From positions 1,054,001 to 1,118,000 of the forward strand of contig NZ_JABCNG010000001.1 in assembly GCF_012932495.1 (NCBI RefSeq): a stretch of 64,000 bases of DNA. Reading direction: 5' to 3'. Position 1 is the stretch's first letter. Each line of letters starts with the position of its first letter. Below, piece after piece: positions 1-64,000 of the stretch. A program made the position numbers and the translations under genes. The notes under the pieces are model-generated. The model saw nothing but the letters and a program-made list of their open reading frames with translations. It made no database searches and was not told the DNA's origin. The stretch is from Novosphingobium sp. SG919. GTDB lineage: Bacteria; Pseudomonadota; Alphaproteobacteria; Sphingomonadales; Sphingomonadaceae.

Positions 1-79
1 GGGCTGGTTTTCAGCCCGGCGGGGGAACGGTTTTCCCTTGAACCGATTGGGCCAGGGAATTGAAAGAGAAGGATTACGG

Positions 80-556
80 ATGGCCAGTGTAGAAAAGCTG
101 CCGATGCTCCAGGAAGGCTATGAAAAGCTGACCGCAGAGCTCAAGCTGCTGCGCGAGGAGCGTCCCAAGATTGTCGACGCCATCGAGGAAGCACGCGCCC
201 ACGGCGATCTTTCCGAAAATGCCGAATATCACGCCGCCAAGGAACGCCAGGGCCAGGTGGAAGCGACGATCGCGGATCTCGAAGACAAGATCAGCCGTGC
301 GCACATCATCGATCCCACCACCCTTTCGGGTGATCGCATCGTGTTCGGCGCCACGGTCACGCTGCTCGACGATGATGAAAAGCCGGTGCGCTACCAGATC
401 GTCGGCCAGGCCGAGGCCGACGCCAAGCGCGGCCGGATCAGCTACAACTCGCCGCTGGGCCGCGCGCTGATCGGCCGCAAGGTGGACGAAGAGATCGAAG
501 TGACCGTCCCTTCGGGCGACAAGTTCTATCTCGTCCAGAAGATCGAGTTCATCTGA
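80..556 (+). CDS. greA: Transcription elongation factor GreA
   Basis: GreA binds in the RNA polymerase secondary channel and stimulates cleavage of backtracked transcripts. The 158-residue product has the family layout: an N-terminal antiparallel coiled coil (about 1-75, containing the DLSENAEYH segment near the acidic tip) and a C-terminal FKBP-like domain (about 80-158, with [10 protein letters not shown]). I chose the ATG at 80 because AGAGAAGGA lies six bases before it and the family begins with this sequence. The frame stays open back to 38 but shows no support there. The gene ends 22 bases before a strong terminator, so it closes its transcription unit. Identification is near certain. 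Confidence 0.97.
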
Positions 557-578
557 GACCGACCTTCCAAGCATCATC

Positions 579-616
579 AAAAAGCCCCCGGAAACCAATG
601 TTTCCGGGGGCTTTTT
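579..616 (+). terminator. Rho-independent terminator after greA
   Basis: A perfect 16-base stem (AAAAAGCCCCCGGAAA paired with TTTCCGGGGGCTTTTT) around a six-base loop, with a T run on the plus strand. The A run gives T-rich transcript on the other strand too, so it can also terminate leftward transcription from the DUF4170 side. Confidence 0.93.
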
Positions 617-634
617 GCTGTGCCTTGCGGCCGG

Positions 635-856
635 TCAGGCTTCGCTCTGCGCCGGATCGAGCAGCTTGTGGAGGTGCACCACCACATAGCGCATTTCAGC
701 GTCGTCAACCGTACGCTGCGCAGCCGAGCGCCACGCTTCTTCAGCGGCGGCATAATCGGCATAGACGCCAACGAGGTCGATGGCCTTGAGGTCGACAAAA
801 TCGAGGGTCTGCGGGTCTTTCACCCGGCCGCCCATCACGAGGTGGAGTTTCTGCAT
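635..856 (-). CDS. DUF4170 domain protein
   Basis: A 73-residue protein starting MQKLHLVMGG. It resembles the short DUF4170 family common in alphaproteobacteria: an N-terminal strand ('LHLVMGGRV'), a central 'DLVGVYADYAAAEEAWRSAAQRTVDDAEMRY' type segment (given here in part only) and a final 'VVVHLHKLLDP'. The function of the family is unknown. The ATG at 856 fits the family length; the longer frame to 952 adds a low-complexity lead that looks like spurious extension. It converges on greA and shares the bidirectional terminator. It has no membrane segment or signal peptide, so it should be cytoplasmic. Confidence 0.75.
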   Translation of the reverse strand: MQKLHLVMGGRVKDPQTLDFVDLKAIDLVGVYADYAAAEEAWRSAAQRTVDDAEMRYVVVHLHKLLDPAQSEA

Positions 857-987
857 TGTGGCCCTTCCCTGGGAGGATGCGCCACAGCCGATGGCAAACT
901 GCGCGCCTTTGCGCAAGGCCCGTGCACATGGCTGCATTTGCAACCTGCGCACGGGCGTTTGCGCAAAATGGGCGTCAGGCCCTGTGT

Positions 988-1554
988 TCAGCGCTTGAAC
1001 CGCGCGGCGAGCTCGCTTGCCTTGGCCAAGGCGGCATCGGCTGCTTCGCGCACCACGTGGCCGGCAACATCGGCCAGGTCGCCGGCTTTCTTGCGCGCCT
1101 CGCCAGCGCCATCGGCCAGTTTGCCACCGGCATCGCTGCCGATATCTTCCAGTTTGTGCACGCTGTCACGGCCGGCTTCGGCCGCCTTGGCGGCATAGGC
1201 CATGGCCACTTCGGCAGCGAGCGTCGCCAGTGCGCCCGCTTTCTTGCTGAGGCCGGCTGCCGCCTGTTCCGCCGGACCGGCGAAATCGGCGAAGCTGCGG
1301 CTGGGCGGCGCCTTGCGGGCTCGCCCCGCCAGCTTGCCGACGACGAGGCCGAGGGCGATCCCGCCGGCAAGCGCTGCCAGCGGGTGTTGTTCCACCACCT
1401 GGCGCACGGTGGTACCGACATCGGCTGCCTTGGCGCGCGCCTGGGCCAGGCGGTCGGTGGTGTTGGCGCCGGCGTTGTCTTGAACCGGCTGCTCGGCCTC
1501 GGCCGGCGTGGCCAGGGCTAGGTCGGGCGTCTGCTTGGTTTCTTCGCTCACCAT
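988..1554 (-). CDS. Small membrane-anchored helical protein, last gene of a four-gene unit
   Basis: 188 residues. After a Q/A/T-rich lead there is a YqjD/ElaB-like region: 'TTVRQVVEQHPLAALAGGIA' runs into a short hydrophobic segment (LGLVVGKLAG, about residues 60-80), followed by a basic stretch. A long alanine/lysine/glutamate-rich helical tail fills the rest (about 95-188), with LEA-like repeats such as 'AGEARKKAGDLADVAGHV'. The composition suggests an inner-membrane-anchored, amphipathic helical protein. No enzyme motif is visible. The ATG at 1554 overlaps the end of the upstream gene (1548), which indicates co-translation. The function is unknown; envelope or stress association is inference from composition and neighbours. 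Confidence 0.7.
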   Translation of the reverse strand: MVSEETKQTPDLALATPAEAEQPVQDNAGANTTDRLAQARAKAADVGTTVRQVVEQHPLAALAGGIALGLVVGKLAGRARKAPPSRSFADFAGPAEQAAAGLSKKAGALATLAAEVAMAYAAKAAEAGRDSVHKLEDIGSDAGGKLADGAGEARKKAGDLADVAGHVVREAADAALAKASELAARFKR

Positions 1555-1906
1555 AATCCTCCAGATTTGCGCCCCCGATGTATATTCGCCCAGCTGCGTC
1601 GTGCCGGTTGGCCAAACCATCCGGCGGGCCGTTTGCGCCACAGCCATTGGGCCAGCGTGGCCAAGGGCGCGCGCAAGGTCCATCCGGCCAGCAGCACCAG
1701 CGTGGTGATGAGGGCAGGGGCCGTGTCGCGCACCACGGTGCCCGCGCCGTCGATCGCCTCGACCATTTCGTCGATCAGCCGCTCACGCAGGCGCAATCCA
1801 AGCGGACGGGCCGTCAGGTCATCTTTCAACCCAACCAGTTGCGCGCGCATGTCCTGCCAGGCTTGCGCGCGGGCCTGGGCCGTGGCGAGCAGGGTGTCTT
1901 CAGCGC

Positions 1907-1910
<4 letters not shown>
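1548..1910 (-). CDS. Hypothetical protein with one membrane segment
   Basis: 120 residues, third gene of the leftward unit at 2945-988. Residues 1-60 are charged and helical. Residues about 62-80 ('APALITTLVLLAGWTLRAPL') form one likely transmembrane helix, followed by a basic tail rich in W and R ('LWRKRPAGWFGQPARRSW'), consistent with a cytoplasmic positive end. Its start overlaps the upstream stop by four bases (1907-1910) and its stop overlaps the next start. I do not recognise the family. The tight overlaps indicate that it works with the neighbouring membrane proteins. Confidence 0.7.
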
Positions 1911-4505
<2,595 letters not shown>

Positions 4506-4516
4506 ACCTAAAAGAA

Positions 4517-4613
4517 AACCCTCTCCCCGGCGGGGAGAGGGTTGGGTGAGGGGGTGTTGGGATGTTCGCTTGGTAACATTCCATCCCCCGGCCCCTCCCG
4601 CAAGCGGGAGGGG
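4517..4613. repeat. Two GC-rich dyads between convergent eno and ribH
   Basis: First dyad 4517-4542 (AACCCTCTCCCC with GGGGAGAGGGTT) and second dyad 4592-4613 (CCCCTCCCG, loop CAAG, CGGGAGGGG). They lie between two convergent genes and probably terminate both. The C/T-rich and G/A-rich wording is like dispersed intergenic palindromes of alphaproteobacteria, so this may also be a repeat-family copy; a genome-wide count is needed to tell. Confidence 0.65.
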
Positions 4614-4632
4614 GAAGGTTAGGGGTGACGGC

Positions 4633-5055
4633 TCAGTTGCCCCACTTCTGCTTCAGGTCATAGAGCGCGATCGCCGCCTTGGCCGCTTCGCCGCCCTTGT
4701 CCTTTTGCGCCGGATCGGCGCGGACCAGGGCTTGGCTCTCGTTTTCCACCGTCAGGATGCCGTTGCCGATCGGCAGGCCATCCATGGTCAGCGCCATGAT
4801 CCCGCGCGCGCTTTCACCGGCCACGATCTCGAAATGATAGGTCTCGCCCCGGATCACCACGCCGATGGCAACATAGCCGTCATAGCTGCCGTCCTGGTCG
4901 GCCAGGGCAATGGCGGCCGGGATTTCCAGCGCGCCGGGCACGGTGACCACGTCCGCCTTGTGGCCGGCGGCCTTGATCGCGGCGCGGGCCCCGGCAATCA
5001 GCTTGTCGTTGAGGTGCTCGTAAAAGCGGGCTTCGACGATGAGGAACTTGGCCAA
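4633..5055 (-). CDS. ribH: 6,7-dimethyl-8-ribityllumazine synthase
   Basis: RibH condenses 5-amino-6-ribitylaminouracil with 3,4-dihydroxy-2-butanone 4-phosphate to give the riboflavin precursor lumazine. The 140-residue product has the family elements in order: '[14 protein letters not shown]' (substrate and phosphate binding), '[19 protein letters not shown]' (catalytic His region), and '[15 protein letters not shown]' (C-terminal active-site loop). The start at 5055 lies five bases after the ribB stop, so the two riboflavin genes are one leftward transcription unit. No FMN riboswitch fits upstream of the pair. Very secure. Confidence 0.95.
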
Positions 5056-5060
5056 GCAAC

Positions 5061-6326
5061 TTACTCCGAAAGAATGGGGCGTTCGCCCACGATATTGAGG
5101 CCATAGCCTTCGATGGCGACCAGGGTGTGATGGGAATTGGTCAGCAGCACCATGTCGTGAATGCCCAGGTCCGCCAGGATCTGCGCCCCGATGCCATAGA
5201 CGCGCAAGTCCACGTCCTGCCCCGGCGCGGCGCCGCGCACCGGGTCGCTATCGGCGTTGGGGAACAACAGCACGATCACGCCGGCGCCTTCGCGGCCGAT
5301 TTCGGCCATGGCGCGCTGCAAGGTGCGCTTGCGCGGGCCGGCGCGGCCCAGCAGGTCGTCAAAGGCGGAAAAGGAATGGACGCGCACCAGGGTGGGGCGG
5401 CCAGGCACGACATGGCCCTTTTGCAGCACCAGGCTTTCGGTGCCGTCCACCTTGTTGCGATAGGTTAGCACGCGCCAGTCGCCGCCATAGTCCGACGTGA
5501 AGGGCACGTCCGCCGCTTTCTGGACGAGATGATCGTGCCGGCGGCGATATTCGATCAGGTCGCGAATCGTGCCGATCTTGAGGCCATGGCGCCGGGCAAA
5601 TGGAACGAGATCGTCCATTCTGGCCATGGTGCCGTCGTCCTTCATGATCTCGCAGATCACGCCCGAGGGGTTGAGGCCGGCCAGGCGCGAAATGTCCACC
5701 GCCGCTTCGGTATGGCCGGTGCGCACCAGCACGCCGCCATCGCGCGCGATCAGGGGAAAGACGTGGCCGGGCGTGACGATGTCGCCACGTCCCTTGGTCG
5801 GGTCGATCGCCACGGTCACGGTGCGGGCACGGTCGTGCGCGGAAATCCCGGTGGTCACGCCATCGCGTGCCTCGATCGAAACGGTGAAGGCGGTTTCGTG
5901 GCGGGTGCCGTTGGCCCGGCTCATCAATTCCAGGCCCAGTTCCTCCACGCGCTGGCGGGTCAGCGTCAGGCAGATCAGCCCGCGCCCGTGGGTGGCCATG
6001 AAATTGATCGCATCGGGCGTAACCATCTGGCCGGGGATGACCAGGTCGCCCTCGTTTTCGCGGTCCTCGTCATCCACCAGGATGAACATCCGGCCGTTGC
6101 GCGCTTCCTCGATGATTTCCTCGATCGGCACGATCGCGGGGCTGTCATCGCCTTCGGTCAGCACGCGCTCCAGCTTGGCCAGGGTGTCGGCCGTGGGGTT
6201 CCAGCCGGGCGAGGTGCATTCGCGCAAGGTGTTGGCGTGAAGGCCGGCGGCGCGGGCGAGCCCGGCGCGCGACATGCCCCCGTCGGTAACGAGCTTGCGG
6301 ACGCGTTCGATCAGATCGTTTGACAT
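5061..6326 (-). CDS. ribB: 3,4-dihydroxy-2-butanone 4-phosphate synthase with N-terminal HTH and degenerate GCH-II-like domain
   Basis: Makes dihydroxybutanone phosphate from ribulose 5-phosphate for riboflavin synthesis. 421 residues in three parts. Residues 1-58 look like a small HTH ('[20 protein letters not shown]'). About 68-270 is the DHBP synthase domain with '[17 protein letters not shown]', 'HDRA' and '[17 protein letters not shown]'. About 275-421 resembles GTP cyclohydrolase II, but the three zinc cysteines and their spacing are absent ('[14 protein letters not shown]' stands where the Cys-rich segment should be). So it should be RibB only, of the type that has been called RibBX, not bifunctional RibBA. 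A separate RibA must exist elsewhere. First gene of the ribB-ribH unit. Confidence 0.93.
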
Positions 6327-6371
6327 GCGCCGGCATTGTCACATTGAAATGTGATATGCAAGAGGTCAAAA

Positions 6372-6941
6372 TCACATTTGCATGTTGTCCGCCTGGGGAA
6401 CGACCAGGACAGTGACCGATGGCGTCGCGCTGGCGGCCACTTGCAACACATAGTCTCCGGGCTGCAAGGCAAAGTCCACGATCTTGCGGATGCCGCTGCA
6501 GTCGGGCCCATGGCCGTGGCCGGTGGCGGGCAAGGCGGTGCCGTTGGCCAGCAGATCGATCCAGGCCGGGGCACCCAGCGCCACGCGATAGGTGCCCGCG
6601 GCAGTCACATGCACGCCGACCATGCCGCCAAAACTCCCGGCACCGCCTAGTTTTGCCGGGGGCGAGACATAGTGAACCTCGGCCGTGGGATGCAGCGCCA
6701 GGTTTTCTGCCTCGCCCGGCGCGATCTGGGTCATGGCAAGGCCGGGCTTGTCCGGGGCGCTGGTCAACGCGGTGGCGTTGGGCCAGGCGGAAAAGGCCGG
6801 CGGCAGCGGGGCCGGCGTGGCGGGGCAGGCGGGGCTGGCGCCCGGCGGCGTGGCGGGCTGGGCGTGGCCCGCCATGGGGAACGCCGGCACGGCGAGCACG
6901 CCGATGGCCAGTTGGCACAGAAAATGGCGGGGCATGCGCAT
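6372..6941 (-). CDS. Exported hypothetical protein
   Basis: 189 residues with a clear signal peptide (MRMPRHFLCQLAIGVLAVPA, then FPMAGHA/Q as the likely cleavage site). The mature part starts with a Pro/Ala-rich linker and continues as a beta-rich domain that includes 'GTYRVALGAPAWIDLLANGT' and ends in hydrophobic strands. One Cys (about 150) could pair with the Cys in the linker. No catalytic motif is recognisable. I chose the ATG at 6941 because AAAGGA lies six bases upstream; other in-frame ATGs occur at 6956 and at the frame's end. Periplasmic location is likely. The function is unknown; related sphingomonad entries carry unconvincing enzyme names that I do not adopt. Confidence 0.6.
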   Translation of the reverse strand: MRMPRHFLCQLAIGVLAVPAFPMAGHAQPATPPGASPACPATPAPLPPAFSAWPNATALTSAPDKPGLAMTQIAPGEAENLALHPTAEVHYVSPPAKLGGAGSFGGMVGVHVTAAGTYRVALGAPAWIDLLANGTALPATGHGHGPDCSGIRKIVDFALQPGDYVLQVAASATPSVTVLVVPQADNMQM

Positions 6942-7128
6942 CGGGTTTCCTTTCATCCTGGCCGGGCTGGCCATGCCGGGCGGGGGCCATGAGAATCACG
7001 GCCAGGGCATGCAACCTGCTGGACGATAACCAACAATTGGCCGATGGCTATCCCAAAGCCGGGCCCTGTTCTGGCGGAGCGCGCTCGCCGACGTTCTGCC
7101 GGCGGCCCGGTGACCATGGAGGCACGCG

Positions 7129-7767
7129 ATGGAATTCGATTTTTCGGTGGTCCCGGCGGGCGACCGCTATAAGCTCATGAGCGCCTCGATCACGCCGCGC
7201 CCGATCGCCTGGGTCACCAGCCGCTCGGCCGCCGGAGTGGCCAACGCCGCGCCGTTCAGCTTTTTCAACATGGTGGCGGCCGATCCGCCACTGGTGGCCA
7301 TCGGCTTTTTGCGCCAGGCGGATGGGCGGCACAAGGATACCCCAGCCAACATTCTGGAAACGAAGGAATTCGTTGTAAACCTGGTGTCCGAAGCCGATGC
7401 CCCTGCCATGAATTTCACCTGCATTGACGCCCCACCGGAATTCGACGAGGCGGCCCACGCCGGCCTGGTGCTGGCGCGTTCAAGCGTGGTGGCCCCTGAT
7501 CGCATCGCCACCGCGCCGGTTTCGATGGAATGCCGCCTCTACCAGGCGATCGAGGCGGGGCAGAGCACGATCGTGCTGGGCGAAGTGGTGCGTTTTCACA
7601 TCCATGATCGTTTCATCGATGCGGAAAAGCTGCATGTCGATACCATGGCCATGGGCCTGGTGGCGCGCATGCACGGGGCAGGTTGGTACAGTCGCAGCGA
7701 CACCTCGTTCCAATTGCTGCGGCCGCGCTATGCCGATTGGCTGGCGGCGCAAATAACCGCTGATTGA
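7129..7767 (+). CDS. Flavin reductase-like domain protein (FMN-binding split barrel)
   Basis: 212 residues of the flavin reductase-like family: N-terminal 'RYKLMSASITPRPIAWVTSR' (FMN-binding split-barrel signature), 'NAAPFSFFNMVAADPPLVAI' and 'DTPANILETKEFVVNLVSE' in the expected order, and a C-terminal 'HGAGWYSRSDTSFQLLRPRY'. Members bind FMN and reduce it with NAD(P)H or act as flavin-dependent oxidoreductases of unknown substrate. The ATG at 7129 has GGAGG six bases upstream. It stands alone between divergent units. The family call is strong; the partner oxygenase, if any, is not in this window. Confidence 0.85.
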   Translation: MEFDFSVVPAGDRYKLMSASITPRPIAWVTSRSAAGVANAAPFSFFNMVAADPPLVAIGFLRQADGRHKDTPANILETKEFVVNLVSEADAPAMNFTCIDAPPEFDEAAHAGLVLARSSVVAPDRIATAPVSMECRLYQAIEAGQSTIVLGEVVRFHIHDRFIDAEKLHVDTMAMGLVARMHGAGWYSRSDTSFQLLRPRYADWLAAQITAD

Positions 7768-7879
7768 CGGAATTCGTGCGAAATCGTTGCAATGCGGCAT
7801 TCGTTTCGCCGCATTGCCACATCTTGCCAATGTAGTTTCATGTGTATCTTTGATAAACAAAAATATCAATATAAAACAA

Positions 7880-7891
7880 CGGTATATACCG
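7880..7891. promoter_or_regulatory. Perfect 12-bp palindrome in the TonB-receptor promoter region
   Basis: CGGTATATACCG reads the same on both strands. It sits 62 bases before the receptor start in an unusually AT-rich stretch (about 7840-7905) that stands out from the GC-rich surroundings and must hold the promoter. An operator for a dimeric repressor is the natural reading, but no adjacent regulator gene points to which one. Confidence 0.4.
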
Positions 7892-7952
7892 AATAACTGT
7901 AGCAAATCCGGCATATTTGCGCCTTATCCGATCGCGGTTTCAAGGAGGCAAT

Positions 7953-10457
7953 ATGACCCATCAAAAATACCGTCTGGCGGGCTACGCCAGCGCAGCCGCG
8001 CTTGCCCTGGCGGGTTTGGCCGCAGCCACGCCTGTGCTGGCCCAGTCCACCGGCACGCTCGATTTCGGCAACCAGATCGTGGTGACTGCAACGGGCCAGA
8101 AGGGCATTGCCGGGGTGGCCAATCCCGACACCACCAAGGCTTCGGCGATCCTCACCCAGGCCTGGATCGAGCGGCAGACGCCGGGCCAGTCGATCAACGA
8201 CACGATCAACTATCTGCCCGGCGTGAGTTTCCAGAACAACGATCCCTATGGCGGCAGCGGCGGCACGCTGATGATCCGCGGCTTTGACGCAACGCGCATT
8301 TCCGAAACCATCGACGGCGTCACGCTCAATGACGATGGCAACTATGCGCTTTATTCGGGCGAACTGCTCGATTCCGAAGTGATCGACCAGGTTTCGGTGA
8401 ACCTGGGCACCACCGACGTGGACAGCCCGACGTCTTCGGCTTCGGGTTCGAGCATCAACATCCGTTCGCACCGCCCGACCGAGGATTTCCATCTCAAGGC
8501 TTCGGGCGCGCTGGGCACCGACAACTATTACCGTGTGATGGGCATGGTGGACAGCGGTGCGATCGGGCCGGCCGGCACGCGCCTCTATGGCGAATACAGC
8601 CGCTCGCACAACGATTCGCCATTCAACAACTATGGCAAGGTGCGCCGCGAACAGGCCAATGGCGGTATCTACCAGCCGCTTGGCAACAACGGCGATTTCC
8701 TGTCGCTGACCGGCACGTATGTGGGGACGGAAAACAACTTCTCGGGCTCGGTCCCGCTTTCGAACGTGGCGCTGACCAGCGACACCGGCACGGGCTTCAC
8801 CTATTTCCCCACCAGCTTCAAGAACGCCTATTACAAGTACAGCCCGTGCACCACGGCTAGCGCCAATGCCGGGGTGGCCGATGCGGCCAACACCTGCGGC
8901 TCTGCCTATGACTACCGCGTCAATCCGGCGCAGCTGTTCAACTTGCGCGGCAGCGCTCGGCTGACGCTGGCACCGGGCCTGGTGTGGACGATCGATCCCA
9001 GCTTCCAATGGACCAAGGCCAACGGCGGCGGCACGGTCGTGGCCTCGGAAGGCACGTCGAGCGGGATGACCGGCTACATCAACGGCACATACTACCTGGG
9101 CAAGGACCTCAACGGCGATGGCGACACGCTGGACAAGGTGCGCCTGCTGGCCCCCAGCCAGACCGTGACCCATCGCATCGCGCTGACCACTTCGATGCGC
9201 TACGATCTCGATGATCACCAGGCCGTGCGCCTGGCCTATGCCTTCGCTCGCTCGGTCATCGCGCAGACGGGCGAACTGGGCACGCTGAACAGCGACGGTT
9301 CGCCCACGCTGATCTCGCCGGTCAACGATCCGCTGACCGACGCGGCCGGCAACGTGGTGGAAAAGCGCGACACGCGCTCGATCGCGCTGCTCAATCAGGT
9401 TTCGGCCGAATATCGCGGCACGTTCCTGGACAATCGCCTGAAAGTGAACGCTGGCCTGCGCGCGCCGTTCATGCACCGTGACCTGACCAACTATTGCTTC
9501 ACCCGCAATTCCAGCGGCAGCGTGACCTGCGCGTTCGGGGATTCGGCCACGACATATGCCGCCTCGATCACCACGAGCCCCTATTACGGCGCGCCGCAGC
9601 GCCGCACCTATAACTACAGCGCCGTGCTGCCCAGCCTTGGGGTGACCTATGACCTGCCCGCGGCCGGGCAGATCTTCTTCAATTACTCCAAGGGCATGTC
9701 CGTTCCGCAGACGACCTCGCTCTACCAGTCGTTCTATTTCGCCAATGGCAGCGACGCCGGGCTGGTGAACCCGGAAAAGACCGACAACTTCGACCTGGGC
9801 TTCCGCCGCACCAGCGGTCCGCTCCAGGCGCAGGCCGATCTGTGGTATACCCACTTCACCAATCGCCTGGGCACGGCCTACCAGCCCGATGCGCAGACCA
9901 CGATCTATACCAACCTTGGCACGGTGGACCGCTATGGCATCGATGCCAACCTGTCCTACCGCTTCAGCAGCCATGTGAGTGGCTATGTCTTCGGGTCCTG
10001 GCTGCATTCGCGGATCAAGGACAACGTGACCTCGTCCACCGGCGATCTGGCCACGGCGGGCAAGTTCGAATCCGCCGTTCCGATTACCACGTTCGGCGCG
10101 CGGCTTTCGGGCAATTTCCAGCCGTTCACGCTGGGTGCGCAGGTCAAGCGCACGGGCCCGCGCTATGTCAACGACCAGAACACGCCCTATTACCTGGCTG
10201 GCACCACCACGGTGGCCTATGGCGCCAAGACGCCGTCGTACACGGTGGTCGATCTCGACGCCCGCGTGGCGCTGGGCGCGGTGGGTCTGAACGACAAGTC
10301 GTACCTGCAGCTCAACGTGACCAACCTGTTCAACCAGTATTACGTCGGCGGGTTCTCGGGCACCTACAACAACCAGATCAGCTATTCGGGCAGCTATACC
10401 AATGCCCAGATCGGCGCGCCGCGCGCGGCGATCGCCACGCTGGTGCTGGCCTACTAA
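7953..10457 (+). CDS. TonB-dependent outer-membrane receptor
   Basis: 834 residues. The signal peptide (residues 1-30, ending LAAATPVLAQ) is followed by a TonB-box-like 'NQIVVTATGQK', a plug domain (about 45-170, with 'SINDTINYLPGVSFQNNDPY' and 'LMIRGFDATRISETIDGV') and a long beta-barrel ending in an aromatic-type strand 'AAIATLVLAY'. It takes up a ligand across the outer membrane powered by TonB/ExbBD. The substrate is unknown; no transport or catabolic genes are next to it. The ATG at 7953 has AGGAGG five bases before it; the frame from 7917 includes a non-signal lead and is rejected. Terminated by a strong hairpin. Confidence 0.93.
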   Translation: MTHQKYRLAGYASAAALALAGLAAATPVLAQSTGTLDFGNQIVVTATGQKGIAGVANPDTTKASAILTQAWIERQTPGQSINDTINYLPGVSFQNNDPYGGSGGTLMIRGFDATRISETIDGVTLNDDGNYALYSGELLDSEVIDQVSVNLGTTDVDSPTSSASGSSINIRSHRPTEDFHLKASGALGTDNYYRVMGMVDSGAIGPAGTRLYGEYSRSHNDSPFNNYGKVRREQANGGIYQPLGNNGDFLSLTGTYVGTENNFSGSVPLSNVALTSDTGTGFTYFPTSFKNAYYKYSPCTTASANAGVADAANTCGSAYDYRVNPAQLFNLRGSARLTLAPGLVWTIDPSFQWTKANGGGTVVASEGTSSGMTGYINGTYYLGKDLNGDGDTLDKVRLLAPSQTVTHRIALTTSMRYDLDDHQAVRLAYAFARSVIAQTGELGTLNSDGSPTLISPVNDPLTDAAGNVVEKRDTRSIALLNQVSAEYRGTFLDNRLKVNAGLRAPFMHRDLTNYCFTRNSSGSVTCAFGDSATTYAASITTSPYYGAPQRRTYNYSAVLPSLGVTYDLPAAGQIFFNYSKGMSVPQTTSLYQSFYFANGSDAGLVNPEKTDNFDLGFRRTSGPLQAQADLWYTHFTNRLGTAYQPDAQTTIYTNLGTVDRYGIDANLSYRFSSHVSGYVFGSWLHSRIKDNVTSSTGDLATAGKFESAVPITTFGARLSGNFQPFTLGAQVKRTGPRYVNDQNTPYYLAGTTTVAYGAKTPSYTVVDLDARVALGAVGLNDKSYLQLNVTNLFNQYYVGGFSGTYNNQISYSGSYTNAQIGAPRAAIATLVLAY

Positions 10458-10480
10458 GCGACAACTTGCGTGCATCGATG

Positions 10481-10517
10481 GGGCGGCGGTTCGCAAAGGG
10501 CCGCCGCCCTTTTTTTC
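10481..10517 (+). terminator. Rho-independent terminator after the TonB receptor
   Basis: Stem GGGCGGCGG (10481-10489) with CCGCCGCCC (10501-10509) around an 11-base loop, followed directly by seven T residues. Confidence 0.9.
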
Positions 10518-10552
10518 GCGCATTTGCCCTTGGCTTGCGCCTATCATGCGGC

Positions 10553-11413
10553 ATGAGCACGATTTCCTGCGCGATTCATCGCCTTCATCCCGCCCAGCGT
10601 GACGATATCGGAGACCTGGTCACGCGCCGCCCGTTGCCGGGGCCCGATCTTGATCACCTGGGTGCGTTCCTGTTTCTCAACCACCATGGGCCGCAGGTCT
10701 ATCCTGCGCCAAACCGGGGCCTGCCGTTCGGCCCGCATCCGCATCGCGGGTTCGAGACCGTCACGTTCATTCTCGACGGCGAACTGACCCACCGCGATAC
10801 CGGCGGCCACGAGAGCACGATCTACGCCGGGGGCGTGCAATGGATGACGGCCGGCAGCGGCCTGATCCACGCCGAAATCTCGTCAGAGGCGTTCAAGCAG
10901 GCCGGTGGCCGCCTCGAAATCCTGCAATTGTGGGTGAACCTGCCGGCGCGGCTCAAGATGACGGCGCCGCGCTATACCGGGGTGCAGGCCGATGCCGTGC
11001 CGGTGCTGGTGGAGGACGAGGGCCGCGTGCATGTGCACCTGGTGGCCGGATCGCGCGGCGGCGCAACCGGGCCGGTCGATTCGCTGACCGGGGTATTCAT
11101 GAGCTTTGCCCACCTGGCCCCGGGTGGCACCCTGGCCATCGACGGTTTGGGCGGGCGCGACGTGTTTCTCTATATCGTGCGTGGGGCAGTCAGCATCGCT
11201 GGGCAAGTGGCCCCGGCGTTTCACCTGGCGGAGCTGGTGCCCGGCGAGCGGCTGGAACTGACGGCGCAGGAGGACAGCGTGATCCTGCTGGGCCATACCG
11301 AGCCGATTGCCGAACCGATCGTGGCGCACGGACCCTTCGTGATGAACAGCGTGGCAGAAATTCACCAGGCCTATGCCGATTTCCGCGCTGGTGCGTTTGG
11401 TACCATGGGCTGA
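10553..11413 (+). CDS. Pirin family protein
   Basis: 286 residues of the pirin/YhhW bicupin family. The N-terminal cupin has the metal-binding pattern 'GLPFGPHPHRGFETVTFILDGE' (first His pair) and 'GGVQWMTAGSGLIHAE' (later His/Glu), with 'LQLWVNLPARLKM' following. The C-terminal cupin (about 160-286) lacks obvious ligands, as is usual. Family members include quercetinases and redox-sensing proteins; the activity here cannot be told. The ATG at 10553 is the family start; the frame remains open upstream through the receptor gene in another phase. It precedes an alcohol dehydrogenase but with a gap of about 100 bases, so co-transcription is uncertain. Confidence 0.9.
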   Translation: MSTISCAIHRLHPAQRDDIGDLVTRRPLPGPDLDHLGAFLFLNHHGPQVYPAPNRGLPFGPHPHRGFETVTFILDGELTHRDTGGHESTIYAGGVQWMTAGSGLIHAEISSEAFKQAGGRLEILQLWVNLPARLKMTAPRYTGVQADAVPVLVEDEGRVHVHLVAGSRGGATGPVDSLTGVFMSFAHLAPGGTLAIDGLGGRDVFLYIVRGAVSIAGQVAPAFHLAELVPGERLELTAQEDSVILLGHTEPIAEPIVAHGPFVMNSVAEIHQAYADFRAGAFGTMG

Positions 11414-11509
11414 AATGCAGCACAGAACCGCCGATCGTTGATTGAGGCCAAAGCCTGTAGCGACGGGCAATGTCATTCTTCATGCAATTGGCAAAAAAGG
11501 AGAATGGCA

Positions 11510-12535
11510 ATGGTCGAAATGATGAAGGCCGCCGTGGTGCATGGCTTTGGGCAGCCGCTGGTGATCGAGGACGTGCCCGTCCCCACCCCGGGGCCGGGGC
11601 AAGTGCTGGTGAAGATCGCCACGTGCGGGGTGTGCCACACCGATCTGCACGCCGCGCATGGCGATTGGCCGGTCAAGCCGGCGCCGCCATTCATTCCCGG
11701 GCACGAGGGGGTGGGCCATGTCGTGGCCCTGGGGCCAGGCGTAACCGGCGTGAAAGAAGGCGACTGTGTGGGCGTGCCGTGGCTGCATTCGGCCTGCGGG
11801 CATTGCCCGCATTGCCTGGGCGGCTGGGAAACCCTGTGCCACGAGCAAGAAAACACCGGCTATTCGGTGAACGGCGGCTTTGCCGAATATGCCCTGGCCG
11901 AAGCCGCCTATCTGGGCCACGTGCCGCCCGGGCTGGACCTGGCCGAAGTGGCACCGATCCTGTGTGCCGGCGTGACGGTCTACAAGGGGCTGAAAGTCAC
12001 CGATACCAAGCCGGGTGACTGGGTGGCGATTTCGGGCATCGGCGGCCTGGGGCACATGGCGGTGCAATATGCCAAGGCCATGGGGCGCAAGGTGATCGCG
12101 GTGGACGTCGACCCGGCCAAGCTGGACCTGGCAACCAGCCTGGGCGCCGATCTGGTGGTCAACGCGCTGGAACACGATCCCGCCGTTTTCGTGCAGGATC
12201 ATTGCGGCGGGGCGCAGGGCGTGCTGGTCACGGCGGTTTCGCGCAAGGCTTTCGAACAGGCACTGGGCATGGCGGCGCGTGGTGGCACGGTGGCGCTTAA
12301 CGGCCTGCCGCCAGGCGATTTCCCGCTGTCGATCTTCGACACTGTGCTGAATGGGATCACCGTGCGTGGCTCGATCGTGGGGACGCGGCTCGACCTGATC
12401 GAGGCGCTGGATTTCGCCGCTGCGGGCAAAGTGCGCGCCACGGTGCAGACCGCGCGGCTGGACGAGATCAACGCGGTGTTTGCACGGATGGAGCAGGGCA
12501 CGATCGAAGGGCGCGTGGTGCTCGACTTGCGCTGA
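11510..12535 (+). CDS. adhP: Zinc-dependent alcohol dehydrogenase (AdhP type)
   Basis: Oxidises primary alcohols with NAD+. 341 residues of the medium-chain dehydrogenase family. The catalytic zinc region is '[15 protein letters not shown]' and 'PGHEGVGHV'; the structural zinc site is '[18 protein letters not shown]' with four cysteines. The Rossmann motif is '[19 protein letters not shown]', with Asp at the end of beta-2 ('[10 protein letters not shown]') favouring NAD. The ATG at 11510 is seven bases after AAAGGAG; an ATG at 11504 is too close to it. This is the last chromosomal gene before the tRNA fragment, so it marks the left border of the integrated element. Confidence 0.93.
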
Positions 12536-12575
12536 AGGCCTTTGCCGGGCCGGTGCGTCTGCTGTCTGGATAGGA

Positions 12576-12620
12576 TGGTGGACGCACTAGGGCTCGAACC
12601 TAGGACCCGCTGATTAAGAG
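12576..12620 (-). tRNA. 3' fragment of tRNA-Lys(CTT): attachment-site remnant
   Basis: Read on the minus strand, this 45-base piece has a tRNA 3' part: anticodon loop CTCTTAA (anticodon CTT), the 3' anticodon-stem strand TCAGC, variable region, a T arm with stem CTAGG/CCTAG around TTCGAGC, the acceptor strand TGCGTCC, discriminator A and CCA. To its right, where the 5' half (D arm, 5' acceptor strand) should be, the sequence is unrelated. So the gene is interrupted exactly at the anticodon loop, a known crossover point of tRNA-targeting tyrosine integrases. The integrase begins about 150 bases away. The intact tRNA should lie at the far end of the element, beyond 64,000. Confidence 0.85.
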
Positions 12621-12772
12621 GACCTTTTCGGGCCTTTTCGGCAGTTTTCTGTTCTACGCCATAATTCACTAAGTCATTGATATTGATAAGATGGTATCCG
12701 AAAGGCGTAACCTGTGTTACGCTGCGCTCGTCGTTAAACCGATTACGTGGCGATTACGCAGGATCGATCTCA

Positions 12773-14119
12773 ATGGCTAATCAGCGGCTCTCGAAAACCT
12801 CTGTCGATGCTATACCAGTGCCCGTGGGGAAGGACTCTTTCGTGTGGGATACAGAGCTCCGGGGGTTCGGCGTTCGCACGACCCCGAAGGGCGTTAAGTC
12901 GTTCGTCCTGCAATACAGGCTGAAGGGTAAGCCTGCGAAGCGCATGACGATTGGCGGCTTCGGTAACCCCTGGACTGTTGAGACTGCCCGAAAGGAAGCG
13001 GAGCGCCGGCTTATCAAGATCCGGCAGGGCATCGATCCAAAAGCGGAAGCTCGTGAGCAGATCCAGCAGGAGGAGCGGGATGCTCAACAGGAGGCTGAGC
13101 GCATTCGTGAGGAAGCCCAGGCTGCCCTGCTGGCGGAGAAGTTCGCGTTTGCAAACTATGCCGACGTTTTCCGTGACCAGTATTTGAAGATTCACTGGGT
13201 CGATACCTGGAAAGACGCAGAGGGCGTGCTGAAAGCGGTCCGGCCATATCTGAACAAAGTCGTTCACGACATCACCCGCGCGGACGTCGTCGACGTCCTT
13301 GATCGGTACAATGACCGACCTGGACGGAAAAAGGTGGTGCACTCTGTGCTGCGCAAGTTCTTCAATTGGTCGGTGGACCGCGGCGACCTGGATCGTTCAC
13401 CGATCGATCGAATGAAGGCGCCCAAGCCAGTGCCTGCGCGTCGGCGGGTTCTGTCGGCCGAGGAGATCATCGCATTGTGGCAGGCAAGTGCTGACCTCGG
13501 GGCAATCTGGCGTCCCTACATCCGCCTGCTCTTGTGCACGCTGGCCCGGCGGGAGGAAGTGGCGAACATGGACTGGTCGGAGATCGATCTGACCGGGGCC
13601 GTGTGGGAGCTGCCAGAGGAGCGGGCGAAGAATGACAGGACCCACCGAATTCCGCTGAACGCCCTGGCACAAGCTGAGCTGCGGACGCTTGCGGTCTCGA
13701 CCAAGGGCTTGGTGTTCACCACGACCGGGCAAACGGGAGTTTCTGGCTTCTCGAAAATGAAAAAAGCACTCGACGAGAAGATGCTCGCGATCCTGAGGAC
13801 GCGTGCCGAGAAGCGTGGGGACGATCCCGAGACGGTCATGCTCATGCCCTGGAGAATCCACGACCTCCGTCGAACCGGCGCGACCAATCTCCAGGCGCTG
13901 GGCGTTCCGATCGAGGTGACCGAGGCCGTGCTCAATCACATCAGCGGAACGACCTCTGGAATCGCGGGTGTTTACAACCTCTATCGCTATGAACCTGAAA
14001 AGCGGGTTGCTCTGGAAAAATGGTCCAAGCAGCTTTCGCTGCTGCTTCGGGATTCAGCGGGTCAATCTTCCGGAGATGAAACTGGCGAGGGGGAGCATCC
14101 GAAAAGTGCTCAAGCTTGA
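12773..14119 (+). CDS. P4-type tyrosine integrase
   Basis: Site-specific recombinase expected to integrate and excise the element at the tRNA-Lys site. 448 residues: N-terminal DUF4102-like domain (about 1-90, 'DSFVWDTELRGFGVRTTPKG'), a charged coiled coil (about 95-140), a SAM-like core-binding domain (about 145-230) and the catalytic domain. The first Arg lies in 'LLCTLARREEV' (about 258), the His-x-x-Arg in 'IHDLRRTGATN' (about 362) and the nucleophile Tyr in 'GVYNLYRY' (about 400). The ATG at 12773 starts at the family N-terminus (MANQRLSK). The frame is open from 12677 without support. Complete and apparently functional. Confidence 0.95.
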   Translation: MANQRLSKTSVDAIPVPVGKDSFVWDTELRGFGVRTTPKGVKSFVLQYRLKGKPAKRMTIGGFGNPWTVETARKEAERRLIKIRQGIDPKAEAREQIQQEERDAQQEAERIREEAQAALLAEKFAFANYADVFRDQYLKIHWVDTWKDAEGVLKAVRPYLNKVVHDITRADVVDVLDRYNDRPGRKKVVHSVLRKFFNWSVDRGDLDRSPIDRMKAPKPVPARRRVLSAEEIIALWQASADLGAIWRPYIRLLLCTLARREEVANMDWSEIDLTGAVWELPEERAKNDRTHRIPLNALAQAELRTLAVSTKGLVFTTTGQTGVSGFSKMKKALDEKMLAILRTRAEKRGDDPETVMLMPWRIHDLRRTGATNLQALGVPIEVTEAVLNHISGTTSGIAGVYNLYRYEPEKRVALEKWSKQLSLLLRDSAGQSSGDETGEGEHPKSAQA

Positions 14120-14576
14120 GATGGGCCATCGCGTCTGGCTGACAGCAAGTCGTGCCCCAACGATTTTTAGCGATGGTGGGCATGCTTCGCTCCTCGCAAG
14201 CACGCACGGTGTGGGATGGTTAAGTTGCTGACTTTCTGGCGGCTGCAAGTGGGACGAAGCGGCCATTCCCGGGTACGGCCGTGAAGGTCGGGTTTCGGCC
14301 AGACCTGACGTTTGCGATCGCGAAGGTTGATCGCGGAACGACCGAGCCTGGGCCGTCTCCGGTCCGGCCCCTTTCGGGAACCGAGGTTAGAAGAGCTGCC
14401 TCGCCGTGCCGGTGCCCTCCACTGTAATCATCGCCAGTGGCCTGCAGACTTCAGCGCCGGGTGGGGGCGAACACGAGCGGTCGACGGATTAGGCGCGCGG
14501 GTTGCCGGCACCGTCCGCTACAATGAAATCCGCAAATTGAATCGGCTTGGATCGCGCGATCCCTTAGTTGGAGGAC
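14120..14576. other. Non-coding stretch after the integrase
   Basis: No convincing gene on either strand. It holds one copy of a degenerate 24-base motif (14247-14270) seen twice more in this window, and TGCGATCGCG followed by GATCGCGGA (about 14310-14337), a short imperfect dyad. The final part must carry the promoter of the AraC-type gene. Confidence 0.5.
14247..14270 (+). repeat. Degenerate 24-base intergenic motif, copy 1
   Basis: Begins AAGTGGGAC and ends CATTCCC. It matches copy 2 (24742-24765) at about 19 of 24 positions and copy 3 (37705-37728) at about 17. All three lie in gene-free stretches of the integrated element. Confidence 0.45.
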
Positions 14577-15686
14577 ATGCCTTGGCAAACCGCTGTCCTT
14601 TCGCTCCTTGTCGCTCAGCTCACCATCCTGTCGACAGCGCTCGTCACCAGCGATCGCAATCGCACTGCCAACCGGCTGCTCGCGGCATGGCTGCTCGTGT
14701 CGGCCGGCTTGTTGATGCCATTCGCCCTGGGATATGCCGGGATGTTCCAGCGGCACGCGTGGCTGGTCTTTCTTCCTCTCGCGATACCGCTCGCCGTGGG
14801 CCCGTTGGCGTGGGGATATGTTCATAGTCTTGCCAACGGCCGCCCGCCGTCGCTCTTTTTCTGCCATCTCGGCCTTCCGGCAGCCCAGTTTATGTACGGG
14901 ACAGCCTGCTTCCTTCTGCCGATCCCGACGAAATTCTGGTGGAGCGATAATGTGCACGAACCGTGGGTCGCGCCGTTTTCGAGCGTAATTTCTCTCGTTT
15001 CACTGGCCATCTACACCACGCTGGCATTCCTTGCACTCCGCAGATATCGGGCCCGCCTCGCAAGCGAGCGCAGCGACGACGAGCGTTTTGACGGCCGCTG
15101 GCTGGGGCGGGCTCTCGGCGCGCTTGGGCTCATCCTCGCGCTACGCATTATCTATCAGGGGGTCGGGGCGATGACCGGCGAAGGCAGCTATGGGGTCGTT
15201 GCCAGTTTCTACGGCATGTACGGGGCCATCGTGCTATATGTTGCGGTGGAAGGGTGGCGCCACGCCGAAACGCCATATCCCCGTTTTGCGCCGCTTGCTG
15301 CAACAGAGGCGCCGCTTCCGGAGCGTGGTCCCGACTGGGCAGAGATGGGACGACAGTGGACTGCGCGGGTACGCGAGGAAGGCTGGTGGCGCGAGCCCGA
15401 ACTCGACCTGCCGACTATGGCGGCAAGGCTCGGGACCAATCGCAGCCATCTCTCGCGCGCGCTCAACGATGGCCTTGGCGTAAGCTTCTCAACCTTCGTA
15501 AATGGCCTGCGTGCCGAAGCCGTCGCGGAGCGACTGCGCGCCGGCGATACCAGCAATTTGCTTCCGCTGGCGCTCGGCATGGGGTTCAATTCGAAAGCCA
15601 GCTTCAATCGCGCGTTCTCCGCGCGGTTTGGGGTCACGCCGACGGCCTACCGGCGGAGCCTCGATTACCCTTCGGCGCCGCAATAG
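14577..15686 (+). CDS. Membrane-bound AraC-family transcriptional regulator
   Basis: 369 residues. Residues 1-230 hold about seven hydrophobic segments (for example 'AVLSLLVAQLTILSTALV', 'FLPLAIPLAVGPLAWGYVHS', 'ALGALGLILALRIIYQGVG'), the layout of membrane AraC-type sensors. Residues about 255-365 are the AraC DNA-binding domain, with the second HTH seen as 'LLPLALGMGFNSKASFNRAF' and the tail 'FGVTPTAYRRSL'. It probably senses a signal in the membrane and activates nearby genes. The ATG at 14577 has GGAGG two to six bases upstream. The S9 peptidase gene follows after 87 bases and may be its target (inference). Confidence 0.88.
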   Translation: MPWQTAVLSLLVAQLTILSTALVTSDRNRTANRLLAAWLLVSAGLLMPFALGYAGMFQRHAWLVFLPLAIPLAVGPLAWGYVHSLANGRPPSLFFCHLGLPAAQFMYGTACFLLPIPTKFWWSDNVHEPWVAPFSSVISLVSLAIYTTLAFLALRRYRARLASERSDDERFDGRWLGRALGALGLILALRIIYQGVGAMTGEGSYGVVASFYGMYGAIVLYVAVEGWRHAETPYPRFAPLAATEAPLPERGPDWAEMGRQWTARVREEGWWREPELDLPTMAARLGTNRSHLSRALNDGLGVSFSTFVNGLRAEAVAERLRAGDTSNLLPLALGMGFNSKASFNRAFSARFGVTPTAYRRSLDYPSAPQ

Positions 15687-15773
15687 ATCAATTTCCGCAT
15701 CGCGCGGGGATATTGCAGCGCCGGATCGGGCTCGCTGCCGCACAGGAAGCGTGCCATATTTGGAAGATTCGCA

Positions 15774-17693
15774 ATGATCGCCCGACGCTTCGCACTACTC
15801 GTCATCGCCGTGGTCTTCGGCTTTACGCCAACGCTCACCGCTGCTCAGGATTCGATCCCGCGGCGTTACAGCGCCGCGCAATTCTATCAGACGACGACAT
15901 ACAAGCTGCCACGTGGCGCCAGCCTCGCAATTGCGCCGGACGGCCGGTCCGTACTCGCCTCCAGCGATCGATCCGGAACCTTCAACGCCTATGCGTTGCC
16001 GCTTGACGGGGGCACGGCGCGTGCGCTGACCGACTCCGCGACCAACGCGACCTATGCCGACAGCTGGTTCCCGGACGGGAAACGGCTCCTCTATACCGCC
16101 GACACCGGCGGCAACGAATTGAGCCACGTCTTTGTGCGCGAAGCCGATGGTCAGGTGCGCGACCTGACGCCGGGTGAAAAGGTCAAGGCGATCGTGGCAG
16201 GGTGGAGCGGTGACCGCCGGAGCCTGTGGGTCCTCACCAATGCGCGCGACGAGTCCAGCTTCGATCTCTATGCCGTCGACCCGGAGACCTACGCGCGACG
16301 GATGATCTACCGCAACCCGGGCATGGGATTGCTCGCGGTATCGCCCGACGGCCGATGGGTTGCGCTGGTTAAGCAGACCAGCAACGCCGACAGCGACATC
16401 TATCTGGCCGATCTGGTCAGCGGCGGCGCCCCGAAGCTGATCACCGACCATGAAGGCAATGTCAGCCATACCCCGTTCGCCTTCACGCCCGACAGCAAGG
16501 CGCTGATCTATGCAACCGACGCGCACGGCGAATTCATCCAGGCATGGCGGCACGATATCGAAGGGGGCGCCGACGAGGTGGTCGTCGCGGCCGACTGGGA
16601 CGTTTCGGATCTCGGCTTTTCGCGATCCGGACGGTATCGCTACGTCACACTCAACGCCGATGGCCGTACCACGCTGGATGTGATCGACACCCGGACCGGA
16701 CGCGCTGTCACGATGCGCGGATTGCCGGCGGGCAATGTTGAGGATGTGCGCTTCGACGAGGAAGAGCGGCGCATGCTCTTGGCGGTATCGTCGGACACGT
16801 CGCCCACCGACATCTATGTCGTCGATTTGGCGGGTGGCGCGGCCACCCGGCTGACCCGCGCGCTCAATCCCGAAATTCGTGAAAGCGATCTGGTCGAGGC
16901 GAAGCCGGTCCGCTTCAGGGCGCCCGATGGCGTCGAGATCCCCGCCTTGGTCTATCGGCCAAAAGGCGCATCGGAAGGCCGCAAGGTGCCCGCTCTGGTC
17001 TGGATCCATGGCGGACCGGGGATTGGCGGCCAGAGCCGGCGCGGCTATCTGCCGCTGCTCCAGCATCTGGTGAACCATGGCTATGCGGTGTTGGCCGTCA
17101 ATAACCGCGGCTCGGATGGCTATGGCAAGACCTTCCTAGCGCTGGACGATCGCCGCCATGGTGAAGACGACCTTGACGATGTTGTTGCCGCGGCGGATTG
17201 GCTGAGGCGCCAGCCATGGGTCGAGCCGAGGGCCATCGCGGTCGCGGGCGGCTCTTATGGCGGTTATCTCGCCACGGCGGCGATGGCGTTTCGGCCAACG
17301 GCTTTCCAGGCAGGAATCAGTGCCTACGGCCCCACGAACTGGCTACGGACTTTGACTGACGTCCCGGCATGGTGGGGAAGCGAGCGGCAGTCCATCTATG
17401 CCGAGATGGGCGATCCCGCGACCGATGCCGAGCGATTGCGACGCACGTCACCCTATTTCCACGCCGGGTCCATCCGCCGGCCGATGCTGATTTTGCAAGG
17501 GGCCAAGGACCCCCGCGTCCTAAAGACCGAAAGCGACGCGATGGTCGCGGCGCTCAAGGCCAACGCGGTGCCGGTGGAATATGTCGTGTTTTCCGACGAG
17601 GGCCATGGTTTTCGTCGCAGGGAAAACCGCATCGCGGCGTCAGAAGCATATCTTGGCTTTCTCGGTCGCTTTCTTGCCAACAACCCACATTAG
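15774..17693 (+). CDS. Exported S9-family prolyl oligopeptidase-type peptidase
   Basis: 639 residues. A signal peptide (1-25, ending 'FTPTLTAAQ') is followed by a beta-propeller of WD40/TolB-like repeats (about 35-370, e.g. 'LAIAPDGRSVLASSDRSGT') and an alpha/beta-hydrolase domain. The oxyanion region is 'WIHGGPGIGGQSRRGYLP', the nucleophile is in 'VAGGSYGGYLATAA', the Asp is in 'QGAKDPRV' and the His in 'SDEGHGFRRRENR'. It should cleave peptides or acyl-peptides in the periplasm. All three triad residues are present, so it should be active. It lies downstream of the membrane AraC regulator in the same direction. Confidence 0.92.
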   Translation: MIARRFALLVIAVVFGFTPTLTAAQDSIPRRYSAAQFYQTTTYKLPRGASLAIAPDGRSVLASSDRSGTFNAYALPLDGGTARALTDSATNATYADSWFPDGKRLLYTADTGGNELSHVFVREADGQVRDLTPGEKVKAIVAGWSGDRRSLWVLTNARDESSFDLYAVDPETYARRMIYRNPGMGLLAVSPDGRWVALVKQTSNADSDIYLADLVSGGAPKLITDHEGNVSHTPFAFTPDSKALIYATDAHGEFIQAWRHDIEGGADEVVVAADWDVSDLGFSRSGRYRYVTLNADGRTTLDVIDTRTGRAVTMRGLPAGNVEDVRFDEEERRMLLAVSSDTSPTDIYVVDLAGGAATRLTRALNPEIRESDLVEAKPVRFRAPDGVEIPALVYRPKGASEGRKVPALVWIHGGPGIGGQSRRGYLPLLQHLVNHGYAVLAVNNRGSDGYGKTFLALDDRRHGEDDLDDVVAAADWLRRQPWVEPRAIAVAGGSYGGYLATAAMAFRPTAFQAGISAYGPTNWLRTLTDVPAWWGSERQSIYAEMGDPATDAERLRRTSPYFHAGSIRRPMLILQGAKDPRVLKTESDAMVAALKANAVPVEYVVFSDEGHGFRRRENRIAASEAYLGFLGRFLANNPH

Positions 17694-18203
17694 CGCAATG
17701 TCCATCGGGCGAGAATGGAGCATCTCGCTGCGTCCGGCTAGTTCATCCGGCGGGGATCGCAGGCCATCGCAGTTTAGCTGTGAGCAGTCGCACGCTCCCA
17801 TGCCGCACACGGCGGCTGTCGAGCGTCGTACGGCGCGGAGTGGATACCCATTCTGATCGCATTTCCGACCCGCAGGTTTGCGTGGGGCGAATGGCGGATA
17901 CGGCACAAGCGGCCGTTCAGTCCAACGCCGTTGAAGGTCTTGAATTGGTCGTTGGGGGCCGAAAAGAAGCGCCCTCCAGACTGCCCCTTTTACTTCGTGG
18001 CGCCAGTCTGGGGGGGGCAAAGTCCTGCTCAATCTGAACGGCCGAGCTCGTTTACCCATGCCGCCCTGTTGACCCTTGGCGATCTGTGAAGTCCCTTCCA
18101 AAGTGCTGCGATCTCTGCCCGGCTACTCAGCACCGCGCCAAGAACATATTCCTTTCTTCAACGCCGAACACGGGGTTCGGAACAGAACTGAAAGGTTACA
18201 ACG
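17694..18203. other. Gene-free 510-base stretch
   Basis: I see no reading frame with protein-like composition on either strand. The part near 17880-17940 has wording (AAGCGGCCGTTC) reminiscent of the degenerate intergenic motif listed at 14247 but too diverged to call. The end carries GAAAGG, the ribosome site of the aldo/keto reductase gene. Confidence 0.5.
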
Positions 18204-19217
18204 ATGGCACTTAAGGACATTCTCCCGAGCCACATCGGCTTTGGCGCAGCGCCGCTCGGCAACATGTTCCGCGACATTCCCGAAGAAGAGGCGCTGGCGA
18301 CGGTCGAGACCGCTTGGGCTGACGGCATCCGCTACTATGACAACGCGCCCTTTTACGGTGCAGGACTGGCCGAGATCCGCATGGGCGCGGCCCTTGCCGA
18401 CAAGCCGCGTGATGCGTTCGTCATCAGCACCAAGGTCGGCCGGGTCATCTTGGACGAGGTCGAGGACGTCAGCACCCGCGACTTGGGCGAAAAGGGCGAC
18501 GTGTTCAAATATGGCCGACCCAACAAGATCGTGAACGACTACTCGGAGGACGCCACCTACCGGTCGATCGAAGACAGTCTCAAGCGCCTCAAGACCGACC
18601 ATATCGACATCGCCTGGGTCCACGACATCGCGCAGGATTTCTACGGCGACGAATGGCTCGCCATGTTCGAGCAGGCACGGCGCGGCGCGTTCAGGGCGCT
18701 CGACCGGATGCGCGATGAAGGCGTGATCAAGGGCTGGGGCCTAGGCGTCAACCGGGTCGAGCCGATCGAACTGCTGCTCGATCTCGACGGCCCGCGCCCG
18801 GACGGTTTCCTGCTTGCCGGCCGCTACACGCTGCTCGATCATGACCGGGCGCTCCAGCGCGTGATGCCGAAGGTGGCCGAGCGTGGGCTCGGGATCGTGG
18901 TAGGCGGCCCATACAGTTCCGGCGCGCTCGTTGGCGGACCCAATTTCGAATATGCGCCGGCGACCCCTGCGATCCTTGAAAAAGTCGCTCGCATAAAGGC
19001 GCTTGCCGATCATCACGGCATCAGCATGAAGGCTGCGGGCCTCCAGTTCGCGCTGGCCAACCCCGCCGTCGCCGCGGTCATTCCGGGCGCAAGCCGCCCC
19101 GGCCGCATCGCCGAGGACAGTGCTGCGCTCAAAGAGGTTGTTCCTACCGACTTCTGGCGTGCCCTGCGTGCCGAAGGCCTGGTGAACCCGGCCGCTCCGC
19201 TCCCCCTTACCAACTGA
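18204..19217 (+). CDS. Aldo/keto reductase (D-threo-aldose 1-dehydrogenase-like)
   Basis: 337 residues of the aldo/keto reductase family, NAD(P)H-dependent oxidoreductases of the TIM-barrel fold. The catalytic tetrad can be followed: Asp and Tyr in 'IRYYDNAPFYGAGLAEIRMG', Lys in 'AFVISTKVGRVI' and His in 'HIDIAWVHDIA'. The C-terminal cofactor-binding loop is 'VAAVIPGASRPGRIAED'. The segment 'RYYDNAPFYG' and length fit the D-threo-aldose/pyridoxal-type subgroup. It has GAAAGG before the ATG. It opens a group of redox genes (aldo/keto reductase, VOC, ABM protein). The physiological substrate is unknown. Confidence 0.9.
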   Translation: MALKDILPSHIGFGAAPLGNMFRDIPEEEALATVETAWADGIRYYDNAPFYGAGLAEIRMGAALADKPRDAFVISTKVGRVILDEVEDVSTRDLGEKGDVFKYGRPNKIVNDYSEDATYRSIEDSLKRLKTDHIDIAWVHDIAQDFYGDEWLAMFEQARRGAFRALDRMRDEGVIKGWGLGVNRVEPIELLLDLDGPRPDGFLLAGRYTLLDHDRALQRVMPKVAERGLGIVVGGPYSSGALVGGPNFEYAPATPAILEKVARIKALADHHGISMKAAGLQFALANPAVAAVIPGASRPGRIAEDSAALKEVVPTDFWRALRAEGLVNPAAPLPLTN

Positions 19218-19325
19218 ACGAAACGACCATTTCCACCCTGCTCTCCGGTCAAGGCAGCGCTTTGACCGGCAGGCATCCCGCGCGCCGTCGATCCGGCGAT
19301 CAACCCCAGAAACAGGAGAACGACC

Positions 19326-20174
19326 ATGACCGATGTGAAGACCAATGATGCCGTAACCCTTGGCCGCCGTGACATGCTCCGCGCGACGAGCGCCGCGCTT
19401 GTGGCGGGCATTGCAGGAACGACCACGCCTGCAGCCGCTGCGAGCGGGGCCAGCATCTCGCCCGCCGCACGCAATGCCGCGCCGCTCGGCGCTCGCCTGC
19501 AGGGCGTTCAGCATTTCGGACTGACGGTGCAGAATATGGAGCGCGCCTTCGAGTTCTACACCGAGGTGCTCGGCGGCACCGAGGTTTTCCGCCACGGCGA
19601 CTTTCAGGGCGATCCGGTGCAGAACACGCTGCTGGCCGATCAGGAAATCCGCGCCAACGACCTGCACGTCAACCCGGCGACGATCGGAGTGCCCAACTTG
19701 CGGGACGGCGATCAGCGGCTGGACGTGCGGTTTATCCAGTTCGACAATGTGGTGATCGAGCTGCTGCAATATCGCAACGCCAGTGAGCCGATGGGAGGCC
19801 CGAACAGCTTCGCCCCGCCGCTGGAGAATATGAGCCCGGCCTTTCCGCGCATGATGCACATCTGCTTCTACGTGCGCGACGATGTCGACTTCAACAAGTT
19901 CATCACCGACCTGGAAGCCGAGTCCGCCCGTCGCGGCATGACTCAGGTGCGCGCTAACCGCACCATCCGCCTGCGCAGCGAAGCCGATCGCCGCTCCGCC
20001 CCGCAGGACACAAACACCAACAAGGTGACGGTCGCACCCTCGGACGGCTGGGAACTGATCTACTGCAAGGGACCGGAAGGCGAGCAGCTCGAGTTCGTCA
20101 AGGCGCTTGGCCCGGTGAAGCAGCGCTTCGCCAACGCCCTCGTCGGACGCCAGCGCGCGCGGGCCGGACTGTGA
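19326..20174 (+). CDS. Tat-exported VOC (glyoxalase-fold) protein
   Basis: 282 residues. The N-terminus has a twin-arginine signal: 'GRRDMLRATSAALVAGIAGT' followed by Ala-rich cleavage region (about residues 13-45). A vicinal-oxygen-chelate fold follows, with paired betaalphabetabetabeta modules: 'LQGVQHFGLTVQNMERAFEF' (first metal His) and 'MMHICFYVRDDVDFNKFI' (second His), and a Glu near 'EGEQLEFVKALG'. Tat export suggests that it folds with a metal before crossing the membrane. The reaction is unknown: a lactoylglutathione lyase or dioxygenase-like role is possible. AGGAGAA precedes the ATG. Part of the redox cluster. Confidence 0.83.
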   Translation: MTDVKTNDAVTLGRRDMLRATSAALVAGIAGTTTPAAAASGASISPAARNAAPLGARLQGVQHFGLTVQNMERAFEFYTEVLGGTEVFRHGDFQGDPVQNTLLADQEIRANDLHVNPATIGVPNLRDGDQRLDVRFIQFDNVVIELLQYRNASEPMGGPNSFAPPLENMSPAFPRMMHICFYVRDDVDFNKFITDLEAESARRGMTQVRANRTIRLRSEADRRSAPQDTNTNKVTVAPSDGWELIYCKGPEGEQLEFVKALGPVKQRFANALVGRQRARAGL

Positions 20175-20212
20175 CCCACAGCCCCCTCCATCACCATCGA
20201 AAGGAAATTACC

Positions 20213-20629
20213 ATGCCTGTTTCGTTCAAGATGATCGGCCTGTCTGCGCTGATGCTAGCGGCGATGCCCGCGACCGCCGTCGCACAGGAGAGTGCGGCTC
20301 CCAAGGAGGGCCTCGCCTACGCGCAAATCCCCCGAGGCGCATGGTCCATCGTTGCCGAGATTCGCGCAAAACCGGGCAAGGAAGCCGAACTGCGCGAAGC
20401 CACGCTGCCGCTGGTGGCTCTGGTCCGCAGCGACCCCAAGAATCTCGTCTATTTCCTGCAGGAAGATCGCTCTCAGCCGGGGCACTTCATTTTCTACGAG
20501 GTCTTTGCGTCGCGTCAGGATTTCGAGGCCCACAACGCGATGCCCTATGTGCAGGCGTGGTTCGCGAAGCTGCCTGCTCTCGCCCAAGGCGGTGTCCAGG
20601 TGATGCGGATGGAAGTGCTGGGCCACTGA
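20213..20629 (+). CDS. Exported ABM-domain protein (putative quinol monooxygenase)
   Basis: 138 residues. A signal peptide 'MIGLSALMLAAMPATAVAQE' covers residues about 6-25. The rest is one antibiotic-biosynthesis-monooxygenase (ABM, YgiN-like) domain: 'WSIVAEIRAKPGKEAELREA' (strand-helix), 'NLVYFLQEDRSQPGHFIFYE' and 'VFASRQDFEAHNAMPYVQAW' (the conserved His of the family). Cofactor-free ABM proteins oxidise quinols or similar aromatics. Start at 20213 with GAAAGGAAAT upstream; 38 bases after the VOC gene, so co-transcribed with it. Export to the periplasm is unusual for this family but matches its Tat-exported neighbour. Confidence 0.82.
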   Translation: MPVSFKMIGLSALMLAAMPATAVAQESAAPKEGLAYAQIPRGAWSIVAEIRAKPGKEAELREATLPLVALVRSDPKNLVYFLQEDRSQPGHFIFYEVFASRQDFEAHNAMPYVQAWFAKLPALAQGGVQVMRMEVLGH

Positions 20630-20680
20630 TCGCCCCGAACAGCCATTGCCGGTCCGTCATCGCGGCGGATCGGCCACGCT

Positions 20681-21586
20681 TTATCTTTGCTCCAGAAATG
20701 CCTGCATGCGCGGCACCGTGAAGTCCAGAAAAGCCCGAACCCGCGCCGGCAGGAACTGCGATCCCCGAAACAGCGCATGGATATCGTCCGCTTCGCCCAG
20801 TTCGCTGTCAGCCAGCAACTCGACCAGCTCTCCCCGCGCGATGGGTTCGCGCAGATGATAGTCGGCCAGGCGGATGATGCCGACGCCCGCGAGCGCCATG
20901 CGTCGGAGCGTCTCGCCATTGTTCGCCAGCAGCGAGCCGCTGAGCATCCGCTCGACGATCCGACCGCCCTCCCGCATCGGCCAGACCGGCATTGCGCGGC
21001 GGAAATTGAAGCCCAGGCAATTGTGATGGACCAGATCCTCCGGGCTGCGCGGTGTGCCGTGGCGCGCGAGATAGGCGGGCGCTGCGACGATGCGGCGGCG
21101 CGTCTCGCCGATCTTGCGGGCCATCAGGTTGGAGTCCGCAAGCTTGCCGACCCGGATCGCGATGTCGGTGCGCTCCAGGTAGAGGTCGGCCACATCGTCG
21201 GACAGGGACAGATCGACGATGACCTTGGGATAGGCTTCGAAGAAGGCCGGGAGGATCGGTTCGAGCGCTGCCGTGCCGAACGTCACCGATGACGTGACGC
21301 GGACGATACCTTCGGCTTCGGCACCGCCCTGCGCAATCTGCTGCTCAGTCTCGTCGAGTTGCCCCAGCAACGTCTGGCTGCGTTCATAATAGAACTGGCC
21401 CTCGCCCGTCAGAGCCAGACGCCGTGTGGAGCGTTCGATCAGGCGAACCCCGAGCCGCGCCTCCAGCCGGGCGATGAGCTTGGACACCGTCGAAGGCGTC
21501 ATCAGCATCAGCCGTGCCGCCTCGGAAAAGCTGCCTGCTTCCACCACCCGGACGAACACCACCATCTCGCCTGCGCGATTATCCAT
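20681..21586 (-). CDS. LysR-family transcriptional regulator
   Basis: 301 residues: winged-HTH (residues 1-60, 'MVVFVRVVEAGSFSEAARLM' and 'TPSTVSKLIARLEARLGVRL'), linker helix, and a periplasmic-binding-like effector domain (about 90-295) with 'EGIVRVTSSVTFGTAALEPI'. It resembles the DHCR/YafC-like group that often regulates an adjacent oxidoreductase. It is divergent from the Old Yellow Enzyme gene across 208 bases, the classic LysR target arrangement, and also convergent with the ABM gene. The inducer is unknown, probably a quinone- or enone-type compound given the neighbours (inference). Confidence 0.93.
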   Translation of the reverse strand: MDNRAGEMVVFVRVVEAGSFSEAARLMLMTPSTVSKLIARLEARLGVRLIERSTRRLALTGEGQFYYERSQTLLGQLDETEQQIAQGGAEAEGIVRVTSSVTFGTAALEPILPAFFEAYPKVIVDLSLSDDVADLYLERTDIAIRVGKLADSNLMARKIGETRRRIVAAPAYLARHGTPRSPEDLVHHNCLGFNFRRAMPVWPMREGGRIVERMLSGSLLANNGETLRRMALAGVGIIRLADYHLREPIARGELVELLADSELGEADDIHALFRGSQFLPARVRAFLDFTVPRMQAFLEQR

Positions 21587-21794
21587 GAGCCGCCTGTGAT
21601 CTGCTTTCCCTGAACTGTAGCCGGTTTAACGAGCTTTTCGGCCCATGTCGCTTCATCTGTGAACCTGGCTATCAAATGCAGTGAAAAGCCGCTGTCTAAT
21701 CAGGCGAGCGACATTGTGCGATTTCCATCGGCGACGGGTTGCCGGGCTCTTCGAACTCACCGGCACCAGGGTTCAAGACGAAAAGGAACGCGAC

Positions 21795-22892
21795 ATGTCT
21801 GACACGCTTGCTGCCGATCTGTTCACGCCGACGTCAATTGGCGCCATTGATGTTGCCAACCGCGTCGTGATGGCGCCGCTGACCCGGTCACGCGCGGGAA
21901 TGGACGGAGTGCATAGCCCGATGGCCGTCGACTATCATCGTCAGCGTGCGTCCGCCGGTCTGATCATCACCGAAGCGACCAATATCTCGCGGCAGGGCCG
22001 GGGCTATGCCTACACTCCTGGTATCTACACCGATGCCCATGCCAAGGCATGGCGCGAAGTGACCAACGCCGTTCATGAAGCGGGCGGCAAGATCGTGGTC
22101 CAGCTCTGGCATGTCGGCCGCGTCTCACACTTCAGCCTTCAGGAAAACGGGGCGCCGCCGGTGGCACCATCGGCCATTCGCGCGGGCGGCCGGGTCTATA
22201 CGCTGGCGGGCGATGACGTACCCTCGATGCCGCGCGCTCTGGAGGCAGACGAAATTCCTGGGCTGGTCGAGGACTATCGCAACGCTGCCCGTTTGGCCAA
22301 GGAGGCCGGGTTTGACGGGGTCGAGGTGCACGCCGCCAATGGCTACCTGCTCGACCAGTTCCTACGCGACAGCACGAACCGCCGCACCGACCTCTACGGT
22401 GGCTCGGTCGAGAACCGTGCGCGCTTCCCCATCGAGGTGGTAAAGGCCGTTGTCGAGATCTGGGGTGCGGATCGGGTGGGCGTGCGCATTTCGCCGCTGT
22501 CCACCGCCATTGGCGAAACCCCGCTCGATAGCGATCCGCAAGCGACGTATGGCTACTTTGTGCAGCAGCTTGGCGGTCTGGGCCTTGCCTATCTACATGC
22601 CGTGGAAGGACAGCTGCGCGAAGCCAACGCCGCGTCCGCTCTCGATTTCAAGGCATTGCATGCGGCCTTTGGCGGCGCATACATCGCCAACAACGGCTAT
22701 GATCGGCAACTGGCAATGGACGCTATAGCGTCCGGTCATGCGGACATGATTTCTTTCGGCCGGGCCTTCATCGGCAATCCCGATCTGGTCGAGCGCCTGC
22801 GCCGGAACGCTCCTCTCTTCGAGGCCCCGCTCAGCGCCTACTACGGCGGCGGCGCTGAAGGTTACACCGACTTCCCGACATTGGCCGACTAG
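21795..22892 (+). CDS. Old Yellow Enzyme family alkene reductase
   Basis: FMN-dependent, NAD(P)H-using reductase of alpha,beta-unsaturated carbonyls, nitro-olefins or nitrate esters. 365 residues of a TIM barrel: 'NRVVMAPLTRSRAG' at the N-terminus, 'GGKIVVQLWHVGRVSH', 'GFDGVEVHAANGYLLDQFLR' (with the His/Asn pair that binds the carbonyl oxygen), 'NRRTDLYGGSVENRARF', and the FMN phosphate region 'DMISFGRAFIGNPDLVERL'. This is the NemA/xenobiotic-reductase type. The ATG at 21795 has AAAAGGAA upstream; the frame from 21681 is extended without reason. Likely controlled by the divergent LysR protein. MFS and SRPBCC genes follow. Confidence 0.93.
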   Translation: MSDTLAADLFTPTSIGAIDVANRVVMAPLTRSRAGMDGVHSPMAVDYHRQRASAGLIITEATNISRQGRGYAYTPGIYTDAHAKAWREVTNAVHEAGGKIVVQLWHVGRVSHFSLQENGAPPVAPSAIRAGGRVYTLAGDDVPSMPRALEADEIPGLVEDYRNAARLAKEAGFDGVEVHAANGYLLDQFLRDSTNRRTDLYGGSVENRARFPIEVVKAVVEIWGADRVGVRISPLSTAIGETPLDSDPQATYGYFVQQLGGLGLAYLHAVEGQLREANAASALDFKALHAAFGGAYIANNGYDRQLAMDAIASGHADMISFGRAFIGNPDLVERLRRNAPLFEAPLSAYYGGGAEGYTDFPTLAD

Positions 22893-22919
22893 AGCCAGCT
22901 CAACGCGCAGGAGATCATC

Positions 22920-24179
22920 ATGAACACGTCAGCATTGCTGGCGATGGGGAAGCTGTGCCTGCAAGGCGCGCATCCGGTCGCCCAATCCATCGATCACCGA
23001 GACGAACGCGCCGGGCGCGGCGGCACCATGACGCTTATGGCGCTGGCCCTGGGCAGTTTCGTGATCGGCACGTCGGAATTTGCCAGCATGGGGATCATCC
23101 AACTCTTTGCCGGCGATCTGGGCCTGAGCATCCCCCAAGCCACCAGTGCCATTACCGCCTATGCCTTCGGTGTGGTGATCGGCGCGCCGCTGGTCACGCT
23201 CGCGGCGGCGCGGCTCAATCGGCGCAAGCTGTTGCTATGGCTGATGGTGCTGTTCCTTGTCGGCAATCTGGCCTCCGCCGTGGCGGACAGCCTTGGCGCG
23301 CTGATAGCGGTGAGATTCATCAGTGGATTACCGCAGGGCGCCTACTTTGGCGCCGGGGCGGTCGTGGCGGCCCACGTCACCGGGCCGGGCCGCGCAGGTC
23401 GCGCTTTTGCCATTGTCATGACCGGCCTCACGGTCGCAACGATTGTAGGCTCTCCGCTCGCTACGTTCATGGGCCAAACGCTGGGTTGGCGTGAGACCTA
23501 TGGTGCCGTCGCCTTCCTCGCCGGCCTTGCCATTGCCGCGATCTGGCACTGGGTGCCGAGCACCGCGGCCCTTGATGGGGTGCCGGTGATTCAGGAGCTG
23601 TCGGCGCTTCGCAAGCCTGCGGTCTGGGGCGTGATGCTGATCGCTGCAGTTGGCGTAGGCAGCATATTCGCCGTCTATACCTTCATCGGTCCGATCGTCA
23701 CCGATGTTGCGCGCTTGCCCGCCGCCGTCATTCCGCTGGCTTTGGGAGTCTTTGGCGTTGGCATGACCGTCGGCAATCTGCTCGGCGGCCGGATCGCGGA
23801 CCTCCATCCAGCGCGCGGGATAGTCTTGGGCTATGGCAGCGCGCTGGCGGTGATGGCTGTGCTTGCCACATATGGCGCCAATCCGCTCGTGCTCTTCCCC
23901 GGCCTGTTTGGCGTCGGCGGGGCGATGATGATGGCGATCCCGACAATCCAGGTCCGCCTGACGCGGTTCGCACCCGAAGCTCCCAGCCTTGTGGGCGCCA
24001 TGAACCTCGCAGCTCTGAACGCTGCCAACGCTCTGGGCGCCTGGAGCGGAGGCCTGAGCATCAGCGCCGGCTTCGGCCTCATGTCGGCAATATTGGCGGG
24101 CTTCGGCCTGACCTTCGCCGGCCTCACCCTGTTCGGTCTGACCCTTTTGAGTCAGCGCCGTACCGCCGGGGTCATCTGA
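22920..24179 (+). CDS. MFS transporter of the AraJ/YdhP efflux type
   Basis: 419 residues with about twelve hydrophobic segments after a 35-residue hydrophilic lead. Family marks are 'MALALGSFVIGTSEFASMGI' (TM1 with the GTxEF motif of sugar/drug efflux DHA1 proteins), 'AARLNRRKLLLWLMVLFLVG' (the loop 2-3 motif) and 'RFISGLPQGAYFGAGAVVAA' (TM4). It probably expels a small organic compound. The ATG at 22920 has CAGGAGATC upstream and is 27 bases after the reductase stop, so both are one operon. The long N-terminal lead could also mean initiation at the ATG near 23028 (MTLMALALG). Confidence 0.9.
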   Translation: MNTSALLAMGKLCLQGAHPVAQSIDHRDERAGRGGTMTLMALALGSFVIGTSEFASMGIIQLFAGDLGLSIPQATSAITAYAFGVVIGAPLVTLAAARLNRRKLLLWLMVLFLVGNLASAVADSLGALIAVRFISGLPQGAYFGAGAVVAAHVTGPGRAGRAFAIVMTGLTVATIVGSPLATFMGQTLGWRETYGAVAFLAGLAIAAIWHWVPSTAALDGVPVIQELSALRKPAVWGVMLIAAVGVGSIFAVYTFIGPIVTDVARLPAAVIPLALGVFGVGMTVGNLLGGRIADLHPARGIVLGYGSALAVMAVLATYGANPLVLFPGLFGVGGAMMMAIPTIQVRLTRFAPEAPSLVGAMNLAALNAANALGAWSGGLSISAGFGLMSAILAGFGLTFAGLTLFGLTLLSQRRTAGVI

Positions 24180-24218
24180 CCTCCCATCCTCCAGAACCAA
24201 AGTTGAAAGGAACTTATC

Positions 24219-24632
24219 ATGGCAAAGGCATACGCAAGCATCGATATCGCCCGCAGCGCGGCCGAAGTTTGGGAGCTCATCGGTGGTTTCAACGCGCTCC
24301 CCGATTGGCTGCTCTACATCCCCTCGTCACAGCTTGAAGAAGGCGGCCGCATTCGCCGGATCCGCAACCTTGATGGCGAGGAAATCGTGGAACGCCTCAT
24401 GGCATTCGACGAGAAGGCGCGCAGCTACAGCTATCGCATCCTGAAGGCGCCATTTCCACAGACGAACTATTTGGCAACCTTGCGCGTCCTGGACATCGAA
24501 GACGGGCACGCGGCACGTGTCGAATGGTTCGGGCAGTTTGATCCGGCCGGCGTGACGGAAGACGAGATCGTAAGCCTGTTCAAAGGCATCTATGAAGATG
24601 GTCTGGCAGCGCTAGCGAGCAAGTTGAGATAA
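24219..24632 (+). CDS. SRPBCC (START/Bet v1-like) family protein
   Basis: 137 residues of the polyketide-cyclase/MxaD-type SRPBCC fold: 'AYASIDIARSAAEVWELIGG', 'FNALPDWLLYIPSSQLEE', then alternating strands and a long C-terminal helix ('SLFKGIYEDGLAALASKL'). These proteins form a hydrophobic pocket that binds or modifies small lipophilic ligands. GAAAGGAAC lies before the ATG and it is 39 bases after the transporter, so it ends the reductase-transporter operon. A terminator follows at once. The ligand is unknown. Confidence 0.85.
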   Translation: MAKAYASIDIARSAAEVWELIGGFNALPDWLLYIPSSQLEEGGRIRRIRNLDGEEIVERLMAFDEKARSYSYRILKAPFPQTNYLATLRVLDIEDGHAARVEWFGQFDPAGVTEDEIVSLFKGIYEDGLAALASKLR

Positions 24633-24650
24633 GCGAGCCAAGCGATGGTG

Positions 24651-24684
24651 AACGGCGGGTTTTTATCAAATCCGCCGTTTTCAG
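24651..24684 (+). terminator. Terminator-like hairpin after the reductase-MFS-SRPBCC operon
   Basis: AACGGCGG (24651-24658) pairs with CCGCCGTT (24672-24679), followed by TTC. The T run is short, so termination efficiency is uncertain. Confidence 0.65.
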
Positions 24685-25073
24685 CTGATTAGTCGAATGG
24701 CGTGTGTTGGTCGGCAGCTGCCGGTTGCCGTGAATGAGGCGAAGTGGGACTTCACGGTCATTCCCTTCAACAGTTCGATCGGCTGATTCTGCCAGAACCC
24801 GACAATCTGCGCTCGGCCAATTGAACCAGCACATTGACTGCAACTGGGCCGCCAGCGGATTGGCCATTTTCAGAAATCCATAGAAGGTGCGGACATCCTT
24901 TTGGTCGGGAACGCGGCTAGATCGGGTACGTTGCCTCATTTATCCTGCTCCCCGATATGCCGGATGATCGCACGGCATCCGACCTCAAGGCCATGCGCAC
25001 GTTGTTCGGCCCGCGAGGCTATAATCCCGGTCAGGAGCAAAGATTTTCACTGAGCCCGAAATACCTGCCCCTG
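24685..25073. other. Gene-free stretch between the redox cluster and the PIN-like gene
   Basis: Apart from the motif copy at 24742 I see no supported feature. Frames here (for example a minus-strand frame ending at 24580) run across the terminator and the SRPBCC gene and look like chance or gene debris. Confidence 0.45.
24742..24765 (+). repeat. Degenerate 24-base intergenic motif, copy 2
   Basis: AAGTGGGAC then six variable bases and a CGGTCATTCCC-type end. See copy 1 at 14247 for the comparison. Confidence 0.45.
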
Positions 25074-26057
25074 TCAGATACTGCTGCCCGGCACTGCTTC
25101 CCTCAAGACACCGATCACGCCGTCTCCTCCGCTTCTACCGCTGTCACGGTAGCCCCCGAGCGCCCGGATGAGTGACATGGCATTCTCAAACGCTCGTTCG
25201 AGCCGCGTCTCGTGGGTCAGAAGGCCATCGAAATAGCTCGCCTGAGCAGCAATCTTGATGTCCATGACATCGGCGCCGACATTGCGACGATTGACCGGAT
25301 AGGCGCCAGGTGATCCGCGGCGACAAATCCAGAGGCCGACCATCATGGCGGCATAGCGAAATGCCAGACTATCGATGAAGCCAGCCATATCGCGGGGATC
25401 GGCACTTTTGTCGGGCGTCCGCCCCCGGATCATCCCTGCCGCAATGCTGCCAGCCATCTCGTAGGTGCGTTTCTGGATAGCCGGGGACATGAGTGTCGGC
25501 ACGACAGCCAAGGCCTTCAGCTCCGTGACTTCCGCCGCTGAAAGCGTTTCATCTTCCTTTTCAAAACGTCGGTAAACCTTGAGCCCCTCTTCGACCAGAT
25601 TGTCAATGTGAGCTTGGGCATAGGCCTCATGCCCGGCAAAGCACTCCACCATTTCCTCGCTCTCCGGGGCATTGATCACGGTATCGCAATATGCCGGAAA
25701 ATCTCTCGTCTGCGCTTTGTCGATCATAGCTTCGACAATGGACACACAATCGGCAGGGCGATCAAACTGATCTGAGGTTTCCCGTAACACGATGATCTGC
25801 TCAGGATAACGGCAGGCGATCTGAAGGGCATGCCGGGCGGTTGCCATCGCCTTCTTGCGATGCCACTCGATCAGAACAGTGTCCGGCAAAACCGCATAAT
25901 TTCGACGCGATGCAGACAGGTAGGCCTCCATCCCGCCACGCTGCGCAAAATTATTGTCGACGACCTTATAGCAGGCGTCCGGAATAATCGGCATTGGCAA
26001 GCCCCGAAATGGAATGCGGGTATGAGTTGGAACGATCCAAAAATCGATCCACCTCAT
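25074..26057 (-). CDS. PIN-domain-like putative nuclease
   Basis: About 327 residues, unrecognised as a whole. Its N-terminus resembles a PIN fold: 'YKVVDNNFAQRGGMEAYLSA' (strand ending in Asp) followed by 'YAVLPDTVLIEWHRKKAMAT' with a conserved-type Glu. Near the C-terminus 'GADVMDIKIAAQASYFDGLL' followed by T-H-E recalls the PIN segment with the third and fourth acidic residues. In between is a helical insertion of about 150 residues. If correct it would be a metal-dependent RNase. The start is uncertain: ATG 26057 has CAGGGA upstream; ATG 25994 (MPIIPDACYK) is also possible. It follows a small helical gene by about ten bases, suggesting a pair. Confidence 0.5.
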   Translation of the reverse strand: MRWIDFWIVPTHTRIPFRGLPMPIIPDACYKVVDNNFAQRGGMEAYLSASRRNYAVLPDTVLIEWHRKKAMATARHALQIACRYPEQIIVLRETSDQFDRPADCVSIVEAMIDKAQTRDFPAYCDTVINAPESEEMVECFAGHEAYAQAHIDNLVEEGLKVYRRFEKEDETLSAAEVTELKALAVVPTLMSPAIQKRTYEMAGSIAAGMIRGRTPDKSADPRDMAGFIDSLAFRYAAMMVGLWICRRGSPGAYPVNRRNVGADVMDIKIAAQASYFDGLLTHETRLERAFENAMSLIRALGGYRDSGRSGGDGVIGVLREAVPGSSI

Positions 26058-26067
26058 ATCCCTGCAA

Positions 26068-26436
26068 TCAGCCCACGATCTCACCGATCTTGCTGAGCCG
26101 CGTTCTGGAAAGGGCTTCAGTCAATCGATCAATGGCGCTCCAGGCGGTTTGCCGTGCGGCTTCGATGGCAGCGCGCTGCTGCTGACCTGGTCCGGTGTTT
26201 TTCAGGACCACTTCCTGCAATTCGCCGATCGCGGTCTTAGCGGCGGCAAAGCATTGGTTGGTTTCATCCGTGGCGACGACATATTGCCCGATGCTATCCA
26301 GAAAATTGCATGCGTTCCGGCATTTCATCCCGACATCGAGAAAATCTACCTTGGTGAGGCAGGTTTTAGCCGTCTTGATGAAATCGTCGACAGTTTCAGA
26401 CATAAGCAGCACGGGCTTCTCCGCTTTTCCAGCCAT
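26068..26436 (-). CDS. Small helical protein paired with the PIN-like gene
   Basis: 122 residues, all helical in appearance, with an N-terminal 'SETVDDFIKTAKTCLTKVDF' and a later 'RAAIEAARQTAWSAIDRLTE'. There is no signal, membrane segment or known motif. It lies directly upstream of the PIN-like gene in the same direction, the position of an antitoxin or partner. The start is uncertain: ATG 26436 or ATG 26403, and a TTG at 26448 has AGGATAG in front. The upstream region (26440-26480) is AT-rich and should hold the promoter. Confidence 0.5.
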   Translation of the reverse strand: MAGKAEKPVLLMSETVDDFIKTAKTCLTKVDFLDVGMKCRNACNFLDSIGQYVVATDETNQCFAAAKTAIGELQEVVLKNTGPGQQQRAAIEAARQTAWSAIDRLTEALSRTRLSKIGEIVG

Positions 26437-26613
26437 TAAAAATGGCAACTATCCTATTATAAAAGAAGCAGATCCCGTCCATTCAAATCTGGTGCCCCGG
26501 ATTAGGAAATACTCGGTCCTTGGCGGCGAGGTTTGGCGCGCGCGTGGTGACCTTTCCCAAATGCTAGCGCAAACGTCAGATTCGGGTAACAAGCAGCCGT
26601 TGAAGGGCCAAAC

Positions 26614-26907
26614 ATGGAATGGCTTAATCTGGTCGGTACGAGCCTGAAACTCTTGATATTTCAGTGGCGGGCTGAAGTTGCTCCCCGCTTGCATCCCATT
26701 CATCTGCAGCGGATCGTCAAGCCCAGCGCAGGCTCACGAGACGTGGTGCGGTTCGCGCGCTACGCCGCCTGTTCTCGGTTGCCGAAATTAACCTTCAAGG
26801 TGTATGTGTGGAAATGGGATCGGGGTTCGAACTTTCGCTGCGGTCGAGATCAGGTTGCTGGAGTAGTTCGCCTCGTTGATGTTGTCCTCACTTCCTTCAA
26901 GGCGTGA
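26614..26907 (+). pseudogene. Possible degenerate toxin gene (MqsR position)
   Basis: A 97-codon frame ending four bases before the MqsA-type antitoxin start. In MqsRA pairs the toxin gene comes first and has about this length. The last residues (DVVLTSFKA) are like the family's C-terminal strand ending in SFKE/K, but the diagnostic central segment with Lys-Ser-Met-Thr is not seen. So it may be a decayed or frameshifted MqsR, or a non-coding frame. Confidence is low, and I see no other feature between 26,440 and here. Confidence 0.25.
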
Positions 26908-26911
26908 ACCA

Positions 26912-27325
26912 ATGGCTGAGACACGACTTCACCCCGAGACGGGAAAATTGCTGACCCGGGGCGAGCGGCCTCAACTCGTGACGTTTGGCTCGTTCTCGCG
27001 GACGGTCATGGTTCCTGGTTGGTATCCTGAAGATGACAGCGATTCCGTCCATTCAGGCGAAGATCTGAAGATCTCCGATGCCGCATTCCAGGAACTGAAG
27101 GCTGCTTATGCGGCGCATGTCCGCCGGATTCGCAAAGAACGGCTTAAGCTTACGCAGGAGGAGGCGGGAAGGCTGATCGGCGGCGGACGACGGGCCTTTC
27201 AGAAGTATGAGAGCGGTGCGACACCGCCAAGCGAGGCTGCGATCGGCCTCATAGAAATGCTGGATCGGCATCCCGAGGACGTTGAATTTCTGCGATCCAT
27301 CCGATCGGCTGCGGGCTCTGTCTGA
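26912..27325 (+). CDS. MqsA-family-like antitoxin (HTH)
   Basis: 137 residues. N-terminus 'HPETGKLLTRGERPQLVTFG' and 'VPGWYPEDDSDSVHSGEDL', then a helix-turn-helix domain 'RLKLTQEEAGRLIGGGRRAF' and 'QKYESGATPPSEAAIGLIEM'. This matches the alphaproteobacterial MqsA/YgiT-like antitoxins, in which the zinc-binding Cys pairs of E. coli MqsA are missing and the C-terminal HTH binds DNA. It should repress its own promoter and neutralise a toxin. No intact toxin is visible beside it, which makes it either orphan or partnered by the degenerate frame before it. Confidence 0.75.
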   Translation: MAETRLHPETGKLLTRGERPQLVTFGSFSRTVMVPGWYPEDDSDSVHSGEDLKISDAAFQELKAAYAAHVRRIRKERLKLTQEEAGRLIGGGRRAFQKYESGATPPSEAAIGLIEMLDRHPEDVEFLRSIRSAAGSV

Positions 27326-27413
27326 TCTGGGCGGTTACAGGCCGATCGACCGCTGCGACCACCAGCGGATTCCCCGTTGACCCGGCCGCCAGCGGCTGAC
27401 CAATCTCCTTGAG

Positions 27414-28583
27414 ATGACCATGGAACTCTCCCTCCGCGACGCCAGGCGGGTTGTCCTCGCCGCCCAGGGGTTCGCGGCGCGCCGTGTTGCCCAGCCTGCG
27501 GAAGGGCGATTGGTTCGCCTGCTGGACAGGCTCTCCCTCTTCCAGATCGATAGCGTGAACGTGCTGACGCGGGCGCACTATCTCCCGGCCTTCTCGCGTC
27601 TTGGCGGCTATAGCCGGGCGGAACTGGAAGAGGCGGCGTGGGGCGGGCGGCATCAGCGACGGATGTTCGAGTATTGGGCACACGAGGCCTCGCTCTTGCC
27701 GCTGAGCCTCCATCCGCTGTTCCGCTGGCGCATGGAGCGGGCCGAACGCGGCGAGATCGGCTATCAGGCTCTGCGGCGCTTCGCGGCAGAGCAGCGGCCG
27801 CAGGCCCAACTTGTGCTGGACAGGATCCGATCGGAGGGCGCGCTTACCGCCGCAGACTTTGAGAATGGCGCAAGCAAAAGCGGGTGGTGGGAATGGAGCC
27901 ACACCAAACACGCACTCGAATGGCTGTTCTGGTCCGGGCAGATCACCACCGCAACGCGGCGCGGAAGCTTTGCACGCGTGTATGATCTTCCCGAGCGGGT
28001 CCTCCCGACACGAATCCTCGATCTTCCGACGCCCGATCCCGCGTCTGCACAGCTAGAGCTCATTGCTCGCAGCGCGCTGGCATTGGGGGTGGCGACCGCA
28101 TCAGACCTGCGAGACTATTTCCGGCTCAAACCCGAAGAGGCCGACCATGCCATCGCTGCGCAGGTCGATGCCGGAGTCCTGGTTCCCGTGCGCGTGCAGG
28201 GCTGGAGCCAGAAAGCCTGGATGCATCGCGACGCGCCCCGGCCCAGGCCGGTTACCGGATCTGCCCTACTTGCTCCGTTCGATCCGCTCATCTGGGAGCG
28301 CGGCCGCGCGGAGCGGTTGTTCGGGTTTCGCTATCGGATCGAGATCTACGTCCCTCAGGACAAACGGATCCACGGCTACTACGTCCTGCCCTTCCTCATG
28401 GATGAGGGGCTGGTCGCGCGCGTCGACCTCAAGGCAGACCGGGCAGCGGGCGTGCTTCGGGTCCCTCGCATAACCCTTGAACCCGGTGCACCTCCCGAGA
28501 CGATGGAGCGGCTGACTGCCGAGCTCAATCGGATGGCGCAATGGCTCAACCTTGCAGAGGTGCGCTTTTCCGAAGCTGCATGA
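27414..28583 (+). CDS. YcaQ/AlkZ-type winged-helix DNA glycosylase
   Basis: 389 residues of the HTH_42 (YcaQ/AlkZ) superfamily, DNA glycosylases that unhook interstrand crosslinks or remove bulky alkyl adducts. The QxD-type catalytic signature is seen in 'LSLFQIDSVNVLTRAHYLPA' (Gln-Ile-Asp). Other family segments are 'MFEYWAHEASLLPL', 'WEWSHTKHALEWLFWSGQIT' and 'LLAPFDPLIWERGRAERLFG'. No crosslinker-producing gene cluster is nearby, so a general repair role fits better than self-resistance. Start at 27414 or the second Met two codons on. It stands alone, with the element's defence block beginning downstream. Confidence 0.9.
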   Translation: MTMELSLRDARRVVLAAQGFAARRVAQPAEGRLVRLLDRLSLFQIDSVNVLTRAHYLPAFSRLGGYSRAELEEAAWGGRHQRRMFEYWAHEASLLPLSLHPLFRWRMERAERGEIGYQALRRFAAEQRPQAQLVLDRIRSEGALTAADFENGASKSGWWEWSHTKHALEWLFWSGQITTATRRGSFARVYDLPERVLPTRILDLPTPDPASAQLELIARSALALGVATASDLRDYFRLKPEEADHAIAAQVDAGVLVPVRVQGWSQKAWMHRDAPRPRPVTGSALLAPFDPLIWERGRAERLFGFRYRIEIYVPQDKRIHGYYVLPFLMDEGLVARVDLKADRAAGVLRVPRITLEPGAPPETMERLTAELNRMAQWLNLAEVRFSEAA

Positions 28584-28718
28584 TTATGGGGCGTGAAGTC
28601 TGGACATGTGCCGGCGGCGAGCCACTGGCGCGTCATGAGTGTGTTGCGGGCTATGTCACCCTGAGGAATTGGCGCTCCGCTCCAGCATGGTCGCATTAGG
28701 GGCAAAGCTCGAATTTCT

Positions 28719-30713
28719 ATGGCCTTGAAGCAAGTTGTTACCCCGCCCGAGTTGATTGACCTCCTACCACAAACTGTAAGCGCCAGTAGCAAGCGGGGCG
28801 CAAAGCCCAAGCCGATTGTCGAGTTTCCCGAGCCGCACCAGACGGTTTGGGAAGATGTGCACGTCTTCCACGAAGCCCTGCTCCTGCACGCAACGCGCCA
28901 CGGCGATTCGATCTGCTATCTGCACAGGTGCCTTGTGCATCACGGTGACCGCGTAGAACGATCCACCCTGCTGCAATGGGCGGCAGGCAAGAAGACGCCG
29001 ACGACAGTGAAGAGCCTTGGGATACTGTCCAGGATCGAGGGGCGATACGGCCTGCCGAATGGCTATTTCAAAGCCAAGCTTCCCACGATCAGCCGCGCGC
29101 CAAGCGGGCATCGCAAGCTGCAGGGACTGACGCCCTCTGAGCAGCGCAGGTTCGCCTGGCATCTGCCCGACGATTTTGACCGGCGCCCGGCAAGGGAACG
29201 TGCCGAGATCCTCGAGTGGGTCCGCACCGTCGTGATCTCCGGGGCCACCGATTATCGGCGGTATCAGGCCGAGGCCTCGAAGCATCGCTACGCCATTCGG
29301 TTTCCCGGGATCACCGGGAGGAAACCGGGTGTTCACAGGTCTCTGGAACCTGAGGACGGGTGGTTTCGCGATCAGGTCGAATGCGAGCTGGAAACCGCGA
29401 GCGCCGATGCACCGCGCGCGCTTGCCGAGGAAATGGCCCAGCTCATTCGGTTCAAGACGGCGACACTGACGGATATCGGCTTTCAGCGCAGCGGCGTCTG
29501 GAACGGCAGCACGGCTTTCCAGAAGGTCGAGCATTTGGGGCTCTTGTTTGGCGCGCTCGCGGCAGGGAAGGGCGGCCCGGTGCGAGGCCATGGAGTGCCG
29601 CCAGATCGCCTCGCGATGGGACTGCTCGTCTTCCCCGCAATCTGGGATTGGTACATCCAGTGGCGCGAGGCGAAACGGGGCTTCTTCACGGTGTGGGAAG
29701 TGAATATGCTCCAGCTTGCCTTGTCGCTGACGCGGGCGGAGACGGGTTGGCTGCGCCAGTCACCAGCACTCGCGGGGCGCTTGCAGCCAATCCACGGACT
29801 GGTCTCTCAGGCGGATATCGAGGCGGTCCGGGCCGATTGGCAGGGGGCGTGCGATCGCTTCTACAAGCACGGGCTGGCGCGGTCCAAGGAGGTCCAGCGC
29901 GTAGCCCGGGTCCATCGCGACCCGTTCGAGCCCATCATGCCGATCCTTGAGGCGGATAGCCCGGTTGGAGAATATCGCCGCATCACTGAGGAAATCATCC
30001 GCCTGATGCCCGATCCCAGGCGCTACCCTCGCCAGGCCGCGGAAGCAGTGCGTTCATTTCTGATGCTGAGGCTTGGGCTCCACCTCGGGCTTCGCCAGAA
30101 GAATCTGCGGGAACTGCTGGTTTGCCCGCCTGGGCGAACGCCGACGGCCGACAGGGCTCTTGAATTCGCCAAACGCGGCGAACTGCGTTGGAGCGAGCGT
30201 GACGGCGGCTGGGAAGTGCTCGTGCCGGCGTCCGCCTTCAAGAACGCCAACTCTTCGTTCTTCGGAAACCGGCCCTTTCGGCTCGTCCTTCCCGATCTGG
30301 GCGGGCTCTATGGGCACATCGATGCCTACATAGGCCAACACCGCGCGGTTCTCCTGAATGGCGCTGCAGACCCTGGAACTTTCTTCGTCAAGACCATGAA
30401 GATTACGAGCCGGAATGCGTCCTACGACATGAACACCTTCTACGAAGCCTGGCGGCTGACCATCCAGCGATATGGCATTCGCAATCCCTACACGGGGCGG
30501 GGGGCGATCGAGGGATTGTTGCCGCATGGGCCGCACAATGTGCGCGATGTCCTGGCAACGCATATTCTCAAGCAGACCGGCTCCTACGAGCAGGCGAGTT
30601 ATGCCATCCAGGATACGCCGGAAACTGTCGCGCAGCACTATGGCCGCTTCCTTCCACAGGATAAGGCGGCATTGGCGGCTCAGATTCTGAACCGCGTATG
30701 GGAGGCTGCCTGA
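28719..30713 (+). CDS. Long tyrosine-recombinase-like protein
   Basis: 664 residues. The C-terminal 230 residues carry a tyrosine recombinase catalytic pattern: Arg in 'LRLGLHLGLRQKNLRELLVC' (about 457), His-x-x-Arg in 'GPHNVRDVLATHILKQT' (about 604) and the probable nucleophile Tyr in 'ETVAQHYGRF' (about 640). The first 430 residues are not recognisable except for a stretch like a small HTH ('RSTLLQWAAGKKTPTTVKSL', about 85-105). That makes it twice the size of ordinary integrases. It does not abut a tRNA or an obvious element end. It could mobilise an inner module or be a defence-linked recombinase; function is unproven. Confidence 0.75.
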   Translation: MALKQVVTPPELIDLLPQTVSASSKRGAKPKPIVEFPEPHQTVWEDVHVFHEALLLHATRHGDSICYLHRCLVHHGDRVERSTLLQWAAGKKTPTTVKSLGILSRIEGRYGLPNGYFKAKLPTISRAPSGHRKLQGLTPSEQRRFAWHLPDDFDRRPARERAEILEWVRTVVISGATDYRRYQAEASKHRYAIRFPGITGRKPGVHRSLEPEDGWFRDQVECELETASADAPRALAEEMAQLIRFKTATLTDIGFQRSGVWNGSTAFQKVEHLGLLFGALAAGKGGPVRGHGVPPDRLAMGLLVFPAIWDWYIQWREAKRGFFTVWEVNMLQLALSLTRAETGWLRQSPALAGRLQPIHGLVSQADIEAVRADWQGACDRFYKHGLARSKEVQRVARVHRDPFEPIMPILEADSPVGEYRRITEEIIRLMPDPRRYPRQAAEAVRSFLMLRLGLHLGLRQKNLRELLVCPPGRTPTADRALEFAKRGELRWSERDGGWEVLVPASAFKNANSSFFGNRPFRLVLPDLGGLYGHIDAYIGQHRAVLLNGAADPGTFFVKTMKITSRNASYDMNTFYEAWRLTIQRYGIRNPYTGRGAIEGLLPHGPHNVRDVLATHILKQTGSYEQASYAIQDTPETVAQHYGRFLPQDKAALAAQILNRVWEAA

Positions 30714-30838
30714 TGGTGGCGTTACCCGTTCAGCACCAGATGATCCCTAAGCATGGCCCCTAAAAATTGTATCTTATTTAGGTTTATGCCATTATTCCTT
30801 CATTGGATCGCGTTCTAAGGTCGGTATGGGAAGGCTTA

Positions 30839-32017
30839 GTGCATAGAAACCACCTTGCAGGGGCGCTACGCGAGCGGCTGGTTCGCTATCCTGCCCCCTT
30901 TGACAATCACTACGGCGTCATCCCGCTGCCGCCGCCTGAAGATGGACTGCCGATACAGGCCGTTCAGCTCGCGCACGACCGTGCACTCTCCATGCTCGGT
31001 CGCGTCCAGACGCTCGCCGAACGCGCGCCCGATCCTTACGTCATCAGTCGAACGCTCAGCCGGCGTGAAGCCGTTGACAGCTCCGCCATGGAGGGAACGC
31101 ATTCGACCCTCAACGAACTGCTGACGGTTGAAGAAGACGATGACAATGCCCGCGATGCGGCCCGTCAGGTTCGTGACTACGCCCTGACACTCGATCGCCT
31201 GCTACCTCGCGCCACGAACGACGGCGTCGATATCTTCACGATCGATCTCGTCAAGGAACTGCATCGCGAGGCGATGCGCCACGACCCCGACTACCGAGGA
31301 GTCCCGGGGGAGCTGAAAGACGTCGTGAACTGGATCGGCGGCACAGGCCATATTTCGACTTCGACCTACAATCCGGCACCCCCGGATTGTGCCGCTGCAT
31401 GTCTTGAGCAAACCATGGCCTATATGCGCTGCGAAGGCATGCAGGCGGTCTCGCAGAGCCTGATCACACGGATGGCGGTCGCACACGCCCATTTCGAGGC
31501 CGTCCATCCCTTCGCCGACGGGAACGGGCGTGTCGGTCGGCTTCTGCTGCCGCTTATGATGGCGGCGGAAGGCCAGGTGCCCCTCTATCTCGCACCGTTC
31601 ATCGCGGCCAACCGCGCAGGCTATTATGAGGGGCTGAAAGCTGCCCAGCAGCGGCTCGATTGGGCGCCGCTGATCGGCTATCTCTCGGACGCGATTACCG
31701 GCACCGTGGAAGAGCTGTTCGCGACGCGCGACACGCTTGGGCAATTGACCGCCGATTGGCGAGGGCGACGCAAGTTCAGAGCAGGGTCGGCGTCGCTGCG
31801 CGCGCTTGATCTCCTCGTCGATTATCCGGTGATCACCTTGACGCGTCTGGCCGGAAAGCTGGGTGTTTCAAAACCGCAGGCCCTTGCGGCCATCAACCAG
31901 CTTGTCGAGGCAAACATCCTTGTCGAGCGGACGGGCTATCGTCGCAATCGCGTCTTTGTGGCGGAAGCTGTCTTGGCGGTCGTTAACCGGCCGTTCGGGG
32001 ACGTTCCTCGGATTTGA
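30839..32017 (+). CDS. Fic-domain protein with N-terminal inhibitory motif and C-terminal winged helix
   Basis: 392 residues from a GTG at 30839 that has GGGAAGG five bases upstream; a TTG at 30803 would add 12 residues without such support. Layout: Fic N-terminal domain; inhibitory motif 'SSAMEG' (about 81, the S/T-x3-E-G/N pattern of class II self-inhibited Fic proteins); the active-site loop 'HPFADGNGRVGR' (about 223); and a winged helix at the C-terminus ('YPVITLTRLAGKLGVSKPQA'). It should transfer AMP (or another nucleotide) from ATP to a protein Tyr/Ser/Thr. All catalytic residues are present. The target is unknown. Class II Fic proteins are held inactive until the inhibitory Glu is displaced. 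Confidence 0.92.
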   Translation: MHRNHLAGALRERLVRYPAPFDNHYGVIPLPPPEDGLPIQAVQLAHDRALSMLGRVQTLAERAPDPYVISRTLSRREAVDSSAMEGTHSTLNELLTVEEDDDNARDAARQVRDYALTLDRLLPRATNDGVDIFTIDLVKELHREAMRHDPDYRGVPGELKDVVNWIGGTGHISTSTYNPAPPDCAAACLEQTMAYMRCEGMQAVSQSLITRMAVAHAHFEAVHPFADGNGRVGRLLLPLMMAAEGQVPLYLAPFIAANRAGYYEGLKAAQQRLDWAPLIGYLSDAITGTVEELFATRDTLGQLTADWRGRRKFRAGSASLRALDLLVDYPVITLTRLAGKLGVSKPQALAAINQLVEANILVERTGYRRNRVFVAEAVLAVVNRPFGDVPRI

Positions 32018-32516
32018 GCGAAGGTGGAGTGGGGCCTGAGTTGATCACCAGGCGCATTATCTGCAGCCCTGCAATAGGCGGGTTCTGGGACAAATCCGCC
32101 ATCCACCGAGGCCAAGCCGAACGGCGGGTTCAACGGAGAGCAGCCGTTCACAGCGTCCCGATTGGAATCGAATTTCGGAAAAGAACCGCCCATTATCTCC
32201 GTCCTATGAGCGCTTCGGATGCCTTAGTGATGGTGAAAACTCCATCAGACCTAAGGAAGGCGCTTTCAACGGCAGCCGCCAGCTTCTCCATGACGCCCGG
32301 CTTGTCAGCGATTGGATAGCCCAGCAGATCGACGGGATCAGTCACGCGAAGCTCGTCGTCGTACCTGCGGGTAACGTGACGAAGATGCTTTACAGCGCTT
32401 CGCAATTCACAAACTATGATGGGCTGTCGATGACCTGACCAAGGAAGCTTTCTATCAGTTCCGTTCAGACGATCACCGCTTCGCAATTTGCCACTGCATT
32501 CGCGCTTCGGCCCAAC
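32018..32516. other. Unassigned stretch before the SIR2-APAZ gene
   Basis: No gene is supported. The SIR2 frame is open on the plus strand through much of this region, with a stop at 32436-32438, and has no ATG, GTG or TTG between that stop and 32517. The minus strand has a 97-codon frame (32193-32486) of plausible but unrecognised composition. The region should also hold the promoter of the SIR2/Argonaute operon. See the finding on the SIR2 start. Confidence 0.45.
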
Positions 32517-34328
32517 GTGGTGAGTTGGTTTCTGGGCGCCGGAGCCTCGGCCGCGTCTGGCATTCCCACGGGATATGCGATGATCCGGGACTTCAAGGCG
32601 CTGATATTTTGCCGCGAGAACAACCTTTCACGACGAGAGATTGACACTGCCGATCCGATCTGGACGGACAGAATAGATGCCTTTTTTAGGAAGACGGCGA
32701 TCCTTCCCCCCGACGGAGATCCCACCGAATATGCGAAGGCCTTCGAAGCGGTTTACCCAGAGGCCCGGCTGCGGCGGCAATATATCGACGACGCGATTTC
32801 CAAGGGTACTCCCTGTTTTGGGCAAAAGGCCCTGGCGGCTTTCATCGCGGCGGGCATGGTCGACTGCGTCTTCACGACGAACTTTGACCCTCTGATCGAG
32901 GAGGCCACCGTCACTGCGAATGCGCTCCTGCCGGTCGCACAGCAGGTGAGGCCGACAGTCGCAGCAATCGATTCCGCGGACCGGGCTATGCGATGCCTGA
33001 ACGAGTCAGGCTGGCCGTTGGTGGCTAAACTTCACGGCGACTATCAGTCGATCGCGATCAAGAACACCGGGTCAGAACTGAAGACACAGGACGCTCGCAT
33101 GCGTCACGTCCTAGTCGAAGCCGGCAAGCGCTTCGGCTGCGTCTTCGTTGGCTATAGCGGTCGTGATGCGTCCATCATGGAGGCGCTTAATGACGTGCTC
33201 AAAAGCCCGTCGCCATTTCCCAATGGCCTCTATTGGGTAGCGTCGTCCGTCTCTCGCGTCCTGCCTGCCGTCACGGACTTTCTGGCCCGAGCTAGGGATG
33301 CCGGCGTAGACGTGGCAGTCGTTGAATGCGCGACCTTCGATGAACTGGCCGCCGACCTCGTCAGGATCGGCGATCTCCCGCCCGCGCTTTATGATTGGGT
33401 AATGGCCGGACGGCCGGCTCCCCGACTGATCCCGGTGCAGCTTCCGACCCTCGATGCGCGGAAGTTTCCGGTTTTGCGCTATTCCGCCCTGCTGGTGGAA
33501 GAGATGCCACAGATGGCCAGGCGGATGACGCTCGCGACTGTGGCATCGACGCCCGAGATACGGGCCCTGCTGAAGGAGAAGAAATGCCCCGCAACAGTCG
33601 CCGCCCTCGGCCGGGAGTTGGCTGTGTTCGGCAACGACCAACAGGTGCTCGAAGCGCTGGCGCCGCTGGGGCCTAAGCTTGCGGGCACCGTAAAGCTCGA
33701 TCCGCTCAGCGACAGCTGGGCGCTGGGCCTATTATACGATGCGCTCGTGCGCGCTTTGGCGCGGCGCCGACCCCTCAACACCCGCTACAAGCGCTCAGGC
33801 CATTCCATCGTGGTGGCCGCACGGCGCGATGGCGGCGACCCGGAATGGCTCCGCCGCAGTCAGCAGACTTTGCGAACGCTGCGCGAGGCCTATGGAAGCG
33901 CGCTGACCGGCAAGGTCCCGAAGCTGGGGTACGCTTATCAGGAAGGCATCTTCCTGAAGCTTGAGCAGATCGACGGTCGGTGGTGGTGTGGCTTCGAACC
34001 CTACACTTTCGTCGACATCCCGAAGCCTGAGGTGGGGGAGGAATTGAACGAGCGGGAATTCGCTGCTGCCGACCCTATCGGTGGCTCCACCCATCGTGGC
34101 GGCGACCCCGCAGGCGATTGGCGGCGCGAGCAGTGGGCGCCCCGCTTCAACAAAAGCTGGGCCGGGATCATCGACGCCTGGTCCCAACTTCTGACACATC
34201 GACGTGGTCCAGCCTCGGCATTCGGGCTGGACGAAGGGACGGGTATCGACGCCCGTTTCTCCCTTTCGACGTTCACCGGCTGGAGTAGACCCGGTCACCA
34301 TCACGCCTATTTCGATCGGAGCAGATGA
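32517..34328 (+). CDS. SIR2-APAZ protein of a short-Argonaute (SPARSA) system
   Basis: NAD+-consuming effector partner of a short prokaryotic Argonaute. The 603 residues from the first canonical start (GTG 32517) contain a SIR2 domain (about 1-270: nucleotide loop 'FLGAGASAASGIPTG', 'TTNFDPLIEEA', catalytic His in 'VAKLHGDY', 'VFVGYSGRDASIM') and an APAZ domain (about 300-603, e.g. 'HSIVVAARRDGGDPEWLRRS' and 'GRWWCGFEPYTFV'). Family members begin about 20-30 residues before the FLGAGAS strand. Here that conserved lead ('SQFATAFALRPN') is encoded in frame upstream but has no canonical start of its own: ATG 32430 is followed by TGA at codon 3. So GTG 32517 truncates the fold or a non-AUG start is used. 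Operon with the Argonaute. Confidence 0.9.
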   Translation: MVSWFLGAGASAASGIPTGYAMIRDFKALIFCRENNLSRREIDTADPIWTDRIDAFFRKTAILPPDGDPTEYAKAFEAVYPEARLRRQYIDDAISKGTPCFGQKALAAFIAAGMVDCVFTTNFDPLIEEATVTANALLPVAQQVRPTVAAIDSADRAMRCLNESGWPLVAKLHGDYQSIAIKNTGSELKTQDARMRHVLVEAGKRFGCVFVGYSGRDASIMEALNDVLKSPSPFPNGLYWVASSVSRVLPAVTDFLARARDAGVDVAVVECATFDELAADLVRIGDLPPALYDWVMAGRPAPRLIPVQLPTLDARKFPVLRYSALLVEEMPQMARRMTLATVASTPEIRALLKEKKCPATVAALGRELAVFGNDQQVLEALAPLGPKLAGTVKLDPLSDSWALGLLYDALVRALARRRPLNTRYKRSGHSIVVAARRDGGDPEWLRRSQQTLRTLREAYGSALTGKVPKLGYAYQEGIFLKLEQIDGRWWCGFEPYTFVDIPKPEVGEELNEREFAAADPIGGSTHRGGDPAGDWRREQWAPRFNKSWAGIIDAWSQLLTHRRGPASAFGLDEGTGIDARFSLSTFTGWSRPGHHHAYFDRSR

Positions 34329-35779
34329 TGGCCAATCCTGCTCTCGTTGCAAAGCTCCCCCCGTTCACGTTGCTCGATGAGGCGGACCTGGCCTTCTCGC
34401 CGTCAGATACGACGCATGTCGACGTCCATCCCCTGCGGGGATTGCTGAACTACGGTCCCTATTCGAAAGGATCGTTCGGCGGGTACACGCCAAAGGTTCG
34501 GATCGCGACGGTCGGACCGGAAAGCGCCTTCAGGCTCCGCGGCGAGTTGATGATGTCGCTGCGTAACGCGCACCGCCCCAACGATCGGACGGAATATGTC
34601 CCGGAATACCCCGGGTTCGAGCGGCTTTTCCACGTGGCGCTGGAATCGGCACCGGCCGAAGCGCATGTGAAGTGGCCGGATCGGCTTGATTCCCTGCCCG
34701 GCGATGGAACGCTGCAAGAGAAGCTTTTCCAATCAATGGAGGCCGCCCTCCGGCGACTGGACATGGTGCGGGACACGTTCGACGTTGTTCTTGTTCACTT
34801 TCCGGACGCATGGAATGGAGCGACACGGGGTAAGTTCTTCGACGCGCACGATGCGCTGAAGGCGCTGGGCGCCAAGCACAACATCCCCACGCAGGTGCTC
34901 AACGATCGTGCATTCACCTTCACCTACAAGGCGTCTCTTGCCTGGCGGCTGGCGACGGCTTTGTACGTCAAGGCCGGCGGCACGCCATGGAAGCTGGCAC
35001 CGTTGCAGGGTGTGCCGGCCGACACGGCCTATATCGGCCTGGCCTATGCCCTACGCGGCGACCAGCGCGACGCCCATTATGTAACCTGCTGTTCGCAGGT
35101 GTTCGACATGGACGGCGGGGGCATGCAGTTCGTTGCGTTCGAAGCGCGCGATCCTGTGACCGACCTTGCCGAAGCACGGCGGAACCCGTTTCTCAGCCGG
35201 GATGACATGCGGGCCGTATTGGCGCGAAGCCTCGCGCTCTATCAAGGGCGCAACGGTGGAAACCTGCCGAAGCGTATGGTCATCCACAAGACCACGGCCT
35301 TCAAGGAAGGTGAGCTGGCTGGCGCTTTCGACGCCCTGTCCGGCGTAAGCGAGGTCGAGTGCGTCGAGATCGGAACCTCGGCGAGCTGGCGCGGCGTGTG
35401 GTTGATCAAGTCCGGCAGGCCCAAGCCGCCGAGCTGGCCGTCTGGCTATCCCGTTCCGAGGGGCGTCATGGTTCCCCGATCCGGTGTGTCCGCGCTGGTC
35501 TGGGTTGCCGGCAACGCGCCCGAAGTATCGACCAAGGGTGATTATTATCAGGGCAAGAAAAGCATCCCCAAGCCGCTCCAGCTGATCCGGCATGCTGGCA
35601 GAGGGCCACTCGAGATTACCGCCCGAGAGGCGCTCGCCCTCACGAAAATGGATTGGAACAACGACGCGCTTTACGATGCGGTCCCGGTGAGCATCCGGTA
35701 CTCGCAGCGCCTGGCGAGGACGATCGCAAATGTTCCGGACCTGCCGCGTAACGTCTACCCATATCGTCTGTTCATGTAG
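34325..35779 (+). CDS. Short prokaryotic Argonaute (MID-PIWI)
   Basis: 484 residues made of MID and PIWI domains only, as in short Argonautes. The N-terminal 'LRGLLNYGPYSKGSFGGYTP' is typical of the group; 'VVLVHFPDAWNG' lies in the MID part; 'KRMVIHKTTAFKEGEL' and the end 'TKMDWNNDALYDAVPVSIRY' to 'NVYPYRLFM' mark the PIWI C-terminus. The usual catalytic DEDX tetrad is not apparent, as expected for the inactive short type. It should bind a guide RNA and pair with invading DNA, switching on NAD+ hydrolysis by the SIR2-APAZ partner. Its ATG overlaps the partner's stop (ATGA), so the two are co-translated. Stand-alone operon with the preceding gene. Confidence 0.93.
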   Translation: MMANPALVAKLPPFTLLDEADLAFSPSDTTHVDVHPLRGLLNYGPYSKGSFGGYTPKVRIATVGPESAFRLRGELMMSLRNAHRPNDRTEYVPEYPGFERLFHVALESAPAEAHVKWPDRLDSLPGDGTLQEKLFQSMEAALRRLDMVRDTFDVVLVHFPDAWNGATRGKFFDAHDALKALGAKHNIPTQVLNDRAFTFTYKASLAWRLATALYVKAGGTPWKLAPLQGVPADTAYIGLAYALRGDQRDAHYVTCCSQVFDMDGGGMQFVAFEARDPVTDLAEARRNPFLSRDDMRAVLARSLALYQGRNGGNLPKRMVIHKTTAFKEGELAGAFDALSGVSEVECVEIGTSASWRGVWLIKSGRPKPPSWPSGYPVPRGVMVPRSGVSALVWVAGNAPEVSTKGDYYQGKKSIPKPLQLIRHAGRGPLEITAREALALTKMDWNNDALYDAVPVSIRYSQRLARTIANVPDLPRNVYPYRLFM

Positions 35780-35875
35780 CGGCTTCACCGCTTGCCGAAC
35801 CCGGTCCTGCGGCATGCGGAAGGGACCGGTAAACAAGCGGCGGCACCAAGATCTTGGGGTGCTCGCGGCCCATCA

Positions 35876-36976
35876 TCACCCATCGACGTCAAGCCATGGC
35901 GGTGGCCGGAAAACGGGCACCCCCATTTTCTCAAGCGCGGCGTAGGTGAAAACGAGATTGATCCCCCGCCCTCGTCCCGCATCGGTGAGTCCGAGCAGCG
36001 CAAAGAATGCATCGCGAAGCGCGGAGTCTTTCTTGCGGCGTTTTGTGGTCGCGCCACGGGCAAAGCGCATCGCGCAACCGGCCAAGAGGTCTGCAGCCTG
36101 AAGGCAGATCTCGCTCTTGCTGGCGGCGAAGCGGAGATCCGCCACACCAGATAAATCATAGTTGGCGAATAACGCCTGCGGCGCATTTCCCTGCTGTGCG
36201 AGGTCGTCCACCAATGCTTTGTTCGACTCGAGGACGGCGCCATATTGCAGCTGTTCGTCATGCACGAGGGTAATGCCGCCGACACCCTCAGGTCGCGACA
36301 GGTTGATGCGTGCGTAGATGTTGGTGAGGCATGTGAGGTTCGGCAGCATCCAAACCATACGGTCGGTCTCGGTCCGATCGGGGAGGGGCAGGAAACTCTC
36401 CAGCGGGGTCTCGCCCAGATCGAGGCGGTCGCGTGCCTCCATCGTGAGGAATTGTGCGACGCGGGCGACGTCTTCGTCAGACTCGTCGAGCCAAGCCCAC
36501 AGCACCTGCAGGAGGCCGCGAAGAGCCTCGACTGAGGGATCACGACAGACGGCTATGTAGTCGAGCAGAATTCGATCTGACGACTGATCGGTCAGGAACT
36601 CAGCCACGGCGTTGCGCTCGGGCATGGGGACGCGATCGACCCCGAGCCCGCCACAGAGGAGGTGGTTGACGATATGGATCGCGATGAAGAACCGCTTGTC
36701 GACCAATTCGATGAAGATCGGGCTGTCGCGGGCCTCAAGATAGGCAACAAGGTCGGCAACGAAATGCGGCAGGCGCGCCATGTCGGACTTGAGTTCACCC
36801 GGTCCGCATCGATGTATAATACGTAGGCGCTCCATCTCTTCGGCTAGCGCTTTCTCGTCCGCCACGCCGATGCACGCCAGTGCGAACACTGGCTGATTGG
36901 CGAAATCGAGCGCTTTGACTGAGGCCAGATCGCCACTGTGGCCGCTCTCGTCGATGAAATAGGTTAAGGGTTCCAT
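35876..36976 (-). CDS. DUF3800 domain protein (RNase H-like fold)
   Basis: 366 residues. The N-terminus 'TYFIDESGHSGDLASVKALD' is the DUF3800 signature, an RNase H/resolvase-like fold with acidic residues (Asp, Glu), and 'SKSEICLQAADLLAGCAMRF' carries the matching C-terminal Glu/Asp strand. DUF3800 proteins are predicted nucleases often found beside defence genes. I chose the ATG at 36976; a GTG at 36985 is an alternative. It starts 12 bases after the HEPN-like gene, with which it must be co-transcribed. Substrate unknown. Confidence 0.85.
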   Translation of the reverse strand: MEPLTYFIDESGHSGDLASVKALDFANQPVFALACIGVADEKALAEEMERLRIIHRCGPGELKSDMARLPHFVADLVAYLEARDSPIFIELVDKRFFIAIHIVNHLLCGGLGVDRVPMPERNAVAEFLTDQSSDRILLDYIAVCRDPSVEALRGLLQVLWAWLDESDEDVARVAQFLTMEARDRLDLGETPLESFLPLPDRTETDRMVWMLPNLTCLTNIYARINLSRPEGVGGITLVHDEQLQYGAVLESNKALVDDLAQQGNAPQALFANYDLSGVADLRFAASKSEICLQAADLLAGCAMRFARGATTKRRKKDSALRDAFFALLGLTDAGRGRGINLVFTYAALEKMGVPVFRPPPWLDVDG

Positions 36977-36988
36977 CGCGGTCACCGG

Positions 36989-37456
36989 TCAGTAGTAACG
37001 GTCATAGTCGCCGCCGAACCCGCCGAGGGCAGCGAGCTCCGCCAGAACGGTGATGGTCAATTCTAGCAGGCGGCGCATCCGGGTGGGGTCATCCCACTGA
37101 TCGTGGCCATGCTTGCCACCATGGAAGAGGTTGTTCCGCACGGTCTTGGCATAGGCAACCACCTTGTCGAGGTCGACGGTCTTCGGCGGGAATGGCAGAT
37201 CCTCGAAGCCGTGTTCCGGGTCGCCGACGACCTGGCGCCGGGGCTTTTCGGTGAGGAGCGCCGCCGCAGCGGGAGATACGGCGTAAGCGGCACGATGGGC
37301 TTTGACGAACTTGTCCCAATCCGGTTCGGCCCGCGCGCCGATCGTCCTGTTCTTGAGGAAGCGTTGTTCCTTAAGCGCAAACTCGAAGCGGGAGAACCAG
37401 TTGAAAAAGTCAAAGGCCAGATTCCGCAGGTCCTGATTGATATCCTCACGCCGCAT
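36989..37456 (-). CDS. HEPN-like protein with R-x4-H motif
   Basis: 155 residues, largely helical. The segment 'AYAKTVRNNLFHGGKHGHDQ' contains Arg-Asn-x3-His (RNNLFH), the RNase motif of HEPN domains, followed by a Gly/His turn. The N-terminal helices ('INQDLRNLAFDFFNWFSRFE') fit the first HEPN helix pair. HEPN proteins cut RNA, usually as toxins or in antiviral abortive systems. The ATG at 37456 has CAGGAA upstream. It precedes the DUF3800 gene in one operon, so the two probably act as a unit. There is no minimal nucleotidyltransferase partner, unlike MNT-HEPN pairs. Confidence 0.7.
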   Translation of the reverse strand: MRREDINQDLRNLAFDFFNWFSRFEFALKEQRFLKNRTIGARAEPDWDKFVKAHRAAYAVSPAAAALLTEKPRRQVVGDPEHGFEDLPFPPKTVDLDKVVAYAKTVRNNLFHGGKHGHDQWDDPTRMRRLLELTITVLAELAALGGFGGDYDRYY

Positions 37457-37516
37457 TTCCTGGCCGCTCCTGATGATGGACCCGGCCACTTTATGACGTG
37501 GCAAAGGTCTATTTGA

Positions 37517-37633
37517 AGTCTGCTCGAACTTCTCAAAGCGGTTGATATCGGCTTCCCCAAGCCAGACTTCGACTATCAGCCGAGCATGCCAGAGGCTAAT
37601 GTTCTCCGTATGGCTCTGAGGGCGTGGGACTGA
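37517..37633 (+). pseudogene. Possible C-terminal remnant of a lost gene
   Basis: A 38-codon open stretch without a start codon, reading 'SLLELLKAVDIGFPKPDFDY' and then 'QPSMPEANVLRMALRAWD' to a stop. The composition is that of a real protein end rather than a random GC-rich frame. It lies between the HEPN operon and CBASS, where modules may have been swapped. I do not recognise the parent family. Confidence 0.3.
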
Positions 37634-37704
37634 GTGGCAAGGATTCGCAAGGTCGAGATCAGGAACTTTCGGTCAATCACGCTGGACTGGTTGCCGACGG
37701 TGTT

Positions 37705-37728
37705 TCGTGGGACAATCCCGTCATTCCC
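37705..37728 (+). repeat. Degenerate 24-base intergenic motif, copy 3
   Basis: Starts with GTGGGAC core and ends GTCATTCCC. Comparison as for copy 1. The rest of the 37,634-38,007 gap shows no gene. Confidence 0.4.
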
Positions 37729-38007
37729 GTACGGCGGGCTGAACGGCAGGTCCAACGCCAGTACCTGACGCTCGGCGTCTGACCTGGAGGGCCAAGATCG
37801 CGACCGTATATGGCCGTTAGGCGAGTGACAGGTCTTGGGTAGCTAACAGGGAAGAGCAGGCTTTCATTCAGATTGCTCAAGAGAAATGCCGCTGCGGATG
37901 GGTGCGGATCACACCCTGATCCATTTGAAAGATCGCATCTCGAGGGTTGAAAATCGGGGCATCCGGCCCCAGAACATATGGTGAATACCAGCCGTCAGGG
38001 GGACACC

Positions 38008-39219
38008 ATGGGAACGACTGCCAGTTTCACGTCTCGCCGCTACATCGAGGCGCTCGTCGACGAGCTCGACATCAGCGAAACCCGCTATGAGCAGGCGAAC
38101 GAAAGTTACCATTCCCTCGGCCGGTGGCTAAACCGCCCCGCCTCCACAATCGCTGCCTACTCGCCGGCTGTCTACGTCCAGGGATCATTCGGGCTCGGCA
38201 CCGTCATCAAGCCGCTCAACCTCCAGGAGGAGTACGACGTCGACGCGGTCTGCGAACTAGAGGGGCTCGGTAAGACGCAGCTGTCGCAGCACCAGCTGAA
38301 GTTGATGGTCGGCAAGGAGATCGAGGAGTACCGCCGCTCGAAGGCGATGGTGAAGCCGCTCCGAGAAGGCCGGCGCTGCTGGACGCTGAACTACGCAGAC
38401 GGCGCCCAATTCCACATGGACGTCGTCCCCGCCTTGCCCAACGGCGCCACGGTCCGCAAAATGCTCGAAGCCCGGAGCATGGACGCCACGTGGGCCTCGA
38501 CCGCGATCGGTATTACGGACAACGAGCGCTGGAACTACGCCTCGGTGACGGACGACTGGCCCAGGTCTAATCCCAAGGGCTACCTAGAATGGTTCAAGTC
38601 GAAGATGATTGTGGTCCTCAACGAACGAAAGCGCGCCCTCGCCAAGTCCATCAACGCCAGCGTGGAGAAAATTCCGGACTACCGCGTTCGCACCCCGCTG
38701 CAGTCTTCGATCATGATCCTGAAGCGGCATCGGGACATTATGTTTCAGCACGATCAGACCAACAGCTGCCCGATCTCCATCATCATCACGACGCTCGCGG
38801 CCCACGCCTATAACGGCGAGGAGGACGTCGCGGATGCGCTCTTCTCGATCCTCTCGGGGATGGAGCGCCATGTCCTTCGGGACGCAAATGGGCGCGCCTG
38901 GATTTCGAACCCGAGCGACCCGCTCGAGAACTTCGCCGACAAGTGGGCCGAACACCCAGAGCGCGAGACTGCGTTCTTCCAGTGGCTCCACCAGGCGCAG
39001 ACCGACTTCTCGCGGATCGCCCAGCTCAGCACTCAAACGGCGATCACCGAGAAGCTCTCTCCGCACGTCGGGCAGGAATTGGCCAAGCGCGCTGAGAATC
39101 GCTCGAGATCAGGCTCGGGCTCGCTTCTTCGAGGCGCCACGGCCGCCGCGGCGTCCTCATCGTCGCCGTCCTTCGGGTCGGTGCCGCGGATCCCCAGCAA
39201 GCCCCAGGGCTTCGCGTGA
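38008..39219 (+). CDS. CBASS CD-NTase (cyclic oligonucleotide synthase)
   Basis: 403 residues. It makes the second messenger of a CBASS antiphage system. The nucleotidyltransferase core shows Gly-Ser at about 59-60 in 'VYVQGSFGLGT', the two metal Asp at about 77 and 79 in 'EEYDVDAV', and the third Asp at about 138 in 'FHMDVVPA'. An OAS-type C-terminal helical domain follows, and a Ser/Ala-rich tail ends in ...GFA, suited to conjugation by Cap2. The ATG at 38008 has GGGGG five bases upstream; the ATG at 37978 has none. The nucleotide product cannot be read from sequence. First gene of a four-gene operon. Confidence 0.93.
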   Translation: MGTTASFTSRRYIEALVDELDISETRYEQANESYHSLGRWLNRPASTIAAYSPAVYVQGSFGLGTVIKPLNLQEEYDVDAVCELEGLGKTQLSQHQLKLMVGKEIEEYRRSKAMVKPLREGRRCWTLNYADGAQFHMDVVPALPNGATVRKMLEARSMDATWASTAIGITDNERWNYASVTDDWPRSNPKGYLEWFKSKMIVVLNERKRALAKSINASVEKIPDYRVRTPLQSSIMILKRHRDIMFQHDQTNSCPISIIITTLAAHAYNGEEDVADALFSILSGMERHVLRDANGRAWISNPSDPLENFADKWAEHPERETAFFQWLHQAQTDFSRIAQLSTQTAITEKLSPHVGQELAKRAENRSRSGSGSLLRGATAAAASSSSPSFGSVPRIPSKPQGFA

Positions 39220-40946
39220 TTTGGTGGGCGTCACAGCCCAGTCGAGCCCGTAGCGAACGCGTCGCCATTGCAGACCTTGAGGAGCGGTCCGACTGGCTGA
39301 GCGCGGTCAGTTGGCGTTTGACGCCAGAAGCGCGTCTGTGCGCCGACTTCGACATCGCTCGGGCGGACGGGCCGGTCGCGCTGACCCTAACCTTCCCTAG
39401 CTTCTTTCCGGACACCCCGCCTCAGATCACTCCGCGCGATGGCGTGAGGCTATCGAACCATCAGTACGGCGCGGGCGGGGAACTGTGCCTCGAATACCGA
39501 CCCGACAACTGGGATCCGGCCTTCACTGGCGCGATGATGATCGAGAGCGCTCATAGGCTTCTAAGCGGTGAACGGCCCAGTCCCGGCGCAACTGCAACGG
39601 TTGACAACGCCCACCGAACCACGGTCGGACAGGATGTGCGCGGATCGTTTAACCGCCTGCTCCTGCCGGGCGATCTGGTCAACGTGATGGGCAGCCTCGC
39701 CCTGCATCAACCGGTCGAACTCGAAACCTCGGAGCACTTCAGCGCTGGCCATTGGCTGGCCTTCGTCCGACGGATCGGCACGAAGGAGGAGCCGATCTGG
39801 AACTGGGACACGAAGTTCGCGGGTCTTCGTAAGAGGACCGGCATCGCTGTGAAGATCATACCGAGCGTCCGAAACGGCGTCGTCGCCACCTATGACTTCT
39901 TCAAAACGGTCGTGAGCACGCTCAAGCGTCCGGACCTCGAGTCTCTAGTCGCTTCCTCCCAGGAGGAGTTCGCCATGCTGATCGAGTGCGACACCCAGAT
40001 TTCGATGATGTCTCTGTCAAGCGGGAGCGGCAACCGCGCTGTCTTCGACTACAGGACGGTAGTGCTCCCGAAGGACGCACCCCGCATCCCAGCAGAATAC
40101 GAACGTCTCGACCGGGCGACCGTCGCAATCGTGGGATGCGGATCGGTCGGTTCCAAGATCGCTGCGACCCTGGCTCGATCGGGCATCGGTCGCTTCGTGC
40201 TGGTGGATGGGGATGTGCTGCTCCCTGGCAATCTTGTGCGCAACGATCTGGACTGGCGGTCCGTGGGGCTGAACAAGCCGAACGCGGTCTCCGAGCGCAT
40301 CAAGACAATTAATCCTTCTGCGGCGGTCACGGTGCATCGCATCCTGCTCGGTGGCCAGGAGAGCTCGGCCTCGACCGATGCCGCGCTTGAAGCGATAGGT
40401 CGTAGCGATCTGATCGTGGATGCGACGGCCGATGCCCAGGTGTTCAACCTATGCGCCGCGGTGGCCCGGAACGAGCGGAAGGTCATGGTCTGGGGCGAAG
40501 TGTTCGCAGGCGGCGTCGGTGGGCTCGTCGCCAGGCTCCGGCCCGACCAAGAGCCCGTACCCCACGCGGCGAGACGCCAGATCCTTGCTTGGTGCGACGA
40601 CCATGGGATCGACGTGCCGCAGGGCGCGTCTGACCAATACGGCCTCCAGCTTTACGAGGACCTGCCGCCCCTGATCGCTGACGATGCCGAGGTCTCGTTG
40701 ATCGCGGGCCACATGTCCAGGCTAGCAATCGATGCGCTGGTCAGAGACGCTTCGATCTTCCCCCATGCCGCCTACGCGATTGGGCTGAAGGCCGAATGGA
40801 TTTTCCAGGCCCCGTTCGACACTTGGCCTATAGATCTCGTGCCACTGGGGGAATGGGGTCCCCAGAAGGACGAGCGGCTTGCCGAAGAGCTCGAGGCCTT
40901 CACAAGCGAGTTCTTCCCCGACCTGTCCGAGGGAGACGAGGGTTGA
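39216..40946 (+). CDS. cap2: CBASS Cap2: E2-E1 ubiquitin-like conjugating enzyme
   Basis: 576 residues. The N-terminal E2-like domain (about 1-150) has a Cys in 'GGELCLEYRPDNWDPAF', a likely catalytic Cys. The ThiF-type E1 adenylation domain follows (about 300-540): 'VAIVGCGSVGSKIAATLARS', 'GRFVLVDGDVLLPGNLVRND', 'DLIVDATADAQV'. Cap2 proteins conjugate the CD-NTase C-terminus to cell targets and so prime it. Initiation is at a GTG that overlaps the CD-NTase stop (GTGA), which makes translation coupled. The C-terminal part ('[15 protein letters not shown]') is acidic. Confidence 0.92.
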   Translation: MIWWASQPSRARSERVAIADLEERSDWLSAVSWRLTPEARLCADFDIARADGPVALTLTFPSFFPDTPPQITPRDGVRLSNHQYGAGGELCLEYRPDNWDPAFTGAMMIESAHRLLSGERPSPGATATVDNAHRTTVGQDVRGSFNRLLLPGDLVNVMGSLALHQPVELETSEHFSAGHWLAFVRRIGTKEEPIWNWDTKFAGLRKRTGIAVKIIPSVRNGVVATYDFFKTVVSTLKRPDLESLVASSQEEFAMLIECDTQISMMSLSSGSGNRAVFDYRTVVLPKDAPRIPAEYERLDRATVAIVGCGSVGSKIAATLARSGIGRFVLVDGDVLLPGNLVRNDLDWRSVGLNKPNAVSERIKTINPSAAVTVHRILLGGQESSASTDAALEAIGRSDLIVDATADAQVFNLCAAVARNERKVMVWGEVFAGGVGGLVARLRPDQEPVPHAARRQILAWCDDHGIDVPQGASDQYGLQLYEDLPPLIADDAEVSLIAGHMSRLAIDALVRDASIFPHAAYAIGLKAEWIFQAPFDTWPIDLVPLGEWGPQKDERLAEELEAFTSEFFPDLSEGDEG

Positions 40947-41410
40947 GGCTCGTCCTCCCGAGGGACGTCAGGGTGCGACTGCATAATGCCGTGAAGGCCG
41001 CGGGAGCCGTGGAGATAGGCGGCGTCCTCATGGCTGAGCAACTGGCGCCGGGAGAATTCTTGATCGTCGACTTCACCATCGACGCCCAGACCGGAGGCGC
41101 CGCCCACTTCGTTCGCTCCGTCGATGACCACAGGATCGCGCTGTCCGACTTCTTCGATCGCACCGGTTCCGACTTCAAGCGCTTCAACTACCTCGGCGAA
41201 TGGCACTCCCATCCCAATCATCCGCCGGTGCCAAGCTTCGAGGACGTGAGTTCGATGGAGAATCTGGTCGGAGGCGAACGGGACATCCCCTTCGCGATCC
41301 TTCTCGTGGTCCGGGTGCACTGGCGATGGCTCAGCCTCAGCGCCACGCTCTTCGAACAGGGTCTCGAACCGAGGCCTGTCACAATCGACATCGGCCCGGC
41401 CGCCGGCTAA
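40943..41410 (+). CDS. cap3: CBASS Cap3: JAB/MPN isopeptidase
   Basis: 155 residues from a TTG at 40943 that overlaps the Cap2 stop (TTGA). JAMM metalloprotease elements are present: Glu in '[15 protein letters not shown]' and His-x-His-x10-Asp in '[17 protein letters not shown]'. Cap3 removes the CD-NTase conjugates made by Cap2 and so restrains the system. The frame is open far upstream inside cap2 in another phase, which is why a longer frame could mislead. The TTG start fits the length of the family and the operon pattern. Confidence 0.9.
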
Positions 41411-41432
41411 ACTCAGAGCGCGAGAAGACAAG

Positions 41433-42581
41433 ATGTCCAAGACCTCAATTCCGCAGCGAATCCAGTCCGCCATCTGGGCTAGGTCTGGAGGTCGCTGCGA
41501 ATACCGTGGATGCAACGTCGACCTCGTGGGGGATTTGATCGCAAACAACGACGACGGCCTGTTCGGCTTCATCGCACATATCGTGGCGGACAGCCCGAAC
41601 GGTCCGAGAGGCGACGCGATACGCTCCCCGCTCCTGGCGGCGGATCTCAACAACCTGATGATCCTCTGTCACCGCCATCACAAGATAGTCGACGTGGACG
41701 AGAAGGACGCGCACACCGAGGAGATGCTCCTCGCCATGAAGGAGGAGCACGAGGCCCGCATCGCCACCAACACCGGCATTAGCGCGGAGTATGCATCCCA
41801 TGTGCTTCGCTTCGGCGCGACGATCGGCTCCAACGAGGCGCTGCTCTCGACTCAGGCCATCTTCGCCGCAATGCCGCCGCTGAGGCATCCGGCCACGCGG
41901 ACCACCATCGATCTCGAAATGATCAATCAGGCCGTCCGCGACAATGAGGAGGACTACTGGGCGATCCAGAGACGCAACCTCGATCGGCTGTTCGCCGAGA
42001 AGGTCCGTGGTCGCATCGAACGGCAGGAGATCAAGCACCTGAGCGTCTTCGCGCTCGCTCCCCAACCGTTGCTGATAGAGCTCGGCCGCCTTCTCTACGA
42101 CATCGTCCCGACGACGGTCCATCAGCGGCACCGAGAGCCGGAGACCTGGAACTGGCAGCGCGATCGGGATCCACTGGAGTTTGAGGTTTCGCGCCCGCCA
42201 GAAGGCGCGAAGGGACCTGTGGCTCTAAAGATCGCGGTAAGCGCCCACGTGAACGATGATCGCATCCACAGGGTGCTCGGCGAGGACACGGCCATATGGT
42301 CGATCACGGTGCACGACCCCGGCAATGACGTAGTCCGCCAGCCAGAAGATCTGTCCGCCTATCGCATTACGCTCAGGGCCCTCTACGAGGAGCTCCAGAC
42401 CCGCTACGGGGAGCAGACCCTGCTCCACCTCTTCCCAGCGATGCCTGCGTCGCTCGCGGTTGAGACCGGACGGGTCTGGATGCCGAAGGTCAACCTCGCG
42501 ATGCGAATCTACGACCACGTCCGCGACGTCGGTTTTGTCCCCACATTTATAATCGGAGAGTTGTCGAGCAACCTATCCTAG
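41433..42581 (+). CDS. cap5: CBASS effector Cap5 (HNH-SAVED)
   Basis: 382 residues. The N-terminal HNH endonuclease domain (about 1-110) shows '[10 protein letters not shown]' , '[15 protein letters not shown]' and '[13 protein letters not shown]', the Cys/His zinc and catalytic pattern. The C-terminal half (about 180-382) is a SAVED domain that senses a cyclic nucleotide; '[20 protein letters not shown]' lies in it. On binding the signal, Cap5 oligomerises and degrades double-stranded DNA, killing the infected cell. 22 bases after Cap3 in the same operon. This makes the cluster a type II CBASS with a nuclease effector. Confidence 0.93.
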
Positions 42582-42948
42582 AAGAATGACAGATGCTGGC
42601 CGTAGCGACTAGAACAATGCCACTACGATGACGTCGCCACCGCTTGCAAACAGCGTAATCACCTAAATGAACGTCGGCGCTTATGGGTTAGCCCGAGGCG
42701 CTCTGTATGGCCAATATTGGGCACATTGCTGAACTTCCGCTTAGCCTTCCGCGATCGACCGCTTTCGGCTAGCAGCGACATTGGGTGCTATCGCCTTGAG
42801 CGACCGGGTCTGGTCGTTAGCTGCCACCGTCGCCGAGCCATGAAGCCCGCTGAGCCCGCCTGTAACCAGTTTTTGACGGGAGCTACTCACCGCAGATTTT
42901 GAGGAGGTGCAATCGCCGTGTAGAGCCTGTTGGTGTATTGCATGATCC
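42582..42948. other. Gene-free 367-base stretch after CBASS
   Basis: No gene is supported. The part near 42760-42850 contains wording like degenerate intergenic sequence of sphingomonads (CGCTTTCGGC, AGCGACATTGG). GAGGAGGTGC at 42901 is a good ribosome site but has no start in range. Confidence 0.45.
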
Positions 42949-43485
42949 ATGATCGTCACTCTTCCTCAGCGGATCACGACTGATCTGCTCGCATTTTGCG
43001 AAACTATTTCGGCGGGCCGGCCGGTTTATGTCCGCTCCCGACCGGCCCCCGGGGCCCAACCTTCCGCGTGCTTCGACAATGTCAGCCGCAAGATTGCCAA
43101 GTCGGGCGGGCGTGTGGTCTATGGCTGGGCCATCTGGCATATCCCGGAGCTCTACTTCGAAGCCGAGCACCACGCCGTCTGGCAGGGCAGGGACGGCAAG
43201 CTTTTCGATGTCAGTCCGCAGTTAGGTCAGGTTCCGAAGATCCTGTTCCTGCCGGATTCATCGGCGGTGTACGATCCGCCCAACTTCCGCTGGAACCGGT
43301 TCGCCGCTGATGGCGAAAGCCCGCAGGCATTGGAATTCGTGCGTCTGGCGCGGCGCAGGTTGGAGATCCGCGAACCCTATCACACGCAGGAGTTCATGAT
43401 CGCCACGCTCTCTGACGCGGATGCGGCGGAGCTCGCGGTGGTCGATGCCGGACTCGCGAGGATCTTGCGCGATCATGGGCGATGA
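42949..43485 (+). CDS. Hypothetical protein, 178 residues
   Basis: I do not recognise a named family. The central part 'SGGRVVYGWAIWHIPELYFE' followed by 'AEHHAVWQGRDGKLFDVSPQ' is well formed, with aromatic and His/Glu residues that could be a small binding or catalytic site, and it is followed by 'VPKILFLPDSSAVYDPPNFR'. A Cys in 'PSACFDNVS' precedes it. No signal or membrane segment. The start at ATG 42949 is the only in-frame Met near the N-terminus, with weak upstream support. The GC-rich codon use agrees with the neighbours. It is not in an operon with the next gene, which is on the other strand. Confidence 0.6.
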   Translation: MIVTLPQRITTDLLAFCETISAGRPVYVRSRPAPGAQPSACFDNVSRKIAKSGGRVVYGWAIWHIPELYFEAEHHAVWQGRDGKLFDVSPQLGQVPKILFLPDSSAVYDPPNFRWNRFAADGESPQALEFVRLARRRLEIREPYHTQEFMIATLSDADAAELAVVDAGLARILRDHGR

Positions 43486-43519
43486 CACCGCCATCCGAAC
43501 GTGCATCAACCGCCTCAGG

Positions 43520-44464
43520 CTAAGGTAGTTCTATCCCGAACGCGGCCGGGTTGATCGCCCTGAACCCGTCCCGCTTCGTCCACTCGAAATGTCCGCCCAG
43601 GCGTTCCACCAGAGCCCCGGCTTCTGCCCGCTCAAGGTTGACGGTCTTTAAGGCTTGCTTCGTAGTACGAAGATAGAGCACCGGTTGTGCGAGAATGTGC
43701 CCACTCGCCCGATCGAGCAGATCGGCAAGCATGACCACTTCGATTTCCTCAAGGGGGAGTATCGCGAGATACTCCAGCGCCACCCGCACGGCCGCCGAGC
43801 AGATGGCTTCACGATGCAACTCGTGTCGCCGCCCGATCGGAATAGCTTTTACCGAGGCCTTGCCAGACTTGAGCAGGGACACGCTCTGGTCGGGTATGTC
43901 TTCCAGATCCAGCCCCTCGACGACCGCGACCACGCGGCCGTCCATGAACAAGGTGTCCAGCCCCTCGACACTGAAGGGAAGGTCATCCAGCGAGGAATGC
44001 TGTTCAAGGGCCTCGACCATTGCGTCGGGCTCGAGCGCCATGACGCGCCGCGCGAAGCGGATACTGGCGTTATGGTCCTCCACTTCGCGCTTTCGCGCGA
44101 CATGCGCCTGATCGTCCGCGGCGCGTGCTGCGGCGACGGCGTCTTCGAGGGCCTGCCTGGCCCTTGCTTCGCGCTTAAGAACCCTGGTCACCCAACCAGG
44201 CTGATAATCCGCGGCCTTGCGCCGTGCCGCATCTTCCGTCGCCGAGGTCCGTTCCGGAACCGGAGCCTCGGACTTCGACGCAGTGGACGTCCAGTTCACA
44301 AGCGAGGGTGGCTTGCGGTGAGCGCCCGTCAAGGCCTCGATGATCTCGTCAAATTCTCTCGCTGCCTGTGCGGATGCATCGAGCATCGCTTCGCGTTGCA
44401 CGGCCTTCTGAAAGGCCACCCGACGGCGCTCGGCCTGCTTTGCACTACGATCCATTGCGCGCAT
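43520..44464 (-). CDS. Hypothetical protein with N-terminal coiled coil
   Basis: 314 residues. The first 110 residues are charged and helical ('MRAMDRSAKQAERRRVAFQK', 'RQALEDAVAAARAADDQAHV'), likely coiled coil. The rest is a mixed domain with 'PFSVEGLDTLFMDGRVVAVV' and a C-terminal 'GALVERLGGHFEWTKRDGFR'. No known catalytic motif is visible. I place the start at the ATG at 44464; the frame is open to 44611 but that part overlaps the nuclease gene region on the other strand. It is divergent from the thermonuclease gene over about 110 bases. Function unknown. Confidence 0.6.
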   Translation of the reverse strand: MRAMDRSAKQAERRRVAFQKAVQREAMLDASAQAAREFDEIIEALTGAHRKPPSLVNWTSTASKSEAPVPERTSATEDAARRKAADYQPGWVTRVLKREARARQALEDAVAAARAADDQAHVARKREVEDHNASIRFARRVMALEPDAMVEALEQHSSLDDLPFSVEGLDTLFMDGRVVAVVEGLDLEDIPDQSVSLLKSGKASVKAIPIGRRHELHREAICSAAVRVALEYLAILPLEEIEVVMLADLLDRASGHILAQPVLYLRTTKQALKTVNLERAEAGALVERLGGHFEWTKRDGFRAINPAAFGIELP

Positions 44465-44574
44465 CGTGCGAACAACACCGCGCGCGACTTGCCGGCTCGT
44501 AACCAAATATACCTCCAATGCGCCGCCAACTTTGCGTTGAACTATACTGCAACCGGGCGCAGAGCCTAAGGGAA

Positions 44575-45018
44575 ATGGGATACCTTCTTGCCATACTTGC
44601 TGCGTCCGCAATGGTCTCGGGACCGGCTATCGTGGTTGATGGCGACACGCTGAGGATCCAAGGCGAACGCGTGCGGATCGCCGGGATCGATGCACCCGAG
44701 CGCGCGCAATGGTGCGGGCGCAGACAGCGTGTGCCTTGCGGTCGCCTCGCTGCCCAATGGATGGAGCATCGAGTCGAGGGACGCATCGTGCGATGCTCGC
44801 CAAGCGGACGCGATCAATATGGGCGTCTATTGGCGACCTGCCGTGTCGATGGAACCGATATAGGCAGCGCTGCTGTGGAAGCTGGCTGGGCCATCGCCTA
44901 TCGCCGCTACAGCACTGCCTATGTCCTGCCGGAAAGCCGCGCGCGGCGCGCGGGACGCGGTCTTTGGGCGCTCGGCTTTCAAACACCCGAAGCGTACCGC
45001 CGGACGCACCGGCGCTAG
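44575..45018 (+). CDS. Thermonuclease (SNase-like) family protein
   Basis: 147 residues. A short hydrophobic start ('MGYLLAILAASAMVSGPAIV', residues 1-20) may be a signal or anchor. The SNase fold follows: 'VVDGDTLRIQGERVRIAGID' with the metal Asp and Arg, 'APERAQWC' with the catalytic Glu, and 'SGRDQYGRLLATCRVDGTDI' with the second Arg. Members cut DNA and RNA with calcium. The ATG at 44575 has AAGGGA upstream; upstream frame to 44518 is rejected. Such nucleases are common in the conjugative elements of alphaproteobacteria. It converges on the four-gene defence-like operon. Confidence 0.88.
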   Translation: MGYLLAILAASAMVSGPAIVVDGDTLRIQGERVRIAGIDAPERAQWCGRRQRVPCGRLAAQWMEHRVEGRIVRCSPSGRDQYGRLLATCRVDGTDIGSAAVEAGWAIAYRRYSTAYVLPESRARRAGRGLWALGFQTPEAYRRTHRR

Positions 45019-45021
45019 CGA

Positions 45022-46332
45022 TCAGCGCAGGCTCTTCGATTTCAGGCTGGGCATGCTGGCGCGCGCTTCATCGCCGTCCGGTGCAAGCGCGATGCGCTTC
45101 AACGGGACCGCACCAACGGGGAGAGCCCGTTCAATATGGAGCCCGCCGCCTTCGGCAGCCAAGGCCGACTGCAGCCGCGAGACATCGCCGCACCAGATCG
45201 TTTCGGCGTCACGGTCCCGTGCGGCATCGGGGCCAATGCCGCCGCGCTCGAACGCGACCGGCTTCATCTGAACCCGCTCACTACCGCTCACCTCCACACC
45301 ATAGTCGGGGCGCGCGCCGCTACGCAGCACGAGGCGGCCATCCGTGGCCCAGGCGGTCGCCATGCCTTCCGTAAGCTCATAGCCAAGTTCGCCGAGCGCG
45401 GACAGCAATGCGTCGCGGCTGGCCGCCACTGCAGCTGCGTTGCGGTGGTCCAAAAGAGCGGATTCTACTGCCGCAGTCTTCGATCTTGCCGCTTCTGTCG
45501 AAAGCGCCTCTACTGCCTCGAAACCTGCCTCGACATCCAGCCCCGCAACGCGCGCTTGCGCAATAATCGCGGTGAGGGCGGTCAGCGCTTCCTCGCGCTC
45601 GCGGGCTGCAGTCAGACTGCGCCCTGTCTCGATTTCCAGCGCATCGAGGATGAGGTGACGGCGTTCGCGCAGCGCCGACCGAGCCTGGGCGAGCCGGTCT
45701 TCCCAAACCTCGCGAACCGCGCCTGGGGCAATCTGGCGGATCTGCGCGATCCGGACCGATATCCTGGTGACGGCCGGATCGCGCTCTTCCTCGTGGGCAC
45801 TTGCCAACCAACCGGCAAACGAGGAGGAGCCTTCGTCGGTTTTGAGCCGGGAGGCGAGTTGACGATCGACGCCTTCGCGGGCCTTGGGCGCAAGGGCAAG
45901 CAGTGCGCGGCTCGTCGCGTCGGGGTCTCCACGCGCAAGACCCTGTTCGAGTTCGGGGTCGATCGGATTGCCGGAGTTGCGCAGCGCCGATAGCACGGCC
46001 GCCGATGCCTCGGCAGAACGGCGAGCCTTGGACGTGGCATCGGCCTGCGCTGCGGCGGCAGCAGCGAGCCGATGGTCGAGGTCGTCGCGCAGGAACTGTT
46101 CCTCCTGCGGCGCCTGTTTCTGCAGATCCATGAAACGATCAGCGGCAATGAGCGCTGCGAGTTTGTCACGGCGGCTCCGGGTTTGCGCGATGGCAGCGTC
46201 GTCCAGGCAATCGTTGCGCTGTCCGACCCGGATCCAGCGATCCAGGGCTGCGTCAACGCGCGCTAGATGCCCATGGCAAATGTCGATCAGTTCCTCGCGC
46301 GTGACGATCCGGACGACCTTGGGACCACTCAT
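45022..46332 (-). CDS. Coiled-coil protein, last gene of the AAA/rSAM/kinase-helicase operon
   Basis: 436 residues. Starts 'MSGPKVVRIVTREELIDICH', a conserved-looking N-terminus. Residues about 25-320 are almost wholly helical, rich in Ala, Arg, Glu and Asp, with likely coiled coils ('LRDDLDHRLAAAAAAQADAT', 'RHLILDALEIETGRSLTAAR'). A small C-terminal domain (about 330-430) seems beta-rich ('DGRLVLRSGARPDYGVEVSG'). No enzyme motif. Its ATG overlaps the stop of the giant upstream gene (ATGA), so it is translationally coupled to it and probably forms a complex with it. I do not recognise the family. Confidence 0.8.
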   Translation of the reverse strand: MSGPKVVRIVTREELIDICHGHLARVDAALDRWIRVGQRNDCLDDAAIAQTRSRRDKLAALIAADRFMDLQKQAPQEEQFLRDDLDHRLAAAAAAQADATSKARRSAEASAAVLSALRNSGNPIDPELEQGLARGDPDATSRALLALAPKAREGVDRQLASRLKTDEGSSSFAGWLASAHEEERDPAVTRISVRIAQIRQIAPGAVREVWEDRLAQARSALRERRHLILDALEIETGRSLTAAREREEALTALTAIIAQARVAGLDVEAGFEAVEALSTEAARSKTAAVESALLDHRNAAAVAASRDALLSALGELGYELTEGMATAWATDGRLVLRSGARPDYGVEVSGSERVQMKPVAFERGGIGPDAARDRDAETIWCGDVSRLQSALAAEGGGLHIERALPVGAVPLKRIALAPDGDEARASMPSLKSKSLR

Positions 46333-49300
46333 GACCGTACTCCCATTGCGTCCTGAATAGCGCTGTGCAGTCTCGCGCGCTCGATGGCTGGCTCATGGTG
46401 CCACCGATGCGACGATACGCGGTGAATGACCGGGATCGACCGCCGCAACACCGCAGGCCGCCACATCTCTCGGGCCCTGGCATGGGCGAGCAGGGGATCG
46501 CGCGGTGCGTCGCACTCGATGCCAATCCCGTAGAGTCCCGTGCGCGGGTCTTCGATCGCGAAGTCGAGACCGAAAGCACCTTCCTCGTTCACCGGTGAAG
46601 GTTCCCAGCCAAGCGAGCGGATTTCCTCTGCCACCGCTTCCTCTAGTCCGTCCTGGAGCTTGTCCTGTTGCGCGCCGCTGCGTTGCTCGGGCGTCAATCG
46701 TGCGAGCAGGGCCTGCGCTGCATCAAGCTCGCCTTCCGAAATACAACGGGCGTATTCGAAGTAGGCCTGGAGATAATCGCGCGGCGAACTTGCCTGGCGG
46801 CGGGTCGACAGGAGGTCCGAAATCAGCGGCACCGGCATCGAGGTTACCAGCAATACCTTCTGCCGCGCACGGGTCACGGCAACATTCAGGCGCCGCTCGC
46901 CGCCGGCCTGGCCGAGCACACCGAAGAAGCGGCGGAACGTCCCTTGCGCATTGCGGCCAAAGGTCGACGAGAACACGATCACATCGCGCTCGTCACCTTG
47001 CACATTCTCCACATTCTTCACGAAGAAGCCCATATCCTCGCCGCCTTCGACCCGGTCGCGCTCCCGCGAGATCGCCTGGCGGAAGGCGACATCCTGTTCG
47101 GCGAGATCTTCGAGGACCTCCTCGATCAGGTCGGCCTGCTTGCGATTGAAGGTCACCACACCGACGGTCGGGATTGGCCCTTTGGCTTCGAGCCAGATGC
47201 GTCTCAGGCTGGAGGCAACCATCTCGGCTTCGGCCCGGTTGGTCTGGTCCTCATAAACCCCGTCGGCACGCAGAACTTCAATCGGGCGGATCCGGCGAAT
47301 CTCGTCTGCAGGATGGCGAGCAGGAACGCTCAGCTTGTTGACGTAGAACGACGCGTTCGAGAACTGGATGAGTTCGCGATAGGCGGAGCGATAATGGATC
47401 TGCAGTGTGGTGGGCGGCAGGACCGTCTTCGCCAGTTGGAGCAGGTCCGGGCAATCCTTGATCTCGCGGCGGTTCCAGGTCTCCGAAACGGTCTCGCGCT
47501 CTTCTTCCCCGAGCTCCTGCTCAGCGTCCTGGCCTTCGTAGACCTCGGCTTCGTCGCTTTCCACTCGGCTCGTGAAGAAGGCCGTCGGCGGCATCTGCTT
47601 TTCGTCGCCCGACACGATCATGTTGCGGCTGCGATAGAGTGTGGGCAGCGCATATTCGATCGGCATCTGCGATGCCTCGTCATAGATGACCGTATCGAAC
47701 AAGGTCTTGCGCAAGGGAAGCAAGCGGCTCGCGACGTCGGGATTGACCAGCCAAACCGGGCGCAACTGCATCAGCCCGAGGTCGGCCCCCCTGTCTACAA
47801 ATTCGCGCAGGCGCTTGGCACGCTGGCCGCGCAGGCGCGTGATGTCCTCCCACTCGCGCAGCGGCCGCAATCGGCTTGCGTCAAAGCCTTCTACCAGATG
47901 GCGCCGGTTGAGCGCGCGCATCTCAAGATCAGCCTGGGCCAGCGACTTGGCCTTGGCCTCCAGTTCGTCCGCTTCAAGCAGCAGCACGGGATGCTCACTT
48001 TCGAGGCGGTTCTTCCAGGCAAGCCGCGCCTCGGTCGCGATGATGCGACGAACGGTGGGCTCCAACTCAGGCGGGGACAGGCCCTCCAGTCTTTGCCGAA
48101 TGCGGGACAATTCGGCAAAGATCGCCATCGCCTGCGCATCAAGCTGCGCAACGCGTGGACGGAAACGCTGATAGGCGGCAACGCTCGGCAGCGCATCCCT
48201 GATCGCGGCAAGGCGCGCCACGTTGGAAGCATCGCTTCGGACTGCGGCCAGGACTTCGCCGACCCATTCCTCCTCCATCCATAAGCGGAGGCGCTCGAGC
48301 AGCGCATACGATGCGGCGCGCGCGGTGTGCCGCGCCAGCCCCTGCTCAATTCCATCCATCAAATCCTCAACCGCCGAGCGGGTGCATGCGCGCGCCATCG
48401 CGAACGCCGTGCCATGCTCGGGATAGGCCTCAAGCCGCGCGACAAGCCCCTCGGCATGGGAGAGTGCCTTCAGGAGCGCCCGGCTGTGTTCGACAAGCTC
48501 CGGCACGCGCAGGCCTGCAAGAGAGCCTGAAGGCTCGCCGAGGTCGACGGTCAGCTCCGCCAGACGATCCCGGATCGGGCGCAGGCGCTGTTCGCGATGC
48601 AGCGCCGCATCGAATGCACCCGCATCGTCCAGCCCATTTTCGGCCAGGAAGCGCGCGCGCCGTCGTGACGCCATCCAGCGCGAGGGTGACAGTCGCTCAA
48701 GGAAGCTGGGCTGCCGCATGAGCCTGCCGGAGAGCTCGATCCAGTCGGTCAGATCCTCTTCCGAAAGGGCCTGCGTGATCGCAAGAGCGTCTGGCGCTGC
48801 GTCGTCGGCGGGAAGTCCGAGCAACGCGGCTTCCACCTCGTTGATGTTCTGGTGCGTGGTCGTCGACTGGGGCGACCGGCCACCCGCACCCGAAAGCCGG
48901 TCAAGCCAACGCGAAAGCCATTCACGCTCGCTCTCATCCAGATTCAGAAACGCGGCGCTGTGCTCGCTCGTCCAGCGGCGGTAGGGCTCTGGGTCGTCGA
49001 TGGCGAGTGCATCTGGCGTGCGCTCGATGACTGCGTCGCGCTCACGCTCTGCGGCGGAAAAAGCAAGGAAGTCAGTCCCGAACGCGTCAACAGTGCCTGC
49101 ATCGGCCGCAAAAGCCTTGGTACGCGCCAGTGCGCTTCCCTCATATAGCGCTGGCAGCCAAAGCCGTGCGAGCGGTGCGCATGTCTCGACCAGCGACGCG
49201 AGACTGCCCGGGTTTTCATCTGCCAGACGCTGGCGCAGCGATGGCAGCGCTGGCGTGTCGCCCTCGCGCGCAAGGCGAACGAGTTCGCCCAGGATCAAAC

Positions 49301-52300
49301 GGTAAGACTGGCCGGTGGCCGGATCCTCGGCATGCAAGGCTGCGTGATAGGCATCGAGCTCATGCTCGAGAACCTCGATCCGGCCCGCGATCTGTTGGCG
49401 CTGCTGGCGCAGCAGCTGGGCGCCGCCCGGTCGGCGGAACAGTTCCTCGAGCTGCTCGCGGACCGCCCGAATGACCGGCTCGCGATCCTTGTTCACGTCA
49501 TTGACCATGACCACGCGATTGCCGAGGCCGGCAGCGTCGAGGCGTTTGTGGACCACTTCAAGGGCGGCCTGTTTCTGGCAGACCACGAGCAGGCTTCGCC
49601 CCGTTCCGATGGCGTCGGCAACCATGTTGACGATGGTCTGGCTCTTGCCCGTCCCCGGTGGTCCCTCGACCAGCAGCCCGCGACCGGTCCTTGCCTCCAG
49701 GACGGCGGCTTCCTGCGACGGGTCGCTGTCGGCGGTGAAGAAGCGGTCGATCTCGGCGACGGACTTGGGCTCGGGCCGCTCCACGCTTTCACCGACGCGA
49801 AACGCCGTCTCAAGACTCGTACCGGCCGGTGGCAGCGCCTTGAGCTGCCGCAGATCTTCCATCACCGCCTGGCCGAGGAACCCCAGATGGAACAGCGCGG
49901 CACTGCAGTGGACGCGGTCCTCGCCGGGCCGAATTCGCAGATCCTTCGAGGGCAGGGGGCTAAGCGAACGCTGTGCCACGTCCGCGAAGTCGCGGAACGC
50001 TTCAACCACTTCGGCGGCCCTGATACTGGCGCGCGCAAGCAGCGCATTCGCCTTCTCGCGCCACGCAGCCGCCTGATCCATGCCGAGCAACGTCTCGAAT
50101 GCCGGGTTCAACCGCACTTCTTCGCGGTCGCGATCGAACGACAGCGAAATCCGTCCTCTAGCGCCCACTTCCGGCACAAGCCTGACGGGCCACAGGAGAA
50201 TAGGCGCAATGCGCGGCCGCGTCGAAGCACGGGCCTCCTGCATGACGAGAAAGGGAAAGCCCAGGTACAGGCCGTCGATGCCGGTATCGCGCCGATAAAG
50301 CGTGGCGTGCCCGTGCAGGGTCCGAAGCCGACGCTCGAGGCGCGGATCCTGTGTCAGGGGCGCTGGATCGATCGTGATGGGCTGGTCGTTGCGCAGCAGG
50401 ACATGGTCCAGAAGCTCGGCCGCCGTGCGCCGGTCACTGTCGAGCTCGGCGAGATCGACGCGGGCTGTCGTCTTGCCGATCACCATGCGGGTTAGCGGCC
50501 CGCGCATCACTGCCCCCGTGATGCGCCGGGCGAAAAAGTCGAGCAGTGTCGCGACATAGGCCTGACGCGGGGGCTGCTTCCATTGGTCCTGAGGTACGGA
50601 CAGCAGCGCCAGCGTGCGAACGACCGGGAGCCTGCGTTCAAGACGGAACTGGTCCGCCCATTCATCAATGCGGTCGATGCCGCAGCGCGCGAAGCCTTCG
50701 ACGCGGGCGTCGATCTGCGCGAACAGTGTGCCTGGCGACGCGGTCAATCGATCCCGTGCTTCCGTACGGTCGAACTGCGCAAGCCCGGCGCGCCTTGCGG
50801 CGGCCTCGGCTTCATCGAGGATGGCATCTGCACTGCGAAACTGCGATGCCGCTGCCGCCAGAAGCAGGATAAAATCCTCCTCCTCGGTGATCTTGCGCTC
50901 GATGATCGCGAGCAAGCCCGGATGGTCCGTATCGGGAAGGATCTGGCGCTGCTCTTCCCACAAGGCGGCGAGCCGGCTCTTCGAGGTCGAGAGCACCAGC
51001 ACGCGCAGCTTTGTTTCGTCGAGCTCCACTTCGAGATGGCGCGCGCGCTCCCGCACGCGTGCCTCTCGGCGCTTGAGGCGTGCCAGCCAGAGCTCGTCGT
51101 CCTCGCGCTCCAGTCGATCCGGGACCGGCCCCGTGATCAGCGCATAACCTTCCTCCGGATTCTCGATCAACCACCCCGGTGTGATGATCTCACCGCGGAC
51201 CACCAACGGCATCGCGGGATTGAGCGTCTTGAGTGCGAGTGCATGCCGGATGTCAGGCGACACCTGCTCCAGCACCGCGATTTCGCGCACCTGGGCCCGC
51301 AGGTCGGGATGCAGACCTGCCTCTTCCATCCAGGTCAGGAGATCGCCCCGCAGCAGCAGGGTCCGTGCTTCGTCCCATTGGGCCGGATCGGCGGCTGCCA
51401 AGGCATACTGGGCTGGCCCCAAAAACCGTCGTCCGCCAAGCGTGATCGCGCGCCCGGCGGTGTCGTCGTCATAGGGCGAGCGTCGGCCGGGCGCCTCGGG
51501 TGCCCCGCCCGAGAGCCATTGCTGAACCTGATCCCATCCCCAGCGAAGGCGCCGGTCCGGGGCAAGCAGTCCGCGCAACAGCAAATCCACGCGCGGATCC
51601 AGGTCGTCCGGGATCGGCGCGCCGTTGGTAAGAATGCTGATCAGGAAGGACTGGTCGTCCGCACCCGCAAAGCAGGCACCCCGTGTCACCTGCTCCAGGA
51701 TGATCATCCCCAGGCTCCACCAGTCACTGGCGGCAGCGACACCGCCAGCGACCGCTTCTGGTGCAGTGTAACGGGTAATCTCGAGAGGCGAGACGATGTC
51801 CAGGTCATAGTCGGACAGGCGCGCCGAGCCGAACCCGCTGATCACCAGGTCCAGCGGCTCGCGCGTGCGCACCATGATCGCGGCTGGCGAGAGATCACGG
51901 TGACGAAGGCCGCATTCGGCGAGGGCGGCCAGCGCACCGCCGATCTCTTCTACGATCCGTCCAAGCGTTGCGGGGTCGTCGGCAAGCAAACCAATATCAG
52001 CAAAGCTGCCGCCGCGCAGATCCTCCGAAACCTCATAGACGCGGTCGCCAAATCGACCCGTCTCGATCACTTCCGGCACATGGTCGCGGTCCAGTGTCGC
52101 CAGAACCTCATAGACTTCCGGATCGGGTTCGCTGCCTTGCGCATAGAGAACCACGATCGCCTTTCGCCCGTCCCTGGTGCGTTCGGCCCCGTAGCGTTCC
52201 TGGACATGGCTGCCGGTCTCGATGCGTCGCAGCAGCGTCCACTCACCAATGACGGTCGGCGCCGCAGGCGCCGAGTCTGCCGGATCGGACCCGCTGATCG

Positions 52301-52601
52301 CCGCGGGTTGATTAGCGTCGACAGGCGATCCAGGCGCCGTCGTGACGAGCGCAGATGTGTCTGCGTCGGCCCCGCATTCCGGGCAAATCAGGTCACCAGG
52401 CTCCAGCGCGTGGCCGTTGAGGCACTGGATTGCTTCTGGCAAAGGAGCGGGGGGCACCGCTGCCGCATTTGGGCGCCAGCCTTCCGCCCGCAGCGGAAGG
52501 CTGGAGAGATCCCAGCCGCAAGGTTGGCCGTCGTGCTCGCCCTCGCAGAACATCTCGTCCAGCGAACGCTCAGTTTGACAGTTGGGACAGAAGCGGATCA
52601 T
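46329..52601 (-). CDS. 2,090-residue Zn-ribbon / protein-kinase-like / SF1 helicase / REase fusion
   Basis: Domains in order: zinc ribbon (Cys 5, 8, 19, 28); a second Cys-rich knuckle (about 60-75, 'HALEPGDLICPECG'); a Ser/Thr-kinase-like domain (about 115-370) with 'GLRHRDLSPAAIMVR' but GFG where DFG should be and no clear beta-3 Lys, so possibly a pseudokinase; a long middle region; an SF1 (Upf1-like, COG1112-type) helicase with Walker A 'VEGPPGTGKSQTIVNM' (about 980), Walker B 'YDEASQMPIEYAL' (about 1640) and C-terminal 'RRLNVAVTRARQKVLLV'; and a C-terminal MTES-type restriction-endonuclease fold 'GLDFAIEDPRTGLYGIGIECD' (about 2000-2040), with Asp, Glu and Asp present. The start at 52601 overlaps the radical-SAM stop. 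The nearest described relatives I know are kinase-helicase Mokosh proteins (MkoA), but the partners differ. Confidence 0.85.
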   Translation of the reverse strand: MIRFCPNCQTERSLDEMFCEGEHDGQPCGWDLSSLPLRAEGWRPNAAAVPPAPLPEAIQCLNGHALEPGDLICPECGADADTSALVTTAPGSPVDANQPAAISGSDPADSAPAAPTVIGEWTLLRRIETGSHVQERYGAERTRDGRKAIVVLYAQGSEPDPEVYEVLATLDRDHVPEVIETGRFGDRVYEVSEDLRGGSFADIGLLADDPATLGRIVEEIGGALAALAECGLRHRDLSPAAIMVRTREPLDLVISGFGSARLSDYDLDIVSPLEITRYTAPEAVAGGVAAASDWWSLGMIILEQVTRGACFAGADDQSFLISILTNGAPIPDDLDPRVDLLLRGLLAPDRRLRWGWDQVQQWLSGGAPEAPGRRSPYDDDTAGRAITLGGRRFLGPAQYALAAADPAQWDEARTLLLRGDLLTWMEEAGLHPDLRAQVREIAVLEQVSPDIRHALALKTLNPAMPLVVRGEIITPGWLIENPEEGYALITGPVPDRLEREDDELWLARLKRREARVRERARHLEVELDETKLRVLVLSTSKSRLAALWEEQRQILPDTDHPGLLAIIERKITEEEDFILLLAAAASQFRSADAILDEAEAAARRAGLAQFDRTEARDRLTASPGTLFAQIDARVEGFARCGIDRIDEWADQFRLERRLPVVRTLALLSVPQDQWKQPPRQAYVATLLDFFARRITGAVMRGPLTRMVIGKTTARVDLAELDSDRRTAAELLDHVLLRNDQPITIDPAPLTQDPRLERRLRTLHGHATLYRRDTGIDGLYLGFPFLVMQEARASTRPRIAPILLWPVRLVPEVGARGRISLSFDRDREEVRLNPAFETLLGMDQAAAWREKANALLARASIRAAEVVEAFRDFADVAQRSLSPLPSKDLRIRPGEDRVHCSAALFHLGFLGQAVMEDLRQLKALPPAGTSLETAFRVGESVERPEPKSVAEIDRFFTADSDPSQEAAVLEARTGRGLLVEGPPGTGKSQTIVNMVADAIGTGRSLLVVCQKQAALEVVHKRLDAAGLGNRVVMVNDVNKDREPVIRAVREQLEELFRRPGGAQLLRQQRQQIAGRIEVLEHELDAYHAALHAEDPATGQSYRLILGELVRLAREGDTPALPSLRQRLADENPGSLASLVETCAPLARLWLPALYEGSALARTKAFAADAGTVDAFGTDFLAFSAAERERDAVIERTPDALAIDDPEPYRRWTSEHSAAFLNLDESEREWLSRWLDRLSGAGGRSPQSTTTHQNINEVEAALLGLPADDAAPDALAITQALSEEDLTDWIELSGRLMRQPSFLERLSPSRWMASRRRARFLAENGLDDAGAFDAALHREQRLRPIRDRLAELTVDLGEPSGSLAGLRVPELVEHSRALLKALSHAEGLVARLEAYPEHGTAFAMARACTRSAVEDLMDGIEQGLARHTARAASYALLERLRLWMEEEWVGEVLAAVRSDASNVARLAAIRDALPSVAAYQRFRPRVAQLDAQAMAIFAELSRIRQRLEGLSPPELEPTVRRIIATEARLAWKNRLESEHPVLLLEADELEAKAKSLAQADLEMRALNRRHLVEGFDASRLRPLREWEDITRLRGQRAKRLREFVDRGADLGLMQLRPVWLVNPDVASRLLPLRKTLFDTVIYDEASQMPIEYALPTLYRSRNMIVSGDEKQMPPTAFFTSRVESDEAEVYEGQDAEQELGEEERETVSETWNRREIKDCPDLLQLAKTVLPPTTLQIHYRSAYRELIQFSNASFYVNKLSVPARHPADEIRRIRPIEVLRADGVYEDQTNRAEAEMVASSLRRIWLEAKGPIPTVGVVTFNRKQADLIEEVLEDLAEQDVAFRQAISRERDRVEGGEDMGFFVKNVENVQGDERDVIVFSSTFGRNAQGTFRRFFGVLGQAGGERRLNVAVTRARQKVLLVTSMPVPLISDLLSTRRQASSPRDYLQAYFEYARCISEGELDAAQALLARLTPEQRSGAQQDKLQDGLEEAVAEEIRSLGWEPSPVNEEGAFGLDFAIEDPRTGLYGIGIECDAPRDPLLAHARAREMWRPAVLRRSIPVIHRVSSHRWHHEPAIERARLHSAIQDAMGVRS

Positions 52602-53242
52602 GCGGCAAATCGTCCCGGCATGTCGGAGGTGACGACCGTGTGGCCGGCTGCGGCCAGCGCACGGCGAAGCTTTGCCAGGTCTCCGCGCGCCGGAATGCCG
52701 GCCATCCACGCTGCGCCATCCGCATCGATCATGATGTCGAGTTTCAGATCGGAGCCTGTCGCGTTGCGTTCATAAGCCAGGAAGGGAGCGCCTCGTTGCG
52801 TGAGCACATGGAGTGCCTGATTGTCGCTGCCGCGAAGTGCCTTTGTCTGCGGAAGGTCGGAACGAAATGGACCGGTTATGAGCGCGTCGATGAGGTCCGG
52901 ATGGGCGTCGAGCCAAGGTTGAATCTGGCCCAGTTCGAGGCCGGTGAAGACCAGCACGGACCGATCTGAAATGCTTCGCCATGCGGCGAGGAGCTCGGCC
53001 AGGGCTTCGGGCTGTTCGAACGGTTCACCGCCCGACACAGTCAAGCCGTCGGCGTCGGCGGCGAAGGCTGACAACTGGTCAATCACTTGTCCGGTATTCA
53101 CGGCGCCTTCGTCATGGGCCCAGGTATCCGCCGAGATGCAGCCTGGACAATGCAGGCTACAGCCCTGGAACCACAGCCCGACGCGGCGCCCGTGCCCAAG
53201 GGCAGTGACAGGGAAATGCACACGTGACAGGAACATGCGCAT
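52598..53242 (-). CDS. Radical-SAM activase-like protein (4Fe-4S single-cluster type)
   Basis: 214 residues. The cluster motif is Cys-x3-Cys-x2-Cys at 28, 32 and 35 in 'FQGCSLHCPGCISADTW', and 'DADGLTVSGGEPFEQPEALA' has the GGE motif of radical-SAM enzymes. The size and layout resemble NrdG/pyruvate formate-lyase activases that make a glycyl radical or modify a protein. No ribonucleotide reductase or formate-lyase gene is nearby; instead it sits inside a defence-like operon, where the target is probably a neighbouring protein or nucleic acid. Translationally coupled on both sides: TGATG after the AAA+ gene and ATGA with the giant gene. Confidence 0.85.
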   Translation of the reverse strand: MRMFLSRVHFPVTALGHGRRVGLWFQGCSLHCPGCISADTWAHDEGAVNTGQVIDQLSAFAADADGLTVSGGEPFEQPEALAELLAAWRSISDRSVLVFTGLELGQIQPWLDAHPDLIDALITGPFRSDLPQTKALRGSDNQALHVLTQRGAPFLAYERNATGSDLKLDIMIDADGAAWMAGIPARGDLAKLRRALAAAGHTVVTSDMPGRFAA

Positions 53243-55065
53243 CAGGCCGCCTCCAGCGTAAGCGTCGTGCTCGCGTCATGCACAAGCTTGGTGATCCGCA
53301 CCGGACCCTCACCATCGCGCTCGAACAAAGCCCGGGCGAGGGGATTGATGAGATGGGCCTCGATCTTGTTGCGAATCCCGCGACCACCATTGGAGAGATC
53401 GGCGATACACAGTGCGCGCAAGGCCTCCAGCGCTTCGGTGCTGATCTCGATCGACTGACCGGCAGACTCTGCGTCTGCGCAGACGCTGCGGACCATGGCG
53501 TCGAAGATCTGGTTGCCCACCTCGGGCCGGATGAAATCGAAGACGATCACATTTTCGCCAAAGCGATTGAGGATCTCCGGACGGTTCAGCACGAGCTTGA
53601 AGTGGTTTTCGATGCCTTCGCGGACCCGCGCCTGAACTTCGGCAAAGGGTTGGGCCGGTGTAACATTGGCCCGACGCTCGCCATCCGGCCCGGTCGTATA
53701 GATGCCGAGATTTGAGGTGAAAATGATCAGCGCTTCGGAAAAATAAACGCGATCGCCGCGCCCCGAGGTCAGGACACCATCGTCGAGAATCTGCAGGAAC
53801 TTGTCGAGAATGCGTGGATGCGCCTTCTCGATTTCATCGAACAGCACCACGCTGAATGGCTTCTCGCGGACCGCGTTGGTGAGTTCGCCGCCGACGTCAT
53901 ATCCGACATATCCGGGTGGGGCACCGATCAGGCGCTGGTCGGCATGTTCGGCGCTGAACTCCGACATGTCGAAGCGGATATAGGCACTTTCGTCGCCGAA
54001 CAGCAGTTCGGTCATCGACTTGGCAAGCTCAGTCTTCCCGACGCCAGTCGGACCCGCCAGAAATGCGATGCCGCGCGGACGATTGCCGCGCCGTGCACCG
54101 CCAATCCCGGTCGCCGCGCGCTTGACGATGTCCAGCATGTGCGTGACGGCATGGTCCTGCCCCACGACCCGCTTGCGGATGCTGTCGGCGCCATCAAGGA
54201 TCGTGCGACGTTCGATCTTGCGCCAGGCATCTTCGGTCACGCCAACCTTGTAGCGGCGCACTGCTTCGCCGATCGAGGATACATCGACCTGCTCGGCGCG
54301 TCCGAGCTGGACGACAGCGTTCAGGTCCATCAGCAGCATGCCCTCGGTCGCATCGACCAGGCTCTGTTTTGCCTCAAGGAGCACCATTTCGCTCGCATCC
54401 CGCCCGCCGGGCATTGAGCGCACAAGGGATGGCGCCACGGTGCTGCGCGCGGCACGGTCGGGCGTCGCAACGGGGATGTGGCGCAGGCGCGGATTGTCGA
54501 TCAGCAGCCAGTCCGGCAGGTCGCCTTCCTTCTCGGCCACCCAGATGATGGAATTGAAGCGCGGGGCGCGCTCGGGGCCGACAGGCCGGGCTTGGGCGCT
54601 CTGTGCCAGCACCAGCGCCCGCGTGAAAAGAGCGTGCTCGGCGGCCGACAGGGCATCGCTGCGCACGACAAGCCGCGATGCAAAGTCAACGATGAGCGCC
54701 ATGGGTGCGCCGTCGAGTTCCGTGTGGCGCTGCAGCGTGGTTGCCAGGAGATCGATACCACCGGCCGCCTTGCCGCTCGTGGGTGAAAGGCCGAGCCGGA
54801 CCAGTGCTTCATCCGGGTCGCGCCCACTTGTGGCAGCACCAAGATTGGAGAAACCGCCGACCGGATCGTACCGCAGCACATCTTCATAACCTGCCTGGCC
54901 CAAGGCATCAGCCAGTACATCGCCCAGCGAAGCGGCAAACGCCTTGTCGCCCTCAGCGCGGATTTGAAGATCGCGGACATTGCCGGTGAGCACGAACTGG
55001 CTCTTGAGCGGCAGGAAACGCAAGAGGTCGCGCACCCAACGGGGACGCAGGTCTGCTCCGGTCAC
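53242..55065 (-). CDS. ClpB/ClpA-like AAA+ ATPase
   Basis: 607 residues from a GTG at 55065 with AAAGGAAC upstream; another GTG at 55098 is possible. The C-terminal half is a class II AAA+ module: Walker A 'FLAGPTGVGKTELAKSMTEL' (about 340), 'DQRLIGAPPGYVGYDVGGEL' pore-loop region (Tyr-Val-Gly), Walker B 'VVLFDEIEKAHPRILDKFLQ' (about 409), sensor and ClpB D2-small domains ('IADLSNGGRGIRNKIEAHLI'). The N-terminal half (about 1-280) has no Walker A and resembles a diverged ATPase-like domain ('KSQFVLTGNVRDLQIRAEGD'). It should thread or remodel a protein substrate. First gene of the four-gene operon and overlaps the radical-SAM start. Confidence 0.9.
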   Translation of the reverse strand: MTGADLRPRWVRDLLRFLPLKSQFVLTGNVRDLQIRAEGDKAFAASLGDVLADALGQAGYEDVLRYDPVGGFSNLGAATSGRDPDEALVRLGLSPTSGKAAGGIDLLATTLQRHTELDGAPMALIVDFASRLVVRSDALSAAEHALFTRALVLAQSAQARPVGPERAPRFNSIIWVAEKEGDLPDWLLIDNPRLRHIPVATPDRAARSTVAPSLVRSMPGGRDASEMVLLEAKQSLVDATEGMLLMDLNAVVQLGRAEQVDVSSIGEAVRRYKVGVTEDAWRKIERRTILDGADSIRKRVVGQDHAVTHMLDIVKRAATGIGGARRGNRPRGIAFLAGPTGVGKTELAKSMTELLFGDESAYIRFDMSEFSAEHADQRLIGAPPGYVGYDVGGELTNAVREKPFSVVLFDEIEKAHPRILDKFLQILDDGVLTSGRGDRVYFSEALIIFTSNLGIYTTGPDGERRANVTPAQPFAEVQARVREGIENHFKLVLNRPEILNRFGENVIVFDFIRPEVGNQIFDAMVRSVCADAESAGQSIEISTEALEALRALCIADLSNGGRGIRNKIEAHLINPLARALFERDGEGPVRITKLVHDASTTLTLEAA

Positions 55066-55811
55066 TTGTTCCTTTACCCCCGTTTGGGCCGCCAGCACGA
55101 GTCCGGGGCAACCAGCAGCCTATCCGTCAGCAAGACCGGGTCAATCCTTGATTGTCAACGACATGAACAAAACCGGGCGACGATTGCCTTGCGACAAGTC
55201 ACGATCGGTCTTGGAAGTAATAAGTCGAAATCTGATAATGAACATGTACAGTCGCTGAGAATAGCGCCGGTACATTCTTCCGGATTGGCAACCTGACCCC
55301 GGTTACGATGTCTTCGCAGGCCTTATCGCGCGAGTCCAAGCTGCGTTTAGCCGGCTGAACGTCCGGCTGTAACATTCCGGCTCGCAATCTGGCCGGGATT
55401 GGGCAACCGGGGAGGCGCCTTTTTCAGCTCGAGCTGCACCTTGGACAGCGCCGGCGAGCTTTATGCAAGAGCGGCACGAGCGAAGTCACTATTGACCGGG
55501 CCTCATCAACCTTAGGATTTTTGGCTGTTTTCCACCGCGGAGTAACTGTGCGGCTGTCCGGCGAACAGGGCTCCTCCGATGCGGGTAGGAACCGTTCGAC
55601 CGGCAGTGTGCCCTGGCTGCTCGTGAACAAATCGATCATTGCACAGGCGGGGAAAGCCTTCCCCTGAGGCCTGGCCGTAGGCGGCCAGACCTACCCCTTC
55701 TGCGGGGTTCCACCCCGCAACACCCCCAAGAGGAAGAGAACCGCTTCGCGCGAGCCGTGACGGGATGAAGGGCGAGAGAGGTCTCTCCCACCCGTCGCGG
55801 AAGGACACGCG
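55066..55811. other. Intergenic region between the defence operon and the conjugative-element core
   Basis: About 750 bases with no supported gene. It separates the leftward four-gene operon from the rightward ardC gene and so holds both promoters. Its right end (55,649-55,719) has three consecutive hairpins listed separately. Frames in the middle (e.g. a minus frame to 55,512) are shadows of ardC. Confidence 0.6.
55649..55719 (+). promoter_or_regulatory. Three consecutive hairpins before ardC
   Basis: Stem 1 at 55649-55664 (GGGGAA, loop AGCC, TTCCCC); stem 2 at 55671-55688 (CTGGCCG, loop TAGG, CGGCCAG); stem 3 at 55701-55719 (TGCGGGGT, loop TCC, ACCCCGCA). All are perfect and lie within 71 bases, about 90-160 bases before the ardC start. 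Stable single-strand structure of this kind can serve as a leader or as a promoter on transferred single-stranded DNA. Confidence 0.6.
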
Positions 55812-56741
55812 ATGGATACTCGAGCGAACGGGCAGCGCACGGCGGCGCGTCGGAACATCTATGCCGAAATCACGCAACGGATCTTGTCCGAGCTGGAAGC
55901 GGGGAGAGTGCCCTGGGTCCAGCCTTGGGCCGGCAGCGTCGCGCCGGTCGGCATGCCGTACAATGCCGTCAGCGGACGACGATACAGCGGGATCAATGTG
56001 CTCAGCCTGTGGCATGCAGCTGCAGAGCGTGGTTTTGCCGGGCACGGCTTCCTGACCTTCCGGCAAGCGCGAGAACTGGGCGGCAGCGTCCGACGCGGCG
56101 AGACGGGCATCGAGATTGTCTACACCCGCCGGATTGCTTCCCGCGACGAGCGGCAGTGCGCCGCCGACGAAGGCCGCGAGGCAAGGGCCACCATTCCCTT
56201 TCTGCGCCACTTCACGGTCTTTTCCGTCGATCAATGCGATGGCCTGCCTTCCACCATGGCAAGCGAGCGGCCACCGTCCGACCCTCAGTTGATCGAGCCG
56301 GCGGCAAACGCGCTGATCTGCGCGACGGGCGCTGATTTCCGGGTCGGTGGGCCGAGTGCATTCTACAGCCCGATCCATGACTATGTTCAGGTCCCCCGGC
56401 CGGAGGACTTCTTCGAGCCCATCAACTGGCACCGCACCGCATTTCACGAGCTTGCCCATTGGAGCGGGCACGGGTCCCGTCTTGCGCGTAACCAGAGCGG
56501 CGCGTTCGGATCCGCTGACTATGGCCGCGAAGAACTGGTCGCGGAAATGGCAGGTGCTTTCGTTTGCGCCACGCTCGGCATCCGGCCTACCGTTCGGCAC
56601 AGCGACTACCTCGGCTCGTGGCTCAGCATCCTGCGCGAGGACAATCGCGCGATCCTTCGGACCGCTAGTGCCGCCTCGCGGGCCGCTGATTATCTCCTCG
56701 GCTTCCGAAAGGACGACCTCGGCAAAGGAGGCGTTTCGTGA
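55812..56741 (+). CDS. ardC: ArdC-like antirestriction protein
   Basis: 309 residues. The N-terminal ArdC-N (DUF1738) domain binds single-stranded DNA ('NIYAEITQRILSELEAGRVP', 'LWHAAAERGFAGHGFLTFRQ'). The C-terminal half is a zincin-like metallopeptidase: 'HRTAFHELAHWSGHGSRLAR' has the HExxH motif, and 'ELVAEMAGAFVCATLG' the downstream Glu. ArdC proteins protect incoming DNA of conjugative elements from restriction. The ATG at 55812 begins the family N-terminus. It overlaps the next gene by GTGA. Placed at the leading edge of the element core, as in other alphaproteobacterial elements. Confidence 0.92.
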   Translation: MDTRANGQRTAARRNIYAEITQRILSELEAGRVPWVQPWAGSVAPVGMPYNAVSGRRYSGINVLSLWHAAAERGFAGHGFLTFRQARELGGSVRRGETGIEIVYTRRIASRDERQCAADEGREARATIPFLRHFTVFSVDQCDGLPSTMASERPPSDPQLIEPAANALICATGADFRVGGPSAFYSPIHDYVQVPRPEDFFEPINWHRTAFHELAHWSGHGSRLARNQSGAFGSADYGREELVAEMAGAFVCATLGIRPTVRHSDYLGSWLSILREDNRAILRTASAASRAADYLLGFRKDDLGKGGVS

Positions 56742-57055
56742 GCGTGGTCATCGGTTGCAATCCGAATACTCTTGCGCGGAATTGTTGCCGCTTCTGTCAA
56801 AATTGGCAGCCTCCGTCGGCGAGCGCGGTCTCAGCATTCGAGGCGTGGATGAAGACGGGGCGTGGGCGTCCGGTTCGGCGGCCCAATGGCAAGTGCCACC
56901 GGGTTCTGTTGGATCGGCACGGAGCCGAATGCTTTTCGGCCACGGCGCCGGACTTCGTCTGTCTCAACTACACTGCCCGCACATCGCGCCACTCGCCTGC
57001 GTCGGATGAATTTGTGGTCGTGCGGTACGACAACGGCGAACCCGAGCGTGAGTGA
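56738..57055 (+). CDS. Small Cys-rich protein of the conjugative element
   Basis: 105 residues from a GTG that overlaps the ardC stop (GTGA). Cys-Cys-x2-Phe-Cys near the N-terminus ('RNCCRFCQNW') and further Cys in 'NGKCHRVLLDRHGAECFSAT' and 'DFVCLNYTARTSRH' could bind zinc. The C-terminal 'EFVVVRYDNGEPERE' is strand-like. I do not recognise the family, but co-translation with ardC and the position suggest an accessory role of the element. Confidence 0.6.
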   Translation: MSVVIGCNPNTLARNCCRFCQNWQPPSASAVSAFEAWMKTGRGRPVRRPNGKCHRVLLDRHGAECFSATAPDFVCLNYTARTSRHSPASDEFVVVRYDNGEPERE

Positions 57056-57176
57056 GCATCTGTGGCGCGGCGCGGGCGAGGCATGCGCCGGCGCAAAGAG
57101 CGAGAGAGCGGCTGATCGCTCCGCGACAGGCATTGGGCTGGGGGAGAGGCTCCCGGCGGCCTGTCCGGAGGCCGCT

Positions 57177-57389
57177 ATGCCTGGATCGTTCATTCGCCGT
57201 GTCCTGAGCCCGATTGCCCGGGGATTCATCACTTCAATGGTGGCACCCGAGCCCGACGCGTTGCGGGCGCTGGACATTGAGCTTCGCCGCCGCGAGCGAC
57301 GCTGGCCATTTGGCGCTGCCCTTGTTCTGGCAGCCGTAGTGTCCGGTCTCTTGTGGGCGGCAGTCTTGCTGGTGTGGGTGGCAGGATGA
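57177..57389 (+). CDS. Small membrane protein, 70 residues
   Basis: Too short to be obvious. The ATG at 57177 has GGAGG six bases upstream. Residues 1-47 are mixed and charged ('PEPDALRALDIELRRRERRW'); residues about 48-68 ('GAALVLAAVVSGLLWAAVLL') are one transmembrane helix near the C-terminus, with the N-terminus on the cytoplasmic side. Function unknown. The codon use and ribosome site make it a likely real gene between the ardC pair and parB. Confidence 0.55.
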   Translation: MPGSFIRRVLSPIARGFITSMVAPEPDALRALDIELRRRERRWPFGAALVLAAVVSGLLWAAVLLVWVAG

Positions 57390-57539
57390 GCGGATGAGCT
57401 GGCGGCGCCGGCGCATGGGGCAGGGGAAGACCCGCGTCGGAAGCGTGGCGGCATCAGAGGGAAAGGAAGGCCGGTGGCCTTGTGACGGGCCAGGAAGCCG
57501 AGAGAGAGTCTTTCGGCTGCCCGTCATGGAGTAGCTACC

Positions 57540-59657
57540 ATGGCAAAAGCCGTACAGAAGATTACCCTCAGCCCCTCGCGCGACATCCCGCTCGACCGGC
57601 TGATCCTGTCACAGGCCAATGTGCGCCGGATCAAGGCTGGCGTGACGATTGGGGAACTGGCCGAGGACATTGCCCGCCGCACGCTGCTGCAGAGCCTCAA
57701 CGTGCGGCCGATCCTCGATGCGGACAATCAGGAAACCGGCATGTTCGAAGTGCCGGCGGGCGGCCGCCGGTTCCGCGCGCTTGAGCTGCTGGTCAAGCAG
57801 AAGCGGCTGGCGAAGGATGCGCCGGTGCCTTGCGTGGTCCGGTCCCCATCCGACGAGGTTTCGGCGGAGGAGGACAGCCTCGCCGAGAATACATTTCGCG
57901 AACAGCTCCATCCGCTCGACCAGTTTCGCGCCATGCAGGCGATGGTCGACAAGGGCGCCGATGTGGAAGCCATTGCCGCGCATTTCATGACCACGCCGGC
58001 GGTGGTGCGCCAGCGTCTCAAGCTCGCCTCGGTCTCGCCCAAACTGCACGAGGTCTATGCCGAAGACGGCATGACGCTGGAGCAGCTCATGGCCTTTTCG
58101 GTCAGCGACGACCATGCGCGGCAGGAGCAGGTCTGGGAACTGCTGACCCACAGTTTCAATAAATCCGCTGGCTATATCCGGGCACGACTGACCGAGAACA
58201 GCGTGCGCGTGGCCGACAAGCGGGTTCGCTTCGTGACGCTCGATGCCTATGTCGAAGCAGGCGGCGGCGTCATGCGCGACCTGTTCGAGGATGACGATGG
58301 TGGCTGGCTCACCAACCCGGCGCTTCTCGATACGCTCGTCGCGGCCCGGCTTGAAGCCGAAGCCGATCGCATCCGTGCCGAAGGCTGGAAGTGGGTGGCG
58401 ACGGCGGTCGATATGCCCTGGAATGCTGCTGCTGGGCTTCGTGAACTTGCCGGGACCACTGTCCCGATGAGCAGCGAGGAAGAAGCGCGGATGCAGACGC
58501 TGCAGGCCGAGGCCGAAGCGCTGGAAAGCGAATGGGCGGATGCACCGAGCCTGCCTGACGAAATCAGCGCGAAGCTCGATGCTCTTGACCGGGAACTGGG
58601 TCTGCTGGTGGACCGCCCGCAGACCTTTGACGCCGAGGACGTCGCCCGCGCGGGCACGTTCCTGTCCATCGCCAGCGATGGCTCGCTGATCATCGAGCGC
58701 GGCTACGTGAAACCGGAGGATGAGCCGGCTGACGAGGTCGAGGAAATTGCCGGTGTCGACCGGTGCGAGAGCGAAACCAGCGGTAAGGGCATGTTGTCTG
58801 GACCGGACGAGACTGCGATGCCCGGCGGCGCGCGTGAGCAGGAAGCAGAGGTCGAGGACGAAGTGGTCAAGCCGCTTCCGGACAGGCTCGTGGCCGAGCT
58901 TACCGCCTGGCGGACGCTGGCCCTGCAGGATGCGCTTGCGCGTGACCCGGCGACGGCCTTCGTCGCGGTGCTGCATGCCTTTGTCCTCGACGCCTTCTAC
59001 CCGTCGAGCCGGGAAACCTGCCTGCAGATCACGCCCAACCGGGCGTCGTTCGCGTTTGCGCCCACCGATCTCAAGGATAGCGGCCCGGCCCGGGCGATCT
59101 CCGAGCGCCACACGCAGTGGAAGGCTCGGCTCCCGCAATCGGATCGCGATCTTTGGGACGCCCTGCTGCGCCTCGACAATGCGCAGCAGTCCGCGCTCTT
59201 CGCCCATTGTGTCTCGCTCGTGCTCAACGCCCAGGCTGAAGTCGTCCCCAAGTACGACAATGGGCGGGTCTCGCGTCACAGCATCGAACGGCGTCTCGAG
59301 CACAGCCATGTTCTGGCACGAACCCTTGGCCTGGACCTTGTGGCGGCAGGCTGGCGGCCGACTGTCACCGGCTATTTCCAGAGCGTGACCAAGCCAAGGA
59401 TTCTTGCCGACGTGTGCGACGCCCGCGGGTCCCAGTTCGCAGAGATGATTGCCCATCTCAAGAAGCCCGACATGGCCCGCGAGGCCGAACGGCTGCTGGA
59501 GGAGGCAGGCTGGCTACCGGAGCCGATGAGGACGCCGGGGGCAGGCAAGGTCTTCTCGAATGGCGACGTGATCGATGCGCTCCCCGCATTCCTCGAAGGG
59601 CCGGTGTTGCCGACCGATGACGCCGACTGCGACCATTACGCGATCGCGGCGGAATAG
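57540..59657 (+). CDS. ParB/RepB/Spo0J-family protein of the element
   Basis: 705 residues. The N-terminal ParB nuclease/CTP-binding domain (about 15-125) shows 'LILSQANVRRIKAGVTIGEL', 'EVPAGGRRFRALELLVKQKR' and 'LAENTFREQLHPLDQFRAMQ' (the Glu-Asn-x2-Arg-type motif). The HTH follows (about 135-190, 'IAAHFMTTPAVVRQRLKLAS'). The C-terminal 450 residues are a poorly defined acidic and helical extension, much longer than in chromosomal ParB. This long type is typical of integrative conjugative elements and some plasmids, where it takes part in partition or regulation. No ParA gene is next to it. GGAG precedes the ATG. Confidence 0.92.
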   Translation: MAKAVQKITLSPSRDIPLDRLILSQANVRRIKAGVTIGELAEDIARRTLLQSLNVRPILDADNQETGMFEVPAGGRRFRALELLVKQKRLAKDAPVPCVVRSPSDEVSAEEDSLAENTFREQLHPLDQFRAMQAMVDKGADVEAIAAHFMTTPAVVRQRLKLASVSPKLHEVYAEDGMTLEQLMAFSVSDDHARQEQVWELLTHSFNKSAGYIRARLTENSVRVADKRVRFVTLDAYVEAGGGVMRDLFEDDDGGWLTNPALLDTLVAARLEAEADRIRAEGWKWVATAVDMPWNAAAGLRELAGTTVPMSSEEEARMQTLQAEAEALESEWADAPSLPDEISAKLDALDRELGLLVDRPQTFDAEDVARAGTFLSIASDGSLIIERGYVKPEDEPADEVEEIAGVDRCESETSGKGMLSGPDETAMPGGAREQEAEVEDEVVKPLPDRLVAELTAWRTLALQDALARDPATAFVAVLHAFVLDAFYPSSRETCLQITPNRASFAFAPTDLKDSGPARAISERHTQWKARLPQSDRDLWDALLRLDNAQQSALFAHCVSLVLNAQAEVVPKYDNGRVSRHSIERRLEHSHVLARTLGLDLVAAGWRPTVTGYFQSVTKPRILADVCDARGSQFAEMIAHLKKPDMAREAERLLEEAGWLPEPMRTPGAGKVFSNGDVIDALPAFLEGPVLPTDDADCDHYAIAAE

Positions 59658-59684
59658 CCGCCCGACCCCAGCCTGAACGCTTTG

Positions 59685-59721
59685 GAAAGCCCGGTCCGCG
59701 CGACCGGGCTTTCGTCTTTTT
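59685..59721 (+). terminator. Rho-independent terminator after the ParB-like gene
   Basis: AAAGCCCGGTC (59686-59696) pairs with GACCGGGCTTT (59702-59712) around CGCGC, followed by CGTCTTTTT. Confidence 0.88.
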
Positions 59722-59735
59722 GAGGATCACTGATC

Positions 59736-60203
59736 ATGAACGCTCAATCGGTTTTCGATGCCGTGCCGCTCGGCAGCCTTGTCCGATTTTCAAACGGCGA
59801 GCCCCGGCCGCCAGCTCGCTTCTCCCGCAAACTGAAAGCCTGGAACAATGACAATGGGGTCGGCCGACTGGTGGCACGTGAACCGGCGCGCGATGGCGCA
59901 TCCTTTCGCCATCCGGCCTCCTTCACTTTGCATCTCGGTAATTATGGCAGTGAGGGCTCGATCATCATGGTCGTCCGGCGCACTTATTCCGTCGATAGTT
60001 CACTCGAGTTTGAGGTGGACGAATACCCCCGGCCCGGAGACGCGCATGTGCTGGCCTCCGGCTCCGGGCGTGATGAATTGCTGCACATCGCGTCGGACCG
60101 CGCAGCTGCCGAGCGATGGCTGGCAGCAAACCGTTATACGCAGGCGAGGATCGAGATCGTCGGTTCTGGCCCGCAAGCCGGGCCGAACAGGAGCGGCCTA
60201 TGA
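59736..60203 (+). CDS. Conserved conjugative-element protein, 155 residues
   Basis: I cannot name a function. Residues about 10-60 include 'LGSLVRFSNGEPRPPARFSR' and 'WNNDNGVGRLVAREPARDGA', and about 65-100 alternate hydrophobic strands ('GSEGSIIMVVRRTYSVDSSL'). It ends in a helix ('SDRAAAERWLAANRY'). No catalytic motif or membrane segment. GAGGATCACTGATC precedes the ATG. It overlaps the DUF7007-like gene by ATGA, so both are one unit. This pair between parB and the helicase is a repeated order in alphaproteobacterial elements as far as I recall. Confidence 0.7.
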   Translation: MNAQSVFDAVPLGSLVRFSNGEPRPPARFSRKLKAWNNDNGVGRLVAREPARDGASFRHPASFTLHLGNYGSEGSIIMVVRRTYSVDSSLEFEVDEYPRPGDAHVLASGSGRDELLHIASDRAAAERWLAANRYTQARIEIVGSGPQAGPNRSGL

Positions 60204-60766
60204 CGGAGTTCAGCGCCGTCTATGGCCGGACTGCCGACGGTTTGCTCGCCGCACGGATCGGCGACATCGCCTGCATTGCAGTTCCAGTCTGCGGCGGGCT
60301 GCGCCTGGCGACGGCCTGGCGGCTCGCCAAGCCGCTCGACCAATGGCGTGCTGGCGATGCTCTCGCGAGCGAAGGCATCGTTGCCGACGACATGGCATTT
60401 CGTGCGCATGTCGAAGATGTCGCCCATCACCAGCGTCAGCTGGGCAGGCTGTCACGTCAGAGGCTGACGACCTCGTGCCGGACGCCGTGGGGCGCCACGC
60501 AGCAGGCCACGGTCTATGCCGAGGGCATCGTTTTTCACGCTACCGCGAGCCATGGCGGCTTCAAGCTTTCGCCCGAGCGCCTGGCACATATCGACCCGCT
60601 TCTGCGCGTCCGGAATGGCTGGTACGAGGAGGATGTCGGATGGGCCAAGGTCGCAGCAGCGTTTCCTCACCTGTTCACGGACCGCGAAAACGCAGCGGCC
60701 GATCGGACGCTGCGCGCTAGCTACCCGCAGATCTGGGCAGACCTTCGCCGCCAACGTCTCGGCTGA
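60200..60766 (+). CDS. DUF7007-like conserved element protein
   Basis: 188 residues. The C-terminal half has the feature of the DUF7007 family: 'VYAEGIVFHATASHGGFKLS' followed by 'RNGWYEEDVGWAKVAAAFPH' and 'TDRENAAADRTLRASYPQIW'. The N-terminal half (about 1-90) is a separate alpha/beta part. Function unknown; the family occurs in the cores of integrative conjugative elements. The ATG at 60200 overlaps the previous stop (ATGA). A dyad follows that should end the unit. Confidence 0.8.
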   Translation: MTEFSAVYGRTADGLLAARIGDIACIAVPVCGGLRLATAWRLAKPLDQWRAGDALASEGIVADDMAFRAHVEDVAHHQRQLGRLSRQRLTTSCRTPWGATQQATVYAEGIVFHATASHGGFKLSPERLAHIDPLLRVRNGWYEEDVGWAKVAAAFPHLFTDRENAAADRTLRASYPQIWADLRRQRLG

Positions 60767-60775
60767 TGAAAGTAA

Positions 60776-60814
60776 AGATCCCCCGTGTGCGCGGATGGCG
60801 ACCACGGGGGATCT
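60776..60814 (+). terminator. Dyad after the DUF7007-like gene
   Basis: AGATCCCCCGTG pairs with CACGGGGGATCT (60803-60814) around a 15-base loop. There is no T run, so it may be a Rho-assisted end or a regulatory dyad rather than an intrinsic terminator. Confidence 0.5.
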
Positions 60815-60950
60815 CGTCATCGACTCATGCCCGCGGGCAAAATCGCGGTCCAACCCCGTGGGCAAAGCCCGCTGCCTCTTCTGTCCATGATCTGCGCGGC
60901 GAGCGCCCTTGCATGCCCTGCGACAAGGCCGGGTACGAAAGCTGACAGCC

Positions 60951-61901
60951 ATGCCGTTATCCATGAACGCCGTTCATGCCCGGGATCTCCACCGGATTGC
61001 ACAGCGGTTCGACAGGCGCCCGAAGTTGCTCGAAGAAGCCTCGACGCTGAAAGTGCGTCTTGCCGGTGTCGCGCGTGTCCTCGAGATTCCCGACCGTGGG
61101 CTGGCTGGCCGCCAGCAGTGGCTCGATCGCTGCATTCCCTTCGAGCAGACTTTTCGATTCCGGGCCGGCGAGGTCCGCTATCTGGCGCAGGCCGAGCAGA
61201 CGTTCGAGCTCCTGCTCCTCAGCGGCGACGACCGAGCGAAGCTGTTGCCGATCCTGCGGACTGTGCGCGACGTGTTCGCGAGCAAGATCGTGGTCCCCTT
61301 CATGTCCCACTGTTCGGCCGAGGACCGGGCGCTGCTCTTGCGCCGCGGGGCAGACGATGTGCTGCACCTTGGCGTATCGCCGGAAGAAGGCGCAGCGCGC
61401 ATGGCAGCGCTGGTGCGCCGCCAGACCTGGGCGGCCAACCGGCAGGTCGAGGCAGACCGCACGATCAGTCGTGCTGCCGCCGCTGCCGCTGAGCTGCGCT
61501 GGCTTTGTGTCGGACCGATCGCGCCCCAGGGTCAGCAGGTTCTGGCGGCCCTGTTCGGGAACATGGGCAGGGTCGTCCCGCACATGGCGCTTACCAGCGC
61601 AGCGCGCACCAGCGACCACTGGCCTTCGGAGCGCCAGTTGCATGTGATCATCTGCGGAATTCGCAAGCATCTGAGGCCGCAATTCGTGATCGACACCTTG
61701 CGCGGCGAAGGCTTCCGCCTGCGCAGAGGTACGAAAACGGGGAAAATCGACGCTGTCAGTCCTCGGCCAGCGCGCCAGGCTGTCGCGGCTGTCGCGGCTG
61801 TCGCGGCTGGCGCGCGCCCCGCTGAAGCTGAGCGCCCCGAGCGGGGGACAGTGGCGGTCGCCCATCGGCGCAGGAGAGGAGAGGGGCAGGTCACGGGGTA
61901 G
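60951..61901 (+). CDS. OmpR/PhoB-type regulator with degenerate receiver
   Basis: 316 residues. About 40-165 looks like a receiver fold: 'VVPFMSHCSAEDRALLLRRG' followed by 'ADDVLHLGVSPEEGAARMAA' mirrors receiver beta-4/alpha-4 to alpha-5. The phospho-accepting Asp is replaced (the strand reads 'FELLLLSGDD') and the Lys-Pro of beta-5 is lost. About 185-270 is a winged helix of the OmpR type ('SERQLHVIICGIRKHLRPQF', 'DTLRGEGFRLRR'). So it should act without phosphorylation. The tail (about 275-316) is low complexity with an Ala/Val repeat. Start at 60951 or the Met at 60963 (MNAVHAR). It is likely to regulate transfer genes (inference). Confidence 0.75.
   Translation: MPLSMNAVHARDLHRIAQRFDRRPKLLEEASTLKVRLAGVARVLEIPDRGLAGRQQWLDRCIPFEQTFRFRAGEVRYLAQAEQTFELLLLSGDDRAKLLPILRTVRDVFASKIVVPFMSHCSAEDRALLLRRGADDVLHLGVSPEEGAARMAALVRRQTWAANRQVEADRTISRAAAAAAELRWLCVGPIAPQGQQVLAALFGNMGRVVPHMALTSAARTSDHWPSERQLHVIICGIRKHLRPQFVIDTLRGEGFRLRRGTKTGKIDAVSPRPARQAVAAVAAVAAGARPAEAERPERGTVAVAHRRRRGEGQVTG
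61779..61814 (+). repeat. 9-base tandem repeat inside the regulator gene
   Basis: GCTGTCGCG three times, then GCTGGCGCG. It encodes an Ala/Val repeat (AVAAVAAVAAG) in the non-conserved tail. Copy number is likely to vary between strains. Confidence 0.9.
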
Positions 61902-61966
61902 GCCTGGCCGGGACAGAGGGAGCGTCCGGCGAGCCGAACATCCCCTGCTCTCCCGGAGTTCCTGCC

Positions 61967-64000
61967 ATGACCCATCTGCCTGCCCATGCGGTGCCGGGCG
62001 CCGCAAGCGCGTCACGACCTGTGTCTCTTGTTGCAATCGCGCACGCCATCAACCGTGCTGCCCAGCGCCTGCTCCCGCAGCTCGAAGCCGGTGTCGTCAT
62101 CGATGCACGCGCTCTGCGCGGCGCGATGACGGAGGCCTTTGGCGGGACCGATGCGGAAGGGCATTGGGACTGGAAGACCGCCTATGACGCCTGCGAGTGC
62201 GCCATGGTCCTGTTCCTGCGCAAATATGCCGGCGCAATTGGCTCGAGACCTGTCGCAGAACAGCTATCGCTGGTCGAGCGCGTGGCGAAGCTTCTCCCGA
62301 CGCACACGCGCCGGTCCGAGAGCGCACTGGCGCTGCAGCAGTTCTCGACCCCACCAGCGCTCGCTCTGGTCACGGCCCATGCCGGTTCCATCCGAGCCGA
62401 GGACGTGGTCCTAGAACCATCTGCGGGAACGGGCATGCTCGCTATCCATGCCGAGCGCAGCACCTGCGGTCTCGTGCTCAACGAGCTGGGCGAGGTCCGG
62501 GCCGAGCTTCTGCGGGGCCTCTTTTCGCAGGCAGTGGTCTCGGGTCACGACGCTGCCGCCATCGACGACTGGCTTCCCGATTCGGTTCGCCCGAGCGTCG
62601 TCCTCATGAATCCGCCGTTTTCGGCCCTCGCGCACGTCGAGCGGACCATGAAAGATGCCGCCATCCGGCATATCCGTTCGGCTCTTGCGCGTCTTGTGCC
62701 CGGCGGGCGGCTGGTCGCGATTACCGGCGCCTCTTGCTCGCCGGACAATCCGGTCTGGCGCGAAACCTTCGTCAGCCTGCAGGGGGATGCCCGTCTGGTC
62801 TTCACTGCCGCTATTGCCGGCAAGGTCTACACGCGCCACGGTACGACTATTGAGACGCGGCTTACCGTGTTCGACAAAGTGCCGGCCAGCGAACCCGGGC
62901 GCTTCCCGGCCTCCCGAGGCACCGCGCCCGATGTGCCAACGCTGCTCGAATGGGTCTGCGCAGATCTGCCGCCACGCGCGCCGATGGCTTGCGTTTCCGC
63001 AAACGGCTCGATCGCTGCGCTGCCGGCCGAGCGGAACAGTCTGGACCAGGCAAGGCGCAGCGTAGCAGCCTTGGCTGCCGTGCCGTCACAGCCCAATCCA
63101 GACGAAGCTGCTGCGCAAGTTGCAGAGCTCCATTTTGTCGTCACTAACTGGGCGCCACCCGAGGGCCGGCTCGGCGATGCGCTTTATGAACCCTATGTGC
63201 CCCAATCGGTGCGGATCGTTGGCGCCAGGCCGCATCCGACGCCGCTCGTCCAATCCGCCGCAATGGCGTCAGTTGCGCCGCCCAAGCCAAACTATCGCCC
63301 GCATCTGCCGCTCGCGCTGGTCGAGGATGGCGTCCTGTCCGAAGCGCAACTGGAGTCCATCATCTATGCTGGCGAAGCGCATGATGGACATCTGGCCGGC
63401 GCGTGGAGCGTCGATGCGACATGGGACCAGCTGACGGCGGCACCCGACGATTGCGAAGCTGCCGTCCGGTTTCGGCGCGGTTGGTTCCTGGGCGATGGGA
63501 CCGGAGCGGGCAAGGGCCGTCAGGTCGCTGGCATCATCCTCGACAATTGGCTCAAAGGCCGCCGAAAGGCCGTTTGGCTCTCCGTCTCAGAGCGTCTGCT
63601 AGAGGATGCGCAGCGGGACTGGGCAGCCTTGGGCCAGGAGCGGCTCTACGTGACGCCGCTGTCGCGTTTCCGTCAGGGCACGTCGATCCCGCTCAATGAA
63701 GCCATCCTCTTTGCGACTTACGCCACGCTGCGCTCGTGCGAGCGCGGCGGCAAGAAGTCCCGCGTCGAGCAGATCGTCGACTGGCTCGGTTCCGACTTCG
63801 ATGGCGTCATCGTCTTCGACGAAGCCCACGCCATGGCCAATGCTGCAGGCGGCAAGGGCGAGCGCGGCGATGTCGCGCCGTCGCAGCAGGGAAGGGCGGG
63901 GCTACGCCTGCAGCATGCCTTGCCCGATGCGCGCATCGTCTATGTCTCGGCGACTGGTGCCACGACCGTCCAGAACCTCGCCTATGCCCAGCGACTGGGG
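61967..64000 (+). CDS. Methyltransferase/strawberry-notch-type helicase (5' part, cut by window end)
   Basis: At least 678 codons and no stop before the edge. The N-terminal part (about 1-320) contains an SAM-methyltransferase fold: 'EPSAGTGMLAIHAE' (SAM loop) and 'VVLMNPPFSALAHVE' (NPPF, as in N6-adenine methylases). The second part, from about residue 500, is a helicase of the strawberry-notch group: 'GWFLGDGTGAGKGRQVAGII' (Walker A) and 'GVIVFDEAHAMANA' (DEAH). Such large proteins form part of the conserved core of alphaproteobacterial conjugative elements. The ATG at 61967 follows GGAGTTCCTGCC. Other frames in this stretch are antisense or off-phase shadows. Confidence 0.9.
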   Translation, partial: MTHLPAHAVPGAASASRPVSLVAIAHAINRAAQRLLPQLEAGVVIDARALRGAMTEAFGGTDAEGHWDWKTAYDACECAMVLFLRKYAGAIGSRPVAEQLSLVERVAKLLPTHTRRSESALALQQFSTPPALALVTAHAGSIRAEDVVLEPSAGTGMLAIHAERSTCGLVLNELGEVRAELLRGLFSQAVVSGHDAAAIDDWLPDSVRPSVVLMNPPFSALAHVERTMKDAAIRHIRSALARLVPGGRLVAITGASCSPDNPVWRETFVSLQGDARLVFTAAIAGKVYTRHGTTIETRLTVFDKVPASEPGRFPASRGTAPDVPTLLEWVCADLPPRAPMACVSANGSIAALPAERNSLDQARRSVAALAAVPSQPNPDEAAAQVAELHFVVTNWAPPEGRLGDALYEPYVPQSVRIVGARPHPTPLVQSAAMASVAPPKPNYRPHLPLALVEDGVLSEAQLESIIYAGEAHDGHLAGAWSVDATWDQLTAAPDDCEAAVRFRRGWFLGDGTGAGKGRQVAGIILDNWLKGRRKAVWLSVSERLLEDAQRDWAALGQERLYVTPLSRFRQGTSIPLNEAILFATYATLRSCERGGKKSRVEQIVDWLGSDFDGVIVFDEAHAMANAAGGKGERGDVAPSQQGRAGLRLQHALPDARIVYVSATGATTVQNLAYAQRLG

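Follow-up and report, generated by a model that had tools for sequence, protein, structure and literature searches.

A four-gene operon of Novosphingobium sp. SG919 that joins a radical-SAM activase-like enzyme, an Hsp100-like motor, a giant helicase-nuclease and a conserved partner protein: a candidate defence system

The stretch of the Novosphingobium sp. SG919 genome analysed here (64,000 nucleotides of contig NZ_JABCNG010000001.1, hereafter the window) contains, at 45022-55065, an operon of four leftward genes, in which each start overlaps the preceding stop (Table 1). The open frames on the minus strand and the letters at the junctions bear out the preliminary description of this DNA, which had placed the overlaps at TGATG (53242), ATGA (52598-52601) and ATGA (46329-46332): the overlap is one base between genes 1 and 2 (...GCCTGATGCGC...) and four bases both between genes 2 and 3 (...GCATGATCC...) and between genes 3 and 4 (...TCATGAGTGG...).

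Table 1. Genes, domains and motifs of the operon, in window coordinates
Feature	Position	Strand	Remarks
Gene 1, AAA+	53242..55065	-	Hsp100/ClpB-like, 607 aa, GTG start after AAAGGA
Degenerate first AAA-like ring of gene 1	54241..55041	-	about residues 9-275, no Walker A; limits approximate
D2 motor domain of gene 1	53314..54072	-	residues 332-584
Gene 2, radical SAM (rSAM)	52598..53242	-	small radical-SAM protein, 214 aa, NrdG/PFL-activase type by sequence
CX3CX2C [4Fe-4S] motif of gene 2 (C28, C32, C35)	53138..53161	-	invariant in 26/26 rows of alignment A2
Gene 3, giant	46329..52601	-	2090 aa; Zn ribbon, (pseudo)kinase, DUF4011, SF1 helicase, MTES nuclease
Kinase-like domain of giant	51519..52109	-	residues 165-361 of the Pfam match; Pkinase 2.2e-15
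DUF4011 of giant	50085..50348	-	residues 752-839; E 5.9e-12
SF1 helicase core of giant	46839..49724	-	residues 960-1921; AAA_11 5.3e-14, AAA_12 3e-18
MTES_1575 endonuclease domain of giant	46356..46643	-	residues 1987-2082; E 2e-15
Gene 4, "coiled-coil" / MSGPK protein	45022..46332	-	436 aa, helical, C-terminal alpha/beta domain
MSGPK tip of gene 4	46318..46332	-	N-terminal; of 120 listed relatives 115 MSGPK, 3 VSGPK, 2 MSSSV
Cys381 of gene 4 (WC motif)	45190..45192	-	invariant, 120/120 listed relatives

The product of gene 1, earlier called a ClpB-like AAA+ motor, does contain a ClpB-D2-like AAA_2 domain (Pfam, E 1.7e-44) with Walker A (GPTGVGKT, residues 338-345), pore loop (GYVG, 385-388) and Walker B (DEIEKA, 410-415); the D2 Walker A and the GY[VI]G pore loop are kept in 25/25 sequences of alignment A7 (25 chosen loci; near-duplicates and locus L042 left out). 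In the same 25 relatives a Walker A of the form [AG]xxxxGK[ST] is absent from residues 1-250. The AlphaFold model (pLDDT 86.6) has ClpC, ClpA and ClpB as its closest PDB folds (E down to 6.3e-30, TMq 0.41-0.56), with alignments of about 620-750 columns that exceed the length of one ring. The protein is thus better described as Hsp100-like with a first ring devoid of Walker A, and its identification as a ClpB chaperone with two active rings was rejected on this ground and because its NCBIfam match to ClpB TIGR03346 (252 bits, residues 258-584 only) does not reach the cut-off of 1232 bits.

Judged by its sequence, the product of gene 2 is of the NrdG/PFL-activase type, in line with the radical-SAM activase-like enzyme of the preliminary description: it matches Fer4_12 (Pfam, E 4.6e-25), its profile finds PFL-activating enzyme 8fo0 as the top PDB match (E 8e-17), and it shares with NrdG and PFL-activating enzyme the sequence family and the CX3CX2C and GG(E) motifs. 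The former, the cluster motif of the radical SAM superfamily, is present in every row of alignment A2 (26 chosen loci; near-duplicates, L042, L017, which has a stop, and L082 left out). The protein is not NrdG proper, as it scores 79.6 bits against TIGR02491 (NCBIfam), below the cut-off of 126.1. PFL-activase/NrdG enzymes generate glycyl radicals, which oxygen destroys. In six proteobacterial carrier genomes, however, searches for the glycyl-radical enzyme families Gly_radical (PF01228) and NRDD (PF13597) gave 0/6 each, while the positive controls, run on 14 known genomes, gave matches in 3 and 6 of them, including E. coli. The operon's own rSAM was the sole strong match of the gene 2 profile in 6/6 carrier genomes.

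For the giant product of gene 3, the earlier assignment of a Zn ribbon, a kinase-like domain, an SF1 helicase and an MTES nuclease is borne out by Pfam domains, the Zn-ribbon match lying below the Pfam cut-off. The kinase part needs correction: of the beta-3 Lys, the HRD Asp, the Asn of HRDxxxxN and the DFG Asp, the window protein retains only the HRD Asp, and the complete set was found in 3/20 sequences, all Verrucomicrobial (L171, with a broken giant, and L172, the same DNA as L002, left out). An active Ser/Thr kinase was therefore rejected, and the domain is a predicted pseudokinase. The helicase Walker A (GPPG[TS]G) and Walker B (DEASQ) as well as the nuclease pattern D...EC[DE]...R[ED].WR are conserved in 17/17 sequences. 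Alignment A3 left out L007, L011, L015 and L016.

The fourth protein, previously listed as a coiled-coil protein, gave no match in Pfam, PADLOC, NCBIfam or PDB sequences, and its AlphaFold model has a pLDDT of 84.3. It has 654 homologues among 7998 scored, and the figures for it refer to the best 120 of these; those for a further homologue set refer to the best 120 of 479. Conservation is highest in residues 1-12. The genome contains six ATG/GTG-SGPK-type matches, and of these only that of gene 4 begins a long reading frame that has no start further upstream. ORFs starting with MSGPK were found at 15/29 rSAM loci with AAA, at 0/51 rSAM loci without AAA and at 0/80 viral ClpB-like loci. Cys381 has counterparts in the gene-4-like proteins of Firmicute type (Cys366, 120/120 listed) and of plasmids (Cys333, 5/5). 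Gly3 is not obligatory, since it is replaced by Glu in 4/120 listed Firmicute-type relatives and is missing in Providencia/Proteus (MSSSV). In the predicted structure the N-terminal strand appears packed against the C-terminal domain; MSGPK may therefore be conserved because it serves folding or docking, and not because it is modified. Its place in the operon stands, but the protein, with its MSGPK tip and invariant cysteine, is a conserved component and the third constant member of the core, likely a scaffold.

Co-occurrence of the four genes in the same order across genomes, on which the preliminary description had staked its proposal, was found well beyond close relatives. When the rSAM was the sole query (80 loci kept of 103 relatives), the order AAA-rSAM-giant-coiled-coil occurred at 15/80 loci in four bacterial groups, from Proteobacteria to Verrucomicrobia (the contig of L007 ends within the fourth gene). 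As the order recurs in a scan by rSAM only, it is not due to chance. The four proteins also co-diverge (Mantel r 0.917-0.979 over 15 taxa, 0/2000 permutations reaching that; L007 and L082 left out). The giant was detected at E<=1e-250 in 3/396 and 4/398 genomes of two whole-genome samples (both counts include the genome of the window; two candidates were scored in each genome), and the system is sparse in one further sample (1/385). The five other carriers from the whole-genome samples, one of them the same DNA as L002, all have the AAA-rSAM-giant order, and 4/5 have the fourth gene, the exception having a broken giant. No match was found among 20 same-genus genomes listed, and the four-gene order is also present on a Rhizobium plasmid. 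The four genes are predicted to travel together as a mobile system.

The AAA, the rSAM and a gene-4-like protein also occur with other effectors. On five plasmids they accompany a helicase and a separate PIN nuclease, and in Aristaeella a DUF4011 helicase, kinases, FHA and PP2C; a helicase with a nuclease is therefore a recurrent effector of this core. Of 14 wider loci, which have AAA and rSAM but do not belong to the four-gene group, two (L017 and L026) matched the giant's helicase half within the fetched stretch. The plasmid relatives of the rSAM are annotated NrdG or '4Fe-4S single cluster protein'.

The earlier statement that this is not a recognised set holds for PADLOC, NCBIfam and the literature searched (which excluded preprints and most subscription papers), where no named system has these four genes; nor do these sources, as far as searched, name a defence system in which an activase of glycyl-radical type is coupled to a protein unfoldase. 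The closest likeness is of parts. The helicase-nuclease half of the giant resembles the PADLOC candidate PDC-S37 (492.9 bits, residues 953-2086 against profile positions 288-1342 of 1550; PADLOC gives no cut-off), anti-phage ProA (NF058533, 493 bits, residues 947-2085, cut-off of 1500 bits not reached) and Hhe, which is named a DUF4011 protein (231.3 bits in PADLOC and 337.4 in NCBIfam, NF042953, cut-off of 2000 bits not reached), whereas the window giant adds the N-terminal Zn ribbon and pseudokinase, and its operon three constant partner genes. MkoA of Mokosh, the comparison drawn earlier, joins a kinase-like part and a helicase in one polypeptide, and this likeness is real; however, the helicase-nuclease half is nearer to PDC-S37, ProA and Hhe. 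The giant matches MkoA (PDLC03920) at 154.7 bits in three stretches, the best covering profile positions 790-1077 of 1112, and the helicase of the plasmid variant L084 does so at 340.5 bits. Mokosh types I and II include a PLD (PMC10952713). The Pfam search of the four proteins showed no PLD family at E<=0.1, and the operon has the rSAM, the Hsp100 and the scaffold in addition; membership in Mokosh was rejected for want of a PLD, and because the MkoA profile is only partly covered and PDC-S37 scores higher.

Gene 1 is comparable to Dodola DolB (64.8 bits, profile positions 114-278 of 375) and PDC-M37B (95.3 bits) as a ClpB-like AAA+ in a defence or candidate defence operon, but its match is limited to part of the D2 region. 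The partner of DolB is DolA, and none of the four proteins matched DolA in PADLOC; with the DolB match partial, Dodola was rejected as well. The vWA-MoxR ternary conflict systems are modular and contain kinases, FHA and PP2C, and their description mentions a peptide-modifying rSAM once (eLife 2020, PMC7159879); here, in contrast, the AAA is ClpB-type and no vWA family was matched by the four proteins in Pfam.

The window operon sits among type II CBASS, SPARSA and SoFic, which the preliminary description had recognised as CBASS, SPARSA and Fic, and ArdC adjoins it. Among the relatives, Olokun adjoins L002, whose flank also contains the conjugal-transfer gene CagX, and GajB adjoins L006. Around 14 of the four-gene loci, 106 of the 134 flanking ORFs were tallied (L007 contributed none, and 26 ORFs of L082 and two at contig ends were set aside). 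Few of them match PADLOC; the 25 families listed, out of 62, include a single protein each of GajB, OloA, OloB and IetA. The Pfam families of these flanks (25 of 67 listed by count) are chiefly metabolic, transport and regulatory, with no transfer families among them; carriage on conjugative elements is therefore not general. There was no viral-contig copy among the matches listed. The neighbourhoods of the relatives weakly support a defence role; the sparse occurrence, the plasmid copies and the defence island in the window fit a mobile defence system.

Taken together, the gene content suggests, with a probability of about 0.45, one system in which the rSAM and the ClpB-like unfoldase would license, via the MSGPK protein, a helicase-nuclease that would destroy invading, probably phage, nucleic acid. 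The rSAM would have its target within the operon, the gene 4 product being the likeliest, because this enzyme family activates proteins and the usual clients are absent. The motor might then pull on the scaffold or the scaffold-giant complex, by which the giant would be freed or assembled; its pseudokinase and Zn ribbon may sense or dock, and its helicase and nuclease would attack foreign DNA or RNA. The purpose of such a system would be defence.

Other readings have been weighed against this one. The AAA, rSAM and scaffold could be a housekeeping-like phospho-signalling module of stress response or proteostasis that regulates an endogenous helicase-nuclease, e.g., in DNA repair. The PP2C, FHA and kinase genes of Aristaeella, the 12/14 wider loci without a helicase match in reach and the metabolic, transport and regulatory character of the listed flank families point this way, but the rarity of the system, the lack of any match in the 20 listed genomes of the same genus, plasmid carriage and the defence neighbours of the window, L002 and L006 make it unlikely. 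Somewhat less probable still is that the giant alone defends the cell, as a DUF4011-helicase-MTES nuclease of the Hhe/ProA/PDC-S37 type with the other three genes as dispensable accessories: while the scores of its helicase-nuclease half and that of the stand-alone Aristaeella helicase (1308 bits to PDC-S37) favour this, the former lie far below the NCBIfam cut-offs, the four genes co-diverge, and the AAA, rSAM and gene-4-like protein recur with different effectors.

That the operon is an anti-plasmid or element-maintenance system, a cargo excluding competitor elements and not phages, would agree with the plasmid copies, the adjoining ArdC and CagX near L002; with no transfer family listed in the flanks of the 14 loci, we hold it to be quite improbable. 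Prokaryotic viperins likewise place a radical SAM in an immune setting, and the rSAM could make a small antiviral molecule, a known antiviral chemistry, with the rest as sensor. The gene 2 profile matches viperin structures weakly, at superfamily level (E 5.2e-4), and the rSAM of L084 matches pVip weakly (5.6e-6, 24 bits). This seems very improbable, however, as gene 2 belongs to a different rSAM family, with the profile nearest to PFL activase and NrdG, and as the window's rSAM has no match to pVip or any other PADLOC family at E<=0.1, for which it was rejected as a viperin.

Within the licensing scheme favoured above, an improbable but more specific proposal is that the MSGPK protein represents a novel type of radical-SAM client, namely a small switch protein that does not look like an enzyme. 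An orphan glycyl-radical activase would modify the SGPK tip and invariant cysteine of this protein, both placed by the proposal in one C-terminal domain, or make them into a glycyl/thiyl-type radical, and the product would be recognised by the Hsp100 motor that fires the helicase-nuclease; radical chemistry would thus be an immune arming step, which several effectors would share from Proteobacteria to Firmicutes. If true, the mechanisms by which immune nucleases are known to be armed would come to include protein-directed radical chemistry and Hsp100-driven remodelling, and a client would be found for a class of orphan activases that now go under the annotations given above. The MSGPK protein offers a clean handle, as it is small, with a single conserved tip and a single invariant cysteine.

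The four genes of the operon lie on the minus strand, with open frames that overlap by 1, 4 and 4 bases at the junctions, as stated in the preliminary description. Pfam supported most of the domains proposed there, namely a ClpB-D2-like AAA domain in gene 1, a Fer4_12 radical-SAM domain in gene 2, and Pkinase, DUF4011, SF1 helicase (AAA_11/AAA_12) and MTES_1575 domains in the giant protein of gene 3, which is single-copy in this genome; the Zn ribbon of the giant scored below threshold. The protein of gene 4 had no sequence match in Pfam, PADLOC, NCBIfam or PDB.

Features of the operon, its surroundings and related loci (window coordinates unless a locus is named)
Feature	Position	Strand	Remarks
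Gene 1, AAA+	53242-55065	-	open frame
Gene 2, radical-SAM	52598-53242	-	open frame
Gene 3, giant	46329-52601	-	open frame
Gene 4, coiled-coil protein	45022-46332	-	open frame
Type II CBASS	37978-42578		window island; complete-looking, SAVED–HNH effector
SPARSA	32517-35776		window island; SIR2-APAZ and short pAgo
SoFic	30803-32014		window island
ArdC antirestriction gene	55812-56738		upstream of operon
Staphylococcal-nuclease-like gene	44518-45015		convergent with operon
705-aa gene	57540-59654		ParB-like by eye; without Pfam match
Third version of the module	L084, L085, L087, L179, L180		helicase–PIN nuclease–helical protein–AAA–radical-SAM; plasmid-borne
Aristaeella lactis plasmid cassette	L083:3170-21032	one strand	DUF4011 helicase, two kinases, MSGPK protein, FHA/Zn-ribbon protein, radical-SAM, AAA, PP2C, DUF6273 protein

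The species-genome collection was scanned with the radical-SAM protein and the best 80 of 103 relatives were kept; 15 of these loci (L002-L016, including L007, where the contig ends within the fourth gene) carry all four genes with order and orientation unchanged. These range from Proteobacteria to Verrucomicrobia, with Sphingobium, Neomegalonema, Methylobacterium/Methylorubrum, Duganella, Zoogloea, Providencia and Proteus among the carriers, and the full set is also present on a Rhizobium plasmid. In a separate whole-genome draw, the giant (E<=1e-250) was present in 3/396 genomes of the order and 4/398 of the phylum, the window's genome being included in both counts and two candidates being scored per genome. 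All five other carriers from this draw, one of which (G604) is identical in DNA to the Sphingobium locus L002, show the order AAA–radical-SAM–giant; four have the fourth gene, which was not found in G950, where the giant is interrupted. The G950 locus (L171) looks like a decayed copy, as does L017, from a short contig of a cyanobacterial MAG, with AAA–radical-SAM–giant and a stop within the radical-SAM frame. Distance matrices of the four proteins (15 taxa, the window and 14 loci) correlate with r 0.917-0.979, values reached by none of 2000 permutations.

The four-gene set is not named in PADLOC (2023), NCBIfam (2026) or the accessible literature. As its order is conserved beyond close relatives and no named system in these sources contains it, the suggestion of an undescribed system stands. 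The operon did not qualify as Mokosh, ProA, Hhe or Dodola, nor gene 2 as NrdG or viperin; for PDC-S37 no membership cut-off is defined. Because the set is unnamed in these sources and, PDC-S37 aside, the memberships tested, that of ClpB included, were negative, we consider the system new in kind, with a predicted function. The effector half of the giant is of a known kind, and no description of an arming module of radical-SAM enzyme, Hsp100 and MSGPK protein was found in the searched databases and accessible literature.

Gene 1 was described as a ClpB-like motor, which holds for the AAA domain; it is not ClpB itself, the model of which matches residues 258-584 only (252 bits vs. a cut-off of 1232). 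Its predicted structure (pLDDT 86.6) matches ClpC, ClpA and ClpB over alignments of about 620-750 columns (aligned ranges not printed), with TM-scores of 0.41-0.56 to the query; alignments of this length are too long for a single ring. Walker A is absent from the first ring in 25/25 relatives, while the second ring has both Walker A and a GY[VI]G pore loop in all 25, which points to an Hsp100 that would thread its substrates and whose first ring is inactive. Full-length gene 1 protein was found in the window's genome alone among 385 of the class (three candidates scored per genome). In the giant, the helicase Walker A (GPPG[TS]G) and DEAS Walker B and the nuclease pattern D..EC[DE]..R[ED].WR are kept in 17/17 relatives. 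The complete kinase set (beta-3 Lys, HRD Asp, catalytic Asn, DFG Asp) occurs in 3/20 sequences, all Verrucomicrobial (L012, L013, L016), and in 0/17 of the others compared. The window protein retains only the HRD Asp, and thus its kinase-like domain is a predicted pseudokinase; other carriers have an apparently intact one.

The radical-SAM protein was rightly called activase-like: the nearest solved structure to its profile is PFL-activating enzyme (E 8e-17), viperin being far weaker (5.2e-4; the plasmid variant gave a weak pVip match, 5.6e-6). All 26 of 26 rows share CX3CX2C, the GG of GGE and the GS.NQ residues, and the Glu of GGE is retained in at least 90% of them. Neither Gly_radical nor NRDD domains were found in six carrier genomes, all proteobacterial, by a search that was positive in E. 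coli and other controls; the enzyme is the sole strong match to its own profile there, one genome having a second match of 20.9 bits. It is thus an activase-type enzyme without the textbook client in these six genomes, and the simplest reading is a client within the operon.

The fourth protein, described as coiled-coil, does have long helices in its AlphaFold model (pLDDT 84.3), with a strand at residues 5-10 and an additional C-terminal alpha/beta domain. Among 7998 candidates scored, 654 were homologues; the best 120 of these start with MSGPK (115), VSGPK (3, read as GTG starts) or MSSSV (2). Conservation peaks in residues 1-12 (mean identity 0.98) and is next highest in the WC block, residues 373-384 (0.94). 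ATG/GTG-SGPK-type patterns occur in six places in the window's genome, and only at gene 4 does the pattern begin a long frame that has no start codon before it; another site (GTG) is followed by 135 residues but itself lies downstream of an in-frame start, and the remaining sites are followed by 59 at most.

We propose that the radical-SAM enzyme would modify the fourth protein, which the Hsp100 would engage; by remodelling the scaffold–giant complex, this motor would let the helicase–nuclease act on nucleic acid of foreign origin. What we observe are the parts and motifs; each link between them we infer, most strongly that the radical-SAM enzyme has a protein client in the operon, because the activase is an orphan. 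We chose the fourth protein because its N-terminus and a cysteine are extremely conserved and because its gene is found alongside AAA and radical-SAM genes. What speaks against this choice is that a few lineages have another residue in place of Gly3 and that folding may account for the conservation of the N-terminal strand; in structural matches, all weak, this strand is paired with the C-terminal domain.

This association extends beyond the four-gene group. AAA and radical-SAM genes occur together in 29/80 kept loci; MSGPK-starting frames were found in 15 of these 29 vs. 0/51 without AAA (outside the four-gene group, 4/14 vs. 0/51), and in 0/80 viral loci with a ClpB-like gene. The helicase half of the giant is matched in only 2 of the 14. 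Outside the four-gene group, the AAA and radical-SAM genes are accompanied by PP2C-, kinase- and Zn-ribbon-like genes (N-termini read by eye; annotated in one case). A different helical protein likewise starting MSGPK is encoded in loci L024, L026, L046, L057 and on the Aristaeella plasmid, whose DUF4011 helicase matches PDC-S37 with 1308 bits. Among 120 listed members of this second family, 105 start with MSGPK as annotated, seven more a few residues inward and four with MSEPK; the other four lack it in the printed residues, three of them being shortened. The third version, on plasmids of Moellerella, Leisingera, Acinetobacter, Polaromonas and Photobacterium, has a helical protein without MSGPK; the one helicase scanned (L084) matches MkoA (340.5 bits) and lacks a Pfam kinase domain. 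One cysteine is invariant in each helical family (120/120 listed, 120/120 listed, 5/5), and a common C-terminal pattern makes the three likely homologous, profile comparisons being weak. A Geminocystis plasmid (L086:4613-15977), excluded from the clear cases, carries an AAA relative (31% identity) and a 4Fe-4S protein on one strand, separated by a stretch of about 9 kb that holds hypothetical genes.

A defence role is probable. The CBASS, SPARSA and Fic neighbours claimed were confirmed as type II CBASS, SPARSA and SoFic, forming one island (30803-42578). This island, the upstream ArdC gene, an Olokun pair upstream of the Sphingobium copy (L002:3090-6700; OloA 385.8 bits, OloB 684.9 bits), GajB adjoining L006, plasmid carriage, sparseness and the helicase–nuclease effectors argue for defence. 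Against it, few of 106 ORFs in the flanks of 14 relatives match defence families (of 62 families with matches, 25 were listed), the listed Pfam families being mainly ordinary ones, and the Aristaeella cassette resembles a phospho-signalling set. A CagX conjugal-transfer gene lies at L002:77-781. The operon may be located in an integrative element, given its staphylococcal-nuclease-like, ArdC and ParB-like neighbours. Near the defence genes, the window also encodes proteins of 664 aa (28719-30710) and 362 aa (43520-44608), without PADLOC/Pfam match at E<=1e-5, which are candidates for further unknown systems.
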